A stretch of 64,000 nucleotides of DNA from Blautia faecicola. Its GTDB lineage: Bacteria; Bacillota; Clostridia; Lachnospirales; Lachnospiraceae. The notes under the pieces were generated by a model that was given only the letters and a program-made list of their open reading frames with translations, did no database searches and was not told the origin of the DNA. Made by a program: the position numbers and the translations under genes. Location of the stretch: positions 2,885,501 to 2,949,500 of the forward strand of contig NZ_SDKC01000001.1 of NCBI RefSeq assembly GCF_004123145.1. Reading direction: 5' to 3'. Numbering within the stretch: the first letter of the stretch is position 1; each line of letters opens with the position of its first letter. Shown here piece by piece: positions 1-64,000 of this stretch.

Positions 1-95
1 TGTCAAAATCCCGAGACATACAAGCCAAAATGCCATCACCGAAGGTGATTTTTTATGCATTTTGGCTCGTAACTGTGAAGGTACTGAACAGTTAC
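1..95. repeat. Dispersed hairpin repeat, family A, copy 1
   Basis: Positions 1-95 match the reverse complement of 18660-18750 almost base for base; the copies differ mainly in a short stretch in the first loop. Each copy holds two hairpins. In the first, GCCAAAATGC pairs with GCATTTTGGC across a loop that itself contains ATCACC/GGTGAT. In the second, TAACTGT pairs with ACAGTTA. No reading frame is carried. The element may continue left of the window. It lies beyond the end of the MATE operon, as such intergenic repeats usually do. Confidence 0.8.
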
Positions 96-97
96 AA

Positions 98-167
98 TCA
101 AAAACAGATTCGACTCAAACCGGATACTTTCTGAGAAATATCCAATTTGAATCGAATCTGTTTTTTG
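98..167 (-). terminator. Intrinsic terminator of the MATE operon
   Basis: A long stem pairs AAAAACAGATTCGA (98-111) with TCGAATCTGTTTTT near 153-166, with further pairing inside (GGATA/TATCC). It is flanked by A and T runs, so it could stop transcripts from either side. It lies 60 bp past the end of the leftward operon at 229-1876. Confidence 0.75.
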
Positions 168-228
168 TAACTATACACTTCTTACTTCTCCAAAGCCTCT
201 GTCCGCTACAAAAATACCTGCTTTAGAT

Positions 229-486
229 TTATCCCGGAATCGCCATATCCGGCCAGCTTAAGATCAGTTCGCTGATCTCTTTTTCGTAATCTCCGGTAAT
301 ATCCTCACTTTTTCCGGCATGATATACATTTGTCTCCACGCCCCAGATGTCACCATCCACAAATTCCCAGATATGATACCGCAGTCCACGGAACTGAAAA
401 TCAAGACTTCCGCAATTGTCCTCTTCTGTATAGGTAAATATAATATTCTTTGTTTTCAGCGCTTCCTGTATTTTTTTCAAACGCAT
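229..486 (-). CDS. Small acidic protein of unknown function, coupled to MATE gene
   Basis: This gene encodes an 85-residue soluble protein with no signal peptide or membrane segment, and I do not recognise a family. It begins MRLKKIQEALK, is rich in acidic and aromatic residues, and has a central stretch (DFQFRGLRYHIWEF) that could be a small alpha/beta fold. The start at 486 is chosen because GGAGG sits at the right distance, inside the last codons of the upstream MATE gene; that gene's TAA lies 1 bp before this ATG. Such spacing points to translational coupling and a shared transcript. A longer in-frame start at 507 would overlap the MATE gene and has no good ribosome site. Confidence 0.65.
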   Translation of the reverse strand: MRLKKIQEALKTKNIIFTYTEEDNCGSLDFQFRGLRYHIWEFVDGDIWGVETNVYHAGKSEDITGDYEKEISELILSWPDMAIPG

Positions 487-487
487 G

Positions 488-1876
488 TTATTCCTCCGTT
501 TTTCCAAGATCCGGATGCGGTTTTACGGTCGCCCAGATCCCTTTTTTTCTTTTCCATACTACTGCAAAGCAGATCAGATGAACACTCAGTGTGATGATCC
601 AGGTAATCGGATACGACAGGTACAGGACAAACAGTGAATGTTTCCATACAAAGACAGTAAAGATCCACACGATTCGCAGTCCACAGGCACCTGCAAGAGA
701 TACCAGCATCGGCATGATGGAATATCCCATACCTCGCAGAATACCTACCGCCACGTCCATCATTCCGCAGAGAAAATAAATCTGGCAGATAACCTTCATA
801 CGATCCAGACCATATGCGATCACTTCCGGATCGGACGAATAGATGCCAAGCAAGGTGCCTCCGCAACGATATGCCAGTGTACCAAGCGCAAGTCCGACAG
901 TAAATACAATTGCCATACAGTATATGGAAATTTTGGGAATCCGCTTCTGCTGACCGGCTCCCACATTCTGGCTGACAAAGCTCAGTGCCGTCTGGTAAAT
1001 AGCATTCATGGAAACATAAACAAATCCCTCTATGTTACCGGCTGCCGTATTGCCCGCCATGGCAATCGCTCCGAAAGAGTTGATGGATGACTGGATCAAC
1101 ACGTTAGAGATTGAAAAAATCGCTCCCTGCAACCCGGCAGGAAGTCCGATCTGGATAATACGGATCATCTTCTCTTTGTGAATCCGGATCCGTTTCAGAT
1201 ACAACCGGTACATTCCCTCACTTTTCATCAGACAACGTACGATAAGTGCCGCTGATATACACTGTGAAACTACGGTCGCGATAGCGACACCTGCAACTCC
1301 CATCTGAAATCCGATCACGAAAATCAGATTCAGAATCACATTGACCACACCTGCCTCCAGCAGATAGTACAACGGTCTTCTGGTATCTCCGATGGCACGC
1401 AGCACCGCCGCCCCAAAGTTATAGATCAGCATCGCCGGCATACCGATAAAATATATCCGGATATATAATGCAGCCTGTCCCAGCACTTCCTCCGGTGTTG
1501 CCATCAGTTCCAGCATCATCGGTGCAAAAATCATACCTACCACAATCAGAAACATTCCGCCGATGATGCCAATCGCCATCGAGGTATGTACGGTATCCTG
1601 GATGTTCTGTTCATCCTTTGCCCCAAAATACTGGGCAACCAGTACATTGGTACCAATAGAAAAACCGATAAATACATTGGTAAACAGGTTGATCAGCGCA
1701 CCTGTAGATCCCACTGCGGCAAGTGCATGACTTCCCGCAAATTTTCCCACTACTACAATATCTGCAGCATTAAACAACAGCTGCAGTACCCCGGACAAGA
1801 TCAAAGGAACCGCAAAGATCAGCAGTTTCTTCAATAATGGCCCGGTACACATGTCCATCTCATATGACTTTTTCAT
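488..1876 (-). CDS. MATE family multidrug/cation antiporter
   Basis: This is a membrane antiporter of the MATE family, expected to export cationic drugs or metabolites in exchange for Na+ or H+. The 462-residue protein has about twelve hydrophobic segments in two repeated halves. It carries the typical opening TGPLLKKLLIFAVPLILSG and the NAADIVVVGKFAG signature of the NorM/DinF-like clostridial branch. The start at 1876 (MKKSYEMDM) is preferred because GGGAGG lies upstream and the family starts here; the frame stays open to 1972 without a better site. It shares an operon with the 85-aa gene downstream. Substrate cannot be told from sequence. Two other MATE genes occur at 42832 and 44432. Confidence 0.9.
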   Translation of the reverse strand: MKKSYEMDMCTGPLLKKLLIFAVPLILSGVLQLLFNAADIVVVGKFAGSHALAAVGSTGALINLFTNVFIGFSIGTNVLVAQYFGAKDEQNIQDTVHTSMAIGIIGGMFLIVVGMIFAPMMLELMATPEEVLGQAALYIRIYFIGMPAMLIYNFGAAVLRAIGDTRRPLYYLLEAGVVNVILNLIFVIGFQMGVAGVAIATVVSQCISAALIVRCLMKSEGMYRLYLKRIRIHKEKMIRIIQIGLPAGLQGAIFSISNVLIQSSINSFGAIAMAGNTAAGNIEGFVYVSMNAIYQTALSFVSQNVGAGQQKRIPKISIYCMAIVFTVGLALGTLAYRCGGTLLGIYSSDPEVIAYGLDRMKVICQIYFLCGMMDVAVGILRGMGYSIMPMLVSLAGACGLRIVWIFTVFVWKHSLFVLYLSYPITWIITLSVHLICFAVVWKRKKGIWATVKPHPDLGKTEE

Positions 1877-1977
1877 CTTCCCCAAAACCTCCCATAGTTT
1901 TGCTGTGTAAAAAGCGGACAGATGAAGTCCTGCACAGTCCCCGCTGTACATACTCCTCTCTGCCCGTTTCATTCTTT

Positions 1978-2508
1978 CTACTTTTCGCTCTCAGCAGCCT
2001 GATACTCCCGATACGCTTCCTGATATACCTTCCAGGTACCTTCACCGTGACACACCATGGTCACTTCTTCCACTACCTGTGTCCATTTCAGAAAATCACA
2101 GATTGTCCGCACCGCGATCTTCGCTGCCTCTTCCACCGGATAGCCGTACACCCCTGTACTGATCGATGGAAATGCAATCGTCTTGAGACCATGCTGTTCT
2201 CCCAGTTTCAGGCAGTACTCATAACACCCCTGCAGCAGCACATCCTCATAATTATATCCACCATGCCAGATAGGTCCCGGCGTATGAAGCACATAATGTG
2301 CCGGCAGATTGTACCCTTTGGTAATCTTGGCCTTACCGGTATCACATCCGCCTAATGTCTTGCATTCCTCCAGCAATTCCGGTCCTGCTGCCCGGTGAAT
2401 CGCACCGTCCACACCTCCGCCACCGAGAAGCGTCGTGTTGGCAGCGTTAACAATTCCGTCTACCGCATAGGTGGTAATATCGCCCATTTCAATCTTAAAT
2501 TTTCCCAT
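1978..2508 (-). CDS. Macrodomain ADP-ribose hydrolase (O-acetyl-ADP-ribose deacetylase type)
   Basis: This 176-residue cytoplasmic macrodomain protein is of the YmdB/MacroD type, whose members hydrolyse O-acetyl-ADP-ribose or remove ADP-ribose from proteins. Visible signatures are GDIT at residues 9-12, VNAANTTLLGGGGVDGAIHRAAG (about 20-42), which supplies the ligand-binding Asn and Gly-rich loop, and the PSISTGVYGYP phosphate-binding loop at about 114-124. The C terminus is lysine/glutamate-rich. It stands about 100 bp upstream of the MATE gene and could be co-transcribed with it. Which of the two reactions it prefers is not decidable here. Confidence 0.92.
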   Translation of the reverse strand: MGKFKIEMGDITTYAVDGIVNAANTTLLGGGGVDGAIHRAAGPELLEECKTLGGCDTGKAKITKGYNLPAHYVLHTPGPIWHGGYNYEDVLLQGCYEYCLKLGEQHGLKTIAFPSISTGVYGYPVEEAAKIAVRTICDFLKWTQVVEEVTMVCHGEGTWKVYQEAYREYQAAESEK

Positions 2509-2533
2509 AATAACAAATCCTCCCGTTTTTTGG

Positions 2534-2971
2534 TTATTTACACAGTTCCCCCACTACCTGATTAATAACCTTACCGTCAGCTTTGCCTTTCAGTTCTCCC
2601 ATGACAGCTTTCATGATCTGTCCTTTATTTTTTGTTGCCAGAACTTCTGCAAATTTCTCCTGCAGACAGGTCTTTACTTCTTCTGCAGACATCAGCTGCG
2701 GAGCATATTCATTGATAATATTATAACGGGTCTGATACTCTTCGATCAGATCGGTACGTTCTGCCGGGCAGGTATCAATCTGCTCTTTTACGGTTTTCAG
2801 TTCTTTTAAGATCACCTGATCCACCAGTTCCGGTTTTATGTCATCTCTGTGGCCTTCGTCAATTGCTACTTTTTTTACTGCAGAGATCAAAGAAGAAATA
2901 GCCTCTTTTCTTACTTTGTCTTTTGCTTTCATAGCTGCCACCATGTCTTTTTGCAATACTGCTAATTCCAT
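2534..2971 (-). CDS. GatB/YqeY domain-containing protein
   Basis: A 145-residue helical protein of the YqeY family, related to the tail domain of GatB, the tRNA-dependent amidotransferase subunit. In the family the tail domain is thought to contact tRNA; the free-standing version has no proven role. Seen here are the opening MELAVLQKDMVAAMKAKDK, the RKEAISSLISAVKK helix, and the C-terminal KNKGQIMKAVMGELKGKADGKVINQVV, all typical. The start at 2971 follows a strong AGGAGG ribosome site; a start 24 bp further out has none. It lies 25 bp upstream of the macrodomain gene on the same strand. Confidence 0.9.
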   Translation of the reverse strand: MELAVLQKDMVAAMKAKDKVRKEAISSLISAVKKVAIDEGHRDDIKPELVDQVILKELKTVKEQIDTCPAERTDLIEEYQTRYNIINEYAPQLMSAEEVKTCLQEKFAEVLATKNKGQIMKAVMGELKGKADGKVINQVVGELCK

Positions 2972-3052
2972 TGTCTTCTCCTCCTGTATATACAATTATC
3001 GCTGTCTCCTATTTTACCTCTAATCGACATTTACTTCAAGTCCGGGACATAT

Positions 3053-3106
3053 AAAAAAAGAGAGAAAAACCGGCGGGGCTTTTCCGTCGTTTTTTCTCTC
3101 TTTGCG
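3053..3106 (-). terminator. Intrinsic terminator after the trigger-factor-like gene
   Basis: AAAAAAGAGAGAAAAA and TTTTTTCTCTCTTT flank a GC-rich centre (CCGGCGG/CCGTCG) to form a symmetrical hairpin with A and T runs. It begins 20 bp beyond the stop of the leftward gene ending at 3126. Confidence 0.8.
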
Positions 3107-3125
3107 ATTCGTTTTTCAATCCTTT

Positions 3126-4319
3126 TTAGTTAGCGCTGCTGTCTTCTGTGCTGTCACTGCTGCTGTCTGCCTGTACTTCTGTCACATTGGCATTTGCCAG
3201 GATCAGATCACTGACACGGTTCAGCATAATACTCTGTTCTACATTGTCCTGACCGTAGGTCTGAATCAGTTCGTCCTCGGTACATCCATATTCTGTCAGC
3301 ATCTTGTCCAGTGCTTCCTTATATGCATCATCACCGATAGCAAAGCCCTCTTTGTCACAGATTGCCTGGCAAACCAGAGCCTGTGCCGCTACATTTTTGC
3401 CATATTCTTCCTTATTGGACTCATATTCATCCTGAGACAGTCCGGAAGACTCAATATAAGCATCCAGTTCCATACCTGCATATTTTGCATAGGTTTCCAC
3501 CTGCTGCACATACAGGTTCTTTCCGATTTCAACCAGAGAATCCGGATATTCGTTGATCGTACAGTTCTCTACCACCTGTGTCCATGCAGAATAACGCACC
3601 TGGTTTTCTGCTGTCTGCTCGTTGTTTTCTTCCTGATCAGAACGGATACCTGCTTTGTAATCTGCTACATTGTCATATCCCTCGATGTTATCTGCCACCC
3701 ACTGATCGGTTGGCTCAGTCAACGGCTCTTTGACTGCATTGACTGTAACGGTAAATTCTACCGCTTTTCCGGCAAGATCCTGTGTATAATCTTCCGGGAA
3801 TGTCAGATCCAGCGTACGGGTTTCACCTTTCTTTGCTCCGATCAGACCATCTTCAAATCCATCGATGAATTTTCCGGAACCCAGTTTCAGGTCTGCACCC
3901 TGATCGCTTCCGCCATCAAATTCTGTTCCGTCAATCTTACCCACATAGTCAATATTTACGGTGTCACCTTCTTTTGCTGTCCGGTCTACTTCTACCGGAT
4001 AGCTTGCCAGTGCATCGTCAATCTCATTCTGTACATCTTCGTCCGTTACAGACTGGATAGTTTTTTCTACAGTAATTCCTTTATAATCACCCAGAGTTAC
4101 ACATTTTTCCACGTCAATATCTGCCATCAGTTCTGCGGTAGTCGGGGAATCCTCGGATGTATCTTCCTCGCTGTCAGAATCTGTCTGTTCTGCATCGTCT
4201 GTGCTTGCTGTTTCTTCTGTCTTTGTATCATCATTTTTTGTAGCTGTCTTCTGGCTGCATCCCGTTACGGAAAGTGCCATTACCAGAAGCATACTGATCA
4301 TTATCGCTCTTTTCTTCAT
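3126..4319 (-). CDS. Trigger-factor-like peptidyl-prolyl isomerase, secreted lipoprotein
   Basis: The 397-residue protein is a surface-anchored foldase. Residues 1-21 form a lipoprotein signal peptide ending in the lipobox VTG-Cys21. An acidic Ser/Thr/Glu-rich linker (about 30-60) leads to an FKBP-type PPIase domain (about 110-200, with GDTVNIDYVGKIDGTEFDGG and LGSGKFIDGFEDGLIGAKKGE). A helical trigger-factor C-terminal chaperone domain covers about 205-375. The ribosome-binding N-terminal domain of cytoplasmic trigger factor is missing, which fits an outside role in folding exported proteins, comparable to PrsA. It ends with a low-complexity Ser/Asp tail and a strong terminator. Confidence 0.88.
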   Translation of the reverse strand: MKKRAIMISMLLVMALSVTGCSQKTATKNDDTKTEETASTDDAEQTDSDSEEDTSEDSPTTAELMADIDVEKCVTLGDYKGITVEKTIQSVTDEDVQNEIDDALASYPVEVDRTAKEGDTVNIDYVGKIDGTEFDGGSDQGADLKLGSGKFIDGFEDGLIGAKKGETRTLDLTFPEDYTQDLAGKAVEFTVTVNAVKEPLTEPTDQWVADNIEGYDNVADYKAGIRSDQEENNEQTAENQVRYSAWTQVVENCTINEYPDSLVEIGKNLYVQQVETYAKYAGMELDAYIESSGLSQDEYESNKEEYGKNVAAQALVCQAICDKEGFAIGDDAYKEALDKMLTEYGCTEDELIQTYGQDNVEQSIMLNRVSDLILANANVTEVQADSSSDSTEDSSAN

Positions 4320-4418
4320 AAATCCTCCATTTTCATTCCGTTGACAGGCATAATACCTTTTGGTTATATCATATTTTTTCTTAAATGAAAAGTATATCTG
4401 TCAGTTTTCACATTTTTT

Positions 4419-5771
4419 TCAGACTTTTCCCTCTTCTGTCTCTGCATCCTGTGTCGTTGTGTCTGTTTCGGTCTCCGCTGCTATCGATGGACGTCTGCTG
4501 TCATAGATCCCCTGAAAATCAAGAATTCCTGCAAACCGTCCGGTGTTATGGCACAGATCCTGATACATCCGGTAGCCGTCCACATTCTTATAACTGCACC
4601 GCAGATACTGGTCTGTGATCTGCGTTTTTGTGCCGCTGATATCCATACTGCCAAAATATACAAATCCCTGTTCTTTCAGTACCTGATACACCGGATCTGT
4701 CTCGTCATACGCTTTCCATCCATGGCTGTCCGCACCGGATGGATAAAGCAGGATCGGTACATCCCCCACAAGTGTTCCCACACTTTCGTTCCATTTTGCG
4801 AGGTCGGCAGATACCGCTTCCGCATCACTTCCGTAACTGCTTCCGTCATATCCGTTACATGCAAATTCCCATCCTGCATTTTTCAGTGCTTCCACAACAG
4901 GCGCTGCCTCCTCTTTTTCCGCTGCGGTATCAAACAGACCGTATGTCGCCGCATAGCGGTTATCGATTGATGTTGCCAGCGCGTCATCCGTCCGGTAGCC
5001 GAGAATACCGTTGTAACCGGTAAGTCCCAGGATACCTCTGGCTCCATTGTTGGAAAAATCCGGGTGCGCCTGGACAAATGCTTCCACGCACGGAACCACA
5101 TCAAAAGCCCCCGTCACGGTACTTCCATCGGAAGTCTGCCGTTCACAGGTAAGTGCTCCGTTTTCATCCAGCACCAGCTTCGATGCCAGTCCCTGCCCGG
5201 ACAGTTTCAGATCATAATTTACATTGGTCTCCGACAGCAGTAACGGTTTCTTTCCGGAAGGAAGCATCAGTTCTTTGGCTTCCATCACCCCGTCTTCATT
5301 AACCGCTGCCAGATCAGAAAACCGCACCAGGATGTATCCGTCTTCGTACAGCTGTTCCAGGATGGCATTGAATTCATCCACGGTCACACGGGTCTGATCC
5401 AGTGTCGCTGCTGCCCGTGTGTTTTCCTGTCCGAATGCCTGATCGGCATCTGCAATCAGACTTTCGAAGGACAGATAAAGCACATTCGTAAGATCCACAG
5501 ATTCCAGCTGTACAGGCTCTTCCTCGATCTGTGTCTCCTGTTTCCCGCTATCTTTTTTCTTTGCTGACCGGTTGTACTGTTTTACTCCGCAGGAGACGGC
5601 AGAACCGATCCCCACAAGTATCAGTACAAAAAATATTACCAGAATGCCCCTCAAAATCAGCGCCTTTCTCCTGCGTCTGCGGCGGCGCTCCTGAATCAGG
5701 CGTTTCCGACGCATCCTGCGGCGACGCTCTTCAGGCGTTTCCTTTTCATTCTGTCGCTTTGTATCGTCCAT
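4419..5771 (-). CDS. Membrane-anchored NodB-fold protein, catalytic residues lost
   Basis: This 450-residue protein has a very basic cytoplasmic N terminus (an Arg-rich stretch at 16-36), one membrane helix at about 38-60 and a long extracellular part related to polysaccharide deacetylases (NodB/CE4 fold). It aligns along its whole outer domain with the gene directly upstream (5830-7308): both share GQGLASKLVLDENG / GRGIASKLVLDENG, GARGILGLTGYNGILGYRTD and a C-terminal RMYQDL/RLWNDV segment. The metal-binding Asp pair of the partner is replaced by ETNVNYD (181-187), and the HxxxH motif by CNGYDGSSYG. It is therefore probably not a working deacetylase; a carbohydrate-binding or partner role is inference. 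Confidence 0.75.
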   Translation of the reverse strand: MDDTKRQNEKETPEERRRRMRRKRLIQERRRRRRRKALILRGILVIFFVLILVGIGSAVSCGVKQYNRSAKKKDSGKQETQIEEEPVQLESVDLTNVLYLSFESLIADADQAFGQENTRAAATLDQTRVTVDEFNAILEQLYEDGYILVRFSDLAAVNEDGVMEAKELMLPSGKKPLLLSETNVNYDLKLSGQGLASKLVLDENGALTCERQTSDGSTVTGAFDVVPCVEAFVQAHPDFSNNGARGILGLTGYNGILGYRTDDALATSIDNRYAATYGLFDTAAEKEEAAPVVEALKNAGWEFACNGYDGSSYGSDAEAVSADLAKWNESVGTLVGDVPILLYPSGADSHGWKAYDETDPVYQVLKEQGFVYFGSMDISGTKTQITDQYLRCSYKNVDGYRMYQDLCHNTGRFAGILDFQGIYDSRRPSIAAETETDTTTQDAETEEGKV

Positions 5772-5829
5772 GTTTTCCCTTTATCGTAACGGTTGTTTCT
5801 GCAACCGTCAGCCTCATCCTCACTTACCT

Positions 5830-7308
5830 TTATAATGACGGCATATCTGTACGTGCCGGATCCAGAATCTGTGTTGCATCAAACAGATCGCTGGTTCTGT
5901 TCTTTTCTCCGTGTACATCATTCCACAGACGGTAACCATCCAGGTTTCGTCTTCCCTGACGCACATAGTTATCACGGATCTGTAAGAAATACTGAGAAGA
6001 ATCTACATTACAGAAGAAGTTAAATCCCTGGCTCTTCAGATAGGTGAATTTTGCATTGTCACTGGAATAGTCGTGCCAGTCGGCAAGATCCTGTCCGTGT
6101 GCAAAAATAATGGTATCCGTACCACCCACCAGCGGTGCTACATAGCTGAGCCATTTTTCTGTATCTGTCTGGATGCTCTCCAGGCTTGCATCACCGATGC
6201 GGATATGTCCCCAGGTGTGGCTGGCGAATTTCCATCCGTCTGCTTTGATGGCATCTGCCACTTTCTTTGCCTCTTCACATTCTTTGTCATAGTCAAAATC
6301 CGGGTTGGCATCGAGCCATGCCTGCTGGTCTGCGGTCAGATTTTCTCTTGTCTTATAGGCAATATCCGTACGATATCCCAGAATACCGTTATATCCGGTC
6401 AGTGCGATCGTTCCTCTTGCTCCGTGGTACGCACCGTCCGGGTGTTCTTCCAGGAACTGGTCTAACAGCGGAATACAGTCGTACGCTCCGGTCACGGTAG
6501 TTCCGTCCGCCTGAATATATTCGCAGGTTGGTTTTCCATTCTCATCCAGTACCAGCTTCGATGCGATACCACGACCGTCGTAGCTGTGATAGTAAGACAG
6601 GTCATCCAGAGATAATACAAACGGTTTCTTTCCTTCCGGAAGCATGATCTGGTTTGTGGTAAAATGAACCGTTCCATTCTCATCGACCGTCTCTGTCACC
6701 ATATCGTGAAGATCGATCAGCACATAGCCGTTATCATACATCGCCTGTGTGATCTTGTTAAATTCATCGACAGTTGTCATCCACTGTTTGAATCCGGCAG
6801 CTGTGCTGTCATTTCCCACAAAAGCACGTTCCGGATCTACTACCAGTGAATGATAGAAAATATGGGTGATCTCATTCATATTGACAGCTACCAGTGTGGA
6901 TTTGTCCGCTTCGTAGCTTGCGATCTTAGCGATAATATCCGCATCTTTATCATAGTTTTCCAGCGATTTCAGAAGCTCGATCGCGCCGTCATAGTCATAT
7001 CCCTGTGCCATGACTTCTGCCTGCTCAATGGATTCCTGCCGTTGTTTGTTCTTTGCCTCTTCTTCCTGGATCAGTTTTTCCTGTCTTGCCTTTTCTTCTG
7101 CTTTCTTTGCCTTCGAACGGCGCACCTGGGCGGATACCAGCGCGATGGATCCGATCAGGATCAGAAGCAGTACACCCATAACAGATACACGCATGATCAT
7201 CGCCCGCTGGCGTCTCTTTCTTCTCCGCTCTCTTCTCATTCGTTCCATCCGCCGCTGTCTTTCTTCTTCTGTCATGGGCGGTTTTGTTCTTCTTTGTCCC
7301 TCACTCAT
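5830..7308 (-). CDS. Membrane-anchored polysaccharide deacetylase-like protein (NodB fold)
   Basis: A 492-residue single-pass membrane protein. An Arg-rich cytoplasmic tail (20-40) is followed by a membrane helix (about 38-60), a Lys/Glu/Gln-rich coiled coil (about 62-100), a small repeat-like region with YDYDGAIELLKSLENYDKDADI, and a C-terminal NodB-like domain. The domain keeps the metal-site Asp pair in VLSLDDLSYY (235-236) and HTWGH (His364, His368), so zinc-dependent removal of acetyl groups from cell-wall glycan is plausible. The start at 7308 is set by AGGAG seven bases upstream; the frame is open to 7539 without a good ribosome site. Its downstream neighbour is a paralogue lacking these residues. 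Confidence 0.78.
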   Translation of the reverse strand: MSEGQRRTKPPMTEEERQRRMERMRRERRRKRRQRAMIMRVSVMGVLLLILIGSIALVSAQVRRSKAKKAEEKARQEKLIQEEEAKNKQRQESIEQAEVMAQGYDYDGAIELLKSLENYDKDADIIAKIASYEADKSTLVAVNMNEITHIFYHSLVVDPERAFVGNDSTAAGFKQWMTTVDEFNKITQAMYDNGYVLIDLHDMVTETVDENGTVHFTTNQIMLPEGKKPFVLSLDDLSYYHSYDGRGIASKLVLDENGKPTCEYIQADGTTVTGAYDCIPLLDQFLEEHPDGAYHGARGTIALTGYNGILGYRTDIAYKTRENLTADQQAWLDANPDFDYDKECEEAKKVADAIKADGWKFASHTWGHIRIGDASLESIQTDTEKWLSYVAPLVGGTDTIIFAHGQDLADWHDYSSDNAKFTYLKSQGFNFFCNVDSSQYFLQIRDNYVRQGRRNLDGYRLWNDVHGEKNRTSDLFDATQILDPARTDMPSL

Positions 7309-7500
7309 GTTTCTACTCCTTTGTTTTGTATGGTTTTCCGAAAAAGACGATATTCTGACTTCATTCTTCGGTTTCTGTTCCATATTTTCCGCATTTTCCT
7401 TCTCTGTCGAAAAAGGATCGCGTCTCTCAGATATTATAGCATGAATCTGTTTGAAAGCTATAGCAAAATCGGATTTTCCTGAGATTTTCCCCGATTCTGA

Positions 7501-7529
7501 TTGCCTTTTGCCGATATCAGTGATAAAAT
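7501..7529 (+). promoter_or_regulatory. Sigma-A type promoter for the 151-aa gene
   Basis: TTGCCT (7501-7506), a 17-bp spacer and TAAAAT (7524-7529) form a near-consensus housekeeping promoter about 55 bp before the start codon at 7584. It reads away from the NodB-fold pair. Confidence 0.6.
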
Positions 7530-7583
7530 AGACAGGCATGAAATGTTTGATTCGTGCTTGGATTACAGGACAGGAGGAAAAGT

Positions 7584-8039
7584 ATGAAAGTCTGGCAGGT
7601 ATTATTAATTATTTTAGTGATTTTGATTGCCGTACTGGTTGCCCTTTATTTTCTCGGCAAACGTGCACAGAAAAAACAGGATGAAAATCAGGCACAGATT
7701 GAGGCTGCTAAGCAGACCGTCAATATGCTGATTATTGATAAGAAGAGACTTCGGATCAAAGAATCCGGACTCCCGCAGATGGTAATCGATCAGACGCCGA
7801 AGCTGATGCGCAGAACAAAGCTTCCTATCGTAAAAGCAAAGATCGGTCCGAGAATCATGACGATGGTTGCTGACGAAAAGATTTTTGATCTGATCCCATT
7901 GAAAAAAGAAGTCAAAGCTACGATCAGTGGTATCTATATCACCGATGTACGCGGAGTCAGAGGTCCTCTGGAACAGCCGAAACCAAAGGAAAAATTCTTC
8001 CAGAGAATGAAAAATAAAATCGCAAAAAAAGACAAATAA
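7584..8039 (+). CDS. Single-pass membrane protein of unknown function
   Basis: This 151-residue protein begins MKVWQVLLIILVILIAVLVALYFLG, one membrane helix that acts as anchor or uncleaved signal. A Lys/Gln-rich stretch follows, then a compact domain (about 45-130) with IIDKKRLRIKESGLPQ and IGPRIMTMVADEKIFDLIPLKKEVKATISGIYITDVRG. The tail is strongly basic. The start is set by AGGAGG seven bases upstream of the ATG at 7584. I recognise the pattern as a conserved clostridial membrane protein but cannot give a function. It is the only rightward gene in the first 42 kb and has its own promoter and terminator. Confidence 0.75.
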   Translation: MKVWQVLLIILVILIAVLVALYFLGKRAQKKQDENQAQIEAAKQTVNMLIIDKKRLRIKESGLPQMVIDQTPKLMRRTKLPIVKAKIGPRIMTMVADEKIFDLIPLKKEVKATISGIYITDVRGVRGPLEQPKPKEKFFQRMKNKIAKKDK

Positions 8040-8045
8040 GAAATG

Positions 8046-8094
8046 AAAAAACGGAACTTATTTTCCAGTGATGGATGATAAGTTCCGTTTTTTT
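8046..8094. terminator. Bidirectional intrinsic terminator
   Basis: AAAAACGGAACTTA pairs with TAAGTTCCGTTTTTTT across an 18-base loop. It stands between converging genes ending at 8039 (+) and 8178 (-) and can serve both. Repeat family B starts at the base right after its T run. Confidence 0.85.
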
Positions 8095-8150
8095 ACGCGA
8101 GCAACGAGCCAAAGTCCGTGCTTGCACGAGACCTTGACGACTGCCGCGAT
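8095..8150 (+). repeat. Dispersed terminator-linked repeat, family B, copy 1
   Basis: This 56-bp unit (ACGCGAGCAACGAGCC ... GCCGCGAT) recurs on the opposite strand at 37057-37112 with 50 of 56 bases the same, and a shorter, weaker copy sits at 10561-10603. Its centre is the small palindrome CGTGCTTGCACG. Both full copies begin immediately after the T run of an intrinsic terminator. A further palindromic stretch (CGCGATAA ... TTATCGCG) follows to about 8178. Confidence 0.75.
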
Positions 8151-8177
8151 AACATTCGCGAAGCATATTTTATCGCG

Positions 8178-8636
8178 TTATGATTCAAAAAATGTAGTTC
8201 CCTTGCTGCCCTTCGGAGTTACGCGGATATGCATCCGGCAGTCCGCTACTTTCTGACCGTTCATCCCAAGAACGTACTCTGTCTTTACCTCCAGAAGTTC
8301 CTCTTCTTCCCCGAAATTTACTCCGGTAGTTGTGATCTCCATCTGGATCGGACCGTATGGTGTCTGGTAGCAGGTCAGGTTCTGTTTTTCCTCTTCAAAG
8401 ACCATATTGGTCTGTACCGGTCCTTTTTTTCGTACTTCCATATGACCGGGACGGATCTTGACCATGTTATGTACCGGTTCGTCAAGTCCTTCCATCTGTT
8501 CATCATACAGCAGATAATGGGTATCGTTCCGGTAATAATATTCTCCGGTGGTGATCAGTTCCAGAGGTTCGTCGGGACCATGGGTTTCATCCGTGGTCTG
8601 CATGCCTTTCAGATGGATCAATACTTCTTTTGTCAT
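8178..8636 (-). CDS. DUF1934 domain-containing protein (YwiB-like)
   Basis: A 152-residue cytoplasmic beta-barrel protein of the DUF1934 family (Bacillus YwiB), structurally likened to small ligand-binding barrels but without an established function. Recognisable parts are MTKEVLIHLKGMQ at the start, GEYYYRNDTHYLLYDEQ near residue 31, a KIRPGHMEVRKKG strand, and CYQTPYGPIQMEITT. It is 4 bp downstream of murI and certainly in the same operon, an arrangement common in clostridia. Confidence 0.88.
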   Translation of the reverse strand: MTKEVLIHLKGMQTTDETHGPDEPLELITTGEYYYRNDTHYLLYDEQMEGLDEPVHNMVKIRPGHMEVRKKGPVQTNMVFEEEKQNLTCYQTPYGPIQMEITTTGVNFGEEEELLEVKTEYVLGMNGQKVADCRMHIRVTPKGSKGTTFFES

Positions 8637-8640
8637 CTTT

Positions 8641-9459
8641 TTATTCCTCCAGATTTACCTGTTTTGTCATCTCCACATCGTAGGGGAGAATGGAGTTTGC
8701 AAAGTTTTTGAATTTTTCTGCTGCATCGCTTACATAGAAGCGGTATGGAAATTCTTCTTCCACGGATCCCTGATTTAACAGGTCTTTTTCGGTCAGCAGC
8801 TGTTTTAATGCCAGTGAAGTCTCGTATGCCGGATTTACCAGCTGTACCTGATCGCCCATGATGGAGCCGATCACGCCGCGAAGCAATGGATAGTGGGTGC
8901 AGCCAAGGATCAGGGTATCTACTTTTTCATCCTGCATCTCTTTCAGATATCTGCGAGCCACGATCTCTGTGACGGGATCTTTTCGCCATCCTTCTTCCAC
9001 CAGTGGCACGAACAGCGGACATGGTTTTCCGATCACGGTGATCTCCGGATCAATCTGCTGAATCAGTTCTTTATACAAATGGCTGTTGATGGTCGCTTCG
9101 GTTGCGATGACGCCAACCCTTTTTTTCGTAGTCTCTCTTGCCGCTACTTTGGCTCCCGGTTTTACCACACCGATGATCGGGATATCGATTTCTTTTTCGA
9201 GGGCATCAAGTGCCAGTGCGCTGGCTGTATTACATGCGATCACGATTGCTTTTACGCCCTGTTTTTGCAGAAAGCGGACGATCTGTCGGGAATACCGGAG
9301 TACGGTTTCTTTGGATTTGCTTCCATAGGGAACGCGGGCGGTGTCTCCGAAGTATACGATTTTTTCCATGGGCAGGTTTCTCATGATTTCTCTTGCCACG
9401 GTGAGTCCGCCCACACCGGAATCAAATACACCTATCGGTGCGTTACGATCTATTTTCAT
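8641..9459 (-). CDS. murI: Glutamate racemase
   Basis: MurI interconverts L- and D-glutamate in the cytoplasm, supplying D-Glu for the second residue of the peptidoglycan stem peptide. The 272-residue length is normal. The N-terminal IGVFDSGVGGLTV carries the substrate Asp/Ser, ACNTAS supplies catalytic Cys76, and GCTHYP supplies Cys187, so both acid-base cysteines are present. It is followed after 4 bp by the DUF1934 gene. No cofactor motif is expected, since the enzyme is PLP-independent. Confidence 0.97.
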   Translation of the reverse strand: MKIDRNAPIGVFDSGVGGLTVAREIMRNLPMEKIVYFGDTARVPYGSKSKETVLRYSRQIVRFLQKQGVKAIVIACNTASALALDALEKEIDIPIIGVVKPGAKVAARETTKKRVGVIATEATINSHLYKELIQQIDPEITVIGKPCPLFVPLVEEGWRKDPVTEIVARRYLKEMQDEKVDTLILGCTHYPLLRGVIGSIMGDQVQLVNPAYETSLALKQLLTEKDLLNQGSVEEEFPYRFYVSDAAEKFKNFANSILPYDVEMTKQVNLEE

Positions 9460-9497
9460 GTTTTTTCTCCCATTCAGGTTTTCATACTTATCATATT

Positions 9498-10109
9498 CTA
9501 CCTGTTTCGTAAGAAGAATTCAAGTCTAAACCGGATTTTCAGCTTTTGCGGGTGCAGGAGGAGGTCGTAGGCATCTTCGTCGAGTACCTGTTGGAGTTTT
9601 TGTTCGCCTTCTTCGGTCATGGTTGGATCGAGGGTATCTGCATAACACAGGGACGGATAGAGGACGCACCACCAGTTATGGCCTTTTGCGGCTCCGATGT
9701 CGATACGGAGGGCGTCGTAGGTTCCTTCGGGGAAGGTGCAGGTGCCGTAGTTTTTTTCGGGGAACCATTCTTTTTGGAGGGTTACGGTGGCGGTCTGGGG
9801 GGCTGCGAGGCGGTTGGCTTCTTTTGTGATCTCCGGTAGGGTTTGTTGGATGGTTTTTATGGTTTCCTGTTTACTGGCAGCGGTGGAGAGGATGGGGGTG
9901 AGCCAGGTCAGGAGAGTTTGTTTTAGCTGGAGTTTTTTTTGCTGGTCGGCGGGGGTGTCGCTGTTGGCTCTTATGTGGAAGCGGAGGACTTGGGTGGAGA
10001 TTTCGTGCTGGAGGGTGGATTGTCGGGTCGGGTACTCTATTAGGAGCAGGAGGGCTAGGAAGAGAAGGGCGGTTAGGGTTGCGGGGGATATATGTTTGTG
10101 ATGTTTCAT
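9498..10109 (-). CDS. spoIIR: Stage II sporulation protein R
   Basis: SpoIIR is the forespore-secreted signal that triggers SpoIIGA to process pro-sigma-E in the mother cell. The 203-residue protein has an N-terminal membrane/signal helix (about 8-26) and the family motifs VLRFHIRANSDTPADQQ, YGTCTFPEGTYDALRIDIG and GHNWWCVLYPSLC. The start MKHHKHISPA at 10109 is chosen because a GGAG site lies about 11 bases upstream and the family begins here; the frame is open to 10247 but that part looks non-coding and runs into a palindrome. Presence of this gene implies the organism belongs to the endospore-forming line. Confidence 0.93.
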   Translation of the reverse strand: MKHHKHISPATLTALLFLALLLLIEYPTRQSTLQHEISTQVLRFHIRANSDTPADQQKKLQLKQTLLTWLTPILSTAASKQETIKTIQQTLPEITKEANRLAAPQTATVTLQKEWFPEKNYGTCTFPEGTYDALRIDIGAAKGHNWWCVLYPSLCYADTLDPTMTEEGEQKLQQVLDEDAYDLLLHPQKLKIRFRLEFFLRNR

Positions 10110-10188
10110 TTTTTTATGGACTCCTTTTGTTTTTTTAGATGTTTGACGGAAATTCTTGGTGTTATTCATGTTTTTTCTGCAAACGGAC

Positions 10189-10378
10189 GAAACCATGCCC
10201 AAGATCCAGCCCCACAGACAACCGCTGGCAACGCAAATCTGAGCCAAGTCCTAAGAAGAACTATATGCCAGTTCGCGGAGAGCCGCTCACTGTCAAGTTC
10301 TTCTAAGGACTGGATCTCATCTTTGCTAAGGGCGCCAGCATAAGGCTGTCTGAGGAGCTGGATCTTGGGCATGGTTTC
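10189..10378. repeat. 190-bp imperfect palindrome with perfect 22-bp ends
   Basis: Positions 10189-10210 are the exact reverse complement of 10357-10378. Pairing continues inward with small bulges: CAGACA/TGTCTG, CTGGC/GCCAG, and CTAAGAAGAACT/AGTTCTTCTAAG. A loop of about 33 bases is left near 10263-10295. As RNA it would form one long rod. It could be a non-autonomous insertion, a structured RNA or a long terminator-like element; no target duplication is obvious at its edges. Confidence 0.7.
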
Positions 10379-10560
10379 TGGGTATTGGAGGTGGGAGGTA
10401 CGCATAGAGTTGGGAGGTATTGGGAAAGATGATATTTGTTCCGAGTGGAAGGGATGTGTTTTATAAGTATTTAATTTGTAATCATGTATTGTACATATTT
10501 AAATGGATTTGTATAGGGATTCATACTCACATTAAGCTCAAGATATATACTATAAGTTTG

Positions 10561-10603
10561 GAATGGTTTCATGCAAGCATGAACTTTGGATCGTTGCTCG
10601 CCT
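10561..10603 (-). repeat. Family B repeat, short diverged copy
   Basis: Read on the minus strand, this stretch matches the first ~43 bases of the 8095-8150 unit at roughly 34 positions, including GCGAGCAACGA and the ATGCTTGCAT palindrome core. It directly follows a terminator hairpin, as the other copies do. The 10379-10741 interval otherwise holds only the hairpin at 10608 and no convincing gene. Confidence 0.6.
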
Positions 10604-10607
10604 AAAT

Positions 10608-10650
10608 AATCAGGAGAACAGAGGCTTTTTAATCTCTGTTCTCCTGACTG
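10608..10650 (-). terminator. Intrinsic terminator after the anti-sigma gene
   Basis: TCAGGAGAACAGAG pairs with CTCTGTTCTCCTGA across a short A/T loop. It lies about 90 bp beyond the stop of the leftward gene ending at 10742. The following T run is short, so strength is uncertain. Confidence 0.6.
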
Positions 10651-10741
10651 TTTTATGGGTGCCTGAGTATATTCTGGCAAGTTTTACTTGAACTTCTTAG
10701 ACACCACTGAATATTTGTGTTAGTATCAAATTTATTGTTTC

Positions 10742-12163
10742 TTACTCTTGGCGGATATCGATTACGCCGCTGGCGAGGGTTTCGTCGTTGAACTGGTAGG
10801 AGCTGCCATTGAGGTTCAGGTAGGCTTCGGTCAGGTCGCTTTCGTTGACGATCCATGCCATGGATATCTGAATGCTTTCGCCTGGTTTCAGGGTTGGGAT
10901 GTAGTTTCCGCCGTTGCCGTAGTTGTCGGTTACGCTATAGTATTTCATTTCGCCGGTTCTGGCGGCGCTGTCCCAGGTGGTGCGATCGTAGCCGTCTCCG
11001 GATTCTTCCTCAGGTACATAGGCTTCATAGGTGCTGCCATCGCTGTGAAGCTTCATCAGGGAACCGATGTAGAGGATGTGGTTTACTTCCTGGTCGGAGG
11101 TGTTGGTGTAAGTGACAGTGGTGTAAACCAGTTTCTGCTGTTCGGTTTTTGTTTTTACGATTTCATCCAGAGTGTTTACGCCGTCTCCTTCTTTGATGTA
11201 GGAGATGGTGTTTTCTTTCAGTTTTCCGTCTGCGTCAGTGGCATCTTTCCAGTCTTCCGGAATCTGGCCGTTCAGGAGTTGGAGGTCATCTGCGATCTGG
11301 ACGGAGTCTACGGTTGCCTGAAGCGGGATGTCGGATACATAGTTTCCATCTGTATCTTCGCCGCTGGCGGTCAAATTTATGGTTTCGCCGACTTTCGCGA
11401 TCGGGAGTTTGTCTGCTGCTATACTGGTTATCTCTTCATCGCCCGGTGTTTCTTCCGGGGAGACGATGTCGCTCCAGGTGTACATATTGGCGGTGTCTAT
11501 CATCGTATCTTTTTCGGTGATCTGAAGGTTTTCTGCTACTTTGATGGCATCTTCTTTCGATACATCGTCACCCACATAAATCGTGATCACACGGTATGCT
11601 TCCGGGCAGAGCAGGTAGATGCGCTGGTTAAAGAAACCATCCTGCATAACTTCATGGTATTTCAGGTAGACACCTTCATACTGACCGAACGTCCGCTCTT
11701 CGCTCTCTACGATATTTTTATCTTCTTTTACCTGCGCAAAATCGTCACTGTCAAGCAGGACAGAGGTAAAGCTGAAGCCACCGTTTTGTGCAGTATACTG
11801 CAGGTGTTCATCATCCGTCCAAGTCATGCCGTCCGGGATATAGCTCGTTGATATGGTTACATCGTGTACCTGTTCCGGGAGCTGGAGGGTTGTGTTGCCA
11901 TCGGCCTGAAGTCCGGTTGCCACGCTGTAGGTTCCCTGTTTTTCCACATACATATGGTACAGTCGGCTGCCGGCATAGGCAACAGTGGATGTTGCCAGAA
12001 GACACACGGCTGCTGCCGCTGCCACCTGCATTTTGTTCCATTTTCTCTTCTTTATTGACACAACTTTGGTATCCTGAAGCTGTCTGTTTACCTCTTCCTG
12101 TACCATTTTATGAATAAAATCTGGTGTTTCCGGGATATTGTTTTTCATATCTTCTAATCTCAT
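10742..12163 (-). CDS. Membrane anti-sigma factor with large extracellular sensor domain (DUF4367-like)
   Basis: The 473-residue protein is the likely partner of the ECF sigma factor encoded just upstream. A short cytoplasmic N-terminal part (1-45, MRLEDMKNNIPETPDFIHKMVQEEV) should bind the sigma factor. One membrane helix follows (about 46-66, MQVAAAAAVCLLATSTVAYAG). A large outer part (about 70-473) begins with a DUF4367-like domain (SYIPDGMTWTDDE, DGFFNQRIYLLCPEAYRVITIYVG) and ends in a beta-rich domain like those with DUF5643/Ig-type folds. The start at 12163 is chosen because GAGG lies seven bases upstream; it overlaps the sigma stop by 4 bp, so translation is coupled. Confidence 0.82.
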   Translation of the reverse strand: MRLEDMKNNIPETPDFIHKMVQEEVNRQLQDTKVVSIKKRKWNKMQVAAAAAVCLLATSTVAYAGSRLYHMYVEKQGTYSVATGLQADGNTTLQLPEQVHDVTISTSYIPDGMTWTDDEHLQYTAQNGGFSFTSVLLDSDDFAQVKEDKNIVESEERTFGQYEGVYLKYHEVMQDGFFNQRIYLLCPEAYRVITIYVGDDVSKEDAIKVAENLQITEKDTMIDTANMYTWSDIVSPEETPGDEEITSIAADKLPIAKVGETINLTASGEDTDGNYVSDIPLQATVDSVQIADDLQLLNGQIPEDWKDATDADGKLKENTISYIKEGDGVNTLDEIVKTKTEQQKLVYTTVTYTNTSDQEVNHILYIGSLMKLHSDGSTYEAYVPEEESGDGYDRTTWDSAARTGEMKYYSVTDNYGNGGNYIPTLKPGESIQISMAWIVNESDLTEAYLNLNGSSYQFNDETLASGVIDIRQE

Positions 12164-12645
12164 GTCCATGCCTCACTTTCCTGCAGATCCTGCCGTAATT
12201 TTTCTCTTGCTCTGGCGAGTCTTTTTTGTACTGCGCCCTCGGTAATATCCATGATCTGTGCGATCTCCCGGATATTAAACTTTTCAATATAATACAGGAT
12301 CACCGGCATCCGCAGATCTTCTTTCAGGGAACCGACTGCCTTGTACAGTTCACTGTAATCGGTCTTTTCATCTGCCGCGATCTCTGTCGTCTCACACATC
12401 TCATCCAGAGAAATCACTTTGCTTGTTTTTCTCAGGATGGTGTAACACTCGTTGATCAGGATCCGCATCAGCCATGTCTTTGCGTATTTGTCATTCCGTA
12501 ACGTATGAAGTCTGGAAAATGCTTTGACAATCGTCTCCTGTATGGCATCCGCACAGTCCTGATCGCTGTATAACATGGATTTGGCAGTGCAGTACATCTG
12601 CCTCTCCGTATCCAGGATCAGTGTCCCTAATTGTTCTTTTGTCAC
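12160..12645 (-). CDS. ECF-type RNA polymerase sigma-70 factor
   Basis: A 161-residue extracytoplasmic-function sigma factor that would direct RNA polymerase to stress or surface genes when released by its anti-sigma partner. Region 2 (about 10-75) includes DQDCADAIQETIVKAF and KYAKTWLMRILINECY. Region 4 (about 105-155) includes LPVILYYIEKFNIREIA-type helices and the helix-turn-helix ITEGAVQKRLARAREKLRQ. It resembles the SigV/SigW-like group. The coding ends overlap by 4 bp with the anti-sigma gene. The promoter it recognises, usually its own, was not identified with confidence upstream of 12645. Confidence 0.92.
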   Translation of the reverse strand: MTKEQLGTLILDTERQMYCTAKSMLYSDQDCADAIQETIVKAFSRLHTLRNDKYAKTWLMRILINECYTILRKTSKVISLDEMCETTEIAADEKTDYSELYKAVGSLKEDLRMPVILYYIEKFNIREIAQIMDITEGAVQKRLARAREKLRQDLQESEAWT

Positions 12646-12762
12646 TTTTGCACCACCTTTTCTGGTTGGTTCGCCGGCCGGCTCTTTTTGTTTACATAGA
12701 TTAGACGGAGAAGTCCGGAAAATATCCCGTTCCGGATTTCTTTTTTTATCACATATGAAAAA

Positions 12763-12802
12763 AACTGTGAAATCCTGTTTGGAATCTCACAGTTCCTGTC
12801 CT
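12763..12802 (-). terminator. Intrinsic terminator of the sensor-domain gene
   Basis: AACTGTGA pairs with TCACAGTT; on the minus strand the stem is followed by a T run. It abuts the stop codon at 12803. Confidence 0.7.
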
Positions 12803-13345
12803 TTATCCTTTCACATACAGAACACCTGCCCGGTTCTCTGTTGTATAGTCATCTGCCGGAATCACTTCCATCGTCACAACTTTATATTTCTCATTTTCTT
12901 TTCTTCGATATGTGATGCTGATTCTCTTATGATCCTCATCGAGATGATTTCTCAGATAGTCAAACGCTGTCTGCTTCTGATATTCCAGATGTTTATTCTG
13001 ATCTTCTGTGATCTCAATAAACGAAGCCCGGAACCATTCCAGATCTTTTCCTACAAATTCTGCGGAAATAATCTTCTTTCCTTCCATTCGCTTCGCCAGT
13101 GTCGTAAAATCCACAAAAGCTTCTGCCTGATCTCCGTACACTTCCAGCGCGGTTTCTTTCATCAGTTCTGCGATCACCTGATCTGCATTTTCTCTGTTTT
13201 TTCCCATCTCGGATTCTTCTTTTGTGCCGGAATATTCCATTACGGAATTTTCATCCAGCCGGATCAAATGCATACTGTGGTAAATCTCCGACATTGATGC
13301 CAGAACCGCAAACTGTTCCTTCTTTTCCCTGTTCGCCTTCAGCAC
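12803..13345 (-). CDS. Stand-alone sensor domain like those N-terminal to GGDEF/kinase proteins; probably frameshifted
   Basis: The 180-residue product contains VLASMSEIYHSMHLIRLDENSVMEY and MEGKKIISAEFVGKDLEWFRASFIEI. In Lachnospiraceae this segment normally precedes GGDEF, PAS or histidine-kinase domains; here the protein stops after it, so no output domain is left. The visible frame begins with a GTG at 13345. Upstream the same frame continues open and encodes a membrane helix (GKQIVCLLGAAAGILALVN), but no start exists in it. An ATG at 13437 with a GGG ribosome site lies in another frame, and an A7 tract (13411-13417) separates the two. One more A would join them into one protein starting MKKKQSTKKR. 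Confidence 0.6.
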   Translation of the reverse strand: MLKANREKKEQFAVLASMSEIYHSMHLIRLDENSVMEYSGTKEESEMGKNRENADQVIAELMKETALEVYGDQAEAFVDFTTLAKRMEGKKIISAEFVGKDLEWFRASFIEITEDQNKHLEYQKQTAFDYLRNHLDEDHKRISITYRRKENEKYKVVTMEVIPADDYTTENRAGVLYVKG

Positions 13346-13556
13346 CCGGTTTACCAGCGCAAGAATTCCTGCCGCTGCGCCCAGAAGACATACAATCTGT
13401 TTTCCTACTCTTTTTTTGTAGATTGTTTTTTCTTCATTGTCTGTATCCCTTGTTTCTTTTTGTTACCTTTACTCAAATATCCTAACACATTCATCGACTT
13501 TTTTCTTCTTTTCTTTTATAAATTTTAACAAAGAATGTGCCAGTGGCACTTGTTTA

Positions 13557-13705
13557 GCAACGACCGAAGTGGAACGTAGACCGCTTGCGGCATCTACCTT
13601 ATACGCCGCAGTGCGCATCCTCGCGGAGCGTTTTTTACTTTACAGGGGAACAATTTCCTGTAAAGTAAAAAAACAGAGAAGCCCGGTTGATGACTTCTCT
13701 GTTTT
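13557..13705. terminator. Palindrome and two stacked terminator hairpins
   Basis: The stretch opens with AGCAACGACCGAAG, like the start of family B repeats, and a GTAGA...TCTAC palindrome. Then TTTTTTACTTTACAGG (from 13630) pairs with CCTGTAAAGTAAAAAA (to 13671). Finally ACAGAGAAG pairs with CTTCTCTGT at 13672-13702, followed on the minus strand by a T run; this last hairpin should end the transporter transcript whose stop is at 13721. Confidence 0.65.
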
Positions 13706-13720
13706 TCGACCATATTTTTT

Positions 13721-15004
13721 CTATCGTTCTGCTGTTCTTTTTTCTTTTCCGTCCGCAATCTTCAGGAATATAAATCCCAGGAAGAAAAATACTGCCTGCG
13801 ATGCTACCGCAATGTTAATCGTTCCGCCTGCCAGTTTGACGCCTGCGATCACGGCAGAACCGAGGAAAGAGGCACCTTTTGAAAAAATATCATATAAACC
13901 GAAATATTCTCCTGAATTATCCGGCGGAATAATTTTGGAAAAATAGGATCTCGACAGGGACTGGATCGACCCCTGAAAGCATCCTACACCGAATGCCAGA
14001 AAGCTGAATCCCAGCAGATTTTTTAACGTCAGCGCATACAGACAGACGACAAAATAACCCACGATACATACCAGGATCAGACAAACGGTATCGTATTTTT
14101 TTGACAGTTTTGCGAACACCAGTGATCCGCCAAATGCAACGACCTGCGTTGCCAGCAGACAGATGACCTGTCCGACGGTACTCAAGTTCAGATCTGTTCC
14201 TATATTAATGCAGTTATCAATGATCGTTCCCACACCATCGATATAGAGGAAAAATGCGATCAGAAAGAAAAATACTTTTTTGTCTTCGGTTGCGATAAAT
14301 TTTACTGTCTGAAAAATCTTGCGGAATGCATTTCCCACTGCATGCCCCTGATGCTCTACATAGTTCAGCTGCTTATAGTTTTTCATCAGTGGAATCGTTA
14401 CCAGAAGCCACCAGAGTCCGGTAACTGCGAATCCGATCGCCATCGATACCCTGCCCGGAATCATTCCCGCCATATCCGGACCAAGTACATAAGCCACCAG
14501 TGCTATCAGAAACGGTATGCAGGAGCCAAGGTATCCCCACGCAAAACCGTAGGAAGAGACTTCATCCATCCGCTCTTCTGTCGTGATATCGTTCAGCATG
14601 GAGTCATAAAACATCAGCGACATATTATAGAATATTTTGGTCACCGCAAACAGAAGCAGAAATGCGATCCACTGATACGCAAATCCATTCAGGATACATC
14701 CGGAAACGCCAACTGCTACGGTCGTGGTAAAAAAGATTTTTTTCATCCCCTTATGATCCGAAATCGCCCCGCACACCGGACCAAGCAGCGCAACCACAAT
14801 CGTAATCACCGCAATCGCCATCGAATAATAAGCCGTTGCCTGATCCGAAGTCAGCTGCCCCGGCCTCGTCCCGATCGCCATCGCCTTAAACCAGATCGGT
14901 ATCAACGCACACGCCAGCATCGTATACGCCGAATTTCCCACATCATAGAGCACCCAGGCAAATTCTTTGTTGTTCAGATTGCGGAATATCCTTCTCTTCT
15001 TCAT
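13721..15004 (-). CDS. MFS transporter, UMF1 (Atg22-like) family
   Basis: A 427-residue inner membrane transporter with twelve predicted helices, of the UMF1/Atg22-like branch of the major facilitator superfamily. Signature stretches are NNKEFAWVLYDVGNSAYTM at the N terminus, GPVCGAISDHKGMKK (the loop 2-3 motif), FYDSMLNDITTEERMDEVSSYGFAWGYLG and FQGSIQSLSRSYFSKIIP. Yeast Atg22 exports amino acids from the vacuole; bacterial substrates are unknown. A GGAGG site lies just before the ATG. It appears to be a single-gene unit. Confidence 0.9.
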   Translation of the reverse strand: MKKRRIFRNLNNKEFAWVLYDVGNSAYTMLACALIPIWFKAMAIGTRPGQLTSDQATAYYSMAIAVITIVVALLGPVCGAISDHKGMKKIFFTTTVAVGVSGCILNGFAYQWIAFLLLFAVTKIFYNMSLMFYDSMLNDITTEERMDEVSSYGFAWGYLGSCIPFLIALVAYVLGPDMAGMIPGRVSMAIGFAVTGLWWLLVTIPLMKNYKQLNYVEHQGHAVGNAFRKIFQTVKFIATEDKKVFFFLIAFFLYIDGVGTIIDNCINIGTDLNLSTVGQVICLLATQVVAFGGSLVFAKLSKKYDTVCLILVCIVGYFVVCLYALTLKNLLGFSFLAFGVGCFQGSIQSLSRSYFSKIIPPDNSGEYFGLYDIFSKGASFLGSAVIAGVKLAGGTINIAVASQAVFFFLGFIFLKIADGKEKRTAER

Positions 15005-15162
15005 ACGACATCCTCCATTCCCTATATATTTTTTCTGAAATTTTTTTTTTTCACGACATATTATATGTTTTATTATATATGAAAATGGTTAATTTCACAA
15101 TCTTCTCTGTGTAAAATGATTGTTAATTTTCTCGCCGCAACAACTATAACACCATATTCTTC

Positions 15163-15377
15163 TTTTCAATTCACAGCCTCATAGTGAGGCTGACAACTCC
15201 TGTTTCTTCTTCATGCTGACCGTGGTAACATTTCAACTCTCATCCTCTCAAATAGGATGACTTCATCATCGTACCCGTTTTCATCATCGTAATCGTCCTT
15301 TCAACTCACATTCTCACAAGGAGGCTGACTTTTTCCTGCCTTAACAAATTTTGCTTCTGTTTCAAATTTCAACTCAC
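15163..15377. CRISPR. Degenerate CRISPR array remnant, 32-nt repeats
   Basis: Four related units start at 15163, 15230, 15298 and 15366, a strict 67-68 bp period. The first three are 32 nt (15163-15194, 15230-15261, 15298-15329), share TTTCAAYTC at one end and mostly RGGCTGAC or GGATGAC at the other, and are separated by unrelated 35-, 36- and 36-nt spacers. The fourth keeps only its first 12 bases and is cut by an insertion sequence at 15378. Length and the TTTCAAYTCAC edge resemble type I-C repeats (reverse complement ending GTGAATTGAAA). Repeats have drifted and no cas gene is in the window. Confidence 0.75.
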
Positions 15378-17046
15378 GGGGCTGTCGCTTTAACGAATGA
15401 ATTTTCGTGAAGCGGCAGCTTTCTTTTTGCTGTTCTAAGGATAAAATCCATCAAAAAACGCTTTTCATTGTTACAGGCTATTATTAAAGACGCACTTTAA
15501 TAAGCCATTCTTGATGGCTTGAAAAATTGTTTTGATAAGTCAAAATTTAGGCACTTTTTATCGGAAATAAATGTGTTCCGGTTCTTCCATTTTGAATCTT
15601 ATTATGCAGTTTGTTTATGTTTCTTGCCATGGCAAGCAACGTACTTTCTGCAAGAACATTTGCATTTCATTTGCTCAAATATCTGCGGAACTGCATATCC
15701 TGTTTTAAATCGCCAAAGGAGCCTTCCGCCTGTATGCTTCGGTTTGTCCTGAAGAGGATCCCTTCTTCTGAGAGTATCCGGTCTAAATCTTCTTTTCTAT
15801 GTTTTAGAAATGTTTTCGCAACCTGAAGTGTCTTTGTCCGTTCTTCTAAGGGTGTTTTGCAGTTATTCCCTTTGATGCATTCGCTTTTGTAAGGGCATCC
15901 ATTACAGTCCTCACATTTATAAATCGTTTTTTCGCTTACATATCCTGTTTTGCTTTTTGAGTGGCGGATATGATCTACACCTAATTTTTTACCATTTTTG
16001 CAGGTATAGATATCTTTTTTACATCATACTCCATATTTTCTATCTTACCGATATCATTTTTATATTTACGGGTCTTGGAAATCTCATAGTTCGCAGGCTT
16101 TAACTGTCCGTTTCCCATGGCATCCTCCTTCATTCGCATAAAAGTAGCATCATGATCTGTCTTTGAATAACTGTTGCGTTCCGCACAGATATGTATCTGC
16201 TGGTTATATTTTTTGAGCCGGTTCAAATAACTTTCAAGAGTTTCAATACTCTTTTGAAGTGAAGTTTTTCTTTTCCCGATCCCATGCACAAACACTATAT
16301 TTTCAGTTTCTTTTAATGCATACAGTTTTTTGCGGAGCTTCTTTACATGCCTTATTTTTATCGTATTTCCATAAACGATTTTTATATCATAAAGCAACTC
16401 ACACTCAGCCACAAAATCAGCAAGTTTCTGCAAAAGTTTTGCCTGGTTTTTTGTTACTGCCTTCTTCCAGACGAAAGTATACTTATTGGCACTGGCTTCA
16501 ATTTTTGTACCATCAATAAAAATGGTCTCTCCGGAAATTTCTCCCATATCAAACAATGCATTAGACATTTCTGCAAGGATACGTTTAGAACAGGGAGCAA
16601 AATGGATACTTCTAAACCTTGCAAATGTTGCATGATCAGGAGCCGGGGAACCTTCTAGAAGAAACATAAAATTGATATCTCTTTTACAATTTAGTTCCAT
16701 GGAACGAGAGGAGTAATCCCCGTTCATGTAAGAATAGAGCACGATCTTCAAAAGTGTTCTGGGCGATACAGAATTTATTCTTTCATAAGTAGAATATAGG
16801 TCAGTCAAATCCATAGCCTCCACAAACTGACTTAGTAATCGAACAGAATCATTATCCGGAATGATTGTTTCAAGATTTAACGGAAGTTTAAGTTGATATC
16901 CGTCTGAATTTTTTGTATAATCTTTTTGTAATAATTTAGTTAGTAGCATAACTTGATTTTACACCAACTGCCGGATTCTTTCGAGGTCTGGCAGTTATTT
17001 TTTTGCACAAGAAAAGGAGCTGCGCACTAATTAGTGCGACAGCCCC
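15378..17046. mobile_element. IS1182-family insertion sequence, inactive
   Basis: The ends carry an 11-bp inverted repeat, GGGGCTGTCGC at 15378-15388 and its complement at 17036-17046, each leading into a small hairpin. Between them is one transposase gene on the minus strand, broken as described separately. At about 1.67 kb the size fits the family. It interrupts a CRISPR repeat at its left end. No direct target duplication is visible, so the flank may have been deleted after insertion. Confidence 0.75.
15547..16949 (-). pseudogene. IS1182-type transposase, frameshift plus nonsense
   Basis: The N-terminal 322 codons run from the ATG at 16949 to a stop at 15981 and include the DUF772 region (SYERINSVSPRTLLKIVLYSYMNGDYSSRSMELNCKRDINFMFLLEG) and the first DDE residue in IFIDGTKIEA. 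The rest lies in the -1 frame: YTCKNGKKLGVDHIRHS, then a Cys-rich CEDCNGCPYKSEC, then RSIQAEGSFGDLKQDMQFRRYLSK. That frame is broken by a TGA before NANVLAESTLLAMARNINKLHNK. The frame change falls exactly on A_AAA_AAG near 16014-16020. The internal TGA makes the gene inactive even if the shift were programmed. Confidence 0.8.
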
Positions 17047-17071
17047 CTTAAATGAAATTACATAAACATTT

Positions 17072-17085
17072 TTTTCAACTCACAG
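17072..17085. repeat. Isolated half of a CRISPR-like repeat
   Basis: TTTTCAACTCACAG repeats the conserved first 12-14 bases of the units at 15163-15377, here 25 bp beyond the right end of the insertion sequence. The rest of the unit is not recognisable. It suggests the array once continued to this side. Confidence 0.45.
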
Positions 17086-17157
17086 ATATCCTTTTCCAAA
17101 ACACCTGACATTTCACAAATTTCTTTGCCATACCATTATATATACCATCAAAATATT

Positions 17158-17619
17158 TTACAATTCTTTTTCTTCTTTATTTTCCTGTATCTCTTTCTTC
17201 CACCCCAGTTCTATCTTCTCCATCTGCTTAAGAATTGCATCCTCTATCATTCCCCCAAGATAAGCCTCATTCAACTTCTTTTTGGCATATGCCAGATAGC
17301 TATCCCTGGTGTTCTCAATTAACACAGATGTGAAAAATCGTTCCCAGCTAAAATACTCCCTGCTTTCTATATATTCTGCCGGCTCATCCAACATCTGGTC
17401 TATCTGATTATTTTTCAATACCCCAGACTTTAAAATCAGCCATTCAAAGGATTCCGGCAGATACAGAGCTGCTGTTTCATTTTCCCGGATCAGTTTCAAT
17501 ACTCTGTCAATTTCCGAACCGAACGCCGCACCGTCTGCTATTACAAGGATTTTCTGATCTTTATGTTCATTGATATAGTGGAAAACATTCGATTTTCCAT
17601 TCATAGACTCGCATTTCAA
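17158..17619 (-). CDS. C-terminal part of a split P-loop ATPase
   Basis: This 153-codon frame lies in the same reading frame as the gene ending at 17650, separated from it by a TAG codon and ten further sense codons. Its first residues (KCESMNGKSNVFHYINEHKDQKILVIADGAAFGSEIDRVLKL) look like a TOPRIM-like or nucleotide-binding half, followed by LYLPESFEWLILKSG and a basic C-terminal region (SREYFSWERFFTSVLIENTRDSYLAYAKKKL). No ribosome site precedes the ATG at 17619. I judge it to be the natural tail of the upstream gene. A truncated paralogue of its last 80 residues lies at 47470-47778. Confidence 0.65.
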   Translation of the reverse strand: MKCESMNGKSNVFHYINEHKDQKILVIADGAAFGSEIDRVLKLIRENETAALYLPESFEWLILKSGVLKNNQIDQMLDEPAEYIESREYFSWERFFTSVLIENTRDSYLAYAKKKLNEAYLGGMIEDAILKQMEKIELGWKKEIQENKEEKEL

Positions 17620-17649
17620 CCCATTCGCCTGGCATATGTGAGAAAAAAA

Positions 17650-18165
17650 CTAATAACCCGAATTACTGTCCTCTGTGAGAACCATCTCCGGTTTTACCGG
17701 GTTGGTCCAGGTATCTGTTCCATATATTCTGTAAAACTCATGATAACTCTGTCTCAACGTCCCATATTTTCCAGATGTTCGGATACCATAAATTTCCTCT
17801 GCACTGTATGGCAGTGCAGGTAAAGATTCCCTTGTTACAATTACATAATAATTATCTGTTTTCTGAATAGTTCCCGCGAACTCTTCTGTTTTGATAAATT
17901 CATTACCTTCATCTATGAATACGATACCATCTGAGATCTCCGATAACTGTGCTTTCCATAAGTTTCCCTCCAGCACATAGCATGTTTTATCACAAACCAG
18001 CTCCACCGGTGTGCCAGACGGGTTATTGATATGATCCCGAATCATATCTACCAGCGTGGTTTTTCCGGTTGCACTGTCTCCACGAATGACAGTCAGATTG
18101 CGGTGCAGTTCAAACTCATATTTTAAGCGTTTGGTTGAAACAACAATTTTATGTTTTCCCTTCAT
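17650..18165 (-). CDS. N-terminal P-loop ATPase domain, truncated by an amber codon
   Basis: The 171-residue product has a Walker A motif, GDSATGKT (29-36), and a Walker B-like GIVFIDEGNEF (about 82-92). It ends in LTEDSNSGY followed by TAG (17650-17652). Translation past the TAG continues FFSHICQANGLKCESMNGKSNVF into the next frame, which matches the way the family reads; intact members are about 330 residues. These proteins are frequently found next to DUF4869 genes, as here (15 bp downstream of it), and are sometimes loosely annotated as translation initiation factor 2. The biological role is unknown. Confidence 0.7.
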   Translation of the reverse strand: MKGKHKIVVSTKRLKYEFELHRNLTVIRGDSATGKTTLVDMIRDHINNPSGTPVELVCDKTCYVLEGNLWKAQLSEISDGIVFIDEGNEFIKTEEFAGTIQKTDNYYVIVTRESLPALPYSAEEIYGIRTSGKYGTLRQSYHEFYRIYGTDTWTNPVKPEMVLTEDSNSGY

Positions 18166-18180
18166 TCTCCCTATCTCCTG

Positions 18181-18618
18181 TCAGACAAATTCACCGGCTA
18201 TCGATATCAGTTCTCTCATGGAACACACCACCTGATCCGTATTCAGAATACGGATCTGAAATGGTTCTTCCCCAAATTCCATCAAATGATGCAGATTAAT
18301 TGTGCGATCCTGCGATGCAGCAATTTTCAACAACCATTTTGCGCAATTGTCACCGCATGTCGAAGCATTAAAAATCTTATCTTTTTCAAATTTAACAAGA
18401 ATCAATGTTTTCACTCCACCGGATAGCCCGGTTGGTGGTATCTTCCCAAGGACCGGACTGTCGATGACTCCACTGTCTAAGACCGTCGACCGATCGACAT
18501 CCTGAATCATTTCTTTCACAAACGGATCTATGATCCAGCTGTCCTCGTAATCATATTTAAAATAAGCTGCCGTATTATACACAGCTTCTTTCATATCACC
18601 ATAAAAAATATTCAGCAT
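18181..18618 (-). CDS. DUF4869 domain-containing protein
   Basis: A 145-residue cytoplasmic protein that begins MLNIFYGDMKEAVYNTAAYFKYDYEDSWI, the signature opening of DUF4869. It continues with SPVLGKIPPTGLSGGVKTLILVKFE, FNASTCGDNCAKWLLKIA and DQVVCSMRELI. The function of the family is not known; its steady neighbour is a P-loop ATPase, here split by a nonsense codon 15 bp downstream. The start at 18618 is set by GGAG eight bases upstream; the frame stays open to 18693 through the flanking repeat, which is not coding. Confidence 0.8.
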   Translation of the reverse strand: MLNIFYGDMKEAVYNTAAYFKYDYEDSWIIDPFVKEMIQDVDRSTVLDSGVIDSPVLGKIPPTGLSGGVKTLILVKFEKDKIFNASTCGDNCAKWLLKIAASQDRTINLHHLMEFGEEPFQIRILNTDQVVCSMRELISIAGEFV

Positions 18619-18659
18619 ACGATTGTCTCCTTTTTCTGCATGTAAACCTTTCCTGCAAC

Positions 18660-18750
18660 GTAACTGTTCAGTACCTTCACAGTTACGAGCCAAAATGCAT
18701 TTAAACCTTCGGTGATGGCATTTTGGCTTGTATGTCTCGGGATTTTGACA
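18660..18750. repeat. Dispersed hairpin repeat, family A, copy 2 (inverted)
   Basis: This is the reverse complement of positions 1-95, with a short difference in one loop. It stands directly upstream of the DUF4869 gene. Both internal hairpins are preserved, which suggests that structure rather than coding is under constraint. The 18755-18930 interval next to it shows no gene. Confidence 0.8.
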
Positions 18751-18934
18751 TATTCATGTCAAAACACCTCGCGGGACAGTGGCAACTGAATAGTTCCCCT
18801 GCAACATCTATTATATGTCTCTTTTCCTTACTTCTGCAACCAGAAACACCCAATCCTGCCTCGCCTGTCATGCAAAAAAGCCGGAAACCGGTCTTACCTT
18901 CCCGGATTCCGACTCTTCTTTTGTACTTTCTGCT

Positions 18935-19444
18935 TTACTCTCTCACCCAGCACTCCCGGATCTCAGCGATGTACATGGTATGATAATCTTTTTCCGGATA
19001 CCATCTTTCATCTTCTTCCGGTTCATAAAAGTTTTCCGGTTTGATGTCATCCTGGTAAAGCTTTCTGCATACCAGCACCTGTGTAGCCTCTTCGAATCCC
19101 GGCTGACCGTCCACTTCTGTCAGATGCAAGCCGGACTGTTCGATCTTGTCCGGGACATCTTTGCCGGAGACTTTGCCGAGGTAACCCAGCTCTTTCATGT
19201 GCCCGCCACCGAAGAAGCTGATGGTAAATGTATCACCTGCATCTACGAACTCTTTGGTATGACGCTGTGGGCGGATATATACTGTTGCCACATTCTTACC
19301 CCACAGAACGCCGATGCCGCCCCAGGAAGCGGTCATTGTATTGGCTTTGCCGTCTTTTGCTGCGGAGATCAGCATCCATTCGGAACCGATCTTCTCAAAA
19401 GGTTTCATCTCCAGTGTTTTCACATCCACTTTTTTAAATCCCAT
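18935..19444 (-). CDS. Flavin reductase family protein (FMN-binding split barrel)
   Basis: A 169-residue cytoplasmic protein with the flavin reductase-like split-barrel fold. MLISAAKDGKANTMTASWGGIGVLWGKNVATVYIRPQRHTKEFVDAGDTFTISF covers the FMN-binding strands; the T-M-T-A-S-W segment is the usual phosphate contact. Members transfer electrons from NAD(P)H to FMN or act as small flavoproteins; no partner oxygenase is adjacent. Isolated gene on the minus strand. Confidence 0.88.
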   Translation of the reverse strand: MGFKKVDVKTLEMKPFEKIGSEWMLISAAKDGKANTMTASWGGIGVLWGKNVATVYIRPQRHTKEFVDAGDTFTISFFGGGHMKELGYLGKVSGKDVPDKIEQSGLHLTEVDGQPGFEEATQVLVCRKLYQDDIKPENFYEPEEDERWYPEKDYHTMYIAEIRECWVRE

Positions 19445-19465
19445 CGCATCTGTCCTTCTTTCTAT

Positions 19466-19512
19466 AACACAGAAGGTAACCGCAAGCTGCTGCCCCTGTT
19501 ACCTTCTTTTTT
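19466..19512. terminator. Hairpin between SipW-type peptidase and flavin reductase genes
   Basis: AGAAGGTAAC pairs with GTTACCTTCT across an 18-base loop. A T6 run follows on the plus strand, whereas the adjacent genes run leftward, so its use as a terminator is uncertain. It nevertheless separates the two transcription units. Confidence 0.5.
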
Positions 19513-19574
19513 CAGTAACTGCCTCATTTTTCACAGCTACTGTTATTATACTATTTTCTGCCGGCATCGCAAAG

Positions 19575-20132
19575 CTATTTCTGCGATATTTTTGCCTGTT
19601 TCTTCTCATCCGCCGAGTCCAGCACTCCTCCGATGATCTGTAACAGAATCGCGAGTCCGATCAGACTTCCCGCTGCAATCTTACCATGGAAAGTCACAAA
19701 AAATGCAAGTACCCGTCCCAGCACCGGAACAGAATATACTACCTTTCCGATATAATAATCATAACCCACCGGATACAGATCTTCTTTTTCATTTGCATCA
19801 CCCTTGGTGTGGATCTGACCGGTTACAATATCATTTTTGATAACCCGGTGTGTGATGATCGCTCCCGTATCCATAGAACTGTAGAATGCGATCACATCAT
19901 CTGTCCCGGCATCCTCCGGTGCTCCCGGCTGTACATAAACCAGACTTCCCACCGGTATCGCCGGCTCCATACTTCCACTGATGACTGTATAGATCTCATA
20001 CCCGAAGACCCGCGGAAGAGTTAATGGCAGACATACAAGAATCACCGCCACCAGACAGACCGTTCCGAATATCTTACAGATCCGGGCACATCCTGCCAGT
20101 GCCCCTCTTTTTTCTTTCTTCTTTTTTCCCAT
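19575..20132 (-). CDS. Signal peptidase I, SipW/ER type
   Basis: This membrane protease removes signal peptides from a restricted set of exported proteins. It has two membrane helices (about 21-41 and 160-180). It carries SGSMEP with nucleophile Ser54 and THRV with His95, the Ser/His pair typical of SipW and eukaryotic/archaeal enzymes rather than the Ser/Lys pair of ordinary bacterial Lep proteins; TKGDANEKED forms the conserved box E. In Bacillus, SipW processes TasA and TapA; the SipW-type leaders encoded at 23619 and 24383 are its obvious candidates here. The start is uncertain: an upstream ATG at 20198 overlaps the regulator gene. Confidence 0.88.
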   Translation of the reverse strand: MGKKKKEKRGALAGCARICKIFGTVCLVAVILVCLPLTLPRVFGYEIYTVISGSMEPAIPVGSLVYVQPGAPEDAGTDDVIAFYSSMDTGAIITHRVIKNDIVTGQIHTKGDANEKEDLYPVGYDYYIGKVVYSVPVLGRVLAFFVTFHGKIAAGSLIGLAILLQIIGGVLDSADEKKQAKISQK

Positions 20133-20169
20133 ATCCTGTACCAGAACCGATACCTGCCCGAAAATCACC

Positions 20170-21426
20170 TTATGACAGGTTCTGATCATCCTTTGCATTA
20201 TTCAGACTTCTGACAGACTTCACGTTGTACCGGATCTCATACACGGTATTTTTCTTCCGGAACTGTGCATCGATGCGTTTCTGGATCTCCTGACAATCCT
20301 CCGGTTTTGTATTGATCAGAAGTACCAGATATTGTCCCCTCCCGTAACGGGTAACTACGTCCCCCGCACGAATACTTCTGCAGATACTTTCCCATATATA
20401 CCGTGACAGTACCTCTGCATATTCATCGGATCTGATGGGATGTTCCTCCATATCCGTTAAAGTACATAACATCAGCTGCACCTGTTGTCCGCTTCGCTCT
20501 ATCATACGTGCAACCATATGATAAATCTCCCGGAACACCACCCAGTTACACTGATACGGCTCCTTCACCTTTTCCAGCCGTTCTGTCATATTCTCCTGTA
20601 TATTATCCAGTATATCATACGGATGGTCAAGCTGTTCTTGCATTTTTCTCCGGAAATCCTTTAATTTGACCAGTTCTTCTTCCATATAGACCTGACGATA
20701 CTTTTCCATGGTTTCCCCATACAGAATCTCTACCTGTTCCGTTCTTCCCATACCGGTCAGTGCCTCGAGCACCAGCAGTTCCCCTTCCTCATATGGCGCT
20801 GCTTTCGATACATGCCGACCCAGCTTCTCCAGCTGGATATACGCCTTCTTTGTCCGCAGAAGTTCCGCCATATATTTCACCAACTTCCGGAACATGGTTT
20901 GATAACGCTCCCGTTCCGCTTTTACCCAGCCTTCCTGCGCGGAACCCTTAAGAAAGGCACCTTTATACATCAAAACAGCCTTCCAGCACAGCTCAAGCTG
21001 TTCCTCCCAGTCCCCTGCCCTGCGTGCTCTGCTGCAATACTCTTCAAACACCTGCGCATCCTCTTCAAACGGAATCTCTTTGTTCCAGTAAAATCTTCCT
21101 CTTCTGGAAATAATATATTTTCCTTTCGGAAGACCTGTCTGTTCCAGTTTTTTTCTGATATTATAGATCAGACTGTGGATCGCATGATTCGCATCGTCCA
21201 ATGTCCGTTCACCAAACAAAACCTTCTCCAGATGTTCCCGGCTGATCCCCTTTTCTCCGCTATGGAAAATCAACTGCAACACCCGTGCAAACTGTGTCTC
21301 TTTTTTCTTCTTTGCGATCAAAGATATCCCCTGATATTCCAGGGAAAAATCACCGAACATTTTTACATACAAAACCTGTTGTTTCTTTAATTTTTTGTTC
21401 TTCATACACGTTCCACATGTTTGCAT
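20170..21426 (-). CDS. SARP-like transcriptional regulator: winged helix, BTAD, degenerate GGDEF
   Basis: A regulator of about 418 residues in three parts. A winged-helix DNA-binding domain of OmpR/PhoB shape comes first (about 20-115, with VKMFGDFSLEYQG and AIHSLIYNIRKKLEQ). A bacterial transcriptional activator domain of TPR type spans about 120-265. The C-terminal part (about 290-410) has a GGDEF-like fold whose active loop reads RYGRGQYLVLL instead of GGDEF, so it should not make cyclic di-GMP. A paralogue lies at 37626. It overlaps the SipW gene and follows the fibre operon, so control of that locus is likely. Start choice is between this ATG and a TTG at 21453 with AGGA upstream. Confidence 0.82.
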   Translation of the reverse strand: MQTCGTCMKNKKLKKQQVLYVKMFGDFSLEYQGISLIAKKKKETQFARVLQLIFHSGEKGISREHLEKVLFGERTLDDANHAIHSLIYNIRKKLEQTGLPKGKYIISRRGRFYWNKEIPFEEDAQVFEEYCSRARRAGDWEEQLELCWKAVLMYKGAFLKGSAQEGWVKAERERYQTMFRKLVKYMAELLRTKKAYIQLEKLGRHVSKAAPYEEGELLVLEALTGMGRTEQVEILYGETMEKYRQVYMEEELVKLKDFRRKMQEQLDHPYDILDNIQENMTERLEKVKEPYQCNWVVFREIYHMVARMIERSGQQVQLMLCTLTDMEEHPIRSDEYAEVLSRYIWESICRSIRAGDVVTRYGRGQYLVLLINTKPEDCQEIQKRIDAQFRKKNTVYEIRYNVKSVRSLNNAKDDQNLS

Positions 21427-21615
21427 ATTTGGGTCTGCATCCTCCTGAGACAACCGCTTTCCTGACTTATCTTACACTTTCACGGAAAATATGATTTTCG
21501 TTCCTTCCGCGAAATATACATGCATATTCTAATACATTACGCAAAAGAAAGCAAGTCTTCTTTATATGTTATTGTATACAAAATACCCTTCGCGTTACTG
21601 TTCACTCCGTGTAAT

Positions 21616-21661
21616 AAAAAAACTGCCGTATGGAGTTTTGTTTTACTCCATACAGCAGTTT
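21616..21661 (-). terminator. Terminator of the fibre operon
   Basis: AACTGCCGTATGGAGT pairs with ACTCCATACAGCAGTT with one mismatch; on the minus strand the stem is followed by T7. It closes the leftward operon whose last gene ends at 21684, before the regulator gene. Confidence 0.85.
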
Positions 21662-21683
21662 CACTGTTCTTTCCACTGTCTGA

Positions 21684-22811
21684 TTATCTGTGTACACGTT
21701 TTCTGACGATCACGATACCTGCTGCCAGTGCTGCAAGTGCTGCTACGCCGATACCAACGCCGGCTACCAGCGGAAGGCTCTTCTTTACTTTCTTATTGCC
21801 ATCCAGGTCTTTGTTACTTTTCGGTACATCCTCATCGTCCAGATCTTTCAGATCCTGGTCTGCTCTTGGTGTCTCTTCATCACCGATGGTAGTGGTGTCT
21901 TCGTTACCCTGTGCATCCTGGGTGGTTCCGCCGTTTTCTGTGCCTTCTGTTCCCTGATTATCTGTTACATTGCCAGGTCCGCCATTGCCGGTTCCACCTG
22001 TGGCATCTGTGCCCTGTGCATCACCGTTTCCGGTGGTTGTGCCTGCTGCGTTACCGCCATTGGCATTGGTTCCTGTGCCACCGGTTGTGCCTGTAGTTCC
22101 ACCGGTTGTTCCGGTAGTACCACCAGTTATAGTTGTTGTACCTCCAGGTACGGTAACTGTCTGCTCGGTGGTGTTGGTGATGGTCTGTCCCGGTGTTGTC
22201 ACGGTTACGGTCTCATATGGCAGATAATTGAAGGTAAATACATTCTCTGCTGCATTGGCAGATAAGGTTTTGGTCAGGTTTCTGTATTCCGGTGTGTATC
22301 CGTCGATATAGGTATATGCAACCACCGGTTTATCACCTACATTGCCATAGAAGGTCTGGCTGTCTGCCAGCTTGTTGCCGTTGGCATCCTGATAATTGAT
22401 GGTGTAGGCTACCTGATTGCCTTTGATTCCGTATGCTACTACGTATTCCTGGTCTCCGGTCACTTCAAAAGAAGAATTCTCTACTGCGGCATTATTATCA
22501 CGTCCACTGATACGGATGCCCTGCACATAATACTTGCTGTCCTTATCCAGCGCTACTGCACCGGATCTTGCTTCAAAACTTACGGTATCTCCTGGATTCA
22601 GATTCTTGATCACGATAGCATCTGCAGTATTGGAAACGCTATAATCTGCTCCCTTTACTACCAGTCCGGCAGTTCCGGAAAAAGCTCCCTGCTTACCGCT
22701 GAAAATCGTTACCTGATACTTATAATCCTCCGCCTTAACACTCACAGGAATCGATCCAAGCAGAAAACAAAAGGCCAGAAGATATGTGGCTATCTTATAC
22801 ATTTTTTTCAT
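21684..22811 (-). CDS. Secreted, membrane-anchored surface protein with Gly/Thr-rich stalk
   Basis: The 375-residue protein has an N-terminal signal peptide (1-26, ending VSVKA) and a folded region (about 28-160). A MucBP-like module follows (about 130-190, YTINYQDANGNKLADSQTFYGNVGD ... FTFNYLPY). A long low-complexity stalk (about 200-315) carries TTGTTGG-type repeats and then an acidic stretch. The C-terminal membrane helix (SLPLVAGVGIGVAALAALAAGIVIV) is followed by RKRVHR, the layout of a sorted protein but without an LPxTG box. Its ATG overlaps the stop of the upstream gene by 4 bp, so the genes are coupled. Confidence 0.75.
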   Translation of the reverse strand: MKKMYKIATYLLAFCFLLGSIPVSVKAEDYKYQVTIFSGKQGAFSGTAGLVVKGADYSVSNTADAIVIKNLNPGDTVSFEARSGAVALDKDSKYYVQGIRISGRDNNAAVENSSFEVTGDQEYVVAYGIKGNQVAYTINYQDANGNKLADSQTFYGNVGDKPVVAYTYIDGYTPEYRNLTKTLSANAAENVFTFNYLPYETVTVTTPGQTITNTTEQTVTVPGGTTTITGGTTGTTGGTTGTTGGTGTNANGGNAAGTTTGNGDAQGTDATGGTGNGGPGNVTDNQGTEGTENGGTTQDAQGNEDTTTIGDEETPRADQDLKDLDDEDVPKSNKDLDGNKKVKKSLPLVAGVGIGVAALAALAAGIVIVRKRVHR

Positions 22812-23605
22812 CGCTGACCCTCTCCTTTCTCCTCTTTTCGCTTCTTGATCAGTATCACTGCCAGAATCAGAAGAATCACACCACTTGCCAGCGCTACTGC
22901 ACATACAGCAAGAATCTGTGTGGTATCACCGGTCTTTGGGGATCTGACAACATTCTTTGAAGGTGCTGTAACCGTCCTGGTTACTGTCTTGTTGACAACT
23001 TTGTCTTCGCCCTTCTTCGTCACGGTTGTCACCGTCACCGGATCGGCTGCGAAGCTCATCTGAAGGCTTGCCAGTGTATCCTGATAATCATTTCCCTGTG
23101 TCTCACCGTCCAGCTTTACTGTCAGATGCACAGAAGCTACATCTCCCTTGGAGAGACGATCCAGATACAGATACTGATTCAGTGCATCGGTGGCCTGGTG
23201 AAGACCTTCACCCTTCTTGGCATCCTCGCCACCTACGGTTTCGCTGTCATATAATACGGTTTCCTTCTTGTCCGGTCCCACATAAGTCAGCCTGTAACCA
23301 TAGGCACCGCCTTCTGCGATGCTCTGGCTGTCTTCCAGAGATTTTAATACTTCATTGGTCATATACCAGTCTGCATCTTTCTCACTGGTGTTCTTCAGTC
23401 CTACCTGAAGTTCCATGGTATCTCCCGGCTGTAACCGGAAGATATCTTTCTTCATGTCTGCGGAAGTAAAATTACTGCTCATCTTAGAACCGTCAAACTC
23501 TACCTTCCACTCAGAACCGCCCTGCAGCGTCTCTGCAAATGCTGTTGTATGTATGCCTACGGCCATGATTGCTGCCATGGCAAGGCACAAAATTCTTTTT
23601 TTCAT
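22808..23605 (-). CDS. Cell-wall surface protein with SPKTG sorting signal
   Basis: A 265-residue exported protein. The signal peptide covers 1-26 (MKKRILCLAMAAIMAVGIHTTAFA). The mature part has DTMELQVGLKNTSEKDADWYMTNEVLKSLED, the beta-sandwich pattern of TasA/camelysin-like and other fibre-associated proteins. Near the C terminus RSPKTGD stands before a membrane helix and KKRKEEKGEGQR, which together form a sortase sorting signal with Ser in place of Leu. It may be attached by one of the class C sortases at 25917 and 26819 or by a housekeeping sortase elsewhere. The start follows AGGAGG; genes on both sides overlap or nearly touch it. Confidence 0.78.
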   Translation of the reverse strand: MKKRILCLAMAAIMAVGIHTTAFAETLQGGSEWKVEFDGSKMSSNFTSADMKKDIFRLQPGDTMELQVGLKNTSEKDADWYMTNEVLKSLEDSQSIAEGGAYGYRLTYVGPDKKETVLYDSETVGGEDAKKGEGLHQATDALNQYLYLDRLSKGDVASVHLTVKLDGETQGNDYQDTLASLQMSFAADPVTVTTVTKKGEDKVVNKTVTRTVTAPSKNVVRSPKTGDTTQILAVCAVALASGVILLILAVILIKKRKEEKGEGQR

Positions 23606-23618
23606 ATTCTGCACCCTC

Positions 23619-24371
23619 CTATCGTAAGCTGATATTGCCATTTCCATCCACATCTACATCCACACCCCAGGCACTCTTGATGGCATCCTGTGCGTTATGT
23701 GTCTGTACTGCGTCTGCTTCTGCTTCAATCTGGAAATTATAACCATCATATGCATAAGTCGTGGTGATTGTCTGGTAACCGTCCTTCTCTGTGACATCCT
23801 GTTTTACTTTCGTAGCGATGCTGCCGTCAATCGTCAGGGTATCGCTGAGCGCCAGTGTACTGCTTCCTGCCGGAAGGATGCTGGTGTAATAGAGGATCGT
23901 CCGCTCTGTGGTAGATGCATCTTCATCAACCACCCAGCCATTTCCATCTGTCAGGTTCAGATCGATCAGATCCGGGGAAAGACTGGTATCTTTTACGCCT
24001 TCTTTATTCGTCCAGCTCTTTTTCAGGATCACACGGACATAACTGTCAATGGAGCCGCTGTTTGTTACCTTGATTGCTTCCTCGTACTGTTTTCCCGGTA
24101 CGATTTTTTCTTCTTTCAGAGCGGTCAGCAGATCTCCTGTCGTCTCATCCCATGTTCCATTGGATGCATAATCTCTTTTGCTGACTACTTTGTCATTTTC
24201 CACCAGGCTGACACCGATATTGGAAACCTCTACCTGTGCGCCGTAGTTCTCGCTGTAATATGTCAGTGCTGCCCGGGCACTTCCTATCGTGCTTCCTGCC
24301 AGTAATACAACAGAAGCGGAAAGAAGAGCCACAGTCAGTCCCCCAAGGGGCATTTTCTTTTTCTTACTCAT
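23619..24371 (-). CDS. TasA/camelysin-like protein with SipW-type leader
   Basis: The 250-residue protein starts MSKKKKMPLGGLTVALLSASVVLLAGSTIGSARAALTYYSENY. A leader followed directly by A-L-T-Y-Y is the pattern of SipW-dependent signal peptides (compare TasA and camelysins, ...GGTYAYFSD). The mature domain is beta-rich, with VEVSNIGVSLVEND and EEAIKVTNSGSIDSYVRVILKKSW, the usual strand of fibre-forming TasA relatives. There is no membrane anchor or sorting signal at the C terminus, so it should be released and assembled outside. It lies between two other secreted-protein genes in the same operon. Confidence 0.78.
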   Translation of the reverse strand: MSKKKKMPLGGLTVALLSASVVLLAGSTIGSARAALTYYSENYGAQVEVSNIGVSLVENDKVVSKRDYASNGTWDETTGDLLTALKEEKIVPGKQYEEAIKVTNSGSIDSYVRVILKKSWTNKEGVKDTSLSPDLIDLNLTDGNGWVVDEDASTTERTILYYTSILPAGSSTLALSDTLTIDGSIATKVKQDVTEKDGYQTITTTYAYDGYNFQIEAEADAVQTHNAQDAIKSAWGVDVDVDGNGNISLR

Positions 24372-24382
24372 CTCTCACCCTC

Positions 24383-24892
24383 CTATTCTCCGGTTGTCTC
24401 GCTGGTATCTGCGATCTGTGTCCAGTCTGCATACGGTTCGTTGTTTTCATTGTACAGGACTTTTGTGGATTCCTGAACAACTACTACATTGAAGCTGGCA
24501 TCCGACTCTTTGCTGTCGATCCGGATATCCAGGACCGATGTGCTTTCTCCCGGTGCGATCGGATCGCTGTAATAATAGTATCCGTCCTCTCCCGGTGTCC
24601 ATTTTCCATCGGAATCGCTGTACTGCAATCCATCCTGATATTTGCTTCCTGCCAGTGCTTTCACACGGACATAACAGTCATAATCACCGGTATTTTCCAC
24701 CGATACATGTTTCGTCCAGTTGCTGAAATCTTCTTTCGGTATCGTCTCACTGAATCCCATGTTCAACGTTACCCCTCCGGAGGCTTCCGTATAAGTGGTG
24801 AAATACGCCATCGCTGTTCCTGCGCTGATCCCAGCTGTCAGTGTCAGAGCTGCGGCTGCAAGGCAAAGACTTTTTTTATTTATTTTTCTCAT
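24383..24892 (-). CDS. SipW-dependent-type secreted protein, TasA-like
   Basis: A 169-residue protein with leader MRKINKKSLCLAAAALTLTAGISAGTAMAYFTTYTEASGG; M-A-Y-F-T is the classic start of SipW-processed mature proteins. The body has HVSVENTGDYDCYVRVKALAG, which parallels TNSGSIDSYVRVILKK of the next gene, and a DPIAPGESTSVLDIRI strand, so the two are related fibre subunits. It lacks an anchor. The start at 24892 is preferred; a GTG nine bases earlier is possible. The two neighbours give a plausible major/minor subunit pair for a TasA-like fibre. Confidence 0.78.
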   Translation of the reverse strand: MRKINKKSLCLAAAALTLTAGISAGTAMAYFTTYTEASGGVTLNMGFSETIPKEDFSNWTKHVSVENTGDYDCYVRVKALAGSKYQDGLQYSDSDGKWTPGEDGYYYYSDPIAPGESTSVLDIRIDSKESDASFNVVVVQESTKVLYNENNEPYADWTQIADTSETTGE

Positions 24893-24909
24893 ATCCTGCA
24901 CCCCTTTCC

Positions 24910-25908
24910 CTAATTTGCACTGACGGTGTTATCGTCCTGCTGTTCCCAGCTCCACTCGCCATCTTTATTTTCAAAATGGTTTACGATACCGCTTCCCGGA
25001 ACCAGGCGACCATCATATGTATTGGTAAAGCTTACGCTTACCGGACTGTTGTCTTCTCCCTCGGCAATGATCGTTGCTGTCTGGGTGTCACCGGATGTAT
25101 TTTTGTAGCTTCCGCCTGCATAGATTTCTGTTACTGTCACTTCCGTTCCTGCCGGAAGGTGTTTTACCAGTGTTGTTTTCTTTCCTGCCTCATTAAATTT
25201 GATTGTAACCACATCACTGTAAACATTTTCACCGTTTCTTGTTCCCTCTACCTGGAAGACAAACAGTGCATCCTGGAGAGAAGTATTATAAGCGGTCAGG
25301 TCTTTTACGATCTCCAGATCGCCGTACCGCTGTGTCTGCTGTGGTTTCATGCCTGTTGTCACATCGTAGACCCAGGTGTCATCCGGATGTTCGCCGGAAT
25401 AATAGTTGTTCGGCAGCGATACCAGATATGGGGAAAAATCGTAGGTGTATTCACTGGTCTGTACCGTCTCTGCTGCTACCAGATACATTCCTGTTTTCAG
25501 ATTTTCAATTTTTCCTGTCGCTGTGCTTTCTCCTGCTTTCTTTTCCACCGTTGTCACAGCTGTCGGTTCCGCTTTGGTATCTTCCACGATCTTCATGGCA
25601 TCTTCTGCCATCTGCATCCACGCTTCTGCGGTGGTTGTGCTGCTGATCTGATCCAGCCCAAGTCCTTCATAACCGGTGTGTGCCGTGTACTGTGCTTCCT
25701 CTGTGATATCCGCGATCTGATATACATCGACCGGAATCTCCACCTCATTCAGTTCAGCAAATTCTGTGCCGTCCAGTGTAAAGGTAAGTGAACACTTCTG
25801 TTCGGTATCCACTCCCAGAGCACCGTATACACTGGATAAACCGGCTGCTGATAAAACAGTGATTGCTGCAAGGGTCAGCGCCCCTGCGGTTCTTATTCTC
25901 TTTTTCAT
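24910..25908 (-). CDS. Accessory pilin-like protein (Spy0128/SpaA-type domains), no sorting signal
   Basis: The 332-residue protein has a signal peptide (about 1-30, MKKRIRTAGALTLAAITVLSAAGLSSVYG). Its first domain resembles N-terminal pilin domains (PVDVYQIADITEEAQYTAH ... TGKIENLKTGMYLVAAE ... YLVSLPN). A Spy0128-like domain follows (GDLEIVKDLTAYNTSLQDALFVFQVEG ... PAGTEVTVTEIYAGGSY ... VSFTNTYDGRL). LEIVKDL and the later Asn/Glu residues are where isopeptide bonds normally form. Unlike typical pilins it ends without an LPxTG motif or membrane helix. It follows two class C sortase genes directly. GTG at 25914 is an alternative start. Confidence 0.8.
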   Translation of the reverse strand: MKKRIRTAGALTLAAITVLSAAGLSSVYGALGVDTEQKCSLTFTLDGTEFAELNEVEIPVDVYQIADITEEAQYTAHTGYEGLGLDQISSTTTAEAWMQMAEDAMKIVEDTKAEPTAVTTVEKKAGESTATGKIENLKTGMYLVAAETVQTSEYTYDFSPYLVSLPNNYYSGEHPDDTWVYDVTTGMKPQQTQRYGDLEIVKDLTAYNTSLQDALFVFQVEGTRNGENVYSDVVTIKFNEAGKKTTLVKHLPAGTEVTVTEIYAGGSYKNTSGDTQTATIIAEGEDNSPVSVSFTNTYDGRLVPGSGIVNHFENKDGEWSWEQQDDNTVSAN

Positions 25909-25916
25909 AGTCACCT

Positions 25917-26816
25917 CTATCCCTCCTTCGACATATCATCCGTCTTACCGGAATGTTTTTTGTTCTTCCGGTCAAACAGGAACTTCATGATCAGTATCAC
26001 AAGCAGTGTAACTGCCAATCCTAAGATTAAGTATAACATATAATAATTCTGAATAGCACGCAACATGCTGTCAACCGGCGTATTTTCTGTTTCTTCTTCC
26101 CCGTTATACGGAACTCTCGTTCCACGGACCAGAAGCCGGTGGGAATTGACACCGTACGGTGTGCAGGTAAACAATGTTACCTGATCTTTTCCTTCCTGAA
26201 TCTGCAATGCGTCCTCGAGTGTCTCATGATCATCCTTTTCTACCATATCGAGAATCTGATCCACCTGATAGGCAAGTGTCTCATCCAGCACATGGATGTA
26301 AAACATATCTCCCTGCTGCATCTGATCGATATCGGTAAATAACCGGGCTGCCGGAAGACCTCTGTGGGCTGCCAGTACACTGTGGGTACTCTCACCGCCG
26401 ATGGGAAGCGATGTGCCATTCATATGACCGATTCCCGTCTGTAAAACATCTTCCGCAGTTCCATGATATATGGCAAGTCTGACATTGATTTTCGGGATAG
26501 AGAGATAACCCATGACTCCGTCTTCTGCCACATTCAGCACTTTCCAGTAATCGGTATCTTCTATCTGTGTATCGTCACTGCCAAACACATCCCCGTAAAT
26601 ATTATTCTGAACCAAGGTACTGTCGAATTCTCTTGCTGCCTCCCATTCTTCTGTGTAATCCTCCGGTTTCATATCACTTACCACTTTCTCGTAGTCGCTG
26701 ATCAGGCGGCTCTGCCGGTAAGTATTCCACTGGTTGGATACGGTCGGATAAACAAGGATTCCAAATCCTGTCAGAAACAGCAGCCCGAAGAGAATTCCTG
26801 ATAATTTTCTTTTCAT
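25917..26816 (-). CDS. Class C (pilus-specific) sortase, second in operon
   Basis: A 299-residue transpeptidase that links pilin subunits by forming amide bonds at LPxTG-type motifs. It has an N-terminal membrane helix (about 5-24), the catalytic His151 in AAHRG, Cys218 in TCTPYGVNSHR and Arg227, plus a C-terminal membrane helix (about 261-283) typical of class C. It is a close paralogue of the sortase gene 2 bp upstream; both share NQWNTYRQSRLIS after the first helix. The pair probably share or divide work on the pilins encoded at 27849, 29543 and 24910. Confidence 0.95.
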   Translation of the reverse strand: MKRKLSGILFGLLFLTGFGILVYPTVSNQWNTYRQSRLISDYEKVVSDMKPEDYTEEWEAAREFDSTLVQNNIYGDVFGSDDTQIEDTDYWKVLNVAEDGVMGYLSIPKINVRLAIYHGTAEDVLQTGIGHMNGTSLPIGGESTHSVLAAHRGLPAARLFTDIDQMQQGDMFYIHVLDETLAYQVDQILDMVEKDDHETLEDALQIQEGKDQVTLFTCTPYGVNSHRLLVRGTRVPYNGEEETENTPVDSMLRAIQNYYMLYLILGLAVTLLVILIMKFLFDRKNKKHSGKTDDMSKEG

Positions 26817-26818
26817 CT

Positions 26819-27712
26819 TTATTCCTCTTTCCGTTCGGAAACCTGTTCCTGTTTTTCTTTCCTTTTTCTTTTGTAGTGTTTATCATATTTCCATAAGCCA
26901 AAGATCAATACTGCTGTTACCGCAAGTCCGATCACTACCCAGAGCAGATAGTTGGTATACAGGCTCATCGGTGATTCCTTTTCTTCTTTTTCCACAACCT
27001 CTTCTTCATACGGTACCCGGTGTCCTCTTACCAGAAGTCTCTGAGTATTTACTCCGTAAGGTGTACAGGTAAGCAGTGTCACGAGATCTTCTCCCGGCTC
27101 CACCGCCAGATCTCCGGTATCTTCCGGTTCTACGGTGCGGATCTGATCCACTTCGTAACAGAGTTTCTGATCCAATACGGAAATCAGGAAATGATCTCCT
27201 TTTTCTAACTGATCCAGATCCGTAAACAGGCTTGCACTGGGAAGACCTCTGTGTGCAGAGATTACTGCGTGGGTATTTTCCCCGCCTACCGGAAGAGAAC
27301 TTCCTTCCAGATGTCCTGCGCCTTTGTTCAGGACTTCCTCGGAAGTGGTATGGAAAATCGGAATTTTAATGTTGATTTTCGGTACTTCCACATATCCCAT
27401 CATTCCGTCATTCAGGATGTTCAGACAGGACATATATTCGTCTCCTGGCTCATCTGATGCTGCTGCGATTGCGAAGGAATCAGGAAGAATACTCGGAAGA
27501 AGTGATGCATTATATGCATTTGCTTTCTCCCATTCTTTCTCATAATCAATGGCTCCCTCACTGTTCTCCGTGCTGACTGTCGTTTCATACTCTGAGATCA
27601 GACGGCTCTGCCGGTAAGTATTCCACTGATTTGCCACCAGCGGATACAGCAACAAGGACAAACCGGCTAAAAATAAAATTCCTGCTATGATAATTGACAT
27701 TTTTTTCTTCAT
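26819..27712 (-). CDS. Class C (pilus-specific) sortase, first in operon
   Basis: The 297-residue enzyme polymerises pilins on the outer face of the membrane. Two membrane helices flank the catalytic domain (about 5-24 and 252-275). The triad residues are His154 (SAHRG), Cys216 (TLLTCTPYGVN) and Arg225. It follows the major pilin gene after a strong hairpin at 27776, so sortase transcript levels are probably lower than pilin levels. The second sortase lies 2 bp downstream. Confidence 0.95.
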   Translation of the reverse strand: MKKKMSIIIAGILFLAGLSLLLYPLVANQWNTYRQSRLISEYETTVSTENSEGAIDYEKEWEKANAYNASLLPSILPDSFAIAAASDEPGDEYMSCLNILNDGMMGYVEVPKINIKIPIFHTTSEEVLNKGAGHLEGSSLPVGGENTHAVISAHRGLPSASLFTDLDQLEKGDHFLISVLDQKLCYEVDQIRTVEPEDTGDLAVEPGEDLVTLLTCTPYGVNTQRLLVRGHRVPYEEEVVEKEEKESPMSLYTNYLLWVVIGLAVTAVLIFGLWKYDKHYKRKRKEKQEQVSERKEE

Positions 27713-27775
27713 CCGGGCTCTCCTTACTGTTGTATACTCAAGTGTCAGTTCTTTGTTCTTTTATCCTTTTTATCA

Positions 27776-27806
27776 AAAACGGGGCGGGCGAGCCGCCCCG
27801 TTTTCA
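27776..27806 (-). terminator. GC-rich terminator between major pilin and sortase genes
   Basis: AAAACGGGGCGG pairs with CCGCCCCGTTTT, with a T run on the minus strand. Placed 40 bp past the pilin stop, it should let only part of the transcription continue into the sortases, a usual way to keep pilin in excess of enzyme. Confidence 0.85.
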
Positions 27807-27848
27807 TGGGTTCTTCCGTTATCTCCAACGAGTGTACGGGCTTCCTTA

Positions 27849-29426
27849 TTATTTCTGAGTTTTTCTTCTTGTTGCGAAGAACAGACCAGCTGCTACGATC
27901 ATGATTGCGCAACCGCCGATGGTGAAGATTGTTGTACCGATACCACCGGTAGATGGCAGTGCACTCAGTTTCGTATTTTTAATTTCTGTAACTGTTGTAG
28001 TGGTTGCAATTGTTGTAACTTTTCCTTCTTTGTCATAAGTAGCGGTATAGGTGGAAGTATTCTTTCCATCGATTGTAATGGTATAAGTATTCAGCGTACC
28101 GTCTTCGTTGTAAGTTGCTGCGATCACAACGGTATGTTCTGTTTTGTCAATGGTAAATCCTTCCGGAGCTGCTGTCTCTACTAAGGTGTAGGTTCCTTGA
28201 TCCAGTCCGTTAAAGGTAAGTCCACCATCTTCACCGGATTCTGCTGTATAAACTTTTCTGGTCTTGGTATTGGTTAATGTAAAGGTTGCACCTTTTAATA
28301 CTTCTACTACTTTTTCATCCGGTTCCTGGCTCTTTTCTTCTACTTTACTGATCACATTACCTTTTTCATCTACTTTGATGATCTGGTTTACTTTTTCTGT
28401 GTATCCCTGAGTAGCTGCGCTTAAAGCTGCACCGATGCTGAAGGTATAAGTATAAGTTTTGCTGTCTGTGGTTTTTACATCACCCTTCGGGTTGGTGGTG
28501 TAGGATAATGTTGCTTTGTTGGTATTCGGATCAAAGTTTACCGTTGCCTGATCATTTACAGTTGCGGAATAGGTTACTACCAGTTCCATGCCGCCATTTT
28601 CTTTTGCATAATCACTCTTAACTGTAAGAGTAAATCCATGATCGGTTGTCTCCACCTTCTCGATCATATCAGCGGAAATATCTGCACCGTTGATCTTGAT
28701 GCTGTTTTTGTCTAATGTCAGACCAGCACTCATGGTATCGGAAATGGCTACGGTTACGGTATCATACTGTTTGCTGTAGGAAGGAATAGCAGTTGTGATT
28801 TTGAAATTAACTGTATCGCCAATTGCCACATCGTTTCCTTTTGCGGTTTCACCACCTACGATCTCTTTTTTAATAGAAGGAGTGGTGGATTTTGCATATG
28901 CATTGCTGGTTTCCAGAGTCCAGTTGGAATCTGCATTGACCGGGTTGGATGTCATGGTGTTGTCGCTTCCGTTTGCGGAATAGTATACACCAACTAACAT
29001 TGGGTTATATACTTCGTCAACCGTACCGGATACGATTACCAGCCAGTAACCTGCATTCAGGTCAGCTGTGAAATCTGTGTATTTTACATCATCTGCAACT
29101 GCTGCGCCTGTCATGGTTTTGCTTTTAAGAGTTACAGCACCGCTTGCAATCTGTTTTGCAATTGCGGTTACTTCATCGGAAGTCGGAGCCAGAACATCTG
29201 CGATCGCAAGCTTATTATCGGTTTTCACATATCCGATAAATCCACCGTCATACTGTGCTTTTGTGATCTGGTATGCGGTTACGGTTGCTGCTTTTTCTAC
29301 ATTCTGTACGGTTCCTTTTGCTGTATCATTTGCTGTCGGTGTTGTTGCTGCGAATGTCGGTACGCTCATAGCCAGTACCATTACCATCGCCATAATCACT
29401 GATAAGATTCTTTTCACTTTACTCAT
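27849..29426 (-). CDS. Major (backbone) pilin with LPSTG sorting signal
   Basis: The 525-residue protein is an isopeptide-forming fimbrial backbone subunit. It has a signal peptide (1-26, ending PTFA) and an N-terminal domain with KAATVTAYQITKAQY and NAGYWLVIVSG. A central domain (about 185-335) follows with DTVNFKITTAIPSYSKQYDTVTVAISDTMSAGLTLD. The SpaA-type C-terminal domain carries LKGATFTLTNTKTRKVYTAESGEDGGLTFNGLDQGTYTLVETAAPEGF, with the E-T-A-A-P-E-G-F box. LPSTGG at the end precedes a membrane helix and RRKTQK. Class C sortases downstream should polymerise it. The pilin-motif lysine was not assigned. Confidence 0.93.
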   Translation of the reverse strand: MSKVKRILSVIMAMVMVLAMSVPTFAATTPTANDTAKGTVQNVEKAATVTAYQITKAQYDGGFIGYVKTDNKLAIADVLAPTSDEVTAIAKQIASGAVTLKSKTMTGAAVADDVKYTDFTADLNAGYWLVIVSGTVDEVYNPMLVGVYYSANGSDNTMTSNPVNADSNWTLETSNAYAKSTTPSIKKEIVGGETAKGNDVAIGDTVNFKITTAIPSYSKQYDTVTVAISDTMSAGLTLDKNSIKINGADISADMIEKVETTDHGFTLTVKSDYAKENGGMELVVTYSATVNDQATVNFDPNTNKATLSYTTNPKGDVKTTDSKTYTYTFSIGAALSAATQGYTEKVNQIIKVDEKGNVISKVEEKSQEPDEKVVEVLKGATFTLTNTKTRKVYTAESGEDGGLTFNGLDQGTYTLVETAAPEGFTIDKTEHTVVIAATYNEDGTLNTYTITIDGKNTSTYTATYDKEGKVTTIATTTTVTEIKNTKLSALPSTGGIGTTIFTIGGCAIMIVAAGLFFATRRKTQK

Positions 29427-29542
29427 ATGATTTTCTCCTTTTCTTTTTTATTTCCTCTCTTTTATTTTCAGTGCCTTTTCTCCTTTTATTTGCACCGGAA
29501 ATCATTGTTGTGGCTCGGAGGCCACTGAAATATTAAGTTTCC

Positions 29543-32500
29543 TTATTTTTTCAGCACCCCCTTGTCTCTTAATTTAAATATGATCAGAACGCCTGCAAAG
29601 ATTAGCAGCATTCCACTCATCATGATTTGGAAGATTCCGGTGTGACCGGTGGATGGAAGGTTGTATAACACTTCATTTTTTACAGTGATTACATACACAT
29701 CTTCTTTCTTCTCACAGGATGCGATATCCTCCGACGGTCCGGATACTGTTACTCTTGTATCACCTTCAGCTAAAACATTAATCGTAATCACTCCCGGTAA
29801 TACTACATAGCCGTCCGGAGCTTTTACTTCTGTCAGTGTGTAAGTACCATGTTCTAATGGTTCTTCCAGTACAAGACCTTCTTCATCAGAGATATACGTA
29901 CCAGTTGTATTAGATCCAAGTTTCACCGGATTACCTTCGCTGTCTTTTAACGTGAATTCTGCACCTTCCAGTTTCAACTCTGTGTTGGTTCCGGTTTTAA
30001 TGATTTTAATTTTTTCAGAATTCTTTGTGTTGGTAATGATCTGCTTATTGGCATCCTTGGAATCTTTTGAGTAGGTTACCTTGTAGGTATTATCATCGAT
30101 AGTAGTGCTTCCATTATCCTGAATCATCGAGTATTTCCTGTTTTCGTATGTAATGGAACCCTTTTTATCCGGTTTCAATTCTCGAACGCCACCATAATTA
30201 TCGGTTTCTTCTACTATGAAAGAGCCCTGGAAATTATTCTGGCTGCTCAGTTTTAACACTTTGTCTTCAACCGGATCGCCATTTTTGTCAATCAGCTGTA
30301 CAAGCACTACCTGTTTTTTAATATCGCTGGCATCCATGCCAACCCATTTCTTTTCGACCGTGATTTTTTCGACCTGAACAACCGGATCATTATAAGATTC
30401 CGTATGGTTAACGTCTTTATACGTATAGCTTATACTTGCAGAAGCATTGGACTTAAATCCTTTCTTTCCAGAAGAAGTTCCTGTGCTGACCGCCTGATAA
30501 CCATCATCGCTTGCATCGGAAGGAGTATCTCCCACTGCGTTATAACTGTTTCCTGTCTGGTATTCCTGGAATGCTGCTTCATTTGGTACGACGTTAGTGA
30601 TTGTCAGATAATAGTAATGATCTTTTTCCAACTTATGATTAGGTGCAAATGTCAGTGTCGCAGTTTTCGTAGCTGCATCATAACTTGCCTCTGCTTTTTT
30701 TCCATTTGCGAATGTAACGGTGCCGCCTTGACTTAAACTAACTGTATGAGTCGCACCAGTCGGAGTAAACGTTCCATTTGCATCTTTTACAGCTTCTTTA
30801 ATTACCAATCGGCTCCCATCTGTCGGATCTACATATTGGCTTAAAGTATCGGTGATTACTACATTTTCACATTCATATGTCAATACCTCTCCGACTATAC
30901 TCTGGAATTTATTTCCCAAGTCTGCTACGTTTGTCAGATTACTTGACTCTTTTGTAGATGCTGTTGTTTTACTTGCCACATCAGTTAAAATCTGTATTCC
31001 AGTTGTTGTTCTATCTTTCTCCGGGTATCCATACCAATCATATGTATATATATCTACATTATCAGGCAAACCTATGCCAATCGCATAAAACTTATCACAA
31101 GAAACTTTGGCTGCTGATGATAACGCATTATTATATGTTGTGGTATCTGTATAACTTCCGCCTCCCGATGGTCCATCACCATAATACGTTGGTTCACCAT
31201 CCGTTAAGAAAATTACAATTTTCTGTGGATTTGGTCGGGCTTGTGTACTGCTACTTGTACTAATCGCATCTGCTCCCAACGATAGTCCTTTATCATAATT
31301 GGTTCCACCATCTGCCGACAAGGAGTCAACATAATCCACCAACTTATTTCCATTAACCCAGTTTTTAGTTTTCAGATTTGCCTTTTTTGCAAATGTAACC
31401 AGTTTATAACGAACATCTACAGTGTTATTGCTATTGAATGTTTTAACCAGTCCTTTGATTGCTTCCTTAGTAACTTTCAATTTTGTTTTGTTCTGATTGT
31501 TTATAGTTACTTTGTCCCCCATACTTCCGGAGGTATCAACAATCAAAACAACATCCACATTTGCTTTTTTGGTCTCTGTTCCTACGGTTCCGGATACATC
31601 TAACGTAATATCATATGTTCCATCACTATTTCGTTTGATGTATTTTTCATGGTATATATTTGTTTCCGGATCATCCGTTGTGCCGCCGTCGTTTACCACG
31701 TAATTGTTTTTAAATTCAACGGAACGAGCATCTTTATTTCCTACAGTGATACTTCCCTGTGTTTCCTGATCGCTGTTTGTTCCGTCGATAAATAAGGAAG
31801 TATTTCTTGTATATCCATCTACATCCAGATTACCGTCTGTTGCCTGTTCGCTGACATTCAAAGTATCGAACTCACTTTGTGGTATCGACAATACATAGGT
31901 TCCGATATAAGTTCCTACAGAATCCGCATCACCAGACCAGCTCCATGACAGATCACTATAGCCAAGCGTATGAGATCCAACCGTAAATGTCAGTTTGTTT
32001 GCCAATGCACGGGCATTTGTATACGTTAAACCTGTGATTGTTTTTGTCAGTGTGACGGTCGCTGTGCCTTCTACCGGTGTCAGTCTATCTCTTGTCAACT
32101 TGATATTATCCAGGAAGTTTCCAACCGTTTTGTTTCCAGATGCTGTTGTACCTGCTACAAAGAAAAATCTGGTGGAGTACTGTTCTGAACCTTCCGGTAC
32201 ATTATACACACCCTGGTGAGTGGTCCACTTCTGATCGTCATCTCTGTAACTTACAACTGTCGCGCCGGAATAGTTTTCCGGATGATTAACAATATCCTGT
32301 GCTTTTGCTTCTGTTGTTACATCATACTGTTTTGCCAATGCCGTAGACATGATCAAAACGTACATCGTATCATATTCCGATGTGTTATCAGCCCTAGATC
32401 CTCTGGCACGATGGGACAGCTGATAGTTTAATGTCTCACCTGGTGTTGTCAGAATATCCTGATATAATGCACCTGCTGCTTCACAGTTTAGTTCTGCAAA

Positions 32501-32881
32501 CTGATTTCCCTCGGCTGCTCCGTCCGAACCGTACCAACTGTATGGACTCTTATAAGAATCATCTTTGGTATTGATAATTTCAATATCACAACCAGCCTTG
32601 CCTCCGGTTCCAATTCCAGTTGTCTGCCATACGCCACCGCTTGAAGCATAATCTGCATTTGAATACTGGTAATGATTATAGTCTTTGTATTTATCCCGAA
32701 CATTCGGAGTTTCGAATCCACCGTTTCGCACCTCATAATAAGAAGTAACACTGTAGGTTCTGCTTTCTGCTATCGCAGTAGTTCCGTTCTTTGGCAGACC
32801 ACTGTTCTCGATATCACTCTTATTGAAAACTGCAACTTTATATTGTACGCTTGTATTCGTCACATTGTTTTCTGTGTATCC
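29543..32881 (-). pseudogene. C-terminal part of pilus tip adhesin (VWA domain, LPSTG), cut off by IS
   Basis: About 1,110 codons remain. They encode a carbohydrate-binding-like domain (GGFETPNV ... YQSNADYASSGGVWQTTGIG-like region), then a von Willebrand A domain with the MIDAS motif DTSGSMG and FLTDGEPT. SpaA/Cna-B repeats follow, ending in LPSTGHTG with a membrane helix and KLRDKGVLKK. The first codons now come from an insertion sequence, so the signal peptide is missing and the product cannot be exported from this frame. The other part of the gene is at 35260-36610; removing the insertion joins them in frame (ALNGGAL + GYTENN). Confidence 0.88.
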
Positions 32882-32969
32882 TAGAGCGTGTTTGAAAAAT
32901 AAAAATTGCACAAAACGCATGTTTCATTTCCCTTTTTCATGATAAAATAAAGAAAAAGGGGTGTTCACT

Positions 32970-33700
32970 ATGTTGAGACGATATGAGTTAACAGATGAAG
33001 AATGGAACCGCATTGCACCGTTACTCCCGCCTGAAAATACAGGGAAACAGGGACGTCCACGAAAAGATAACCGCATCATTCTTAATGGGATGGTCTGGTT
33101 GGCACGCAGTGGTGCACCCTGGCGAGATCTCCCAGAACGTTATGGATCCTGGCAAACCGTATATAGTCGTTTTCGCAAATGGATTGATGATGGGATTCTG
33201 GATAATATTTTTCGCGTTCTAAGTCTGGAAGCTGAATTGGAAGAACTATCTATAGATGCTTCTATTGTTCAGGCTCACCAGCATAGTGCAGGTGCTAAAA
33301 AGGGGGGCTCCCAAATGAAGTCGGACATAGCCGTGGAGGAGCCAGTACCAAAATCCATGCAGTAGTAGATGCCTATGGGTATCCGGTGTATTTTATGATC
33401 AGTGAAGGGCAGCGTAATGATATCAATTACGCAATCCCTTTGTTGGATCATATCCGAATAGATGGCAGCAAGGTTCTGGCGGACCGTGGATACGATAGTA
33501 ATCAACTGATGGATTACATTTACGACCACGGAGGAGAGCCGACCATTCCATCCCGTCGAGGAGCTAAATTTGACCGTTGTTGCGATTGGTGGCTTTACAA
33601 GGAAAGACATCTGGTCGAAAATTATTTTTTGAAATTGAAAGCATTTCGCCGAATAGCAACACGGAGAGCGTTTCAAGTTTTGTGTAAACAGAAAAACTGA
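32970..33700 (+). pseudogene. IS427-type transposase, two frames, 3' end cut by IS256
   Basis: Frame one starts at 32970 (MLRRYELTDEEWNRIAPLLPP) and contains the first catalytic Asp in ELSIDASIVQAHQ. The second part (KIHAVVDAYGYPVYFMISEGQRNDINYA ... VLADRGYDSNQL ... HLVENYFLKLKAFRRIATR) is in the -1 frame. The change falls on A_AAG_GGG at 33300-33306, a slippery heptamer used by this IS group for programmed frameshifting. The last ~22 codons (YDKLAFTYLGFLCIVSILIWLK) lie beyond the nested IS256, at about 35162-35231. Unless IS256 leaves precisely, the transposase lacks its natural end. Confidence 0.85.
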
Positions 33701-35153
33701 TATAAGATATGTCATTAGTTATCGAGGACAGAACCTGTTTTTCAGGGTTCTGTCCTTGTTTGTATTATAATGCAGTTTTAAGGCATGTCAAGCAGGACTG
33801 GCTGTGCCAGCCCTGCCTAGCATGCATTCTGCTTATAACCTTTCCAATCTTTCTTCGAAGAAAATTTCCAGCTGAGAATGGATCTGTCCCCAATCCTGAC
33901 GGTGTCCCGTCCATTTCTTGGTGATATCTATCATGGCCAGATACAGCATTTTCAAGAGACTGTCATCGGATGGAAATACCGTCTTGGATTTGGTGACTTT
34001 CCGGAGCTGGCGGTTAAATCCTTCAATCGTGTTCGTGGTATAGATCAGACGTCTGACAGCTTCCGGATACTTAAAATACGTTGAAAGATTTGCCCAGTTA
34101 TCTTTCCATGACTTTGCAATCTTAGGGTATTTCCCGCTCCATTTTTCGTCAAAGCTGTCCAGTTCTGCCAATGCAACTTCTTCTGTAGGAGCTGCATATA
34201 CACGCTTCAGATCTGCCATAAGTGGTTTGATCTCTTTGTAAGAAACAAATTTCGTGGTGTTCCTGATCTGATGGATGATGCACTGCTGGATCTCGGTCTG
34301 GGGAAATACTGCTTCAATTGCCTGTGGAAAACCGGTCAGTCCATCCACACACGCAATCAATATATCTTCTACGCCCCGGTTTTTCAGACCATTCAGGATG
34401 GAGAGCCAGAACTTGGCACTTTCATTTTGACCCACATACATCCCGAGGACATCCTTACGTCCTTCCATATCGATCCCAATCGCAATGTAAACAGCACGTT
34501 TTACAATCCGCCCCTCATTACGGGCATGGAAATGGATCGCATCCATAAATACAACAGCATACACACTTTCTAATGGCCTTTCCTGCCATTCTTTTACTAT
34601 TGGCAGGATCTTATCAGTAATCCGGCTGACAGTACTGTCGGAGATCTCAAGATCGTATAATTCACGCATGTGGCTTTCTATATCGGCAGTAGTCATTCCT
34701 TTTGCGTACATGGAAATGATCTTTTCTTCCATGTCCTGCGTAATCGAATTCTGATACTTCTTTACAACCTGTGGTTCGAAGTCACCTTTTCGATCCCTTG
34801 GAATATCAATCTCCATATCTCCGTAACTGGTATGTAACGTTTTCTGGGAATATCCATTCCTGGAATTATCGGTTTCTTTATTTCGATAATCATACTTGGA
34901 ATATCCCAGTTCTTCATCCAGTTCCTGATCAAGGGCACCTTCCAAAATGATAGACATCATATCCCGCATAATGGAATTAACATCTGTTCCATCTTTTACT
35001 TTTACATTGTTTTCTTTCAGGTAGTTTCCCATGAGTTCTCTAAGTGCTGCTTTTTGTGGTGAATCCTTTTTTCTTGCCATAAAATAAACCTCCAAACTGA
35101 GTAATTCTATCTTACATCAGTTTGGAGGTTTACACAAACTTTGGGATACTCCC
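33664..35153. mobile_element. IS256-family insertion sequence nested in the IS5-family element
   Basis: The element is 1,490 bp and flanked by an 8-bp direct repeat, GCAACACG, at 33656-33663 and 35154-35161. The ends are imperfect inverted repeats of about 26 bp that share TTGTGTAAAC and, further in, AAACTGATRTAAGATA. It carries one intact transposase. A hairpin at 33724-33757 (AGGACAGAACC/GGTTCTGTCC) probably ends its transcript. The insertion splits the transposase gene of its host element near the 3' end. Confidence 0.92.
33833..35080 (-). CDS. IS256-family (mutator-type) transposase
   Basis: A 415-residue DDE transposase that appears intact. The N terminus reads MARKKDSPQKAALRELMGNYL. 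It carries GYSQKTLHTSYGDMEIDIPRDRKGDFEPQVVKKYQ, the catalytic segment AVVFMDAIHFHAR (first Asp), VLIACVDGLTGFPQAIEAVFPQ-like second Asp region, and NTIEGFNRQLRKVTKSKTVFPSDDSLLKMLYLA with the final Glu. The start at 35080 is set by GGAGG eight bases before the ATG; an in-frame TTG at 35095 is less likely. Because it looks functional, it is the most recent mover in this nest. Confidence 0.94.
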   Translation of the reverse strand: MARKKDSPQKAALRELMGNYLKENNVKVKDGTDVNSIMRDMMSIILEGALDQELDEELGYSKYDYRNKETDNSRNGYSQKTLHTSYGDMEIDIPRDRKGDFEPQVVKKYQNSITQDMEEKIISMYAKGMTTADIESHMRELYDLEISDSTVSRITDKILPIVKEWQERPLESVYAVVFMDAIHFHARNEGRIVKRAVYIAIGIDMEGRKDVLGMYVGQNESAKFWLSILNGLKNRGVEDILIACVDGLTGFPQAIEAVFPQTEIQQCIIHQIRNTTKFVSYKEIKPLMADLKRVYAAPTEEVALAELDSFDEKWSGKYPKIAKSWKDNWANLSTYFKYPEAVRRLIYTTNTIEGFNRQLRKVTKSKTVFPSDDSLLKMLYLAMIDITKKWTGHRQDWGQIHSQLEIFFEERLERL

Positions 35154-35259
35154 GCAACACGTTATGATAAATTAGCATTCACCTACTTAGGCTTCTTATG
35201 TATCGTTTCAATATTAATTTGGTTAAAATGAACAACTTAAAATGTTTTTCAAACACGCT

Positions 35260-36610
35260 CTAGAGCTCCTCCATTCAATGCGATATAAAGTTCTGTTCCG
35301 TCAGCTTTGATATCGGAACCAAGTCTTTTTCCAGCACTGCTTGTGTATGTAGTCGGTTCCTGTGCTTCGAATGCACCACCATTAATGCTTCTGTACCACA
35401 CATAACCATACTCTTCGGTATTGTCTGCTGTATAGGATGCCGTCAGTTTCCCGTTATCATCAGTCAGGGTCACCGAGTTATTTGTCGTATCTGCTGCGTA
35501 AGTTGTTGGATCAGGAGTCTCTTCTGACGGATCCTGAACTGTTGAATCATCCTCCCTATCCTCTCCAGGATCTTCCTGTTCCGGTGTATTTTCTACATAG
35601 CATCCATAGATTGTAGATTGTCTTCCTTCCATCTGAATCTTGGAAGCAGTTCCGTCTTCATTCAATTCAATATCTGACAGATCATAGTCTTCATCAATAT
35701 TTTCAATACTCTGACCAGCTTCCTGAAGTTGTTTTACCAGTGCTGCTCTCTGAACAATCTCTTCCAGTTCTTCTTTATCTCCGGTCACTGTCGGATCTGC
35801 CGGATCCTGATAGAAGACTGTTGCGTTCTCTACATCGTCAATCTGTGTTTTGTCACCTGCCATGGTGATCTTGATCGGCTGCAGAGAATCTGTTTCTGTA
35901 CCGTCTACTTTGAATCTGATGTTGTATGCTACATACTGACCAAGTTCTTTTTCAGCCGGAATCTTTTCTTTCATCAGATTTTCCAGCTGAGCTTTTTCAG
36001 CATCTGTCAGTGTGTTGACTTCCATTGTGATCTGGGAACTTTCTCCTACCTGAAAAGCTCCCTCCGGAATTTCTGCACTTACTGTTGCAATTACATTTCC
36101 AAGCTCGTCTGTGAAGTCCTGCTTCAGATCCATCTTCTGATTATAAGTTACGGTTTCACCGTTTTCTTCTTCCTGCGGAGTCTGCGCTTCCCCAACTGCT
36201 GCATTCGTATTTTCAGAAGTTGTTGTTGTCCCTTCTGAAACAGTTGCAGGTTCTTGGGCTGCAGGTGTCTCTGCTGCAGGTGCTTCTGTTGTCGGCTGTT
36301 CTGCTGCAGGTGTTTCCGCTGTCGGCTGTTCTGCCGGAGCTGCGACGGTTGTTTCCGGTTCTGCGACCGGTTCTGCGGTGACTTGCTCCACCGGTGCGGT
36401 TTGCTCCTCGGCTACTGCCTGGCCTTCATCTGCTGCGTAGGCAGCCACGTCCATGTCATTGGCAACGGCTTCGTCCTGAGTCTGTACTTCCGCTTCCTGT
36501 GGGTATTCGGTCTGTCCGGTCTCGGATGCGAATATGAAGCTGCTGTTGCTCAACGCAACGACCATGCAAAGCACTAATGCCAGCAGTCTTTTCTTTCCTT
36601 TACTTTTCAT
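35260..36610 (-). pseudogene. N-terminal part of pilus tip adhesin, cut off by IS
   Basis: About 450 codons. A signal peptide (MKSKGKKRLLALVLCMVVALSNSSFIFA) is followed by a long low-complexity stretch (about 35-150) with repeats of PAAEQPT, TAETPAA and TEAPAAE. A folded region follows (VTYNQKMDLKQDFTDELGNVIATVSAEIPEGAFQVGESSQITMEV). After ELYIALNGGAL the frame runs into the insertion sequence and stops within four codons. The product would be secreted but has no LPxTG anchor. The start has GGAGG five bases upstream and overlaps the end of the small gene at 36600, so the two are coupled. Confidence 0.88.
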
Positions 36611-36788
36611 GGCTTCCTCCTTCCTCTTCATCCAAAGCACTCTCTATCAGTTTTAATAATTCTAAAGCGCTGCGGAACTGCTGCTTTTCTTTTTTTTCCA
36701 CCCAGGTCACCGAACCCTGCCAGGTGGCATTCTGTCTGTTGTAAATATTTAAGATAAAGGTCTCCGTCTTTTTCGTAGAATCGCTCAC
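36600..36788 (-). CDS. Small protein with RQxATWQG motif, leads the pilus operon
   Basis: A 62-residue cytoplasmic protein, MSDSTKKTETFILNIYNRQNATWQGSVTWVEKKEKQQFRSALELLKLIESALDEEEGGSHEK. The segment from FILNI to ESAL matches the C-terminal part of the 146-aa protein at 37160 (TFHIYVKYRQSATWQGILAWKEGKREMEFRSVLELIIEMDAIL). It begins with GTG after AGGAGG and overlaps the start of the tip adhesin gene by 11 bp. I know no function for this motif; its place between a BTAD regulator and pilin genes suggests a regulatory or chaperone-like part in fibre production. Confidence 0.65.
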   Translation of the reverse strand: MSDSTKKTETFILNIYNRQNATWQGSVTWVEKKEKQQFRSALELLKLIESALDEEEGGSHEK

Positions 36789-36830
36789 AGCTGTTCCACC
36801 TCCTTATATGATCCCGTTCTCTATAGTAGT

Positions 36831-36859
36831 ATTATATAAAATGCACCGTTACGAAAAGC
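36831..36859 (-). promoter_or_regulatory. Possible pilus operon promoter, good -10 only
   Basis: On the minus strand TATAAT (36831-36836) lies about 45 bp before the GTG start. No consensus -35 is found 16-18 bp away; the region upstream holds two facing GTTAC/GTAAC elements (about 36847-36852 and 36909-36914) in very AT-rich DNA. A weak -35 with nearby dyads fits a promoter that needs an activator such as the BTAD protein. The 36860-37056 interval has no gene. Confidence 0.35.
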
Positions 36860-37056
36860 ATTACACTCATTATTATCTTTTACTTTTTTTTATTTTTTCT
36901 TATTTTTGTAACGTTTCATCCAAACTATTATCGAAAATAGCGGATTTTTCCTCATTTCTTCTATCTATATATTATGTTTTTGGATTTATGACTGCTTTTT
37001 CTGAAAATTTATCTCCTTGGGACAATCAAAATTGATCCAGTGGATCAATTTTGATT

Positions 37057-37112
37057 ATCGCTGCAATCGTCAAGATCTCGTGCAATCACGGACTTTGACT
37101 CGTTGCCCGCGT
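37057..37112 (-). repeat. Family B repeat, copy 2
   Basis: Reverse complement of the 8095-8150 unit at 50 of 56 positions, same length and same position directly behind the T run of a terminator. Four of the six changes are C/T or A/G transitions, and the central GTGNTTGCAC palindrome is mostly kept. Confidence 0.75.
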
Positions 37113-37150
37113 AAAAAAAAGAACTATCGCCTTCTCAAACGATAGTTCTC
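37113..37150 (-). terminator. Intrinsic terminator after the 146-aa gene
   Basis: GAACTATCG pairs with CGATAGTTC (37121-37149), followed on the minus strand by T8. It ends the unit containing the BTAD regulator and the 146-aa gene, and separates it from the pilus operon. Confidence 0.85.
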
Positions 37151-37159
37151 TTCTGTCTT

Positions 37160-37600
37160 TTATTTTCTTCCCAGTATCGCATCCATCTCTATGATCAGTT
37201 CCAGCACACTGCGAAATTCCATCTCCCGCTTTCCTTCTTTCCATGCCAGAATTCCCTGCCAGGTAGCGCTCTGGCGGTATTTTACATAGATATGAAACGT
37301 TGCACAGGTGCCGCTCTGCTCCATCAGCTGACGGTACTCCATACTTTTTTCCTGTTTTTCTCTGATTTTCTGTTTTTCCGATCGGAACTCACGAAGAACC
37401 ACGGAGGACTCCGGAAAACGGATGTTGTCATAAAACTCTTCCATATATCGGATCAGCTGTACGATATTTTCAAAGGACTGTGGTTCCCGGGAATAACAGT
37501 GATATAGTCGACCGGATATCTCGCTGGCCCTACTCTCGTCCACGCACACGGTAATGAGGTTTGGCGCTGCCAGTATTTCTCCATTCCAATATTGACTCAT
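37160..37600 (-). CDS. RQxATWQG-motif protein downstream of BTAD regulator
   Basis: The 146-residue protein has two parts. The N-terminal half (about 1-75) contains GRLYHCYSREPQSFENIVQLIRYMEEFYDNIRFPESSVVLREF. A Lys/Glu-rich helix (76-95) leads to the C-terminal motif domain (about 100-146) shared with the 62-aa protein at 36600. It has no signal peptide or membrane helix. Only 25 bp separate it from the BTAD gene, so the two form an operon. Function is unknown. Confidence 0.7.
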   Translation of the reverse strand: MSQYWNGEILAAPNLITVCVDESRASEISGRLYHCYSREPQSFENIVQLIRYMEEFYDNIRFPESSVVLREFRSEKQKIREKQEKSMEYRQLMEQSGTCATFHIYVKYRQSATWQGILAWKEGKREMEFRSVLELIIEMDAILGRK

Positions 37601-37625
37601 GTTTCACACTCCTGTTCCTAGGTAG

Positions 37626-38891
37626 TTATTTCCAGTGAAATTCATTTTTCTGAAAACTTAATCTTGCATTAGGGTTTTCCACCTCTGCGATGGAAGAAAC
37701 ATAGTATTCCAGGTATCGGTTCCAGGATCCGTGTCTGTCGGTAAAACGACCGGCGATCCTGCGGAAAATCATATCACAGTTTTCCTGATTGACTCCCACC
37801 AGAAGAATCAGAAACTGTGACGGACTGTATTTGGAAAAGGAATCTCCGCGGCGAAGGCTTCCTTTTACCGCCCGGTGAAGTTCCATGGACATCACATCCA
37901 GTTTTTCCCGGTTTTCCATCGGATGCCCGTTGCCGTCTGTCAGCGAACATACCATTAAAAATGCGGACTGTCCGTTTCGTTCGATCAGTCTGCGCACCAG
38001 ACGGTAATTGTCACGGAAACTCGGAAGGCTGCAGTAAAAAGCGCCATCCTCATACTCCGGTTCTTTCAGATCTTCTTTGATCTCCCCTGCCGCATGGTAC
38101 GTTCTTCCCATCCGTTCGCTCATCTCCTGGAACTGGTTCATCATACGCTCCGAAGGTGTGATTCCCAACTCTTCAAAGAACATCCTGGATGTAGCGTCAT
38201 ACAGCTGATACGCTTCTTTATAACGGTTCATTCCCATCAGTGCATCAATCTTTACGGACTGCCACTCGTCAAACGGATAAATCTCCATCGCCGTATCCGT
38301 CAGTTCCAGAATCGTATCGTATTCCTGTTGTTCTTTCTTATATTCACACAGACTGCGGAGGGCTTTCGAATATTTTTCTTTGTAATGGACACTATTCATA
38401 ATCACCCAGTCTTCGCCGGACTGCATCGGAAGAAGTTCTCCCTTATACAGCCGGCACGCCTGCTCCCACAGTTCCATCTTCTTCGCTTTCTCTTCCGCCT
38501 GTTCCCCTTCCCGGATCAGTTCCACGAAACGAACCACATCCAGATCTGTTTTCATCGGACTGCGCCAGTAAAAAACACCTTTTTCTTTTACGATATAATC
38601 GTACTCCGGCAGCCCTGCCTCGATCAGCATCTTGCGCAGACGGAACACGGTGACACGCAGGTTATTTCCCACATTTGCCAGTTCCTCTCTTCCAAACAGA
38701 TCATCCAGCAGCTGTGCTCTGGAGATTCCACCGTTTCCCTGATTCTCTGTCAGGCTGGAATGCAACAGGATCTGCAGCAATTTTACTGCCTTGGTTGCCG
38801 AGTTTCTTTTGAACGTGATTGGCTGATCTCCATAGGTTATGGAGAACCTTCCCAACATATTCACTTTGAGTTCCGGTAACTGTTTGTCCAT
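37626..38891 (-). CDS. SARP-like transcriptional regulator: winged helix, BTAD, degenerate GGDEF
   Basis: A 421-residue paralogue of the regulator at 20170, with the same three domains: winged helix (about 5-105; LKVNMLGRFSITYGDQPI, LRVTVFRLRKMLIEAG), BTAD repeat domain (about 115-260; YKGELLPMQSGEDWVIMNSVHYKEKY) and a GGDEF-like end (about 290-405) whose active loop reads KYSPSQFLILL. The start at 38891 follows GGGAGG. The two regulators stand at either end of the pilus/fibre locus, both on the same strand; together they are the best candidates for its activators. Confidence 0.83.
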   Translation of the reverse strand: MDKQLPELKVNMLGRFSITYGDQPITFKRNSATKAVKLLQILLHSSLTENQGNGGISRAQLLDDLFGREELANVGNNLRVTVFRLRKMLIEAGLPEYDYIVKEKGVFYWRSPMKTDLDVVRFVELIREGEQAEEKAKKMELWEQACRLYKGELLPMQSGEDWVIMNSVHYKEKYSKALRSLCEYKKEQQEYDTILELTDTAMEIYPFDEWQSVKIDALMGMNRYKEAYQLYDATSRMFFEELGITPSERMMNQFQEMSERMGRTYHAAGEIKEDLKEPEYEDGAFYCSLPSFRDNYRLVRRLIERNGQSAFLMVCSLTDGNGHPMENREKLDVMSMELHRAVKGSLRRGDSFSKYSPSQFLILLVGVNQENCDMIFRRIAGRFTDRHGSWNRYLEYYVSSIAEVENPNARLSFQKNEFHWK

Positions 38892-38940
38892 ATGGTTCCC
38901 TCCCCTCATCTACTCTTCTTTTTTATCATAGAAAAGTAAA

Positions 38941-38975
38941 TCGCCTCCGGTATGGTATCTCCCGGAAGCGACTTC
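38941..38975 (-). terminator. Terminator after the hybrid kinase gene
   Basis: TCGCCTCCGG pairs with CCGGAAGCGA with one mismatch. It sits 40 bp beyond the stop at 39012 and before the regulator start; the minus-strand T run is broken (TTTACTTTTC). Confidence 0.55.
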
Positions 38976-39011
38976 TCGCTGATTTTATTTTAGTCAGTAA
39001 TTTCTTCTTTG

Positions 39012-42000
39012 TCAACGCAAAGCATTACACTTTTTTACTTTCCATGATTTTCTGATTACCTTCGCCAGTTCTTCCTCACGGATCGGTTTTGCGATATAGG
39101 CATCCATTCCTGCTTTCCGGCAGGTTTCCCGGATGTCTGCTGTCGTCTGTGCAGTCATCGCAATGATCGGAATCGACGCCGCATCCTCCCGTTTCAGATC
39201 GCGGATATGCTGTGTGGCTTCCATTCCGTCCATCACGGGCATCATCACATCCATCAGGATCGCGTCGAAGCTGCCGGCAGGTTTCTGGGAAAACAGAGCT
39301 ACTGCCTCCTGCCCGTTCCATGCTTTTTCCACTTTTGCCCCTGCTTCCTCCAGATAGAACTGTGCGATCTCCATATTGATCTCATTATCCTCTGCCAGCA
39401 GGATCCTGCGGTCACGGAGGAGCTCCGATATATCTTCTCCCACTGTGTTTGTTTCTGAAGCAGCTGTCTCATTGACGGTGAACGGCAGACGGAAGGTAAA
39501 TGTAGTTCCCTCTCCACGGACACTCTCCACCTGAATGGTTCCGCCCATCTTCTCCACCAGCCCTTTGACGATCGACATTCCAAGTCCGGTTCCCTGATAG
39601 CGTGTTCTGGCTCCGTACTGTTCCTGGGTGAATGGCTCAAACAGCTGATTCTTTACAAAGTCCCTGCTCATGCCGATACCGGTATCTGTGATTCTGAATT
39701 CGTACCAGGCTGTTTTTCCGTCACAGGATAATTCTTCCGCGCAGGTATCCACGGATCCCTGCGGTTTGTTGTATTTGACCGCATTGCTGAACAGGTTCAG
39801 CATGATCTGGCGCAGCTGCAACGGGCTTCCTTTCAGTGCTGTATGCTGTATATTTTTCCGGTGTGCCCGGTGTGTGATCTGATTCTTTTCCAGAAGCGGA
39901 TTCATCAGTACTGCCACTTCCCGCATCAGCACTTCCATGTCAAATGGTTCATTCTCCGCCCGGATCTGATTGGTTTCCAGTTTGTTCATATCCAGTACGT
40001 CGTTGACCAGCGCCAGCAGATGATCGGCAGATACCTGCATCTTATCCATACATTCTTCCAGCTTCTCCGGGTTATGTTTATTTTTCCGAAGGATCTCCAG
40101 CATCCCCATGATACCGTTGATCGGTGTACGGATATCATGGCTTATGCGGTTCATGAAGTCTGTCTTGGCTTTGCTTTCTGCGTCGGCCTCCTGCACCGCT
40201 TTTTGCAGCCGTTCTTTTTCCTGTTCTTCTTTTTTATGGAATTCCGAAGTATTCTTAAACAGGATAATTCCATGTACAGCACTGCGTTCTTTTCTGGTCT
40301 CCCGGTCATACAGCAGTTCCTGAGACATCAGGATCGTCTTCTGCAGCCAGATCATCCCGCCATCCTGTTTTTCTTCCCGGTACTCTACGGTGATCTGCTT
40401 ATCGCCTTCCCGGAAGCGTTTCAGCAGTTTTTCTGAGGAATCCATGATCCGGTAGCTTTCCAGCGTATCGTCTGTCACCTTCTGACTCCGTTCTCTGCAG
40501 TAGGCATCGTAAGAGCATGGCATCTCCCGGTCGATCACTATGCTTTCCCGTTTCATATGGTAGAATGCATTTTCCAGGCAGTCATTTGTCAGATCTACTG
40601 TATACGCCGCTTCCGCTGTTTCCATTAATGCGTCTACATAATTGCTGTTTTCCAGAATAGACTGTTTCATCTGCTCGTAGTAGCGGATCAGTTCCTGTTT
40701 TTCATCCCTCTGGTTCTGTCTGCTGTCCCGGAAGTTCTCCTGCCCCAGTATAAAATGGTGTAGTCTTCCATCTTCTGTGGCATCCAGAAATCTCAGGATC
40801 ACTCTTCCCCGGTGAACCACATTCTCTTTTTTGTAACGATAGGGAATCTCCAGCTGAGGGTTGTCCTTTGTCAGCTGCTGTTCCAGGGAGGTCAGCTGTA
40901 AGGTCTCCCAGAATTCTTTTCTCACCCGGTCGGTTGCCAGTTCTTCCACGATCTGTTCCACCGCCCCGGAATAATTACCGTCTTCCGCGAGGAAGTATCC
41001 GGTGCTTGACCGCAGGATCTCATACTGATCCATCAGGGCATCACAGTACAGACAGTCCGAAAAATGGTATTTTTCTTTTTGGATCCATTCCAGCAGTTCA
41101 TAGGTTTTCTGCTGTTTTCGTGTCGCTTCCTCGATCTTTGCCCTGTTTTTGTCCACGTACATGTTTTTATCTGCCAGCCGGAACAGTTCCCGGAGGGTGG
41201 CACCGGCAAAGTCCAGAGAGATTGCGTACCCTGCCGCATAGCTGATCGGCATCTCCGGGTGTTTTGCAGAGTAGGTTTCCATCTGTCCGCGGATCTTTTT
41301 TAAGGTTTCCCGCATCTTCGAATGGTCAGTCTTTTGAAATATCGCGATGAATTCATCTCCCCCGTCCCTGCCGACAAAGTTTTCCGGATCTACCGCAAGG
41401 CGAAGCTGTTCGGCAAAGGAACGGATATATTCATCTCCTTTGTCATGTCCCAGATTGTTATTGATGATTCGCAGGTTGTTCAGATCAAACACACAGATGG
41501 CTGTACTCTCTTCTTCTCCGAGAGGTGTGGGATCGCTCAGGATCTCTTCGCATTTGTTTTTGTTCGGCAGCCCTGTGGATTCATCCAGATAGACTTTCTT
41601 TCGCAGGATCCTGTTTTGTGCCGCATAGCGGAGTGCCCGAAGCAGTTCCGCACCAATCAGAAGTACCAGGCCGACAATATCTGCAACTACAATCTTTTCA
41701 AGATGATCCAATGCGGTCGCTCTCTTCTGTGAATATCGTTCCGCAACGCCGGTTACCTCATCACACATTCGGAAAAACTTCTCGCTCATACTGATGATTT
41801 CTGTCTGTGCATAGCCTTTTTGCCGTACTTTCGTGATTTCTTTTTTTAGTTCCGTAAAGTCAGCTGCAAGTTCATCCATTTTCTCCTGGAATTCTGTATC
41901 CTCCAGCCGCACCAGATCCAGTTCGTCGCTTCCGTAGCGAAGTCCGTTGATGATCGCTTCCACGGTTGCTATCATTTCGTCATCCGGATTCTCTGACACT

Positions 42001-42182
42001 TCCAGTTTGATCACCCGCTGGGTTTCTCCGCGAACCAGTCCGGCATAGTTTACAACCCTTGCCGTCCCCTGAAGGTCACTGACCAGCGACATGATACCGA
42101 AAAACAGGAAAATCAGTATGATTGTGAGTACCGTCATTCCTGCCCGAAGGATATATGCTATTCGTTTTTCTCTTTTCTTCAT
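39012..42182 (-). CDS. Hybrid sensor histidine kinase with GGDEF and receiver domains
   Basis: This 1056-residue membrane protein joins two signalling outputs. Two helices (about 12-34 and 163-183) flank an outer helical sensor domain. The first cytoplasmic module is GGDEF (about 195-350) with an intact GGDEF motif at 274-278, so it may make cyclic di-GMP. A linker of two sensory regions follows (about 370-655). HisKA has phospho-acceptor His682 in SHDIRTP. The ATPase domain shows N box NLFSNAVKYNK (about 796-806), DTGIGM and GTGLGMS. The receiver domain (923-1056) carries Asp978 in MDVMMP and Lys in AKPI. Domain chains of this sort are common in Lachnospiraceae. No partner regulator is adjacent. 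Confidence 0.92.
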   Translation of the reverse strand: MKKREKRIAYILRAGMTVLTIILIFLFFGIMSLVSDLQGTARVVNYAGLVRGETQRVIKLEVSENPDDEMIATVEAIINGLRYGSDELDLVRLEDTEFQEKMDELAADFTELKKEITKVRQKGYAQTEIISMSEKFFRMCDEVTGVAERYSQKRATALDHLEKIVVADIVGLVLLIGAELLRALRYAAQNRILRKKVYLDESTGLPNKNKCEEILSDPTPLGEEESTAICVFDLNNLRIINNNLGHDKGDEYIRSFAEQLRLAVDPENFVGRDGGDEFIAIFQKTDHSKMRETLKKIRGQMETYSAKHPEMPISYAAGYAISLDFAGATLRELFRLADKNMYVDKNRAKIEEATRKQQKTYELLEWIQKEKYHFSDCLYCDALMDQYEILRSSTGYFLAEDGNYSGAVEQIVEELATDRVRKEFWETLQLTSLEQQLTKDNPQLEIPYRYKKENVVHRGRVILRFLDATEDGRLHHFILGQENFRDSRQNQRDEKQELIRYYEQMKQSILENSNYVDALMETAEAAYTVDLTNDCLENAFYHMKRESIVIDREMPCSYDAYCRERSQKVTDDTLESYRIMDSSEKLLKRFREGDKQITVEYREEKQDGGMIWLQKTILMSQELLYDRETRKERSAVHGIILFKNTSEFHKKEEQEKERLQKAVQEADAESKAKTDFMNRISHDIRTPINGIMGMLEILRKNKHNPEKLEECMDKMQVSADHLLALVNDVLDMNKLETNQIRAENEPFDMEVLMREVAVLMNPLLEKNQITHRAHRKNIQHTALKGSPLQLRQIMLNLFSNAVKYNKPQGSVDTCAEELSCDGKTAWYEFRITDTGIGMSRDFVKNQLFEPFTQEQYGARTRYQGTGLGMSIVKGLVEKMGGTIQVESVRGEGTTFTFRLPFTVNETAASETNTVGEDISELLRDRRILLAEDNEINMEIAQFYLEEAGAKVEKAWNGQEAVALFSQKPAGSFDAILMDVMMPVMDGMEATQHIRDLKREDAASIPIIAMTAQTTADIRETCRKAGMDAYIAKPIREEELAKVIRKSWKVKKCNALR

Positions 42183-42277
42183 CCGTGCTTACCCCATGTA
42201 TGATTCATATTCCTGTGTTCTATTCTACCTGATTTTACCGGAAACTGCAATGTGAACAGTACCCCCGGAATACTCTC

Positions 42278-42306
42278 TTGACATTTCTTTACTGTCTCTA
42301 TATAAT
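42278..42306 (+). promoter_or_regulatory. Consensus promoter of the marR-MATE operon
   Basis: TTGACA (42278-42283), a 17-bp spacer and TATAAT (42301-42306) match the sigma-A consensus exactly. A perfect promoter for a drug-export operon suggests that expression is held down by the repressor it encodes. Confidence 0.85.
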
Positions 42307-42379
42307 TATCATTGGTAATTATCAATAGTAATTATCAACAGCAACTATCAACAGTAACTATTAATAGTAATTATCAAAG
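42302..42379 (+). repeat. Six 13-bp tandem repeats over the -10 box and leader
   Basis: Units start at 42302, 42315, 42328, 42341, 42354 and 42367. Their consensus is GTAATTATCAACA, with one to three changes per unit. The array begins within the -10 box, covers the likely transcription start and the leader, and ends in the ribosome site (AAAGGAG at 42376). The marR start codon follows at 42390. This is the position expected of a repressor-binding array; binding by the MarR protein is inferred, not shown. Confidence 0.85.
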
Positions 42380-42389
42380 GAGTATCACA

Positions 42390-42851
42390 ATGGACGTTGC
42401 ACTTATGAAACGTATGATGGATGCCTGTTATCTGGCGCAGCGGGTCCGGGGGATGCTTCCGACTCTGCCGGCGGGGGTGACTCCTGCGTATATTCATTAT
42501 CTGGATATTATTGAGATGCTGGAGAAGCAGGGTGTCCGGGCGAAGATATCGGATATCAGTGATGCGCTGGATCTGCCGAGACCCGGTGTGACACGGACGT
42601 TGAAAGCGATGGAGGCCAAAGGATATCTGAAAAAGGTTTCCTCTTCCGAAGACGGTCGTGTCACCTATCTTTCTCTCACAGAAGCCGGGAGGGAACTGTC
42701 CCGTATCTACAACGAACAGTTTTTCACCACTCTCGCCTCTTTTATGGAAGATATCCCGGAAGAAGATATAAAGTGTATGATCCGCACCATTGATGCGGTA
42801 CATCAGATTATGTGTGAAAGGAGACCTGACCTTGACAAGTGCAAAAAATGA
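42390..42851 (+). CDS. MarR family transcriptional repressor
   Basis: A 153-residue winged-helix regulator. The helix-turn-helix reads AKISDISDALDLPRPGVTRTLKAMEAKGYLKK (about 52-83), followed by the wing SSEDGRVTYLSLTEAG. Terminal helices for dimer formation lie on both sides. The start at 42390 is fixed by AAAGGAG seven bases upstream. It overlaps the MATE transporter gene by 20 bp. The pair suggests that a compound lifting MarR from the tandem repeats turns on its own export. The ligand is unknown. Confidence 0.92.
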   Translation: MDVALMKRMMDACYLAQRVRGMLPTLPAGVTPAYIHYLDIIEMLEKQGVRAKISDISDALDLPRPGVTRTLKAMEAKGYLKKVSSSEDGRVTYLSLTEAGRELSRIYNEQFFTTLASFMEDIPEEDIKCMIRTIDAVHQIMCERRPDLDKCKK

Positions 42852-44187
42852 TTTTACACAGGGCAGTATTCTGAAAAAGCTTGCCCTTTTTATGCTTCCG
42901 ATCCTGGGTGCACTCGTGTTACAGGCTGCGTATGGAGCCGTTGACTTACTGGTGGTGGGAAGATTCGGTTCCACCTCCGGACTTTCCGCGGTTTCGACAG
43001 GAAGCCAGGTATTAAATCTTGTTACTTTTGTCGTGATTCAGTTTGCTACTGCAATCACTATTCTCATCGCCCGCTATCTGGGTGAAAAAAGGCCGGAACA
43101 GATCGGTTCTGTTATCGGTGGCGGGGTTATCGTTTTTGCGGCAATTTCCATTGTTTTATTTTTCCTGATGGTTGTTTTTGCGCATCCCATCGCCGTACTT
43201 ATGCAGGCACCTGCGGAAGCGGTGGATCTGACCACCAGTTATGTCCGCATCTGCGGAAGCGGTATTTTCTTCATCGTTGCCTATAACCTGATGGCTGCGA
43301 TCTTCCGTGGTCTGGGAGACAGTAAGTCACCGCTGCTCTTTGTTCTTGTTGCCTGTATCGTCAATATCGTCGGTGATCTGATCCTCGTTGCCGGACTCCA
43401 TCTGGATGCTGCCGGAGCAGCCCTCGCCACCGTTTTTGCACAGGCTGTCAGTGTGGTGTGTGCGGTTATTCTTCTGATAAAGAAGAAACTGCCATTTAAG
43501 ATCTGCAGGTCTGATTTCCGTCTGAACGATCAGTGTGGAAAGTTCTTTACCATCGGTCTTCCTCTGGCTTTGCAGGAGTGCCTGACGCAGCTTTCTTTTC
43601 TGGCTCTGTGTGCCTTTGTGAACCGTCTGGGACTCGAAGCTTCCTCCGGTTACGGGGTCGCCTGTAAGATCGTGAACTTTGCCATGCTGATCCCAAGCTC
43701 TCTGATGCAGTCCATGGCATCTTTCGTTTCTCAGAATGTGGGTGCCGGCAATCAGAAGCGCGCCAGACAATCCATGTTTACCGGTATCGGTATCGGGTTG
43801 TTTTTCGGTTGTTTTGTCTTCGCTCTCGTGCTGTTAAAGGGCGATGTTCTCTCCGGTTTCTTCACTACCGAAAGTGCCGTTATCCGGAACGCCTACGCCT
43901 ACCTGAAAGGTTTTGCCCCGGAAACACTGCTTACTGCCGTGCTGTTCAGTATGATCGGATATTTTAACGGAAATGACAAAACCTTCTGGGTGATGTGCCA
44001 GGGACTGATCCAGACTCTTCTGATCCGACTTCCCCTGTCCTATTATATGAGTATCCAGCCGAATGCCAGCCTGACCAAAATCGGTCTTGCAGCTCCGGTG
44101 TCCACAGCAGTCGGTATCTGCCTGAACATCGGTTTCTTCCTCTGGCTGAACCGGAAAAGTGCAAAGAAAGTCAGCCAACCAAGTTAA
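42832..44187 (+). CDS. MATE family efflux transporter, TTG start
   Basis: The 451-residue protein has twelve predicted helices in two similar halves, with GSILKKLALFMLPILGALVLQAAYGAVDLLVVGRFGS at its start and YNLMAAIFRGLGDSKSPL in helix 4-5, typical of the DinF-like branch. The natural start is a TTG at 42832, since AAGGAG lies eight bases upstream and the family begins near SAKNDFTQGSILKK; the ATGs at 42781-42790 lack a ribosome site. It overlaps the marR gene, an arrangement that couples the two. Confidence 0.9.
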   Translation: MTSAKNDFTQGSILKKLALFMLPILGALVLQAAYGAVDLLVVGRFGSTSGLSAVSTGSQVLNLVTFVVIQFATAITILIARYLGEKRPEQIGSVIGGGVIVFAAISIVLFFLMVVFAHPIAVLMQAPAEAVDLTTSYVRICGSGIFFIVAYNLMAAIFRGLGDSKSPLLFVLVACIVNIVGDLILVAGLHLDAAGAALATVFAQAVSVVCAVILLIKKKLPFKICRSDFRLNDQCGKFFTIGLPLALQECLTQLSFLALCAFVNRLGLEASSGYGVACKIVNFAMLIPSSLMQSMASFVSQNVGAGNQKRARQSMFTGIGIGLFFGCFVFALVLLKGDVLSGFFTTESAVIRNAYAYLKGFAPETLLTAVLFSMIGYFNGNDKTFWVMCQGLIQTLLIRLPLSYYMSIQPNASLTKIGLAAPVSTAVGICLNIGFFLWLNRKSAKKVSQPS

Positions 44188-44246
44188 TTTTACAGAGATG
44201 CAGGGGATAATTTTATGAACATCAGATGATCATATAAAAATCATAA

Positions 44247-44275
44247 TTGACATTCAAAAATCTGTAGTATATAAT
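44247..44275 (+). promoter_or_regulatory. Consensus promoter upstream of second MATE gene
   Basis: TTGACA (44247-44252), 17 bp, TATAAT (44270-44275): an exact sigma-A consensus. Transcription would start near 44282, giving a leader of about 150 bases before the MATE start codon at 44432. Confidence 0.85.
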
Positions 44276-44288
44276 CGTTTTGTTCATC

Positions 44289-44369
44289 GGAGGGTGATTT
44301 GTTCGATCAGAAACAATAGCTGGATAAGATGGCGGGCTGAAATGTCCGCTTTCTTATTCAGCTTTTTTG
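44289..44369 (+). promoter_or_regulatory. Leader attenuator: ribosome site, six-codon leader and intrinsic terminator
   Basis: GGAGG (44289-44293) stands five bases before TTG TTC GAT CAG AAA CAA TAG (44299-44319), a possible hexapeptide. A GTG at 44294 opens another frame through the hairpin. The stop codon abuts a stem made of AGCTGGATAAG (44318-44328) and CTTATTCAGCT (44353-44363), with GCGGGC/GTCCGC inside, followed by T6. A perfect promoter upstream and a transporter downstream make this an attenuator by position. Whether a stalled ribosome or a small ligand relieves it cannot be told; it matches no riboswitch I recognise. Confidence 0.65.
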
Positions 44370-44431
44370 TTATCTGCCTGATTCGACGGAATTTTCAATA
44401 AAATCAATTACACAAGGAGGAATCACAGCAC

Positions 44432-45790
44432 ATGGAAAAAAACACATCATTTACCGAAGGAAAAATCATGCAGCCGTTACTTCTGTTTGCAGTTCCTGTA
44501 TTGCTGGCACTGTTCCTACAGGCTATGTACGGTGCAGTAGATTTACTTATTGTTGGTAAGTTTGCTTCTTCAGCTGATGTATCTGCGGTATCTACCGGTT
44601 CACAGATCATGACCACACTGACAAATCTGGTCAGCAGCTTCGCAATGGGAACAACGATTCTGCTTGGACAACAGATCGGAAGTGGTAAGAAAGAAGAAGG
44701 TGGCCGCACCGTAGGAACATCCATTCTGCTATTTGCCGGAATTGCTGTGATCATGTCAGTCATTCTTGTAGTCTTTGCTCCTCAGGTCAGCAGTCTCATG
44801 AACGCTCCGGAAGAAGCTTTTCAAAAGACCGTTGATTATATCCGGATCTGTGGCGGCGGTATGCTTGTTATTGTCGCTTATAACCTGATCGGCTGTATTT
44901 TCCGAGGGCTTGGTGACTCCAGAACACCACTGATCACAGTTGCCATCGCATGTGTATTCAATGTCGCCGGAGACTTGCTTTTATGTGCTGTTTTCGGTAT
45001 GGGTACAGCAGGTGCCGCTATTGCTACTGTATTTGCACAGATCGTCAGTGTAATCGTATCTTTTATTCTTATCAGTAAAAAAGATCTGCCATTTACAATA
45101 AAAAAAGAAAATATCCGGATTCACAAAACTTACCTGCGCAAAATGACCGCTTTCGGCGCACCGATTGCCCTGCAGGATCTTCTCGTAAGTATTTCTTTCC
45201 TGATCATTCTGGCAATCGTAAATGGTATGGGCGTGATTGCTTCCGCCGGTGTTGGCGTTGCGGAAAAAGTCTGTGCTTTTATTATGCTGATATCATCCGC
45301 TTTTATGCAGTCCATGTCTGCTTTCGTAGCACAAAATTATGGTGCCGGACGCCTTACCAGAGCAAGAAAGGCATTGCACTATGGCATCGCAGTTTCTTTT
45401 ACCGTCGGTATTGTAATGTTCGCAATTACCTTCTTCCATGGAGATATCCTGGCAGGTATTTTCTCCTCTGATCAGGAAGTAATCGCAGCAGCCGCAGATT
45501 ACCTGAAAGCCTATGCCATTGACTGTCTGTTCACCGCTATCTTCTTCTGTTACACCGGATTCTATAATGGAATTGGCAGAACAAGATTTGTTATGATACA
45601 GGGGATTCTCGGTGCTTTCTGCGTCAGAGTACCGGTATCTTACATTATGAGCATCCAGCCGAATACTTCTCTGTTCCATATCGGACTGGCAACACCGATG
45701 TCCTCTATATTACAGTTGATTCTCTGTGTAGGATTTATGCTCCGGCTGCAAAAAAACAAACTGTTAGATGACAACCTTAAAAATTATTAA
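44432..45790 (+). CDS. MATE family efflux transporter behind an attenuator
   Basis: A 452-residue MATE protein, similar to its neighbour at 42832 (FLQAMYGAVDLLIVGKFASSADVSAVSTGSQIM, YNLIGCIFRGLGDSRTPL, SIQPNTSLFHIGLATP). Twelve helices are predicted. It has its own promoter and leader and is not part of the marR operon. AAGGAGG precedes the start at a somewhat long distance of 11 bases. Its codons use more A/T in the third position than the MATE gene before it, so the two may have different histories. Confidence 0.92.
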   Translation: MEKNTSFTEGKIMQPLLLFAVPVLLALFLQAMYGAVDLLIVGKFASSADVSAVSTGSQIMTTLTNLVSSFAMGTTILLGQQIGSGKKEEGGRTVGTSILLFAGIAVIMSVILVVFAPQVSSLMNAPEEAFQKTVDYIRICGGGMLVIVAYNLIGCIFRGLGDSRTPLITVAIACVFNVAGDLLLCAVFGMGTAGAAIATVFAQIVSVIVSFILISKKDLPFTIKKENIRIHKTYLRKMTAFGAPIALQDLLVSISFLIILAIVNGMGVIASAGVGVAEKVCAFIMLISSAFMQSMSAFVAQNYGAGRLTRARKALHYGIAVSFTVGIVMFAITFFHGDILAGIFSSDQEVIAAAADYLKAYAIDCLFTAIFFCYTGFYNGIGRTRFVMIQGILGAFCVRVPVSYIMSIQPNTSLFHIGLATPMSSILQLILCVGFMLRLQKNKLLDDNLKNY

Positions 45791-45812
45791 TTCCATGCTC
45801 GCACACACATAA

Positions 45813-45838
45813 AAAGCACCCGGATGGGTGCTTTTCAT
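45813..45838 (+). terminator. Intrinsic terminator after second MATE gene
   Basis: AAAAGCACCC pairs with GGGTGCTTTT around a GGAT loop. It lies 25 bp after the MATE stop codon and could also stop readthrough from the opposite strand. Confidence 0.85.
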
Positions 45839-45930
45839 AGTTTCCTGGCGTTTACTACTGCACTTTTCCTGCTTTTTGTTCCATCCGTCACTGCCGTTAT
45901 CTCTCCTATTATCTCTATATCTGTTTTCCC

Positions 45931-46926
45931 TCATCCCCACACCGTATCATAATTCACCGGCTTATAAAATGCTTTTTCTCTGCTTTCATGGTCCATCGGC
46001 CGATTTCCCAGCAGCCACATGGTCTTCGCTGCAACCGCCTCCGGTGTCATATCGTAAGACTCCAGTACATTGCACAGTTTTTTCATTTCATGTCCAACTT
46101 CATAAACCGTCATATCACTTCCCTCATGGGCAACCTGCGTGCACAGGACGATCATTTTTTCCGGATATTTCTGACAAAGTTCATAAAACATATCCTTGAT
46201 ACTGGACGGAATCCCACCGACGCCAAAACTCTCCACGATAATCGCATCGTAATATTCGAAAATTACCGGAAGAAGCACCGGCTGAATACCAGGGATTAAT
46301 TTTAATAAGAAAACACTATCACTTAACTTCTCATAAAACCGCACCGGTTTTTCATATGGCAGCATCGGCAGATACCGCAGAATCCGGCGATCCTGTATCA
46401 CAGCCAGATACGGAAAATCAATACTGGAAAACGCGTTATAGCTCTTGGTCCGCACTTTTTTTGCTCGTGTTCCCGCGATCACCTTTCCGTCAAACACGAT
46501 CTGTACCCCCTGGGAAGCATCGTCACAGGCATAGTAAAAGCTGTCCGAAAGATTTGTTTTGGCATCGGTAATATCCAGATTGATCGGACGCTGTGCACCG
46601 GTGATGACAATGGGCTTCGGCGAATTCTGAATCATATAGGAAAGTGCAGCCGCCGTATAGGCCATCGTATCGGTGCCATGCGCTATGATAAATCCATCAA
46701 ATGCATCATAATGTTCCCGTATAACCTTTACCAGCATGCTCCAGTTTTCCGGCACTACATTGGAGCTGTCCAGATTAAAGGGTTGCACGGCTGTAATCTC
46801 ACAAATCTTCTCCACCTCCGGGATATAAGATATCAATTCTTCCGGCGTGATCTGCGGAGTCAGACCATTTTCTGTTTTTTTCGATGCAATCGTACCACCG
46901 GTTGCAACAAATAAGATTTTCTTCAT
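45931..46926 (-). CDS. Asparaginase (type I-like)
   Basis: A 331-residue cytoplasmic amidohydrolase that turns asparagine into aspartate and ammonia. The N-terminal KILFVATGGTIASK carries the nucleophile Thr of the first catalytic motif, and GFIIAHGTDTMAYTAAALSYM the second Thr-Asp pair. Further family parts are ITGAQRPI, NLSDSFYYACDD, VGGIPSSIKDMF and LCTQVAHEGSDMTVYEVG. There is no signal peptide, which favours the type I (AnsA) group. AAGGAG precedes the start. It is divergent from the broken regulator gene at 47098. Confidence 0.93.
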   Translation of the reverse strand: MKKILFVATGGTIASKKTENGLTPQITPEELISYIPEVEKICEITAVQPFNLDSSNVVPENWSMLVKVIREHYDAFDGFIIAHGTDTMAYTAAALSYMIQNSPKPIVITGAQRPINLDITDAKTNLSDSFYYACDDASQGVQIVFDGKVIAGTRAKKVRTKSYNAFSSIDFPYLAVIQDRRILRYLPMLPYEKPVRFYEKLSDSVFLLKLIPGIQPVLLPVIFEYYDAIIVESFGVGGIPSSIKDMFYELCQKYPEKMIVLCTQVAHEGSDMTVYEVGHEMKKLCNVLESYDMTPEAVAAKTMWLLGNRPMDHESREKAFYKPVNYDTVWG

Positions 46927-47003
46927 TGTTTTCCACTCCTTATTTCTGTATAATCATCACTATAAACAATTCCCCTGATTAACTGTTATACTCTTTATTT
47001 TTC

Positions 47004-47079
47004 TTGCTTTATTTGCACATAATTCTTATAATAACCATAGGTTACACTTATACTTTACAATATCGTAACCATTGGTTAT
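47004..47079 (+). promoter_or_regulatory. Promoter with two palindromic operators for the XRE gene
   Basis: TTGCTT (47004-47009), 17 bp, TATAAT (47027-47032) form the promoter. Two 15-bp dyads, ATAACCATAGGTTAC (47031-47045) and GTAACCATTGGTTAT (47065-47079), share the pattern RTAACCATNGGTTAY and cover the -10 end and the leader. This is a standard autoregulatory layout for the XRE-type gene that follows; binding is inferred. Confidence 0.65.
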
Positions 47080-47097
47080 GATCAAGAGGTGATCACA

Positions 47098-47445
47098 GTG
47101 AAATTTCGTCCTAATCGTTTAATTCGATTAAGAACATCTATGAATATCAGCAAAGCCGAGGCCGCCCGCCAACTTAATATTTCCGCCATGACCTACGGCC
47201 GCTATGAAAAAGGAGAACGCTAACCCTCTTATCCGTCAGTATCTTATATTGCTCAGATTTTTCATTGCAATATTGACTTTTTATATGGAACTTCAGATGT
47301 CATGAATTGTGATTATATCGTTATTTCACGTTCCGAATCTCCGGAGTTATATTCTCTGGTAGAAACTCTTCAGCAAAATCACGACATAAAAGACAGGATC
47401 CTGGCTTATGCACGAGAACTGAACCGCAAAGAAAAAAGGGGATAA
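47098..47445 (+). pseudogene. XRE-family regulator interrupted by a TAA codon
   Basis: The GTG start at 47098 (AGAGG eight bases upstream) opens a helix-turn-helix of 41 codons: KFRPNRLIRLRTSMNISKAEAARQLNISAMTYGRYEKGER. A TAA (47221-47223) then stands where related proteins have Lys (GERKPSY). The same frame goes on without another stop for 73 codons: PSYPSVSYIAQIFHCNIDFLYGTSDVMNCDYIVISRSESPELYSLVETLQQNHDIKDRILAYARELNRKEKRG, a normal C-terminal part. A single base change (A to T) explains the break. Only the DNA-binding part could still be made. Confidence 0.8.
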
Positions 47446-47469
47446 AAAAACAGTTTGTTTTTTATAAAA

Positions 47470-47778
47470 TCATTCGGTATCTTCATTGTTCTTTTCCCCA
47501 CAATCTGCAACTTCCCAATGTCCATTTTTAGGAGAACCATGTCGGACAAGAATACCAAGTTCTTTTAATATGATTTTCCTATCATTTATCATTTCTTCTC
47601 GCTTAATTTTACCCATCTGTTTTAAAATAGCTCCACTCATTGTTTTGTCTAAATAGGCCGGATTTATTTTTCGTTTTGTATATGCCATATAACTGTCTTT
47701 TGTCTCTTCTATTAAAACTGCTGCAAAAAACCTTTCCCAGCTGAAATATTCTCCACTTACTTTTTTCTTCCACAGCAT
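47470..47778 (-). pseudogene. Fragment paralogous to the split ATPase C terminus
   Basis: The frame contains [55 protein letters not shown], which matches SREYFSWERFFTSVLIENTRDSYLAYAKKKLNEAYLGGMIEDAILKQMEKIELGW at 17158-17619. The front three quarters of the protein, including the P-loop, are missing. The apparent start lies within the last codons of the SEC-C gene in another frame, so a recombination or deletion joined the two. It extends past the paralogue's end with EVADCGEKNNEDTE. Confidence 0.65.
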
Positions 47779-47993
47779 TTCTTATATTTTTTTCCACTGC
47801 CACATGGACAGGGATCATTTGGATACACTTTCTTCTCTTTTACAACCGCACCTATTTTTTCTTTCGCCTCTCTCGCAGAATATCCTGCATCGATCAGTTT
47901 GTCATAAGATTCCTTTGTTACAGGCGGATTATTTTCTCTTAACTGATTATCTACAACTTCCAATATCAGTTTCTTTAATCTTAAGTTTGCCAT
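47757..47993 (-). CDS. Small SEC-C motif protein
   Basis: A 78-residue protein. The N-terminal helical region reads [51 protein letters not shown], followed by the zinc-binding SEC-C motif [21 protein letters not shown], as at the end of SecA. Proteins of this shape are common in Firmicutes without a known role; the motif binds Zn and may contact SecB-like or other partners. A GGGAG site stands five bases before the start. Confidence 0.85.
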
Positions 47994-48051
47994 TTAATCT
48001 CCCTCTCCAAAATACTTCATCTTTTGCTGTTATTTATACTCACAATTTTCT

Positions 48052-48200
48052 TCACAAAAACATTGCCATATATAAATATCTCTGTATAACTCGTTATCTG
48101 TAAATTTATCATCCATAAAATAATGTGCCACCAAAAGTCCTGTATCTGCAATATAACTTTTCCCTACCCATATCAGCATATACATAAAAGGCACTTTAAT
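48052..48200 (-). pseudogene. Remnant of a DUF4143-type ATPase gene
   Basis: Translation of the minus strand gives KVPFMYMLIWVGKSYIADTGLLVAHYFMDDKFTDNELYRDIYMAMFL then a stop. The ADTGLLV...F...F..NELY pattern is that of the C-terminal half of AAA/DUF4143 ATPases (ADTGLLVTLAF...). Stops flank it on both sides and no start is present. It is a short decayed piece; the match is by eye and moderate. Confidence 0.4.
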
Positions 48201-48264
48201 TCAACTATTTTTTTCACAAAAAGGCAGTTACTTTGGTATGCTCTCTGAAAGGCATAACACCCCC

Positions 48265-48408
48265 GAGGATGTCAAGTCATTGCTACAAAAAATATGCGGC
48301 TTTTTTGCCACGAAAATGGCTTAAAACCGCATATTTCTGTATAGAGGACGTTATATAATTGTCACAAAATAGGTGGGGAGGATGTAACATAATTGCTACA
48401 TTAAATGG
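48265..48408. repeat. Three related ~28-bp direct repeats, possible IS21-type end
   Basis: Units at 48265, 48344 and 48378 start GAGGATGT or GAGGACGT and continue with A/T-rich TAATTGCTACA- or TAATTGTCACA-like sequence. The third overlaps the stop codon of the gene at 48401. Several end repeats in one direction with TGT...CA are typical of IS21-family ends; no transposase accompanies them here, so this would be a left-over end. Confidence 0.45.
48288..48336 (-). terminator. Hairpin after the DUF262/DUF3696 operon
   Basis: AAATATGCGG pairs with CCGCATATTT and an inner GCCA/TGGC pairing extends the stem. It lies 65 bp beyond the last gene of the operon. A run of Ts follows on the minus strand (TTTTTTGTAGC). 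Confidence 0.65.
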
Positions 48409-49336
48409 TCGAAAATTTGGAGGTTGGCAAATGCTTTCCTATGTATCCAACAATCCCCACTCTATGTTCCGGGTCTGGTAAAAAATGTATTCTGCCTGGA
48501 TAATTTCCCGGAAAACTTATATGCCAATAAAAATATTCTTCTTTTCCATATGGTGTTACAAATTTTCTATACTCATTTAATTCTTTATCTTTCTTCACCG
48601 ACTCGGATTCTGTCCTGCATCCAAAACCAACTTCATTTTTATCAAACACTCCTTCATATGTTGCGAAATAATCCTCTAAAATCTGAATTCTTTTCATGAT
48701 AGTTTGAATTTGTATTGAAACACGAGCTTCTTCTAATTGCCTTTTCACCTCTTTGCAAAAAATTAAATGTGGATATAATTGTTCTCTTTTTTCCCATAGC
48801 TCAGCTCCTGAAGAAATAATTAATGACTGTCGTTCCCTTTCATTTGTAATCAATTGATCTACATGATCCAAAATCCCACAATTTCTTACTTTGACTGCTT
48901 CATCTTCTTCGTCATTAATGGATACATATTTTCCCTCCATCCATTCCTTTTCCCATAATTCAGATGATAACAAACTAACTATGTAGCTATCCCATTCATA
49001 TGCCATTAAAGCACCCTTAGCAGAAATAGAACCTTCATTTTCTAGTTCTACAATCAGTTCACTCTCAAGGAAATCTCCTGTTTCTATTCTATGTCCTCTC
49101 TGAATCAGAGATCTAAAAAACTGCTTATCTTTTTGAGGCACATTTCGATCTTTCAACCAATCATGTATCGTATATTCATTAGCAATTTCTTCTGTCATTA
49201 ATTCATCCGTATAATAGAAGTCATTGTCCTTATTCCTATGTTTCAATTCTTGACACACTTTTAAAAAGCCCGAAAATTGCTCAGTTAATGGTAATTTTGC
49301 AACCTGTTGTTTCAAAGAAATCTCATTAAATACCAT
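48401..49336 (-). CDS. Unknown 311-aa protein, third gene of a putative defence operon
   Basis: No family is recognised. The protein is acidic and mainly helical, without signal peptide or membrane helices. Notable parts are WLKDRNVPQKDKQFFRSLIQRG (about 60-80), a helical middle (KVRNCGILDHVDQLITNERERQSLIISSGAELWEKREQLYPHLIF), and an aromatic C-terminal part, EEYFYWHISFPGNYPGRIHFLPDPEHRVGIVGYIGKHLPT, which resembles the small beta domains with a G-x-I-G-x-H-L end seen in toxin-like proteins. It starts 11 bp after the ATPase gene, so it is part of that operon and a candidate effector or sensor. The last codons are supplied by a repeat. Confidence 0.7.
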   Translation of the reverse strand: MVFNEISLKQQVAKLPLTEQFSGFLKVCQELKHRNKDNDFYYTDELMTEEIANEYTIHDWLKDRNVPQKDKQFFRSLIQRGHRIETGDFLESELIVELENEGSISAKGALMAYEWDSYIVSLLSSELWEKEWMEGKYVSINDEEDEAVKVRNCGILDHVDQLITNERERQSLIISSGAELWEKREQLYPHLIFCKEVKRQLEEARVSIQIQTIMKRIQILEDYFATYEGVFDKNEVGFGCRTESESVKKDKELNEYRKFVTPYGKEEYFYWHISFPGNYPGRIHFLPDPEHRVGIVGYIGKHLPTSKFSTI

Positions 49337-49347
49337 TTGTATTCCTC

Positions 49348-50439
49348 TTAAAATAATTCATCAATTGCTTTATCCCACTCATCAAAAAATCCCTCCGGCC
49401 AATTCGATAAACTGCCATCTTCTAAAATCTCCGGAGATGTTTTTTCATGTTTTTGAATTCCTTCTTCTGATAAATATTCATAAAAATAGTTTATTTTTAC
49501 CTTATCAGATGATATTTTTTTATTGCGAACACTTAATCGAATTCCATTTAAAACATGATCGCTATGTGTTTCCATAAAAATTTGGACACCATTAGCAGCA
49601 GCTAAAGCAACTAATTCACCAATTTTTCTCTGACCACGTGGATGTAAATGTGCTTCTGGATTCTCAAGCACAAGTATGTCTCCCTCCCTTGCACTTAATA
49701 ATGCAACAATAATAGGTAACGAATATGAAACTCCAAATCCCATGTTTAATGCATTTGTAGACTCTTCTCCTAAACTGTTACTTGTCGAATATCTCACTCC
49801 CATTAAATTCACATCTAAATAAGGAATTACATTTACCTTTATGTTTGGCGAGATTTCTGATAACCACGCATTTATCTGCAATTCAAGTCGTTCACTTGTT
49901 TCTGAACTATGCTTCATATTTGGATAAACTTTTACATCACTCCCTTTCTCATACAAGCATACTGCGGTTTTTTCACCTTTCACTCCAATTTCCGAATGCA
50001 AAGAGTTTTCATTTTCTATCGTGTCATAATAACGGCGAGGTCCTAATCTTTCTGCCGATATATACTCAAATTTTTTTGTAAGAAATGAATCTCTTTCAGA
50101 TAAAGGTCCCTGACTTTCTGAAATCAAATTTCCAACTTTATCATACTGACACATCCATTTATGATCATTTTCCTCTACTTCTATAGAAAGCACATCATCT
50201 TTTCTAAACCAATACATAATATCAGTCTGAGTACCCAGTTCGACATATGATCCATTAAGAATTAAACGCTGATTTTCCAAACAATTATTTTTTTCATATG
50301 TTTGCCGCAATAATAATAATGCCTGAATCAATGTCGATTTTCCCATGCCATTAATACCTGTAAATAAATTCAATTCCCGACATGTAACATCAATTTTTTC
50401 AAAACATTTAAAGTTTTTTAATGAAATTTTTTCAATCAT
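49348..50439 (-). CDS. AAA ATPase, DUF3696 family (OLD/ABC-like)
   Basis: A 363-residue ATPase of the SMC/ABC-like group. It begins IEKISLKNFKCFEKIDV and has Walker A GINGMGKST (28-36). Near the end it carries the signature-like SLPIIVALLSAREGDILVLENPEAHLHPRGQRKIGELV (Walker B, D-loop), then METHSDHVLNGIRLSVRNKKI. The last part (about 310-355) with FFDEWDKAIDELF corresponds to DUF3696. Such ATPases occur in anti-phage and toxin-type operons, usually with a second effector protein. It stands between the DUF262 gene (12 bp) and the unknown gene (11 bp). Confidence 0.85.
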   Translation of the reverse strand: MIEKISLKNFKCFEKIDVTCRELNLFTGINGMGKSTLIQALLLLRQTYEKNNCLENQRLILNGSYVELGTQTDIMYWFRKDDVLSIEVEENDHKWMCQYDKVGNLISESQGPLSERDSFLTKKFEYISAERLGPRRYYDTIENENSLHSEIGVKGEKTAVCLYEKGSDVKVYPNMKHSSETSERLELQINAWLSEISPNIKVNVIPYLDVNLMGVRYSTSNSLGEESTNALNMGFGVSYSLPIIVALLSAREGDILVLENPEAHLHPRGQRKIGELVALAAANGVQIFMETHSDHVLNGIRLSVRNKKISSDKVKINYFYEYLSEEGIQKHEKTSPEILEDGSLSNWPEGFFDEWDKAIDELF

Positions 50440-50451
50440 TCTAATTCCTCT

Positions 50452-51711
50452 TTAAATAAATTTATGGATTAATTCATCAACTGCTCTGATACGTGCGTAT
50501 AATGCTTTTTTATCTGGAACTTTTAATAAATATAAATACTCTTGAGAGGCACATAACTGCATATATTCTTTTTGCACTTTTTCTTTTTTCTTTTCTAATA
50601 GTCCTACTGCCTCTGGTGTCAGTGTTTTAAATACATAACACCATGACTCAAAGATCACCTTATTAATTGGTCTTCGCCTTCCATCCTCACATATTTTTCT
50701 AAAACTGTTATTTCCCATTACTGCAAACATAGCCTTCATAACAAAGGTAAACTCATTCTTAATTTCTCTAATATACATTTCGTCAGCATGATTAAGAAAT
50801 TTCATTCCTTCATTTAAGAACTCATCTATATTTCCATTATATAATTGTAAATCCAAATAACAAAATGAAACATATCTAAGGACAAATTCTCTGTCCAACA
50901 TTCTTTCGCTTTTTATGCTTCCTGCGGTTGCCTTAATAAAACACTCTAATTTGGAACACTCTTGTAAAAATTTTGTTGCTTGACCTTGAAATAAAGCATT
51001 TCTTATTTCCTGCGGTTCAAGTGTCAACCCTCCTGTGTTAATTCTCTTAAAAATATTAAATTTCACATTTTCTGGTGTAGATGGATTAACTAGATAAACA
51101 TTGATGACCGTTTCATCTATTCTCCTTTGAAACATTCTTGGTAATTTATCATAATTACAACCATTCAATTCCGGGAAAAATTCTAATTCTTGTAACTTTA
51201 AGCTTTTATCTACAACAAATTCTTTTAAAGTTGATACTCGCTGTAAACCATCAATAATTAACCACTCATCCTCATCAGTAGCATCAAAATAAAATGCCGG
51301 CAAAGGAATTCGCAAAAAAATCGACTCCAGCAATTGGCTTTTTTGTCTTTTACTCCACAATCCAGCTTTTCTTTGAAACGATGTATCAAATTCAATTTCT
51401 TCATTTTGTATTCTCTTTATTAATGCATCCAACGTCATAGGTTTCATGGTAATGCTTATTTTAGAAGGATCAAAAGGTCTAATCCGTTCACCTTCACATG
51501 AATATGCCGTAATATCTGGTTCAACATCCCCTTCTATCATTGTAATTCCTCTATTTTCAAAATATTTCATTACTTCTGCAAAATTTATTTTTTCCGAATC
51601 TATTATCATATATACTAGATTCAGATTAATATTATTCCCTTGTTCTTCAGCTATTTTTACTAACTTTTCTAATTCTTCAATATCCTTTTTTTTAAGTGTA
51701 GTATCTTCCAT
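50452..51711 (-). CDS. DUF262 (ParB/GmrS-like) protein
   Basis: A 419-residue protein. Residues about 8-62 (KKDIEELEKLVKIAEEQGNNINLNLVYMIIDSEKINFAEVMKYFENRGITMIEGD) resemble sigma-70 region 1.1 in pattern. A DUF262 domain follows (about 92-330), with FQRKAGLWSKRQKSQLLESIFLRIPLPAFYF and the nucleotide-dependent motif IIDGLQR (152-158; usually DGQQR), then FNIFKRINTGG and EIRNALFQG. DUF262 is the N-terminal domain of type IV restriction proteins such as GmrSD and of phosphorothioate-sensing SspE; there it hydrolyses NTP. The DUF1524 nuclease domain is not present. It heads a three-gene operon. Confidence 0.82.
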   Translation of the reverse strand: MEDTTLKKKDIEELEKLVKIAEEQGNNINLNLVYMIIDSEKINFAEVMKYFENRGITMIEGDVEPDITAYSCEGERIRPFDPSKISITMKPMTLDALIKRIQNEEIEFDTSFQRKAGLWSKRQKSQLLESIFLRIPLPAFYFDATDEDEWLIIDGLQRVSTLKEFVVDKSLKLQELEFFPELNGCNYDKLPRMFQRRIDETVINVYLVNPSTPENVKFNIFKRINTGGLTLEPQEIRNALFQGQATKFLQECSKLECFIKATAGSIKSERMLDREFVLRYVSFCYLDLQLYNGNIDEFLNEGMKFLNHADEMYIREIKNEFTFVMKAMFAVMGNNSFRKICEDGRRRPINKVIFESWCYVFKTLTPEAVGLLEKKKEKVQKEYMQLCASQEYLYLLKVPDKKALYARIRAVDELIHKFI

Positions 51712-51821
51712 TTACTCGCCCTCATTCAACCATCAAATTCTATAATGTATGGCATATTTCCAATTTTATACACAATATTTTATCTTATATAACTTTAAAG
51801 AGCAATCAAATCCTTCTATAT

Positions 51822-53384
51822 TTAATAACTATTTTTCCACTCCACCTCCACTCTCCCGTCATCATACACATATATTCCCTGCACATATTCTTCCAGCATC
51901 TCTCGTGTCATCTTTTCATAGCCTAAATACTTCAACATCTGCTCCACTGGAACATTCTTTTTCATCAGGATTTCTTTCTCACCATTTATCAGTTCTTCCA
52001 GTTCCTGTACACGTTTCTGCAGTCGTTCTCTTTCTTCTTCCAACTGCTTCTTTGCTTCCATAAACTGGTTCTGGTTCATCTGTCCCTCGTGATACTTCTC
52101 ATAGTTCTGGCGGTTCTGGATTTTTATTTGTTCTTGACACTTTTCACAATCTGCACTTTCCGTCTTATAGGCTTCTATACTATCCTCATGCTGTTTTCTC
52201 ATGGATTGCTGCATCTGTACTTGGCTGATATTCTGACGTAAGTAAGCCTTTATTTCTGCCAGCACGATATGCTCCAGCATTTTGTTATCCGCTTTCCCGG
52301 CAAAACAACCTGTATCTTCTTTTCCTTTACTGTAAGCGCAGCTATAAAGGATATGACCATGAACCGGACTGCTTGAAGTCAGACTTCTGCGACAATTTCC
52401 ACACTTCACATAGCCACCTAACAGTGTTGTTTCCCTGTCAAATTTACTTTTCTTTGTGTATCTGATCTGCAGGGACTGTGCTTTTTCAAAAACTTCTTTT
52501 GATACGATCGGCTCATGGTGATTTTCCATCACTTTCCACTGATTTCTCGGCACTGGTACTTCTTTCCCTGTTCCGGGATCTGGAATCTTTGTCTTTCCAT
52601 AGACCATACAGCCTATATAAGTCTTATCATCCACAATCTTCCGTATCATATCACTCGTCCACTGCAATCCTCTTGATGCAGCTTTCTTGCTGTCTGATTT
52701 CTGTCGTCTGCTCATAGACTGCAAGGGAGTCAATACACCCTCTTCATTGAATAACTTACAAATCTCTATCTTGGAATACCGCTGATTGGTCAGTTCAAAT
52801 ACTCTGCGGATTACTTCCGCTTCGTCCTCTACAATCACCAGTTCTTTCTTATTTTCAGGATTGATTCGATACCCATACGGTGCAGAACCACAGCAATACT
52901 CACCTTTTCCTCGTCTGGTACTGACTGCCGCTTTTACCTTTACGGACTGGTCTTTCACATAAAAGTCTGCTATCAGTCCTTTAAACTGTACTTCAATATC
53001 CGAACTCTTTCCCTTATAATCTTTAGAATCATATCGGTCTGAGATAGAAATGAATCGTACTCCCAGGAATGGAAAAATCTGTTCCAGATAAGTTCCCATC
53101 TCAATATAGTTTCTGGCAAAACGGGAAAAATCTTTTACCACAATACACTGAACTTTATTCTCTCTGGCAAGTTCCAGAACCTGCTTAATTGCCGGGCGCT
53201 CCATACTGGAACCAGAATATCCGTCATCGTAAAACTCCTGAAATGGCATAGCAGCAAGCTCCGGAATATTGGAAATATAATCTTTTACCAGTTTTCTCTG
53301 ATTGATAATGCTGTTACTTTCTCCCTCTGAATCATCTTCCATGGAAAGACGGTAATATCCAATAATCAGTTTCTGATCACTCAT
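51822..53384 (-). CDS. Large serine recombinase, third of three
   Basis: The 520-residue recombinase acts on site-specific DNA joints during excision or insertion. The resolvase domain has the nucleophile Ser14 in YYRLS and CIVVKDFSRFARNYIEMGTYLEQIFP. A recombinase domain follows (RGKGEYCCGSAPYGYRINPENKKELVIVEDEAEVIRRVFELTNQ). Its zinc ribbon carries CGNCRRSLTSSSPVHGHILYSC and a coiled coil closes the protein (about 400-480). Its 5' end overlaps the next recombinase gene by 8 bp. The set of three resembles recombinase trains of clostridial integrative elements. Confidence 0.93.
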   Translation of the reverse strand: MSDQKLIIGYYRLSMEDDSEGESNSIINQRKLVKDYISNIPELAAMPFQEFYDDGYSGSSMERPAIKQVLELARENKVQCIVVKDFSRFARNYIEMGTYLEQIFPFLGVRFISISDRYDSKDYKGKSSDIEVQFKGLIADFYVKDQSVKVKAAVSTRRGKGEYCCGSAPYGYRINPENKKELVIVEDEAEVIRRVFELTNQRYSKIEICKLFNEEGVLTPLQSMSRRQKSDSKKAASRGLQWTSDMIRKIVDDKTYIGCMVYGKTKIPDPGTGKEVPVPRNQWKVMENHHEPIVSKEVFEKAQSLQIRYTKKSKFDRETTLLGGYVKCGNCRRSLTSSSPVHGHILYSCAYSKGKEDTGCFAGKADNKMLEHIVLAEIKAYLRQNISQVQMQQSMRKQHEDSIEAYKTESADCEKCQEQIKIQNRQNYEKYHEGQMNQNQFMEAKKQLEEERERLQKRVQELEELINGEKEILMKKNVPVEQMLKYLGYEKMTREMLEEYVQGIYVYDDGRVEVEWKNSY

Positions 53385-55032
53385 GTTCTACCGCCCCCTT
53401 AAACCCGAAGTTGATTTCCAGTCTGCCATCACCATACAGATACATACTTTCAATCAAGCCCTCTGCAAGTTCCGCATTGATTCTGGTTGTCCCATCCAGT
53501 TCCAACAGACTTCGTAAAAATCTGGCTTCTTCTTTCTGCTGTTTTTCCAGTTTTCGTATGGTCTGCTCCAGAGACTTCTTTCTCTCTTCACAAAACTCTT
53601 TCCAGTTATTACGGTCATCTTTCATTTCTATATAAGCTTCTTTGGAAAGTTCACCCTCTTTATATTTCATAAATGCCTGTGCCAGTTTTTCTGAACGTCT
53701 TTCCATATCTGCATCCAGTTTTCTGATCTCAGTTTGAATCTCATTGATTTTGGAAAGAAATACCGCACTGCTTATAGCAGACATATCCTTTTTCCGCAAT
53801 CCAGATAACTGAAACTGTCTGGTCAGCTCCGAACGGACAATTTTCTGCAGCTTCTCCTCGGAAATAGATTTATGACTACATTTTCTTTCATCCCGATACC
53901 AGGCAGCATTGCAAAAGTAATACACATTGCCTTTGCATCTACGTGTACACATTTTCCGCTTACAATCACCACAATAGAATACATTGTAAAATGCTCTTTC
54001 ATCATCCTCCCATCCTTCTGTAGTTTTTGTTGCTTTCTGTTGTGCTGCTTTTAACCTGATCTGTGCTTTGTCAAACAGTTCTCTGCTGATAATCGGCTCA
54101 TGAGCATTTGGCGTAATAATCCACTGACTTTCGTCCAATATGTCACACCATTTTTCACCTCTTTGAAATCTGGATTCATATTTTCTCTGAACCAGATCAC
54201 CATAATAATTATTTCGATTTAAAACCGCACGTATCGAAGAATTTCCCCACTGATGAAGATTCTCTCCATCCTGACAGTACACATGATGATATTGGTTATA
54301 GTCCGAAATCCGATGTACCCCATCTTCAAACAGCCTGTCAATAATACTCTGTATACCATCTCCAGAAGCATATTCTTCAAAAATCCTACGAACAATCTTT
54401 GCAGATTCCGGTTCCACAATCAGCTTATAAATCCCATTTACCTTTTCCACACAATATCCGTATGGAGCTGTAGATCCCACATACTCACCGTTCTTCTGTG
54501 CAATACGTTTTGCTGCCCGTTCCTTTGCAGAAATATCTTTTGCGTAAGCATCATTCACCAGATTCTTGATATTCATGGATAACTCCTGATTCTTAGCACC
54601 CAGTGCATAGGAGTCATAGTTGTCACATACAGAAACAAACCGCACTTTCATAAAAGGGAGAATCTTTTCCAAATAATTTCCGGTTTCGATATAATTTCTT
54701 CCAAATCGTGAGAAATCCTTTACCAGAATACCATTTATTTTACCTGCCCTGACATCATTCATCATCCGTTCAAATCCCGGTCTGTCAAAATTTGTTCCGG
54801 TTTTTCCCAAATCAGAATAAATATCATATACAGCAATCTCATACTCTCTGTCTGGATTTTCATTGTGCTTCTGAATGAATTCTTTTATCAGCGTAACCTG
54901 TGTTTCAATAGATTCTGACTTTTTTTCATCACTATCTACGGATAATCTGGCATAAATTGCAGCCATACATACCGGAATACCAGAAACTTTCTTCTCTGTG
55001 TTTTTCTTATATCTTTTTGCTGTTCTTGCCAT
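53377..55032 (-). CDS. Large serine recombinase, second of three
   Basis: A 551-residue protein with Ser31 in IYARLS, GILVKDFSRFGRNYIETGNYLEKILPFMKVRFVSVCD, the recombinase domain (AQKNGEYVGSTAPYGYCVEKVNGIYKLIVEPESAKIVRRIFEEYASG), a zinc ribbon (YCGDCKRKMCTRRCKGNVYYFC) and a C-terminal coiled coil (about 420-510). It overlaps the gene after it and directly follows the frameshifted one before it, so all three were made from one message. Confidence 0.93.
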   Translation of the reverse strand: MARTAKRYKKNTEKKVSGIPVCMAAIYARLSVDSDEKKSESIETQVTLIKEFIQKHNENPDREYEIAVYDIYSDLGKTGTNFDRPGFERMMNDVRAGKINGILVKDFSRFGRNYIETGNYLEKILPFMKVRFVSVCDNYDSYALGAKNQELSMNIKNLVNDAYAKDISAKERAAKRIAQKNGEYVGSTAPYGYCVEKVNGIYKLIVEPESAKIVRRIFEEYASGDGIQSIIDRLFEDGVHRISDYNQYHHVYCQDGENLHQWGNSSIRAVLNRNNYYGDLVQRKYESRFQRGEKWCDILDESQWIITPNAHEPIISRELFDKAQIRLKAAQQKATKTTEGWEDDERAFYNVFYCGDCKRKMCTRRCKGNVYYFCNAAWYRDERKCSHKSISEEKLQKIVRSELTRQFQLSGLRKKDMSAISSAVFLSKINEIQTEIRKLDADMERRSEKLAQAFMKYKEGELSKEAYIEMKDDRNNWKEFCEERKKSLEQTIRKLEKQQKEEARFLRSLLELDGTTRINAELAEGLIESMYLYGDGRLEINFGFKGAVEHE

Positions 55033-56705
55033 TTATCCCACCTCTTTCCTGTACTCTGTCCTGTGTTCCGCATAAAACCGTCTTATGACTTTCATCTTCT
55101 CAATCATATCCTGATAGCGGATGTGAATTTTAATTTGCTTGTTCTCATAAATATAGATTTTATCTACAGTCAGTGCCAGCAATGTGCGATCCAGTTCTTT
55201 GATTTCCAGTGATTTCTTCCAGTCCTCCAACTGAACAGTTGCAGACACTCCACCCTCAAACATTTGCTTTACCAGTTTTTTCTGGTTTTCAATCATCTGC
55301 TCCAGTTCTTCACATTTTCTTCCGTAACTTTCCCGAAAATCATCGAACTCCTCTTTGCTGATCAATCCCTCTTTCAAGTCATCACCCAAAGATGCTTTCA
55401 GGCTGTAATAACGGTTATATTCTTCCTGCAACTTACTAATCTGCGTATCATAACCGATTACCTGATCGTAACTGACTTTCATTTCACAAAGTTCTTCCAT
55501 AATCATCTGATAGTCTACGAAAAGTGCCGTATATGCCTGAATCTCTTTCAATACAATCCTTTTCAGCACCTCTTCCGGAATACTGTGTCTGGTGCAATCT
55601 CCACCTTTATTTTTTGTCTGGCAAATATAAAAGGCTTTTTTCTTTCCCTTATACTGATTTACCCTGCGTATCATCGGTGTATGACAATCTCCGCAAAATA
55701 CAAAACCTGAAAAAAAGTTTGCACTGTCCGATGTTTTCGATGCCCTGCCATCATACTGAAGTAGCTTCTGCACCACATCAAAATCATTCTGCCTGATTAT
55801 TGCCGGATGCGTATTTTCTACTTTCACCCATTCTGATTCTGGCTTATCCAGACGTTGCTTTACCTTATAGCTGATTCGTTCCTGCTTACCCTGTACCATG
55901 TTTCCAATGTAGACCTCGTTGGTCAGAATCCTTTTTATCTGCACTGCTGACCATTTCGGTGTGTCTGAACTATGGAATCCGGAATTGTAATTTTCACCAT
56001 TTGCCTTTTTATATTCTTTTGGTGACTGCACATGACGTACATTCAATTTTTCTGCGATTGCTCCAAGACTGAACCCATCAATTTTCCATGAAAATATTTT
56101 TCTTACAATATCCGCTGCATAAGAATCAATCACCAGACAATTCTTATTCTCCGGATCTTTGCAGTAACCATACGGGGCAAATGCTCCAATAAATTCACCT
56201 TTTTCACGTTTGATTTTCTGGTGGCTTCGCACTTTACCGGAAATGTCCCGGCAATAGCTTTCATTTACAAAATTTTTGATTGGAACAACAAATGACTTTT
56301 CTGAAAATCTGCTGTTTTACTGTCAAACTGGTCTGTAACTGAAATAAAACGCACATTTAAAGCCGGGTAGGTCTTTTCGATCCATCGCCCGGCTTCTATA
56401 TACTCTCTTCCGAATCTGGATAAGTCTTTTACAATCACGCAGTTTACTTTTCCAGCTTCTATATCAGTTGTCATTCGTTTAAACTCAGGTCGGTCAAAAT
56501 TTCCTCCTGAGTATCCGTCATCCACATATATATCAAAAATCTGAATATCCGGCTGGCTTTTTACAAAGCTCCGAAGTAACTCTCTCTGATTTGCAATGCT
56601 GTTGCTCTCTGACTTCGCATCGCCCTCTTCCATATCATCTTTCGATAATCGAAGATACAATGCAGCATCGTATATATCTGGCATATTCATTTGCATCTGT
56701 TCCAT
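55033..56705 (-). pseudogene. Large serine recombinase, first of three, frameshifted
   Basis: The front part (56705 down to 56265) reads MEQMQMNMPDIYDAALYLRLSKDD with Ser21, CVIVKDLSRFGREYIEAGRWIEKTYPALNVRFISVTDQFDSKTADF and then runs into the wrong frame (QKSHLLFQSKIL, stop). The remainder, in the next frame from about 56308 to 55033, reads FVVPIKNFVNESYCRDISGKVRSHQKIKREKGEFIGAFAPYGY and carries the recombinase domain, zinc ribbon (CGDCHTPMIRRVNQYKGKKKAFYIC) and coiled coil. The break coincides with an A4 run (56304-56307, T4 on the coding strand); one more base would restore F-S-E-K. A read error is possible. Confidence 0.82.
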
Positions 56706-56789
56706 TTTACATCGCTCCCAACTTACTTATTCCATTGAATAGAAGTCAGAAACCATGTATCACGTTCATTTTCCCTGACCTCACATTAA

Positions 56790-56823
56790 CATAACATCTG
56801 TAGCTTCGCAAGATGTTTTTTTC
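56790..56823. terminator. Hairpin beside the 81-aa gene
   Basis: AACATCT pairs with AGATGTT, with T7 on the plus strand. It lies between the recombinases and the small gene at 56835; the T run does not suit leftward termination, so its job is uncertain. Confidence 0.35.
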
Positions 56824-56834
56824 AAGACTTGCAT

Positions 56835-57080
56835 CTAATACATCAACTCCGTTCTTTTTCTAAGATAATCGCTAATGGCATCTGTGGCATCCATTTCTCC
56901 TGTCATCTCCACAACCACTACATATCCTTCATTCATGTGGGCATACGGCTGATCGCCGGATTTATCCAGAAAAGTTTCCACTTTCTCAGAAATAGCTTTA
57001 TCCATATCAGGAATTAAATCTTCAATGTCCTTTAACTGCTCCAGATCAACACTGGAGTCTATTACTGACTGATTCACCAT
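56835..57080 (-). CDS. Small acidic protein of a mobile element, unknown
   Basis: The 81-residue protein MVNQSVIDSSVDLEQLKDIEDLIPDMDKAISEKVETFLDKSGDQPYAHMNEGYVVVVEMTGEMDATDAISDYLRKRTELMY is soluble and acidic. I do not recognise it. It stands upstream of the three recombinase genes on the same strand and is preceded by GAGGTG six bases before the ATG, so it is probably the first gene of that unit and may be an accessory directionality or regulatory factor; that is inference from position only. Confidence 0.6.
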   Translation of the reverse strand: MVNQSVIDSSVDLEQLKDIEDLIPDMDKAISEKVETFLDKSGDQPYAHMNEGYVVVVEMTGEMDATDAISDYLRKRTELMY

Positions 57081-57571
57081 GATGCTCACCTCTTTTCCAA
57101 CATATTCTTTGTATCAGTTGTCCTATACCTGCAATTTTCTCAATTGCATCACCTTACCTTTTCGTATTTTGTTCTCACAGTTTATCTATTGTTATAGCAT
57201 TGCATATTCCGTTCGGCGTGTTGGCTTCCATTCGTATAATCTGCTGTCAGCGTTACTGCCAACCTCTATCAGAATATTTCTGAATGCTGGTAGCTTCTTC
57301 GCAAACTTACCAGCCGTTTCCGGAGTATCTTTGACGCTCGCCCGTAAAATCCTTTACAGGGTTATGGCATCTGTGGAATCAGATTATACAGCTCATGTAA
57401 TTTTCAAGGTACAAAAGAGAGTTTTTTGAATATCCTTTCACTTATTACAGCCTAGAAACACCAAAATGTTGTTCTCTTCAAAAAAATCCTCTCACTAATA
57501 AAGCCTGACAGAAGGATTTTACAACCTCATTTTGCAATAATTTGCAAATAGTATTTATCCTCATCTGTACA
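57081..57571. other. 491-bp interval without a supported gene
   Basis: The stretch between the small element gene and the XRE operators has no start-bearing frame with coding character. The minus strand from about 57350 to 57192 can be read as ILRASVKDTPETAGKFAKKLPAFRNILIEVGSNADSRLYEWKPTRRTEYAML, which looks protein-like but has no start codon; it may be the end of a lost gene. A hairpin (AAAATCCT/AGGATTTT) lies at 57482-57519. Confidence 0.4.
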
Positions 57572-57656
57572 TTCGCTTTCATGCGAACCTTTATCGTACT
57601 GTCATTTTAATTCGCATTCATGCGAATGTCAAGTGTTTTATTCGCTTCAATGCGAA
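57572..57656 (+). promoter_or_regulatory. Three 16-bp palindromic operators upstream of XRE repressor
   Basis: TTCGCTTTCATGCGAA (57572-57587), TTCGCATTCATGCGAA (57611-57626) and TTCGCTTCAATGCGAA (57641-57656) share TTCGC-n6-GCGAA arms. Centre distances are 39 and 30 bp, close to whole helical turns. Three sites between divergent genes resemble a phage-type repressor switch. Confidence 0.8.
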
Positions 57657-57664
57657 TCTTTCTG

Positions 57665-57693
57665 TTTACATTCACTGTTTTTGGTAGTAAAAT
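57665..57693 (+). promoter_or_regulatory. Promoter of the XRE repressor gene
   Basis: TTTACA (57665-57670), 17 bp, TAAAAT (57688-57693), with a TGG extension near the -10. It begins 8 bp after the last operator and about 33 bp before the start codon at 57726. Confidence 0.6.
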
Positions 57694-57725
57694 GGATTTA
57701 TCAAAAAGAAAGTGGGAAATCTGAT

Positions 57726-58301
57726 ATGACAATCGGTGATAAAATAAAAAAAATCCGGACATTCCGGAATATGACACAGGCAGAACTTGGTGCTGCCCTC
57801 GGCTGGGGCGATAAAGGTGCAAACCGCCTTGCCCAATATGAAACGAATTACCGGGTTCCCCGCAAAGATCTGGTAACTGAAATGGCTAAAATTCTGGATG
57901 TGAATCCACTGGCACTGCATGAGCCTACTACTATGGATGCTTCTGAACTTATGGAAATCCTGTTCTGGATTGACGAATTTAATCCGGCAGCTATCAATCT
58001 CTTTCAGTTAGAAACTTATCCCGGAGAGAAATGCAATTCCAGCGAAGATACCTCTGTCCGTTACCATGATTCAGATAACTGGCCTGCTCATCCACCTGTT
58101 GGTATGTGGTTCAATTATGGAGTTCTCAATGATTTTATGAAAGAATGGGTTCTCAGAAAGAAAGAATTAAAATCTGGCGAAATTACCAGAAATGAATATT
58201 TTGAATGGAAAATCAACTGGCCGCAGACCTGTGATGGGTGTGAGAAATTTGAGCCGAAAAGGCAGTGGCGATCTGTTAATGCTGAACTTAGTGAAACTTA
58301 G
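57726..58301 (+). CDS. XRE-family transcriptional repressor of the mobile element
   Basis: A 191-residue protein. The N-terminal helix-turn-helix (about 1-65) reads MTIGDKIKKIRTFRNMTQAELGAALGWGDKGANRLAQYETNYRVPRKDLVTEMAKILDVNPLALHEP. The C-terminal part (about 70-191) is acidic and Trp-rich (WPAHPPVGMWFNYGVLNDFMKEWVLRKKELKSGEITRNEYFEWKINWPQTCDGCEKF). This combination is common in conjugative and recombinase-bearing elements of Clostridia. The start at 57726 follows GGGA; the frame is open from 57633 across an operator, which is not coding. It reads away from the recombinases and presumably controls them through the three operators. Confidence 0.85.
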   Translation: MTIGDKIKKIRTFRNMTQAELGAALGWGDKGANRLAQYETNYRVPRKDLVTEMAKILDVNPLALHEPTTMDASELMEILFWIDEFNPAAINLFQLETYPGEKCNSSEDTSVRYHDSDNWPAHPPVGMWFNYGVLNDFMKEWVLRKKELKSGEITRNEYFEWKINWPQTCDGCEKFEPKRQWRSVNAELSET

Positions 58302-58454
58302 CAAAACTTAAATTTATTATGTTTTTTCTCGTTAGTCAAAGAGAAGGCACTGTAAAACCAATAATTCAGTGGTTTTCAGTGCCCTTTTTCATATTGCTCT
58401 ATTGAATTTTCCTCATCCCGCCTATATAAGTGAAACTTAGCGAAACTTAAATTA
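58291..58454 (+). repeat. Pair of 25-bp direct repeats flanking a terminator
   Basis: GTGAAACTTAGCAAAACTTA (58291-58310 and five more bases) recurs at 58430-58454 with 23 of 25 bases the same. The first copy contains the stop codon of the XRE gene, the second the stop codon of the AlbA_2 gene that comes from the other side. The copies may be remains of an insertion boundary or of a recombination event. Confidence 0.65.
58345..58389. terminator. Bidirectional terminator between XRE and AlbA_2 genes
   Basis: GGCACTGTAAAACCA pairs with TGGTTTTCAGTGCC with one bulged base, then T5. It separates converging genes and can serve both; the direct repeats lie on either side of it. Confidence 0.85.
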
Positions 58455-59918
58455 TGCCCAATATGGAATATACTTTTTATATCTTGGTGCAGTATCCGGA
58501 TCCATTACTTTAATATAGCCTCCGTCAACAGCACTGGTAAGAAGTCGAGATGCTTTCGCTTTCTCTTTTTCTCCCAATCCAAATATTTTTCGAATATCTG
58601 AGTTAGAAATCCCCTCAAAATTGACATATGCCAGACATGCCTGCATATAACAAGTACGCATCCGATCTTCTTTCGTGGTTAATTCAAACGGTACTTTCGC
58701 AAACAATATTGCTTTTGTAAATTGATTGTTTTGATTTTCAATCCTCGGTGCAAGTAATTCATTTTTACCGGTTGCTTCAACAATCTTATCATATCCACTG
58801 CCACGTTCCTCACAAATACCACATTTATGCATAAATCCGGCAATATTTTCATTTCTGGACACCGGCACCGAATCTACAATTCTTTCAATTGCTACCAGTG
58901 GTGCGCCAGCATTTGAAAATTCAATTCGATTTTTAAATACTTCTACCATCGGATTTGTACCTCTTTGCTGCAGATCCTGATGTATCATAGCATTTGCCAA
59001 CAACTCACGGATAGCAATTTCCGGGAAACTGACAACAGATTTCCTTGTTGCCTCTACAATAACCTCTTCCTGCGGAATAATTGTCATAATATACTGCACG
59101 ATTTCTTCATGCGAAAATGCATAGCCCGCACAGAACTCTTTTTCTCTGATAGCATCCAGTCTGGAATTCTCCTTATACCATATCACCCTCACAGTTCTTC
59201 TATGCAAAGATTCAAATTTCTTCAAATCCTTTGCGATCATCAATGCTCCCATATTCGTGATATCCCATGTACCGGCATCATTTCTCTTTATGAACTTTTC
59301 ATGCTGTAAATCTTCCAATACTTTATCCCTATTTCTCGGAATTGGCATTTCCAGTTTATCATAATACTTTGAGTAATCCAATAATAACACCATTTCATCT
59401 TCATCTAAATTTCCCATCGCAATTCGGAGTTCATATGGTGTAGAATCGAATGTTCTCCATAATTCTCTTTCTTTGTCAGGATACTCTTTTAAATTCTTTT
59501 TGTTCGTTCCAATTCTTATAAATTCCCCACCGGCGAACTGTACCGGCTGTTTTTCCGCACAAGGAATCTCCATCAGCACAACCATTCCTTCATCCATCGG
59601 AACCTCAAAAAATCGGAAATTAATTCTTGGTGAAAGCATTCTGGAAAGCCATGCTTCCAATTCCTCATTCCCTTTTTTCATTTTACGATACTGAAATTCA
59701 GTTCCTACAATTTTATGCGTTGCATCATCTACCCCCCAAACCAAATATGCTTTTGGTCGTTCGCACAACGCAGCTGAATTACTGAGAGCAGAAATATATT
59801 CGCCAATCATCTGTGGCTGCTTGTTATTACATTTAAATTCTACCCATTCAGTCTCATCTGGAAGCTTTGCAAGCTCTCGGACAAGACTTTGCAGATATTC
59901 TACTGATCGTATTGCCAT
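58452..59918 (-). CDS. Schlafen/AlbA_2-domain ATP-binding protein, fifth gene of the Qat operon
   Basis: The 488-residue protein has an N-terminal AlbA_2 (Schlafen-type) nucleic-acid-binding domain (about 15-150; ETEWVEFKCNNKQPQMIGEYISALSNSAALCERPKAYLVWGVDDATHKIVG and FVRIGTNKKN-like GEFIRIGTNKKNLKEYPDKERELWRTF). A GHKL-type ATPase module follows (about 270-400; FPEIAIRELLANAMIHQDLQQRGTNPMVEVFKNRIEFSNAGAPL, CEERGSGYDKIVEATG). A winged helix closes it (GISNSDIRKIFGLGEKEKAKASRLLTSAVDGGYI). It comes 30 bp after qatD. Related proteins are often called transcriptional regulators; several Schlafen-domain proteins cut RNA, but no such activity can be read here. Confidence 0.85.
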   Translation of the reverse strand: MAIRSVEYLQSLVRELAKLPDETEWVEFKCNNKQPQMIGEYISALSNSAALCERPKAYLVWGVDDATHKIVGTEFQYRKMKKGNEELEAWLSRMLSPRINFRFFEVPMDEGMVVLMEIPCAEKQPVQFAGGEFIRIGTNKKNLKEYPDKERELWRTFDSTPYELRIAMGNLDEDEMVLLLDYSKYYDKLEMPIPRNRDKVLEDLQHEKFIKRNDAGTWDITNMGALMIAKDLKKFESLHRRTVRVIWYKENSRLDAIREKEFCAGYAFSHEEIVQYIMTIIPQEEVIVEATRKSVVSFPEIAIRELLANAMIHQDLQQRGTNPMVEVFKNRIEFSNAGAPLVAIERIVDSVPVSRNENIAGFMHKCGICEERGSGYDKIVEATGKNELLAPRIENQNNQFTKAILFAKVPFELTTKEDRMRTCYMQACLAYVNFEGISNSDIRKIFGLGEKEKAKASRLLTSAVDGGYIKVMDPDTAPRYKKYIPYWA

Positions 59919-59948
59919 AAAATCACCCTCTAACTTTGCAATTAAACA

Positions 59949-60677
59949 TCATTTTGAAAGAACATCTCGAAAATTATCATGAACAATCTTAATAATGTCT
60001 GGTTCATTATAATACCGTGCAACTAACTCATATATTTTTATCAAATTATTAAATGTGTACTTTTTCCCATCAATCTTCGTGAACGGCCCATCACTTTCAA
60101 TCAGTACTCTTGTTTTTGGTATCAAATACAATTTTTCTTTGCTTTTTTCATTTGTTACCATATTGGAATTGAGCGAAAAATAGCAGCCTATATCCAGTAA
60201 TTGTTGCAATTGCTCTCTGCTCCCATTAAACCAATGAATAATACACCTACGAAGACGATATTCTTTTAAAATAGATATTGCTTCTTTTTCCGCTCTTCTA
60301 AGATGCACTGACATCAATTTATTCTTTTCTGCACACACTTTTGCAATTTTCTCAAAATATATACATTGTTTATTACACGAAATATAACTTTTTTTTGAGA
60401 AATCAAGTCCAACTTCTCCTACATAATTGGTTTCATTGATTAATTGTATAAAACTATAAAAATCTGTATCATTTAATGATGTCTCCTGTGGATGGAAACC
60501 AAGTGCAAATTTCAAGTATTTTGTTTCTGGATACATGCGTTTGCAAGACATATAGACCCCAGGTGAGTTCGTCATACACAATGTATATTGTTTTTTTTCA
60601 TTAATTCCAGCATATATTTTCTGATGATCCTTGTAATGATCCAAATGGAAGTGTGTATCAATAAGATGTTGAATCAT
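59949..60677 (-). CDS. qatD: QatD: TatD-like metal-dependent nuclease
   Basis: A 242-residue protein of the TatD deoxyribonuclease fold, shorter than housekeeping TatD. DTHFHLDHY (8-16) gives the first metal ligands, FALGFHPQET and GEVGLDFS the core strands, MSVHLRRAEKEAI a further His, CIIHWFNGSREQL the next, and LIESDGPF the last Asp. Its ATG overlaps the qatC stop codon by 4 bp. In the known QatABCD system the TatD-like protein is required for phage resistance in Escherichia coli; its exact target is not established. Confidence 0.88.
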   Translation of the reverse strand: MIQHLIDTHFHLDHYKDHQKIYAGINEKKQYTLCMTNSPGVYMSCKRMYPETKYLKFALGFHPQETSLNDTDFYSFIQLINETNYVGEVGLDFSKKSYISCNKQCIYFEKIAKVCAEKNKLMSVHLRRAEKEAISILKEYRLRRCIIHWFNGSREQLQQLLDIGCYFSLNSNMVTNEKSKEKLYLIPKTRVLIESDGPFTKIDGKKYTFNNLIKIYELVARYYNEPDIIKIVHDNFRDVLSK

Positions 60678-62044
60678 AACCCAAGATACTCCTTCATCCT
60701 CTGATCTCCAGAAAATAATTGTACCAAATCATCTATACTTTTCTTATATAAAACTAAAAATTTTCCAACTTCCTCTTCTGTTAATTCTCCGACACACCTA
60801 ATATCTCTTTTTAATTCTTTATCTGAAGAATGTTTGCAACGATAAATACTTCCAAGTACTGCTCTTAAATCAGCACTTTTTTCACTTTCTTCATATGCCA
60901 TAAGGAACTCATAAGCTTCTCCCTTATAGGAATATTTTTTTATCTCGTCTATATCCAAAAGTGAACTCTTACGAATCAAACAAGGATAACAATATCCACA
61001 ATTTATAGGATATTCTTTTGAACCATTTTTATTGTACCGTGCTAAACAAGGATGTGAACATGAAATCGTATCTGCATAACAACTTTTAAATGCATTGGTA
61101 TCTTTAACCTGCTGTACAATCTCTCTTTTAGTATTATAAGCAAAAAAATTTATAATAGTATTTTGTATTCCTACTTGCTTTAAAACGTCGTTAAATTGTC
61201 GCAAAAAGTACGGATGAGTGGTACGTGTACTACATGTTCCTTTTCTTCCTCCCGTCAACGGAATATTAAGTCCTATAAATCCATTTTCAGGAATATATAC
61301 CGGAACATTTCTTCCTAAAATACCAGCTATACTAAGTGCTGCACATAAAAATAATAGTGATCTTCCTCGAGAGGTATTTTCGTTTCCCTTTAAACCGCCT
61401 TCTTTTTCGCTAATAGGAGCCCTGGAATTCGCCGTAAAACTAATAAATTTAACAGATTGTTCTGGATAAAAGTTCTGAAAAGTACTTGTAAATAACCTCT
61501 GTCTTTTGGCAAGTTTAGGATATTCATTATGTCCAACCAGGCAAGGAGAGCCCCCTTCTTCTAATAGTCTAATTGCACCACAAAAAGAATCCAAACCTCC
61601 CGAAAACAAACATACACAATCACAATCCTGAACATTCAAATGAATCCTATTTGCATGCTCTCTATAGCTATATATTACTTCACTTTTCCTAAATATAATA
61701 TGCCAATGATCTCCCGTTAAAAATCCAAGTATTTTTTCCCATTGTAAGCTCGTATCCTTCCATTTATCATATTCCAATACCGGAATAGATACATTTATAT
61801 CTCTAGTCCAACAATCTTTAAACCTTCTTCTGGATACTCTTTTGTCTAAAGCAAAAATACTCAAACCTATTATAAATAAATCCTCATATATTGCAGGAAT
61901 CTGCATTTGATCCATCCGGTACCAGCTGTCTGTTATATTTGTAAATATCGTACTATATTTTTTTCGATTAATCGAAAAAACATATGCGTCTTTCCATTCG
62001 TCATCTGGCTTTTTCTCTTGTTCCTTATCAACCCAAAACCGCAT
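60674..62044 (-). CDS. qatC: QatC: QueC-like PP-loop ATPase
   Basis: The 456-residue protein contains a PP-loop motif SGGLDS (148-153) of the QueC family (which forms 7-cyano-7-deazaguanine), embedded in a longer chain. CVCLFSGGLDSFCGAIRLLEEG, IPENGFIGLNIPLTGGRKGTCSTRTTHPYFL and a Cys cluster (SCSHPCLARYNK, INCGYCYPCLIRKSSL) for zinc are visible. The longer N-terminal (1-140) and C-terminal parts mark it as the defence variant. It lies between qatB (2-bp gap) and qatD (overlap). Confidence 0.93.
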   Translation of the reverse strand: MRFWVDKEQEKKPDDEWKDAYVFSINRKKYSTIFTNITDSWYRMDQMQIPAIYEDLFIIGLSIFALDKRVSRRRFKDCWTRDINVSIPVLEYDKWKDTSLQWEKILGFLTGDHWHIIFRKSEVIYSYREHANRIHLNVQDCDCVCLFSGGLDSFCGAIRLLEEGGSPCLVGHNEYPKLAKRQRLFTSTFQNFYPEQSVKFISFTANSRAPISEKEGGLKGNENTSRGRSLLFLCAALSIAGILGRNVPVYIPENGFIGLNIPLTGGRKGTCSTRTTHPYFLRQFNDVLKQVGIQNTIINFFAYNTKREIVQQVKDTNAFKSCYADTISCSHPCLARYNKNGSKEYPINCGYCYPCLIRKSSLLDIDEIKKYSYKGEAYEFLMAYEESEKSADLRAVLGSIYRCKHSSDKELKRDIRCVGELTEEEVGKFLVLYKKSIDDLVQLFSGDQRMKEYLGL

Positions 62045-62046
62045 TC

Positions 62047-62730
62047 CTAATCCTCCCCATAATACTTTTCAAACACAGATAACGCATCTCTTAATGCATC
62101 TTCTACTACTTGTGCTGTTCCCATATTAGAAAAATCAACTGTTCTCAAATTATCCAAGTTTAAATCACCATCAATGCTATTTTCTATATATTCATGCATG
62201 TCATTTAAAATTTCGGATGTTTGTGCCGGTGTTTTTCCTTTTGATATTTTTTCTTCATATCGAAAGTCAAAATTTTCTTTTATGTATTCCTTCAACATTT
62301 CTTTTAACAGTACATCAACTGAAACATTCCCTATATCTGCAATATCTTCAATTTCCAAATTATCCATAGCCTGTGACAATGCATCTGCTGCCATATTATC
62401 TTCTACCGATGCTCCAGAATTTGTAAATTCATGCAGTAATTCTGTCCAAACAACTTCTGACGGCTTTCCTACAAGGTCTTCCCTATTATATTCACGCAAT
62501 GCATTGTCCAGTCCACCCGATGCAACTTTTTGTGCAAAACCTAAAGTTCTTGCAGCTGCTGATTGGAAACTACCACCTGTCGACATGTCTGTTTTCATTG
62601 CTGTAGCATATTTACTAGCAGCTTTTGCTTTCGAATCATAATCTCTATTATTTATAAATGACGTCACTGCTCTTTTCGCTTTTGACCAATGCAGTGTTGT
62701 TGGTGCTATATATCCTTTCGATGTACCCAT
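62047..62730 (-). CDS. qatB: QatB: defence system protein
   Basis: A 227-residue protein recognised by its opening MGTSKGYIAPTTLHWSKAKRAVTSFI, by the segment SKYATAMKTDMSTGGSFQSAAARTLGFAQKVASGGLDNALREYNREDLVGK, and by its place between a KAP ATPase and a QueC-like gene. It is mainly helical and acidic and has no known catalytic motif. In the four-gene Qat system all components were needed for protection. It begins 1 bp after the qatA stop codon. Confidence 0.9.
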   Translation of the reverse strand: MGTSKGYIAPTTLHWSKAKRAVTSFINNRDYDSKAKAASKYATAMKTDMSTGGSFQSAAARTLGFAQKVASGGLDNALREYNREDLVGKPSEVVWTELLHEFTNSGASVEDNMAADALSQAMDNLEIEDIADIGNVSVDVLLKEMLKEYIKENFDFRYEEKISKGKTPAQTSEILNDMHEYIENSIDGDLNLDNLRTVDFSNMGTAQVVEDALRDALSVFEKYYGED

Positions 62731-62731
62731 A

Positions 62732-64000
62732 TTAGCTTTTCCTCTGTTCTTTTATTTCTGTAATCTGCTCATCTGTTAACGTTCCTTTTTTTACCATTAT
62801 TTCTAATACAGTATTCATACTTCCTGTATCACTATTATACATTGTTCTTAATGCAGCCATATCACCCGCTTTTATTGTGACTGTTGATTTTCCAATTGCC
62901 TCCACTATTTTTCCTTTATACGTATCAAAATTCAAAAATAAATCTCTTATAATAAAAAATTTCATTTCGCCTTTTTCGATCTTAGGTATAATAATCTTAA
63001 ATGTATCTGCAACTTCTTCTGCATTTAATTCTTTCATATCTTTTATAATAGCCGCCATTTGGCCAGCTTTAGATCGTCCAATTCTTTCCAAAATTTCTTT
63101 CGTATTTTTACTGAATCCAGATTCATCAATGCTAGAACTTTTCAGATTTTCTCTTGTTAAATAAAAATATTTTTCTAAACGATATTTTTCCAAGTCAACA
63201 GGTTTACATTCTATCCACTTTTTCATTTGTGCCGTATTCCACGGATTTTGACTATCCATATTTCCTTCCTGGAATTCTGTACGAATTTGCTTGAATTTTT
63301 TATTTTCAGTATCAAATTCTTTACTCCATTCATTTAGCTGTATAAACAAGTCATTATCCAATTTTTGTAACACTAACAACTTCGCCAAAATAGAAATATC
63401 AATTTCATCACCATAATAAATTTTTGCCAACTGGCGTTTAGTAATAAATGTATTCAGAAAGCGTTTTGCCTGACGTGGATTCCCTTTCAGCGTAGAAGCA
63501 ACAATTTCTCTTATTTCATCAATAATCTTTGCCGTTTCATTAAAAGCTGACTTATCCCCGTCCCTCCAACTCAGGTTTAATTCATCAATCAAATTATTAA
63601 TTTCTTCTAATGTAATTACATCGCCAGAAACTATCATTTTTTCTTCAAATATTTTAGCTATTAGGCGACTAAAACTTTCCTGTTCCAAATAACTTTGTGC
63701 AACCAGTAATAATAGATAATTTTGTATGTCCTTTGCAGATAACTCTGGAATATATATCGGCAATTGAATAATTTTTTCAATATATTCTTTGTCTAGTTCT
63801 ACATCAAAACCATTCATCGGTGGATACTTTTCACGAATGGAATACTTTATAACATTTTCATCCGCAGCAATAATAAATGTTGTCCTATCAACAGCTAAAA
63901 ACAACTTAATCACTTCCAATATTTCAATTATTCGTTCTGGGCGGCATCTGTCCAAATCATCTACCATTACAACTATATTTTCGATATTGTCATTTTTCAG
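62732..64000 (-). CDS. qatA: QatA: KAP-family P-loop ATPase (N terminus beyond the window)
   Basis: At least 422 codons are inside the window; the frame is open to its edge, so the start, Walker A and any membrane helices lie outside. LKNDNIENIVVMVDDLDRCRPERIIEILEVIKLFLAVDRTTFIIAADENVI holds the Walker B and the DRC segment typical of KAP NTPases; LIQLPIYIPELS-type and GNPRQAKRFLNTFITKRQLAK parts follow. The C-terminal 150 residues are helical. KAP ATPases supply the energy step of Qat defence. The ATG at 63967 is internal and not the real start. Confidence 0.9.
   Translation of the reverse strand: MKNDNIENIVVMVDDLDRCRPERIIEILEVIKLFLAVDRTTFIIAADENVIKYSIREKYPPMNGFDVELDKEYIEKIIQLPIYIPELSAKDIQNYLLLLVAQSYLEQESFSRLIAKIFEEKMIVSGDVITLEEINNLIDELNLSWRDGDKSAFNETAKIIDEIREIVASTLKGNPRQAKRFLNTFITKRQLAKIYYGDEIDISILAKLLVLQKLDNDLFIQLNEWSKEFDTENKKFKQIRTEFQEGNMDSQNPWNTAQMKKWIECKPVDLEKYRLEKYFYLTRENLKSSSIDESGFSKNTKEILERIGRSKAGQMAAIIKDMKELNAEEVADTFKIIIPKIEKGEMKFFIIRDLFLNFDTYKGKIVEAIGKSTVTIKAGDMAALRTMYNSDTGSMNTVLEIMVKKGTLTDEQITEIKEQRKS

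Follow-up and report, generated by a model that had tools for sequence, protein, structure and literature searches.

Nested IS5- and IS256-family insertions in the pilus tip-adhesin gene of Blautia faecicola

Introduction

The first gene of a pilus locus in Blautia faecicola encodes a VWA/LPSTG tip adhesin (minus strand, 36610 to 29543), and is interrupted by nested IS5-family and IS256-family elements. This raises the question of whether a single gene has been broken, what kind of pilus the cell can still make, and whether the interruption is a switch or a loss. A tip gene split by insertions is an already known kind of event. The question is a practical one: catalogues of genes are often the basis on which adhesion traits are assigned to gut commensals, and here a pilus would be called from its sortases and pilins although the tip is broken. 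The points deserving attention are repeated loss of the tip and a conserved outward promoter in the IS256-family element; the promoter and a broken relative are additions to the initial annotation. Positions refer to the window, the whole stretch of 64,000 nucleotides that was analysed, and the features discussed are collected in Table 1.

Table 1. Features of the interrupted pilus locus, in order of position.
Feature	Position	Strand	Remarks
Further pilus-cluster protein, DUF5979	24910..25914	-	Pfam; homologues next to pilus genes in G030 and G040
Class C sortase	25917..26816	-	Pfam, NF033745
Class C sortase	26819..27712	-	NF033745
Backbone pilin	27849..29426	-	LPSTG, isopeptide-type domains; Pfam, NCBIfam; one match in own genome
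Tip adhesin, C half	29543..32880	-	VWA, DUF7604, SpaA domains (Pfam); LPSTG sorting signal (ORF reading)
IS5 target duplication, left, CTAG	32881..32884		Same flanks at 3/3 intact copies
IS5-family element	32885..35259	+	877 bp without inner element and one copy of the 8-bp duplication; NCBIfam transpos_IS5_3
IS256 target duplication, left, GCAACACG	33656..33663		Single copy in intact IS5 elements
IS256-family element	33664..35153	-	1,490 bp; transposase 33833-35095, read towards pilus genes; NCBIfam transpos_IS256, 443.7 bits
Hairpin at expected transcript start	33723..33758	-	-19 kcal/mol, z -5.8; terminator-like site on + strand
Perfect TTGACA-16-TATAAT promoter	33764..33791	-	12/12 matches; points out of IS256 towards C half, pilin and sortases
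IS256 target duplication, right, GCAACACG	35154..35161		Sequence
IS5 target duplication, right, CTAG	35260..35263		Sequence
Tip adhesin, N half	35264..36610	-	449 codons; signal-peptide-like start, A/E/P/T-rich stretch; ORF list
Presumed BTAD-like regulator gene	37626..38909	-	Synteny anchor upstream of tip gene

Two halves of one gene

The N half lies in an open frame (35249-36640) that continues into the end of the IS5 element and stops at 35249. Its likely start is the ATG at 36610, which is preceded by AGGAGG, and it aligns with the N-termini of homologues from four other genomes. The open frame of the C half (29543-32920) takes its ATG from the IS5 end, with AAGGG ahead of it. The LPSTG motif of this half is seen in the ORF translation, the Pfam search giving no match to the anchor model. 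At E values up to 1, Pfam names no domain in the N half or in residues 1 to 420 of the C half; a structure predicted for the beginning of the C half had a mean pLDDT of 36 and was set aside. No one chain combines a signal peptide, an adhesive domain and LPXTG: these features are spread over two ORFs.

The phase was established by counting nucleotides, without joining the letters. The N half upstream of its own CTAG has 1,347 nt (449 codons), while the C half including its CTAG copy (32884 to 29543) has 3,342 nt (1,114 codons with the stop). The two are in phase, and the rejoined protein has 1,562 residues. This bears out the initial annotation, which described one tip-adhesin gene split by an IS5-family element carrying an IS256-family element, with halves that rejoin without a frame shift into an ancestral protein of about 1,560 residues; both half-ORFs were found, and the insertion order is as it stated.

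Both halves are open and have a candidate start codon, that of the C half lying within the IS5 end, so the locus might be read as a pair of distinct adhesin genes separated by a transposon. We find this hardly credible, and reject it because homologues in G030 and G040, which belong to other genera, are single ORFs (1,360 and 1,873 aa respectively) containing parts of both halves. The signal-like start is also confined to one half and LPSTG to the other, and the phases match. The grounds on which the initial annotation was prepared to be given up, namely two adhesin genes in relatives or a mismatched frame, are thus not what is found.

The two transposons

The genome has three intact 877-bp copies of the IS5 element elsewhere, letter-identical to the IS5 parts in the window. 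All three have CTAG on both sides and contain GCAACACG once, and the terminal inverted repeats are AGCGTGTTTGAAAAA at both ends. A 4-bp repeat alone is weak evidence, and it is these three identical CTAG-flanked copies that fix the ends of the outer element. The CTAG duplication is exact, as had been proposed, and the right copy was correctly placed at 35260, but the left copy starts at 32881 and not at 32882. The transposase consists of two overlapping frames (32961-33365 and 33386-33700) flanking an A5G6 run, an arrangement found also in the identical copies. Some IS5 groups have a two-frame transposase joined by a frameshift. The first ORF scores 138.8 bits against the NCBIfam NF033580 cut-off of 110, and the second alone falls under it at 82.6 bits. 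The transposase in the window has lost its last residues, its C-terminal end being replaced by IS256. In a phage collection, three records have IS5-like stretches with 80-88% identity.

The transposase of the inner element is well above its NCBIfam cut-off of 150 bits and matches Pfam Transposase_mut. Full-length identical copies occur at C2:11546 and C1:2395935. The 8-bp target duplication is exact at C1:2395935 and in the window, where the proposed copies at 33656 and 35154 are confirmed, and is inexact at C2:11546 (ggcattgt/ggcattca). The 8-bp target is fixed by the intact IS5 copies, since each of them holds GCAACACG once. A subterminal TGTAAA motif, described for IS256-family ends (PMC7780238), is present in both ends as GTGTAAAC. 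A plasmid search with IS256 as query gave no match.

One contig of the assembly (C3) is a clear artefact, a fold-back of this region, which could suggest that two transposons were misplaced into an intact gene during assembly. However, the duplications are exact and have the lengths seen at other copies, and both ends of IS5 and of IS256 fit intact copies elsewhere. The artefactual contig itself contains the right-hand junction. An assembly error is therefore very improbable.

The shaft genes and the outward promoter

Class C sortases and an LPXTG backbone pilin occur together here, forming the only class C sortase pilus locus detected in the genome, both of whose class C sortases it contains. 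The backbone pilin and both sortases are open frames, and a scan of their strand from 37300 to 27500 predicted no terminator.

The left end of IS256 contains a perfect outward promoter followed by a hairpin. The region is not enriched in promoter-like sites overall, with 12 against 9.0 +/- 3.1 in shuffles, and only the perfect one stands out. It is found in 23 of 33 other IS256 left ends examined, and eight of the remaining ten do not align over the promoter stretch. The hairpin is predicted by single-sequence folding in 12/12 aligned left ends. The scores there (z -3.3 to -7.5) were taken against mononucleotide shuffles, which control less strictly than the dinucleotide shuffles applied to the hairpin in the window. 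A consensus fold of this end was poor (-1.1 kcal/mol, three pairs with changes on both sides), with gaps shifting within the hairpin, and was rejected. The conserved promoter suggests that IS256 insertions in Lachnospiraceae may switch on whatever lies past their left end, which would alter the reading of such insertions in gut genomes. The genes faced by the other two full-length copies appear to run in the opposite direction, and the orientation at the tip gene may therefore be chance.

The structure of the interrupted gene, the order of the two insertions, the matching phase and the unbroken state of homologues in other genera are established. On the whole, we consider it likely that a single tip-adhesin gene was recently interrupted by the IS5-family element, that an IS256-family element then entered this IS5 copy, and that the result is gene loss and not a switch. 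The N half would be exported yet could not be anchored, and the C half would stay inside the cell because it lacks a signal peptide, so that no tip subunit would be displayed. Transcription of the pilin and sortase genes probably continues, both by read-through and from the promoter carried by IS256, and the cell would then most likely make tipless or few fibres, although it may make none. Tipless fibres in this isolate are plausible but unproven, given that the pilin and sortases are open, no terminator is predicted and IS256 has supplied an outward promoter.

Related genomes

Relatives were compared using one genome per species. Outside the genus, none of 16 assessable tip ORFs is broken. 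In the congener Oliverpabstia intestinalis, the syntenic tip gene is broken by an integrase/relaxase element and adjoins an ISL3-like end; its pieces, searched apart, are collinear with one 1,527-aa ORF of G032. The BTAD-like orthologue is at the same place and is 89% identical. A contig scan with the BTAD-like gene led to one congener contig, while a contig scan with the C half found no relative and a plasmid search with the N half gave no match. The tip gene is perhaps broken in G004 too.

The pilin and sortase genes are missing at the O. intestinalis tip locus. It was considered that they had never been present there, as G032 has no homologues in the 18 kb around its tip-like gene. Their deletion is preferred but not proven, because what is left of the gene in O. 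intestinalis seems to break off within a SpaA-type domain.

These results bear on reversibility. Precise excision of the IS5 unit could restore the tip gene in a fraction of the cells, as a form of phase variation: the CTAG duplication is exact, the phase matches, and the three intact IS5 copies could provide transposase in trans. The assembly, however, contains occupied sites and no empty one, and this IS5 copy has a truncated transposase. IS256-family elements move by copy-out/paste-in, with regeneration of the donor copy (PMC7780238), and the same locus is decaying in O. intestinalis. A reversible switch is accordingly improbable, and the suggestion that the state would persist "unless the insertion leaves" is weak. 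The locus looks like gene loss, since other elements have broken this gene in the congener, where the pilin and sortase genes are missing from the locus.

It may also be asked whether loss of the tip is selected. Phages, immunity or niche, for example, might favour it repeatedly in the genus, with IS256 rescuing the shaft after IS5 removed the tip and its promoter keeping the shaft on. Different elements have broken the gene in the window and in O. intestinalis (and perhaps in G004), against none outside the genus, and the promoter is oriented towards the shaft genes. The numbers are nevertheless tiny and subject to ascertainment, the window having been picked for being broken; the O. intestinalis shaft genes are missing as well, which fits plain decay; and the orientation of a single insertion is a coin toss. 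We therefore regard tip loss with a retained shaft as a rather unlikely candidate for a recurrent, selected state. The breakage by other elements in the congener makes tip loss testable across isolates.

Comparison with known systems

Among titles and abstract openings, none was found on IS-broken pilus tips in Lachnospiraceae, which does not imply their absence in print.

The spaCBA locus of Lactobacillus rhamnosus is likewise an IS-rich locus for a sortase-dependent pilus in a gut commensal. There, an iso-IS30-made promoter drives the pilus genes, and decayed remnants occur in other strains (PMC3744422). In spaCBA the insertion is external to the pilus genes and activates the whole operon, whereas here it interrupts the tip gene and may act on the shaft genes only. 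Sortase-dependent pili with a VWA-type tip (SpaC, EbpA, RrgA and PilA) share the VWA tip, LPXTG backbone and class C sortases; VWA tips have been listed before (PMC5536039). The present locus differs in being a Lachnospiraceae version with DUF7604, with BsaA/TasA-like genes in the cluster and a broken tip.

The IS256-family element resembles IS256 and ISCth4, members of the family with hybrid junction promoters: it has a transposase of that family, makes 8-bp duplications, and has the subterminal TGTAAA motif and an end-related promoter (PMC7780238). In ISCth4 the -35 and -10 are in opposite ends and a junction is needed, whereas here the promoter is complete, has a hairpin leader and is located some 100 bp in from the left end, so that each copy could fire outwards without circularising. 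IS614 of Bacteroides caccae is also a gut bacterial IS whose outward promoter acts on its neighbours. It is a different IS in a different phylum, and its promoter is backed by RNA sequencing (PMC7260799), while the one described here is known from sequence alone.

Anatomy of the split tip gene

The tip adhesin gene (in the window C1:2885501-2949500 of the 3.74-Mb genome, which is in five contigs) is cut by an IS5-family element that carries an IS256-family element, such that each half is without what the other half has. The N-half ORF, with a signal-like N-terminus, crosses the right CTAG target duplication and stops just inside the IS5 end. The C-half ORF contains VWA, DUF7604 and SpaA domains (Pfam), and an LPSTG signal was read from the ORF. 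The inserted DNA is 2,375 bp long, consisting of 877 bp of IS5, 1,490 bp of IS256 and one 8-bp duplication. The sequence work of the initial annotation was correct almost to the base: the CTAG duplication is present, with its left copy one base away from the reported 32882, and codon counting confirms that the halves are in one frame, with 449 codons before CTAG and 1,114 with it, giving 1,562 residues and a stop.

Three IS5 copies in C1, each of 877 bp and flanked by CTAG, are identical to both IS5 parts in the window, which suggests recent movement of the element; GCAACACG, the IS256 target sequence, occurs once in each. A fourth IS5 relative has 80% identity. In 3/3 other intact IS5 copies (L002, L004, L005) an AGCGTGT-type end directly adjoins one CTAG, a pattern that would fit frequent insertion at the termini of related elements. 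The human-faecal phage records MT835477.1, MT835968.1 and MT836320.1 also contain IS5 relatives, which are 80-88% identical to the element.

Beside the pilus genes are a signal-peptidase-like gene and two BsaA/TasA-like proteins (matches below the NCBIfam cut-off), an arrangement seen again in G030 and G040, genomes of other genera. A repeat of about 70 bp, with copies 82-92% alike, is dispersed over about 29 places in C1 and also lies near the end of L078.

Positions of features (window positions unless a locus is given)
Feature	Position	Remark
N-half ORF, minus strand	ATG 36610; stop 35249	
Right CTAG	35263-35260	
Left CTAG	32881-32884	
C-half ORF	3' limit 29543	
TTGACA-16-TATAAT	33791->33764	
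IS256 promoter + hairpin region	33664-33833	perfect in L123-L130, L132, L134, L137, L143-L148, L151-L155, L158
Pilin	27849-29426	
Signal-peptidase-like and BsaA/TasA-like genes	19575-24901	
~70-bp repeat	~37053-37127; 8077-8152	
O. intestinalis broken tip gene	L056 (C32) 1-6960; L078 (C46) 4990-7897	
G004 IS ends beside GTTAAC	L058 (G004:C55) 1-100; L082-L086	

Homologues in other genera

It had been considered that relatives might have two separate adhesin genes here. Single-ORF homologues were found instead, in G030, G040 and the congener G004. In the G030 ORF (1,360 residues), positions 1-337 match the N half and 658-1356 the C half. The G040 ORF (1,873 residues) has matches to the N half and to the final part of the C half, and the G004 ORF (1,858 residues) to a portion of the N half and to most C-half domains.

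A model of the N half was used to survey 397 genomes of the family, with up to five candidates per genome scored, and gave a match at E <= 1e-3 in 82 of them. Counted at E <= 1e-10, with one match per ORF and four matches on the probable artefact contig C3 left out, there are 18 tip-like ORFs in 16 genomes outside the genus among the candidates scored. The frame is 1,059-2,329 residues long in 16 of the 18, and two (G032:C54 and G251:C129) run off contig ends. An LPxxG-like signal terminates five of the six long ORFs read to their ends, being absent from the one in G032; the remaining ten of the 16 were judged on frame length alone. On these comparisons, the two halves were formerly one gene.

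Breakage in congeners

The genus sample was five genomes, one per species, with the window's own counted in. The window was itself chosen as broken (ascertainment), and recurrence is therefore tested solely by Oliverpabstia intestinalis, and weakly by G004. O. intestinalis belongs to Lachnospiraceae, and its genus is mentioned in a pig-intestine isolate collection (PMC7738495).

At the syntenic locus of O. intestinalis, the upstream gene is 89% and the kinase 94% identical to those of the window. The N part of its tip gene, of 532 residues on contig C32, is terminated by a mobile element that encodes a tyrosine recombinase and a relaxase of MobQ-like type, each scoring below the curated cut-off of its NCBIfam model; this is followed by a short middle piece and then by an ISL3-like end. 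Contig C46 starts with a similar end, followed by fibro-slime (below cut-off), SpaA and VWA domains. Queried separately, the pieces are collinear with one G032 ORF (1-521 to 16-538, 5-85 to 537-612, and 26-287 to 608-867), and the connection of C32 to C46 is by synteny and collinearity only. CCCAAATT and AATTTTGG, which flank the ISL3-like end, form no duplication, and this counts against a simple single insertion. Beyond the tip piece, C46 runs directly into the gene orthologous to window 23615 (94% identity, 4.9 kb), and this locus therefore lacks the tip end, the pilin, the two sortases and every gene down to 23619. One class C sortase was found in the O. intestinalis genome, and it belongs to another pilus cluster, on C67.

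At the start of the G004 tip ORF is a 100-bp IS end, which three contig ends have in common, beside GTTAAC. On the three contigs that carry the other IS end, the search for an N-terminal partner gave nothing, and weak matches on C93 sit in a low-complexity stretch of a gene read as a different one. G004 is a third, weaker case of tip breakage. GTTAAC is beside the ends of this IS in 6/6 contig ends seen. For the BTAD-like synteny anchor, G001 gave no match and G003 only a weak one (E 9.8e-4).

Possible reversion of the insertion

Nothing here says that the insertion reverts. The C-half query gave one match in the genome, and the N-half query gave one in C1 and otherwise matched only C3. In this contig (L046, 11.5 kb), window 33725-40748 and 33725-38235 form a palindrome (99.5-99.6% identity), which turns exactly at the IS256 hairpin; the contig is probably a fold-back artefact of read or assembly, and it also holds the occupied right-hand junction. 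The end of the IS5 transposase is replaced by IS256, and IS256-family movement retains the donor copy, according to PMC7780238. Precise loss of the insert through rare recombination is possible.

Outward promoter of the IS256 element

The IS256 transposase gene runs in the same direction as the pilus genes, and directly past its stop, on the same strand, is a TTGACA-16-TATAAT sequence. It is the sole perfect site in a 4.8-kb promoter scan, where chance would give about 0.002 (estimated as positions x strands x spacings / 4^12). Promoter-like sites as a class are not in excess, since 12 were found vs 9.0 +/- 3.1 in shuffles. A hairpin of -19 kcal/mol (z -5.8, 0/200 shuffles) lies at the predicted transcript start.

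Conservation was tested in two sets of IS256 left ends, drawn among the matches listed in the family search. For the first set, 14 of 19 new loci were taken, of which 13 align to the left end and L131 does not; the promoter is perfect in 11 of the 13, with L133 partial and L122 without the left end. A second set of 20 left ends, picked among the matches listed to check this result, gave 12 perfect, one at 11/12 (L150) and seven without. Over both sets, among the matches listed, 23/33 are perfect, one nearly so and nine without the promoter; the 33 are not independent, as the elements are related and two come from genomes counted before. In eight of the nine, the stretch that would hold the promoter does not align with the window; in L149 it does, and the site there is a decayed TTGACG-16-TATCAG.

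All 12 hexamer positions are invariant in the 12 first-aligned sequences (the window and 11 others), as is 1/16 spacer positions; the promoter is 100-102 bp from the element end, and the hairpin fold is predicted for 12/12. The conservation of hexamers, end distance and hairpin points to a function for the IS256 element itself, perhaps, we infer, to express the transposase through the junction of a circular form. The junction promoter of ISCth4 is described, in PMC7780238, as a hybrid of both ends.

As a side effect, the promoter faces the C half, the pilin and two sortases, and no terminator is predicted on the pilus-gene strand over 37300-27500. The orientation of IS256 at the tip gene may be chance, since the other two full-length copies in the genome appear oriented towards genes read the opposite way.

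Proposed outcome for the pilus

In itself, this is the ordinary knock-out of a surface gene by an IS. It is raised above the ordinary by the separate breakage of the same gene in O. intestinalis, and by the conserved outward promoter in the inner element, which may keep the shaft on. No tip would be displayed at the surface, the shaft genes would still be transcribed, and the cell would carry tipless or few fibres. The genome shows no evident backup for this kind of pilus, because both class C sortases found are inside the pilus locus and the sole match to the backbone pilin is itself. Shafts are able to form without tips in other species. In the Corynebacterium model, as outlined in PMC5536039, the tip becomes linked to the first pilin of the backbone.
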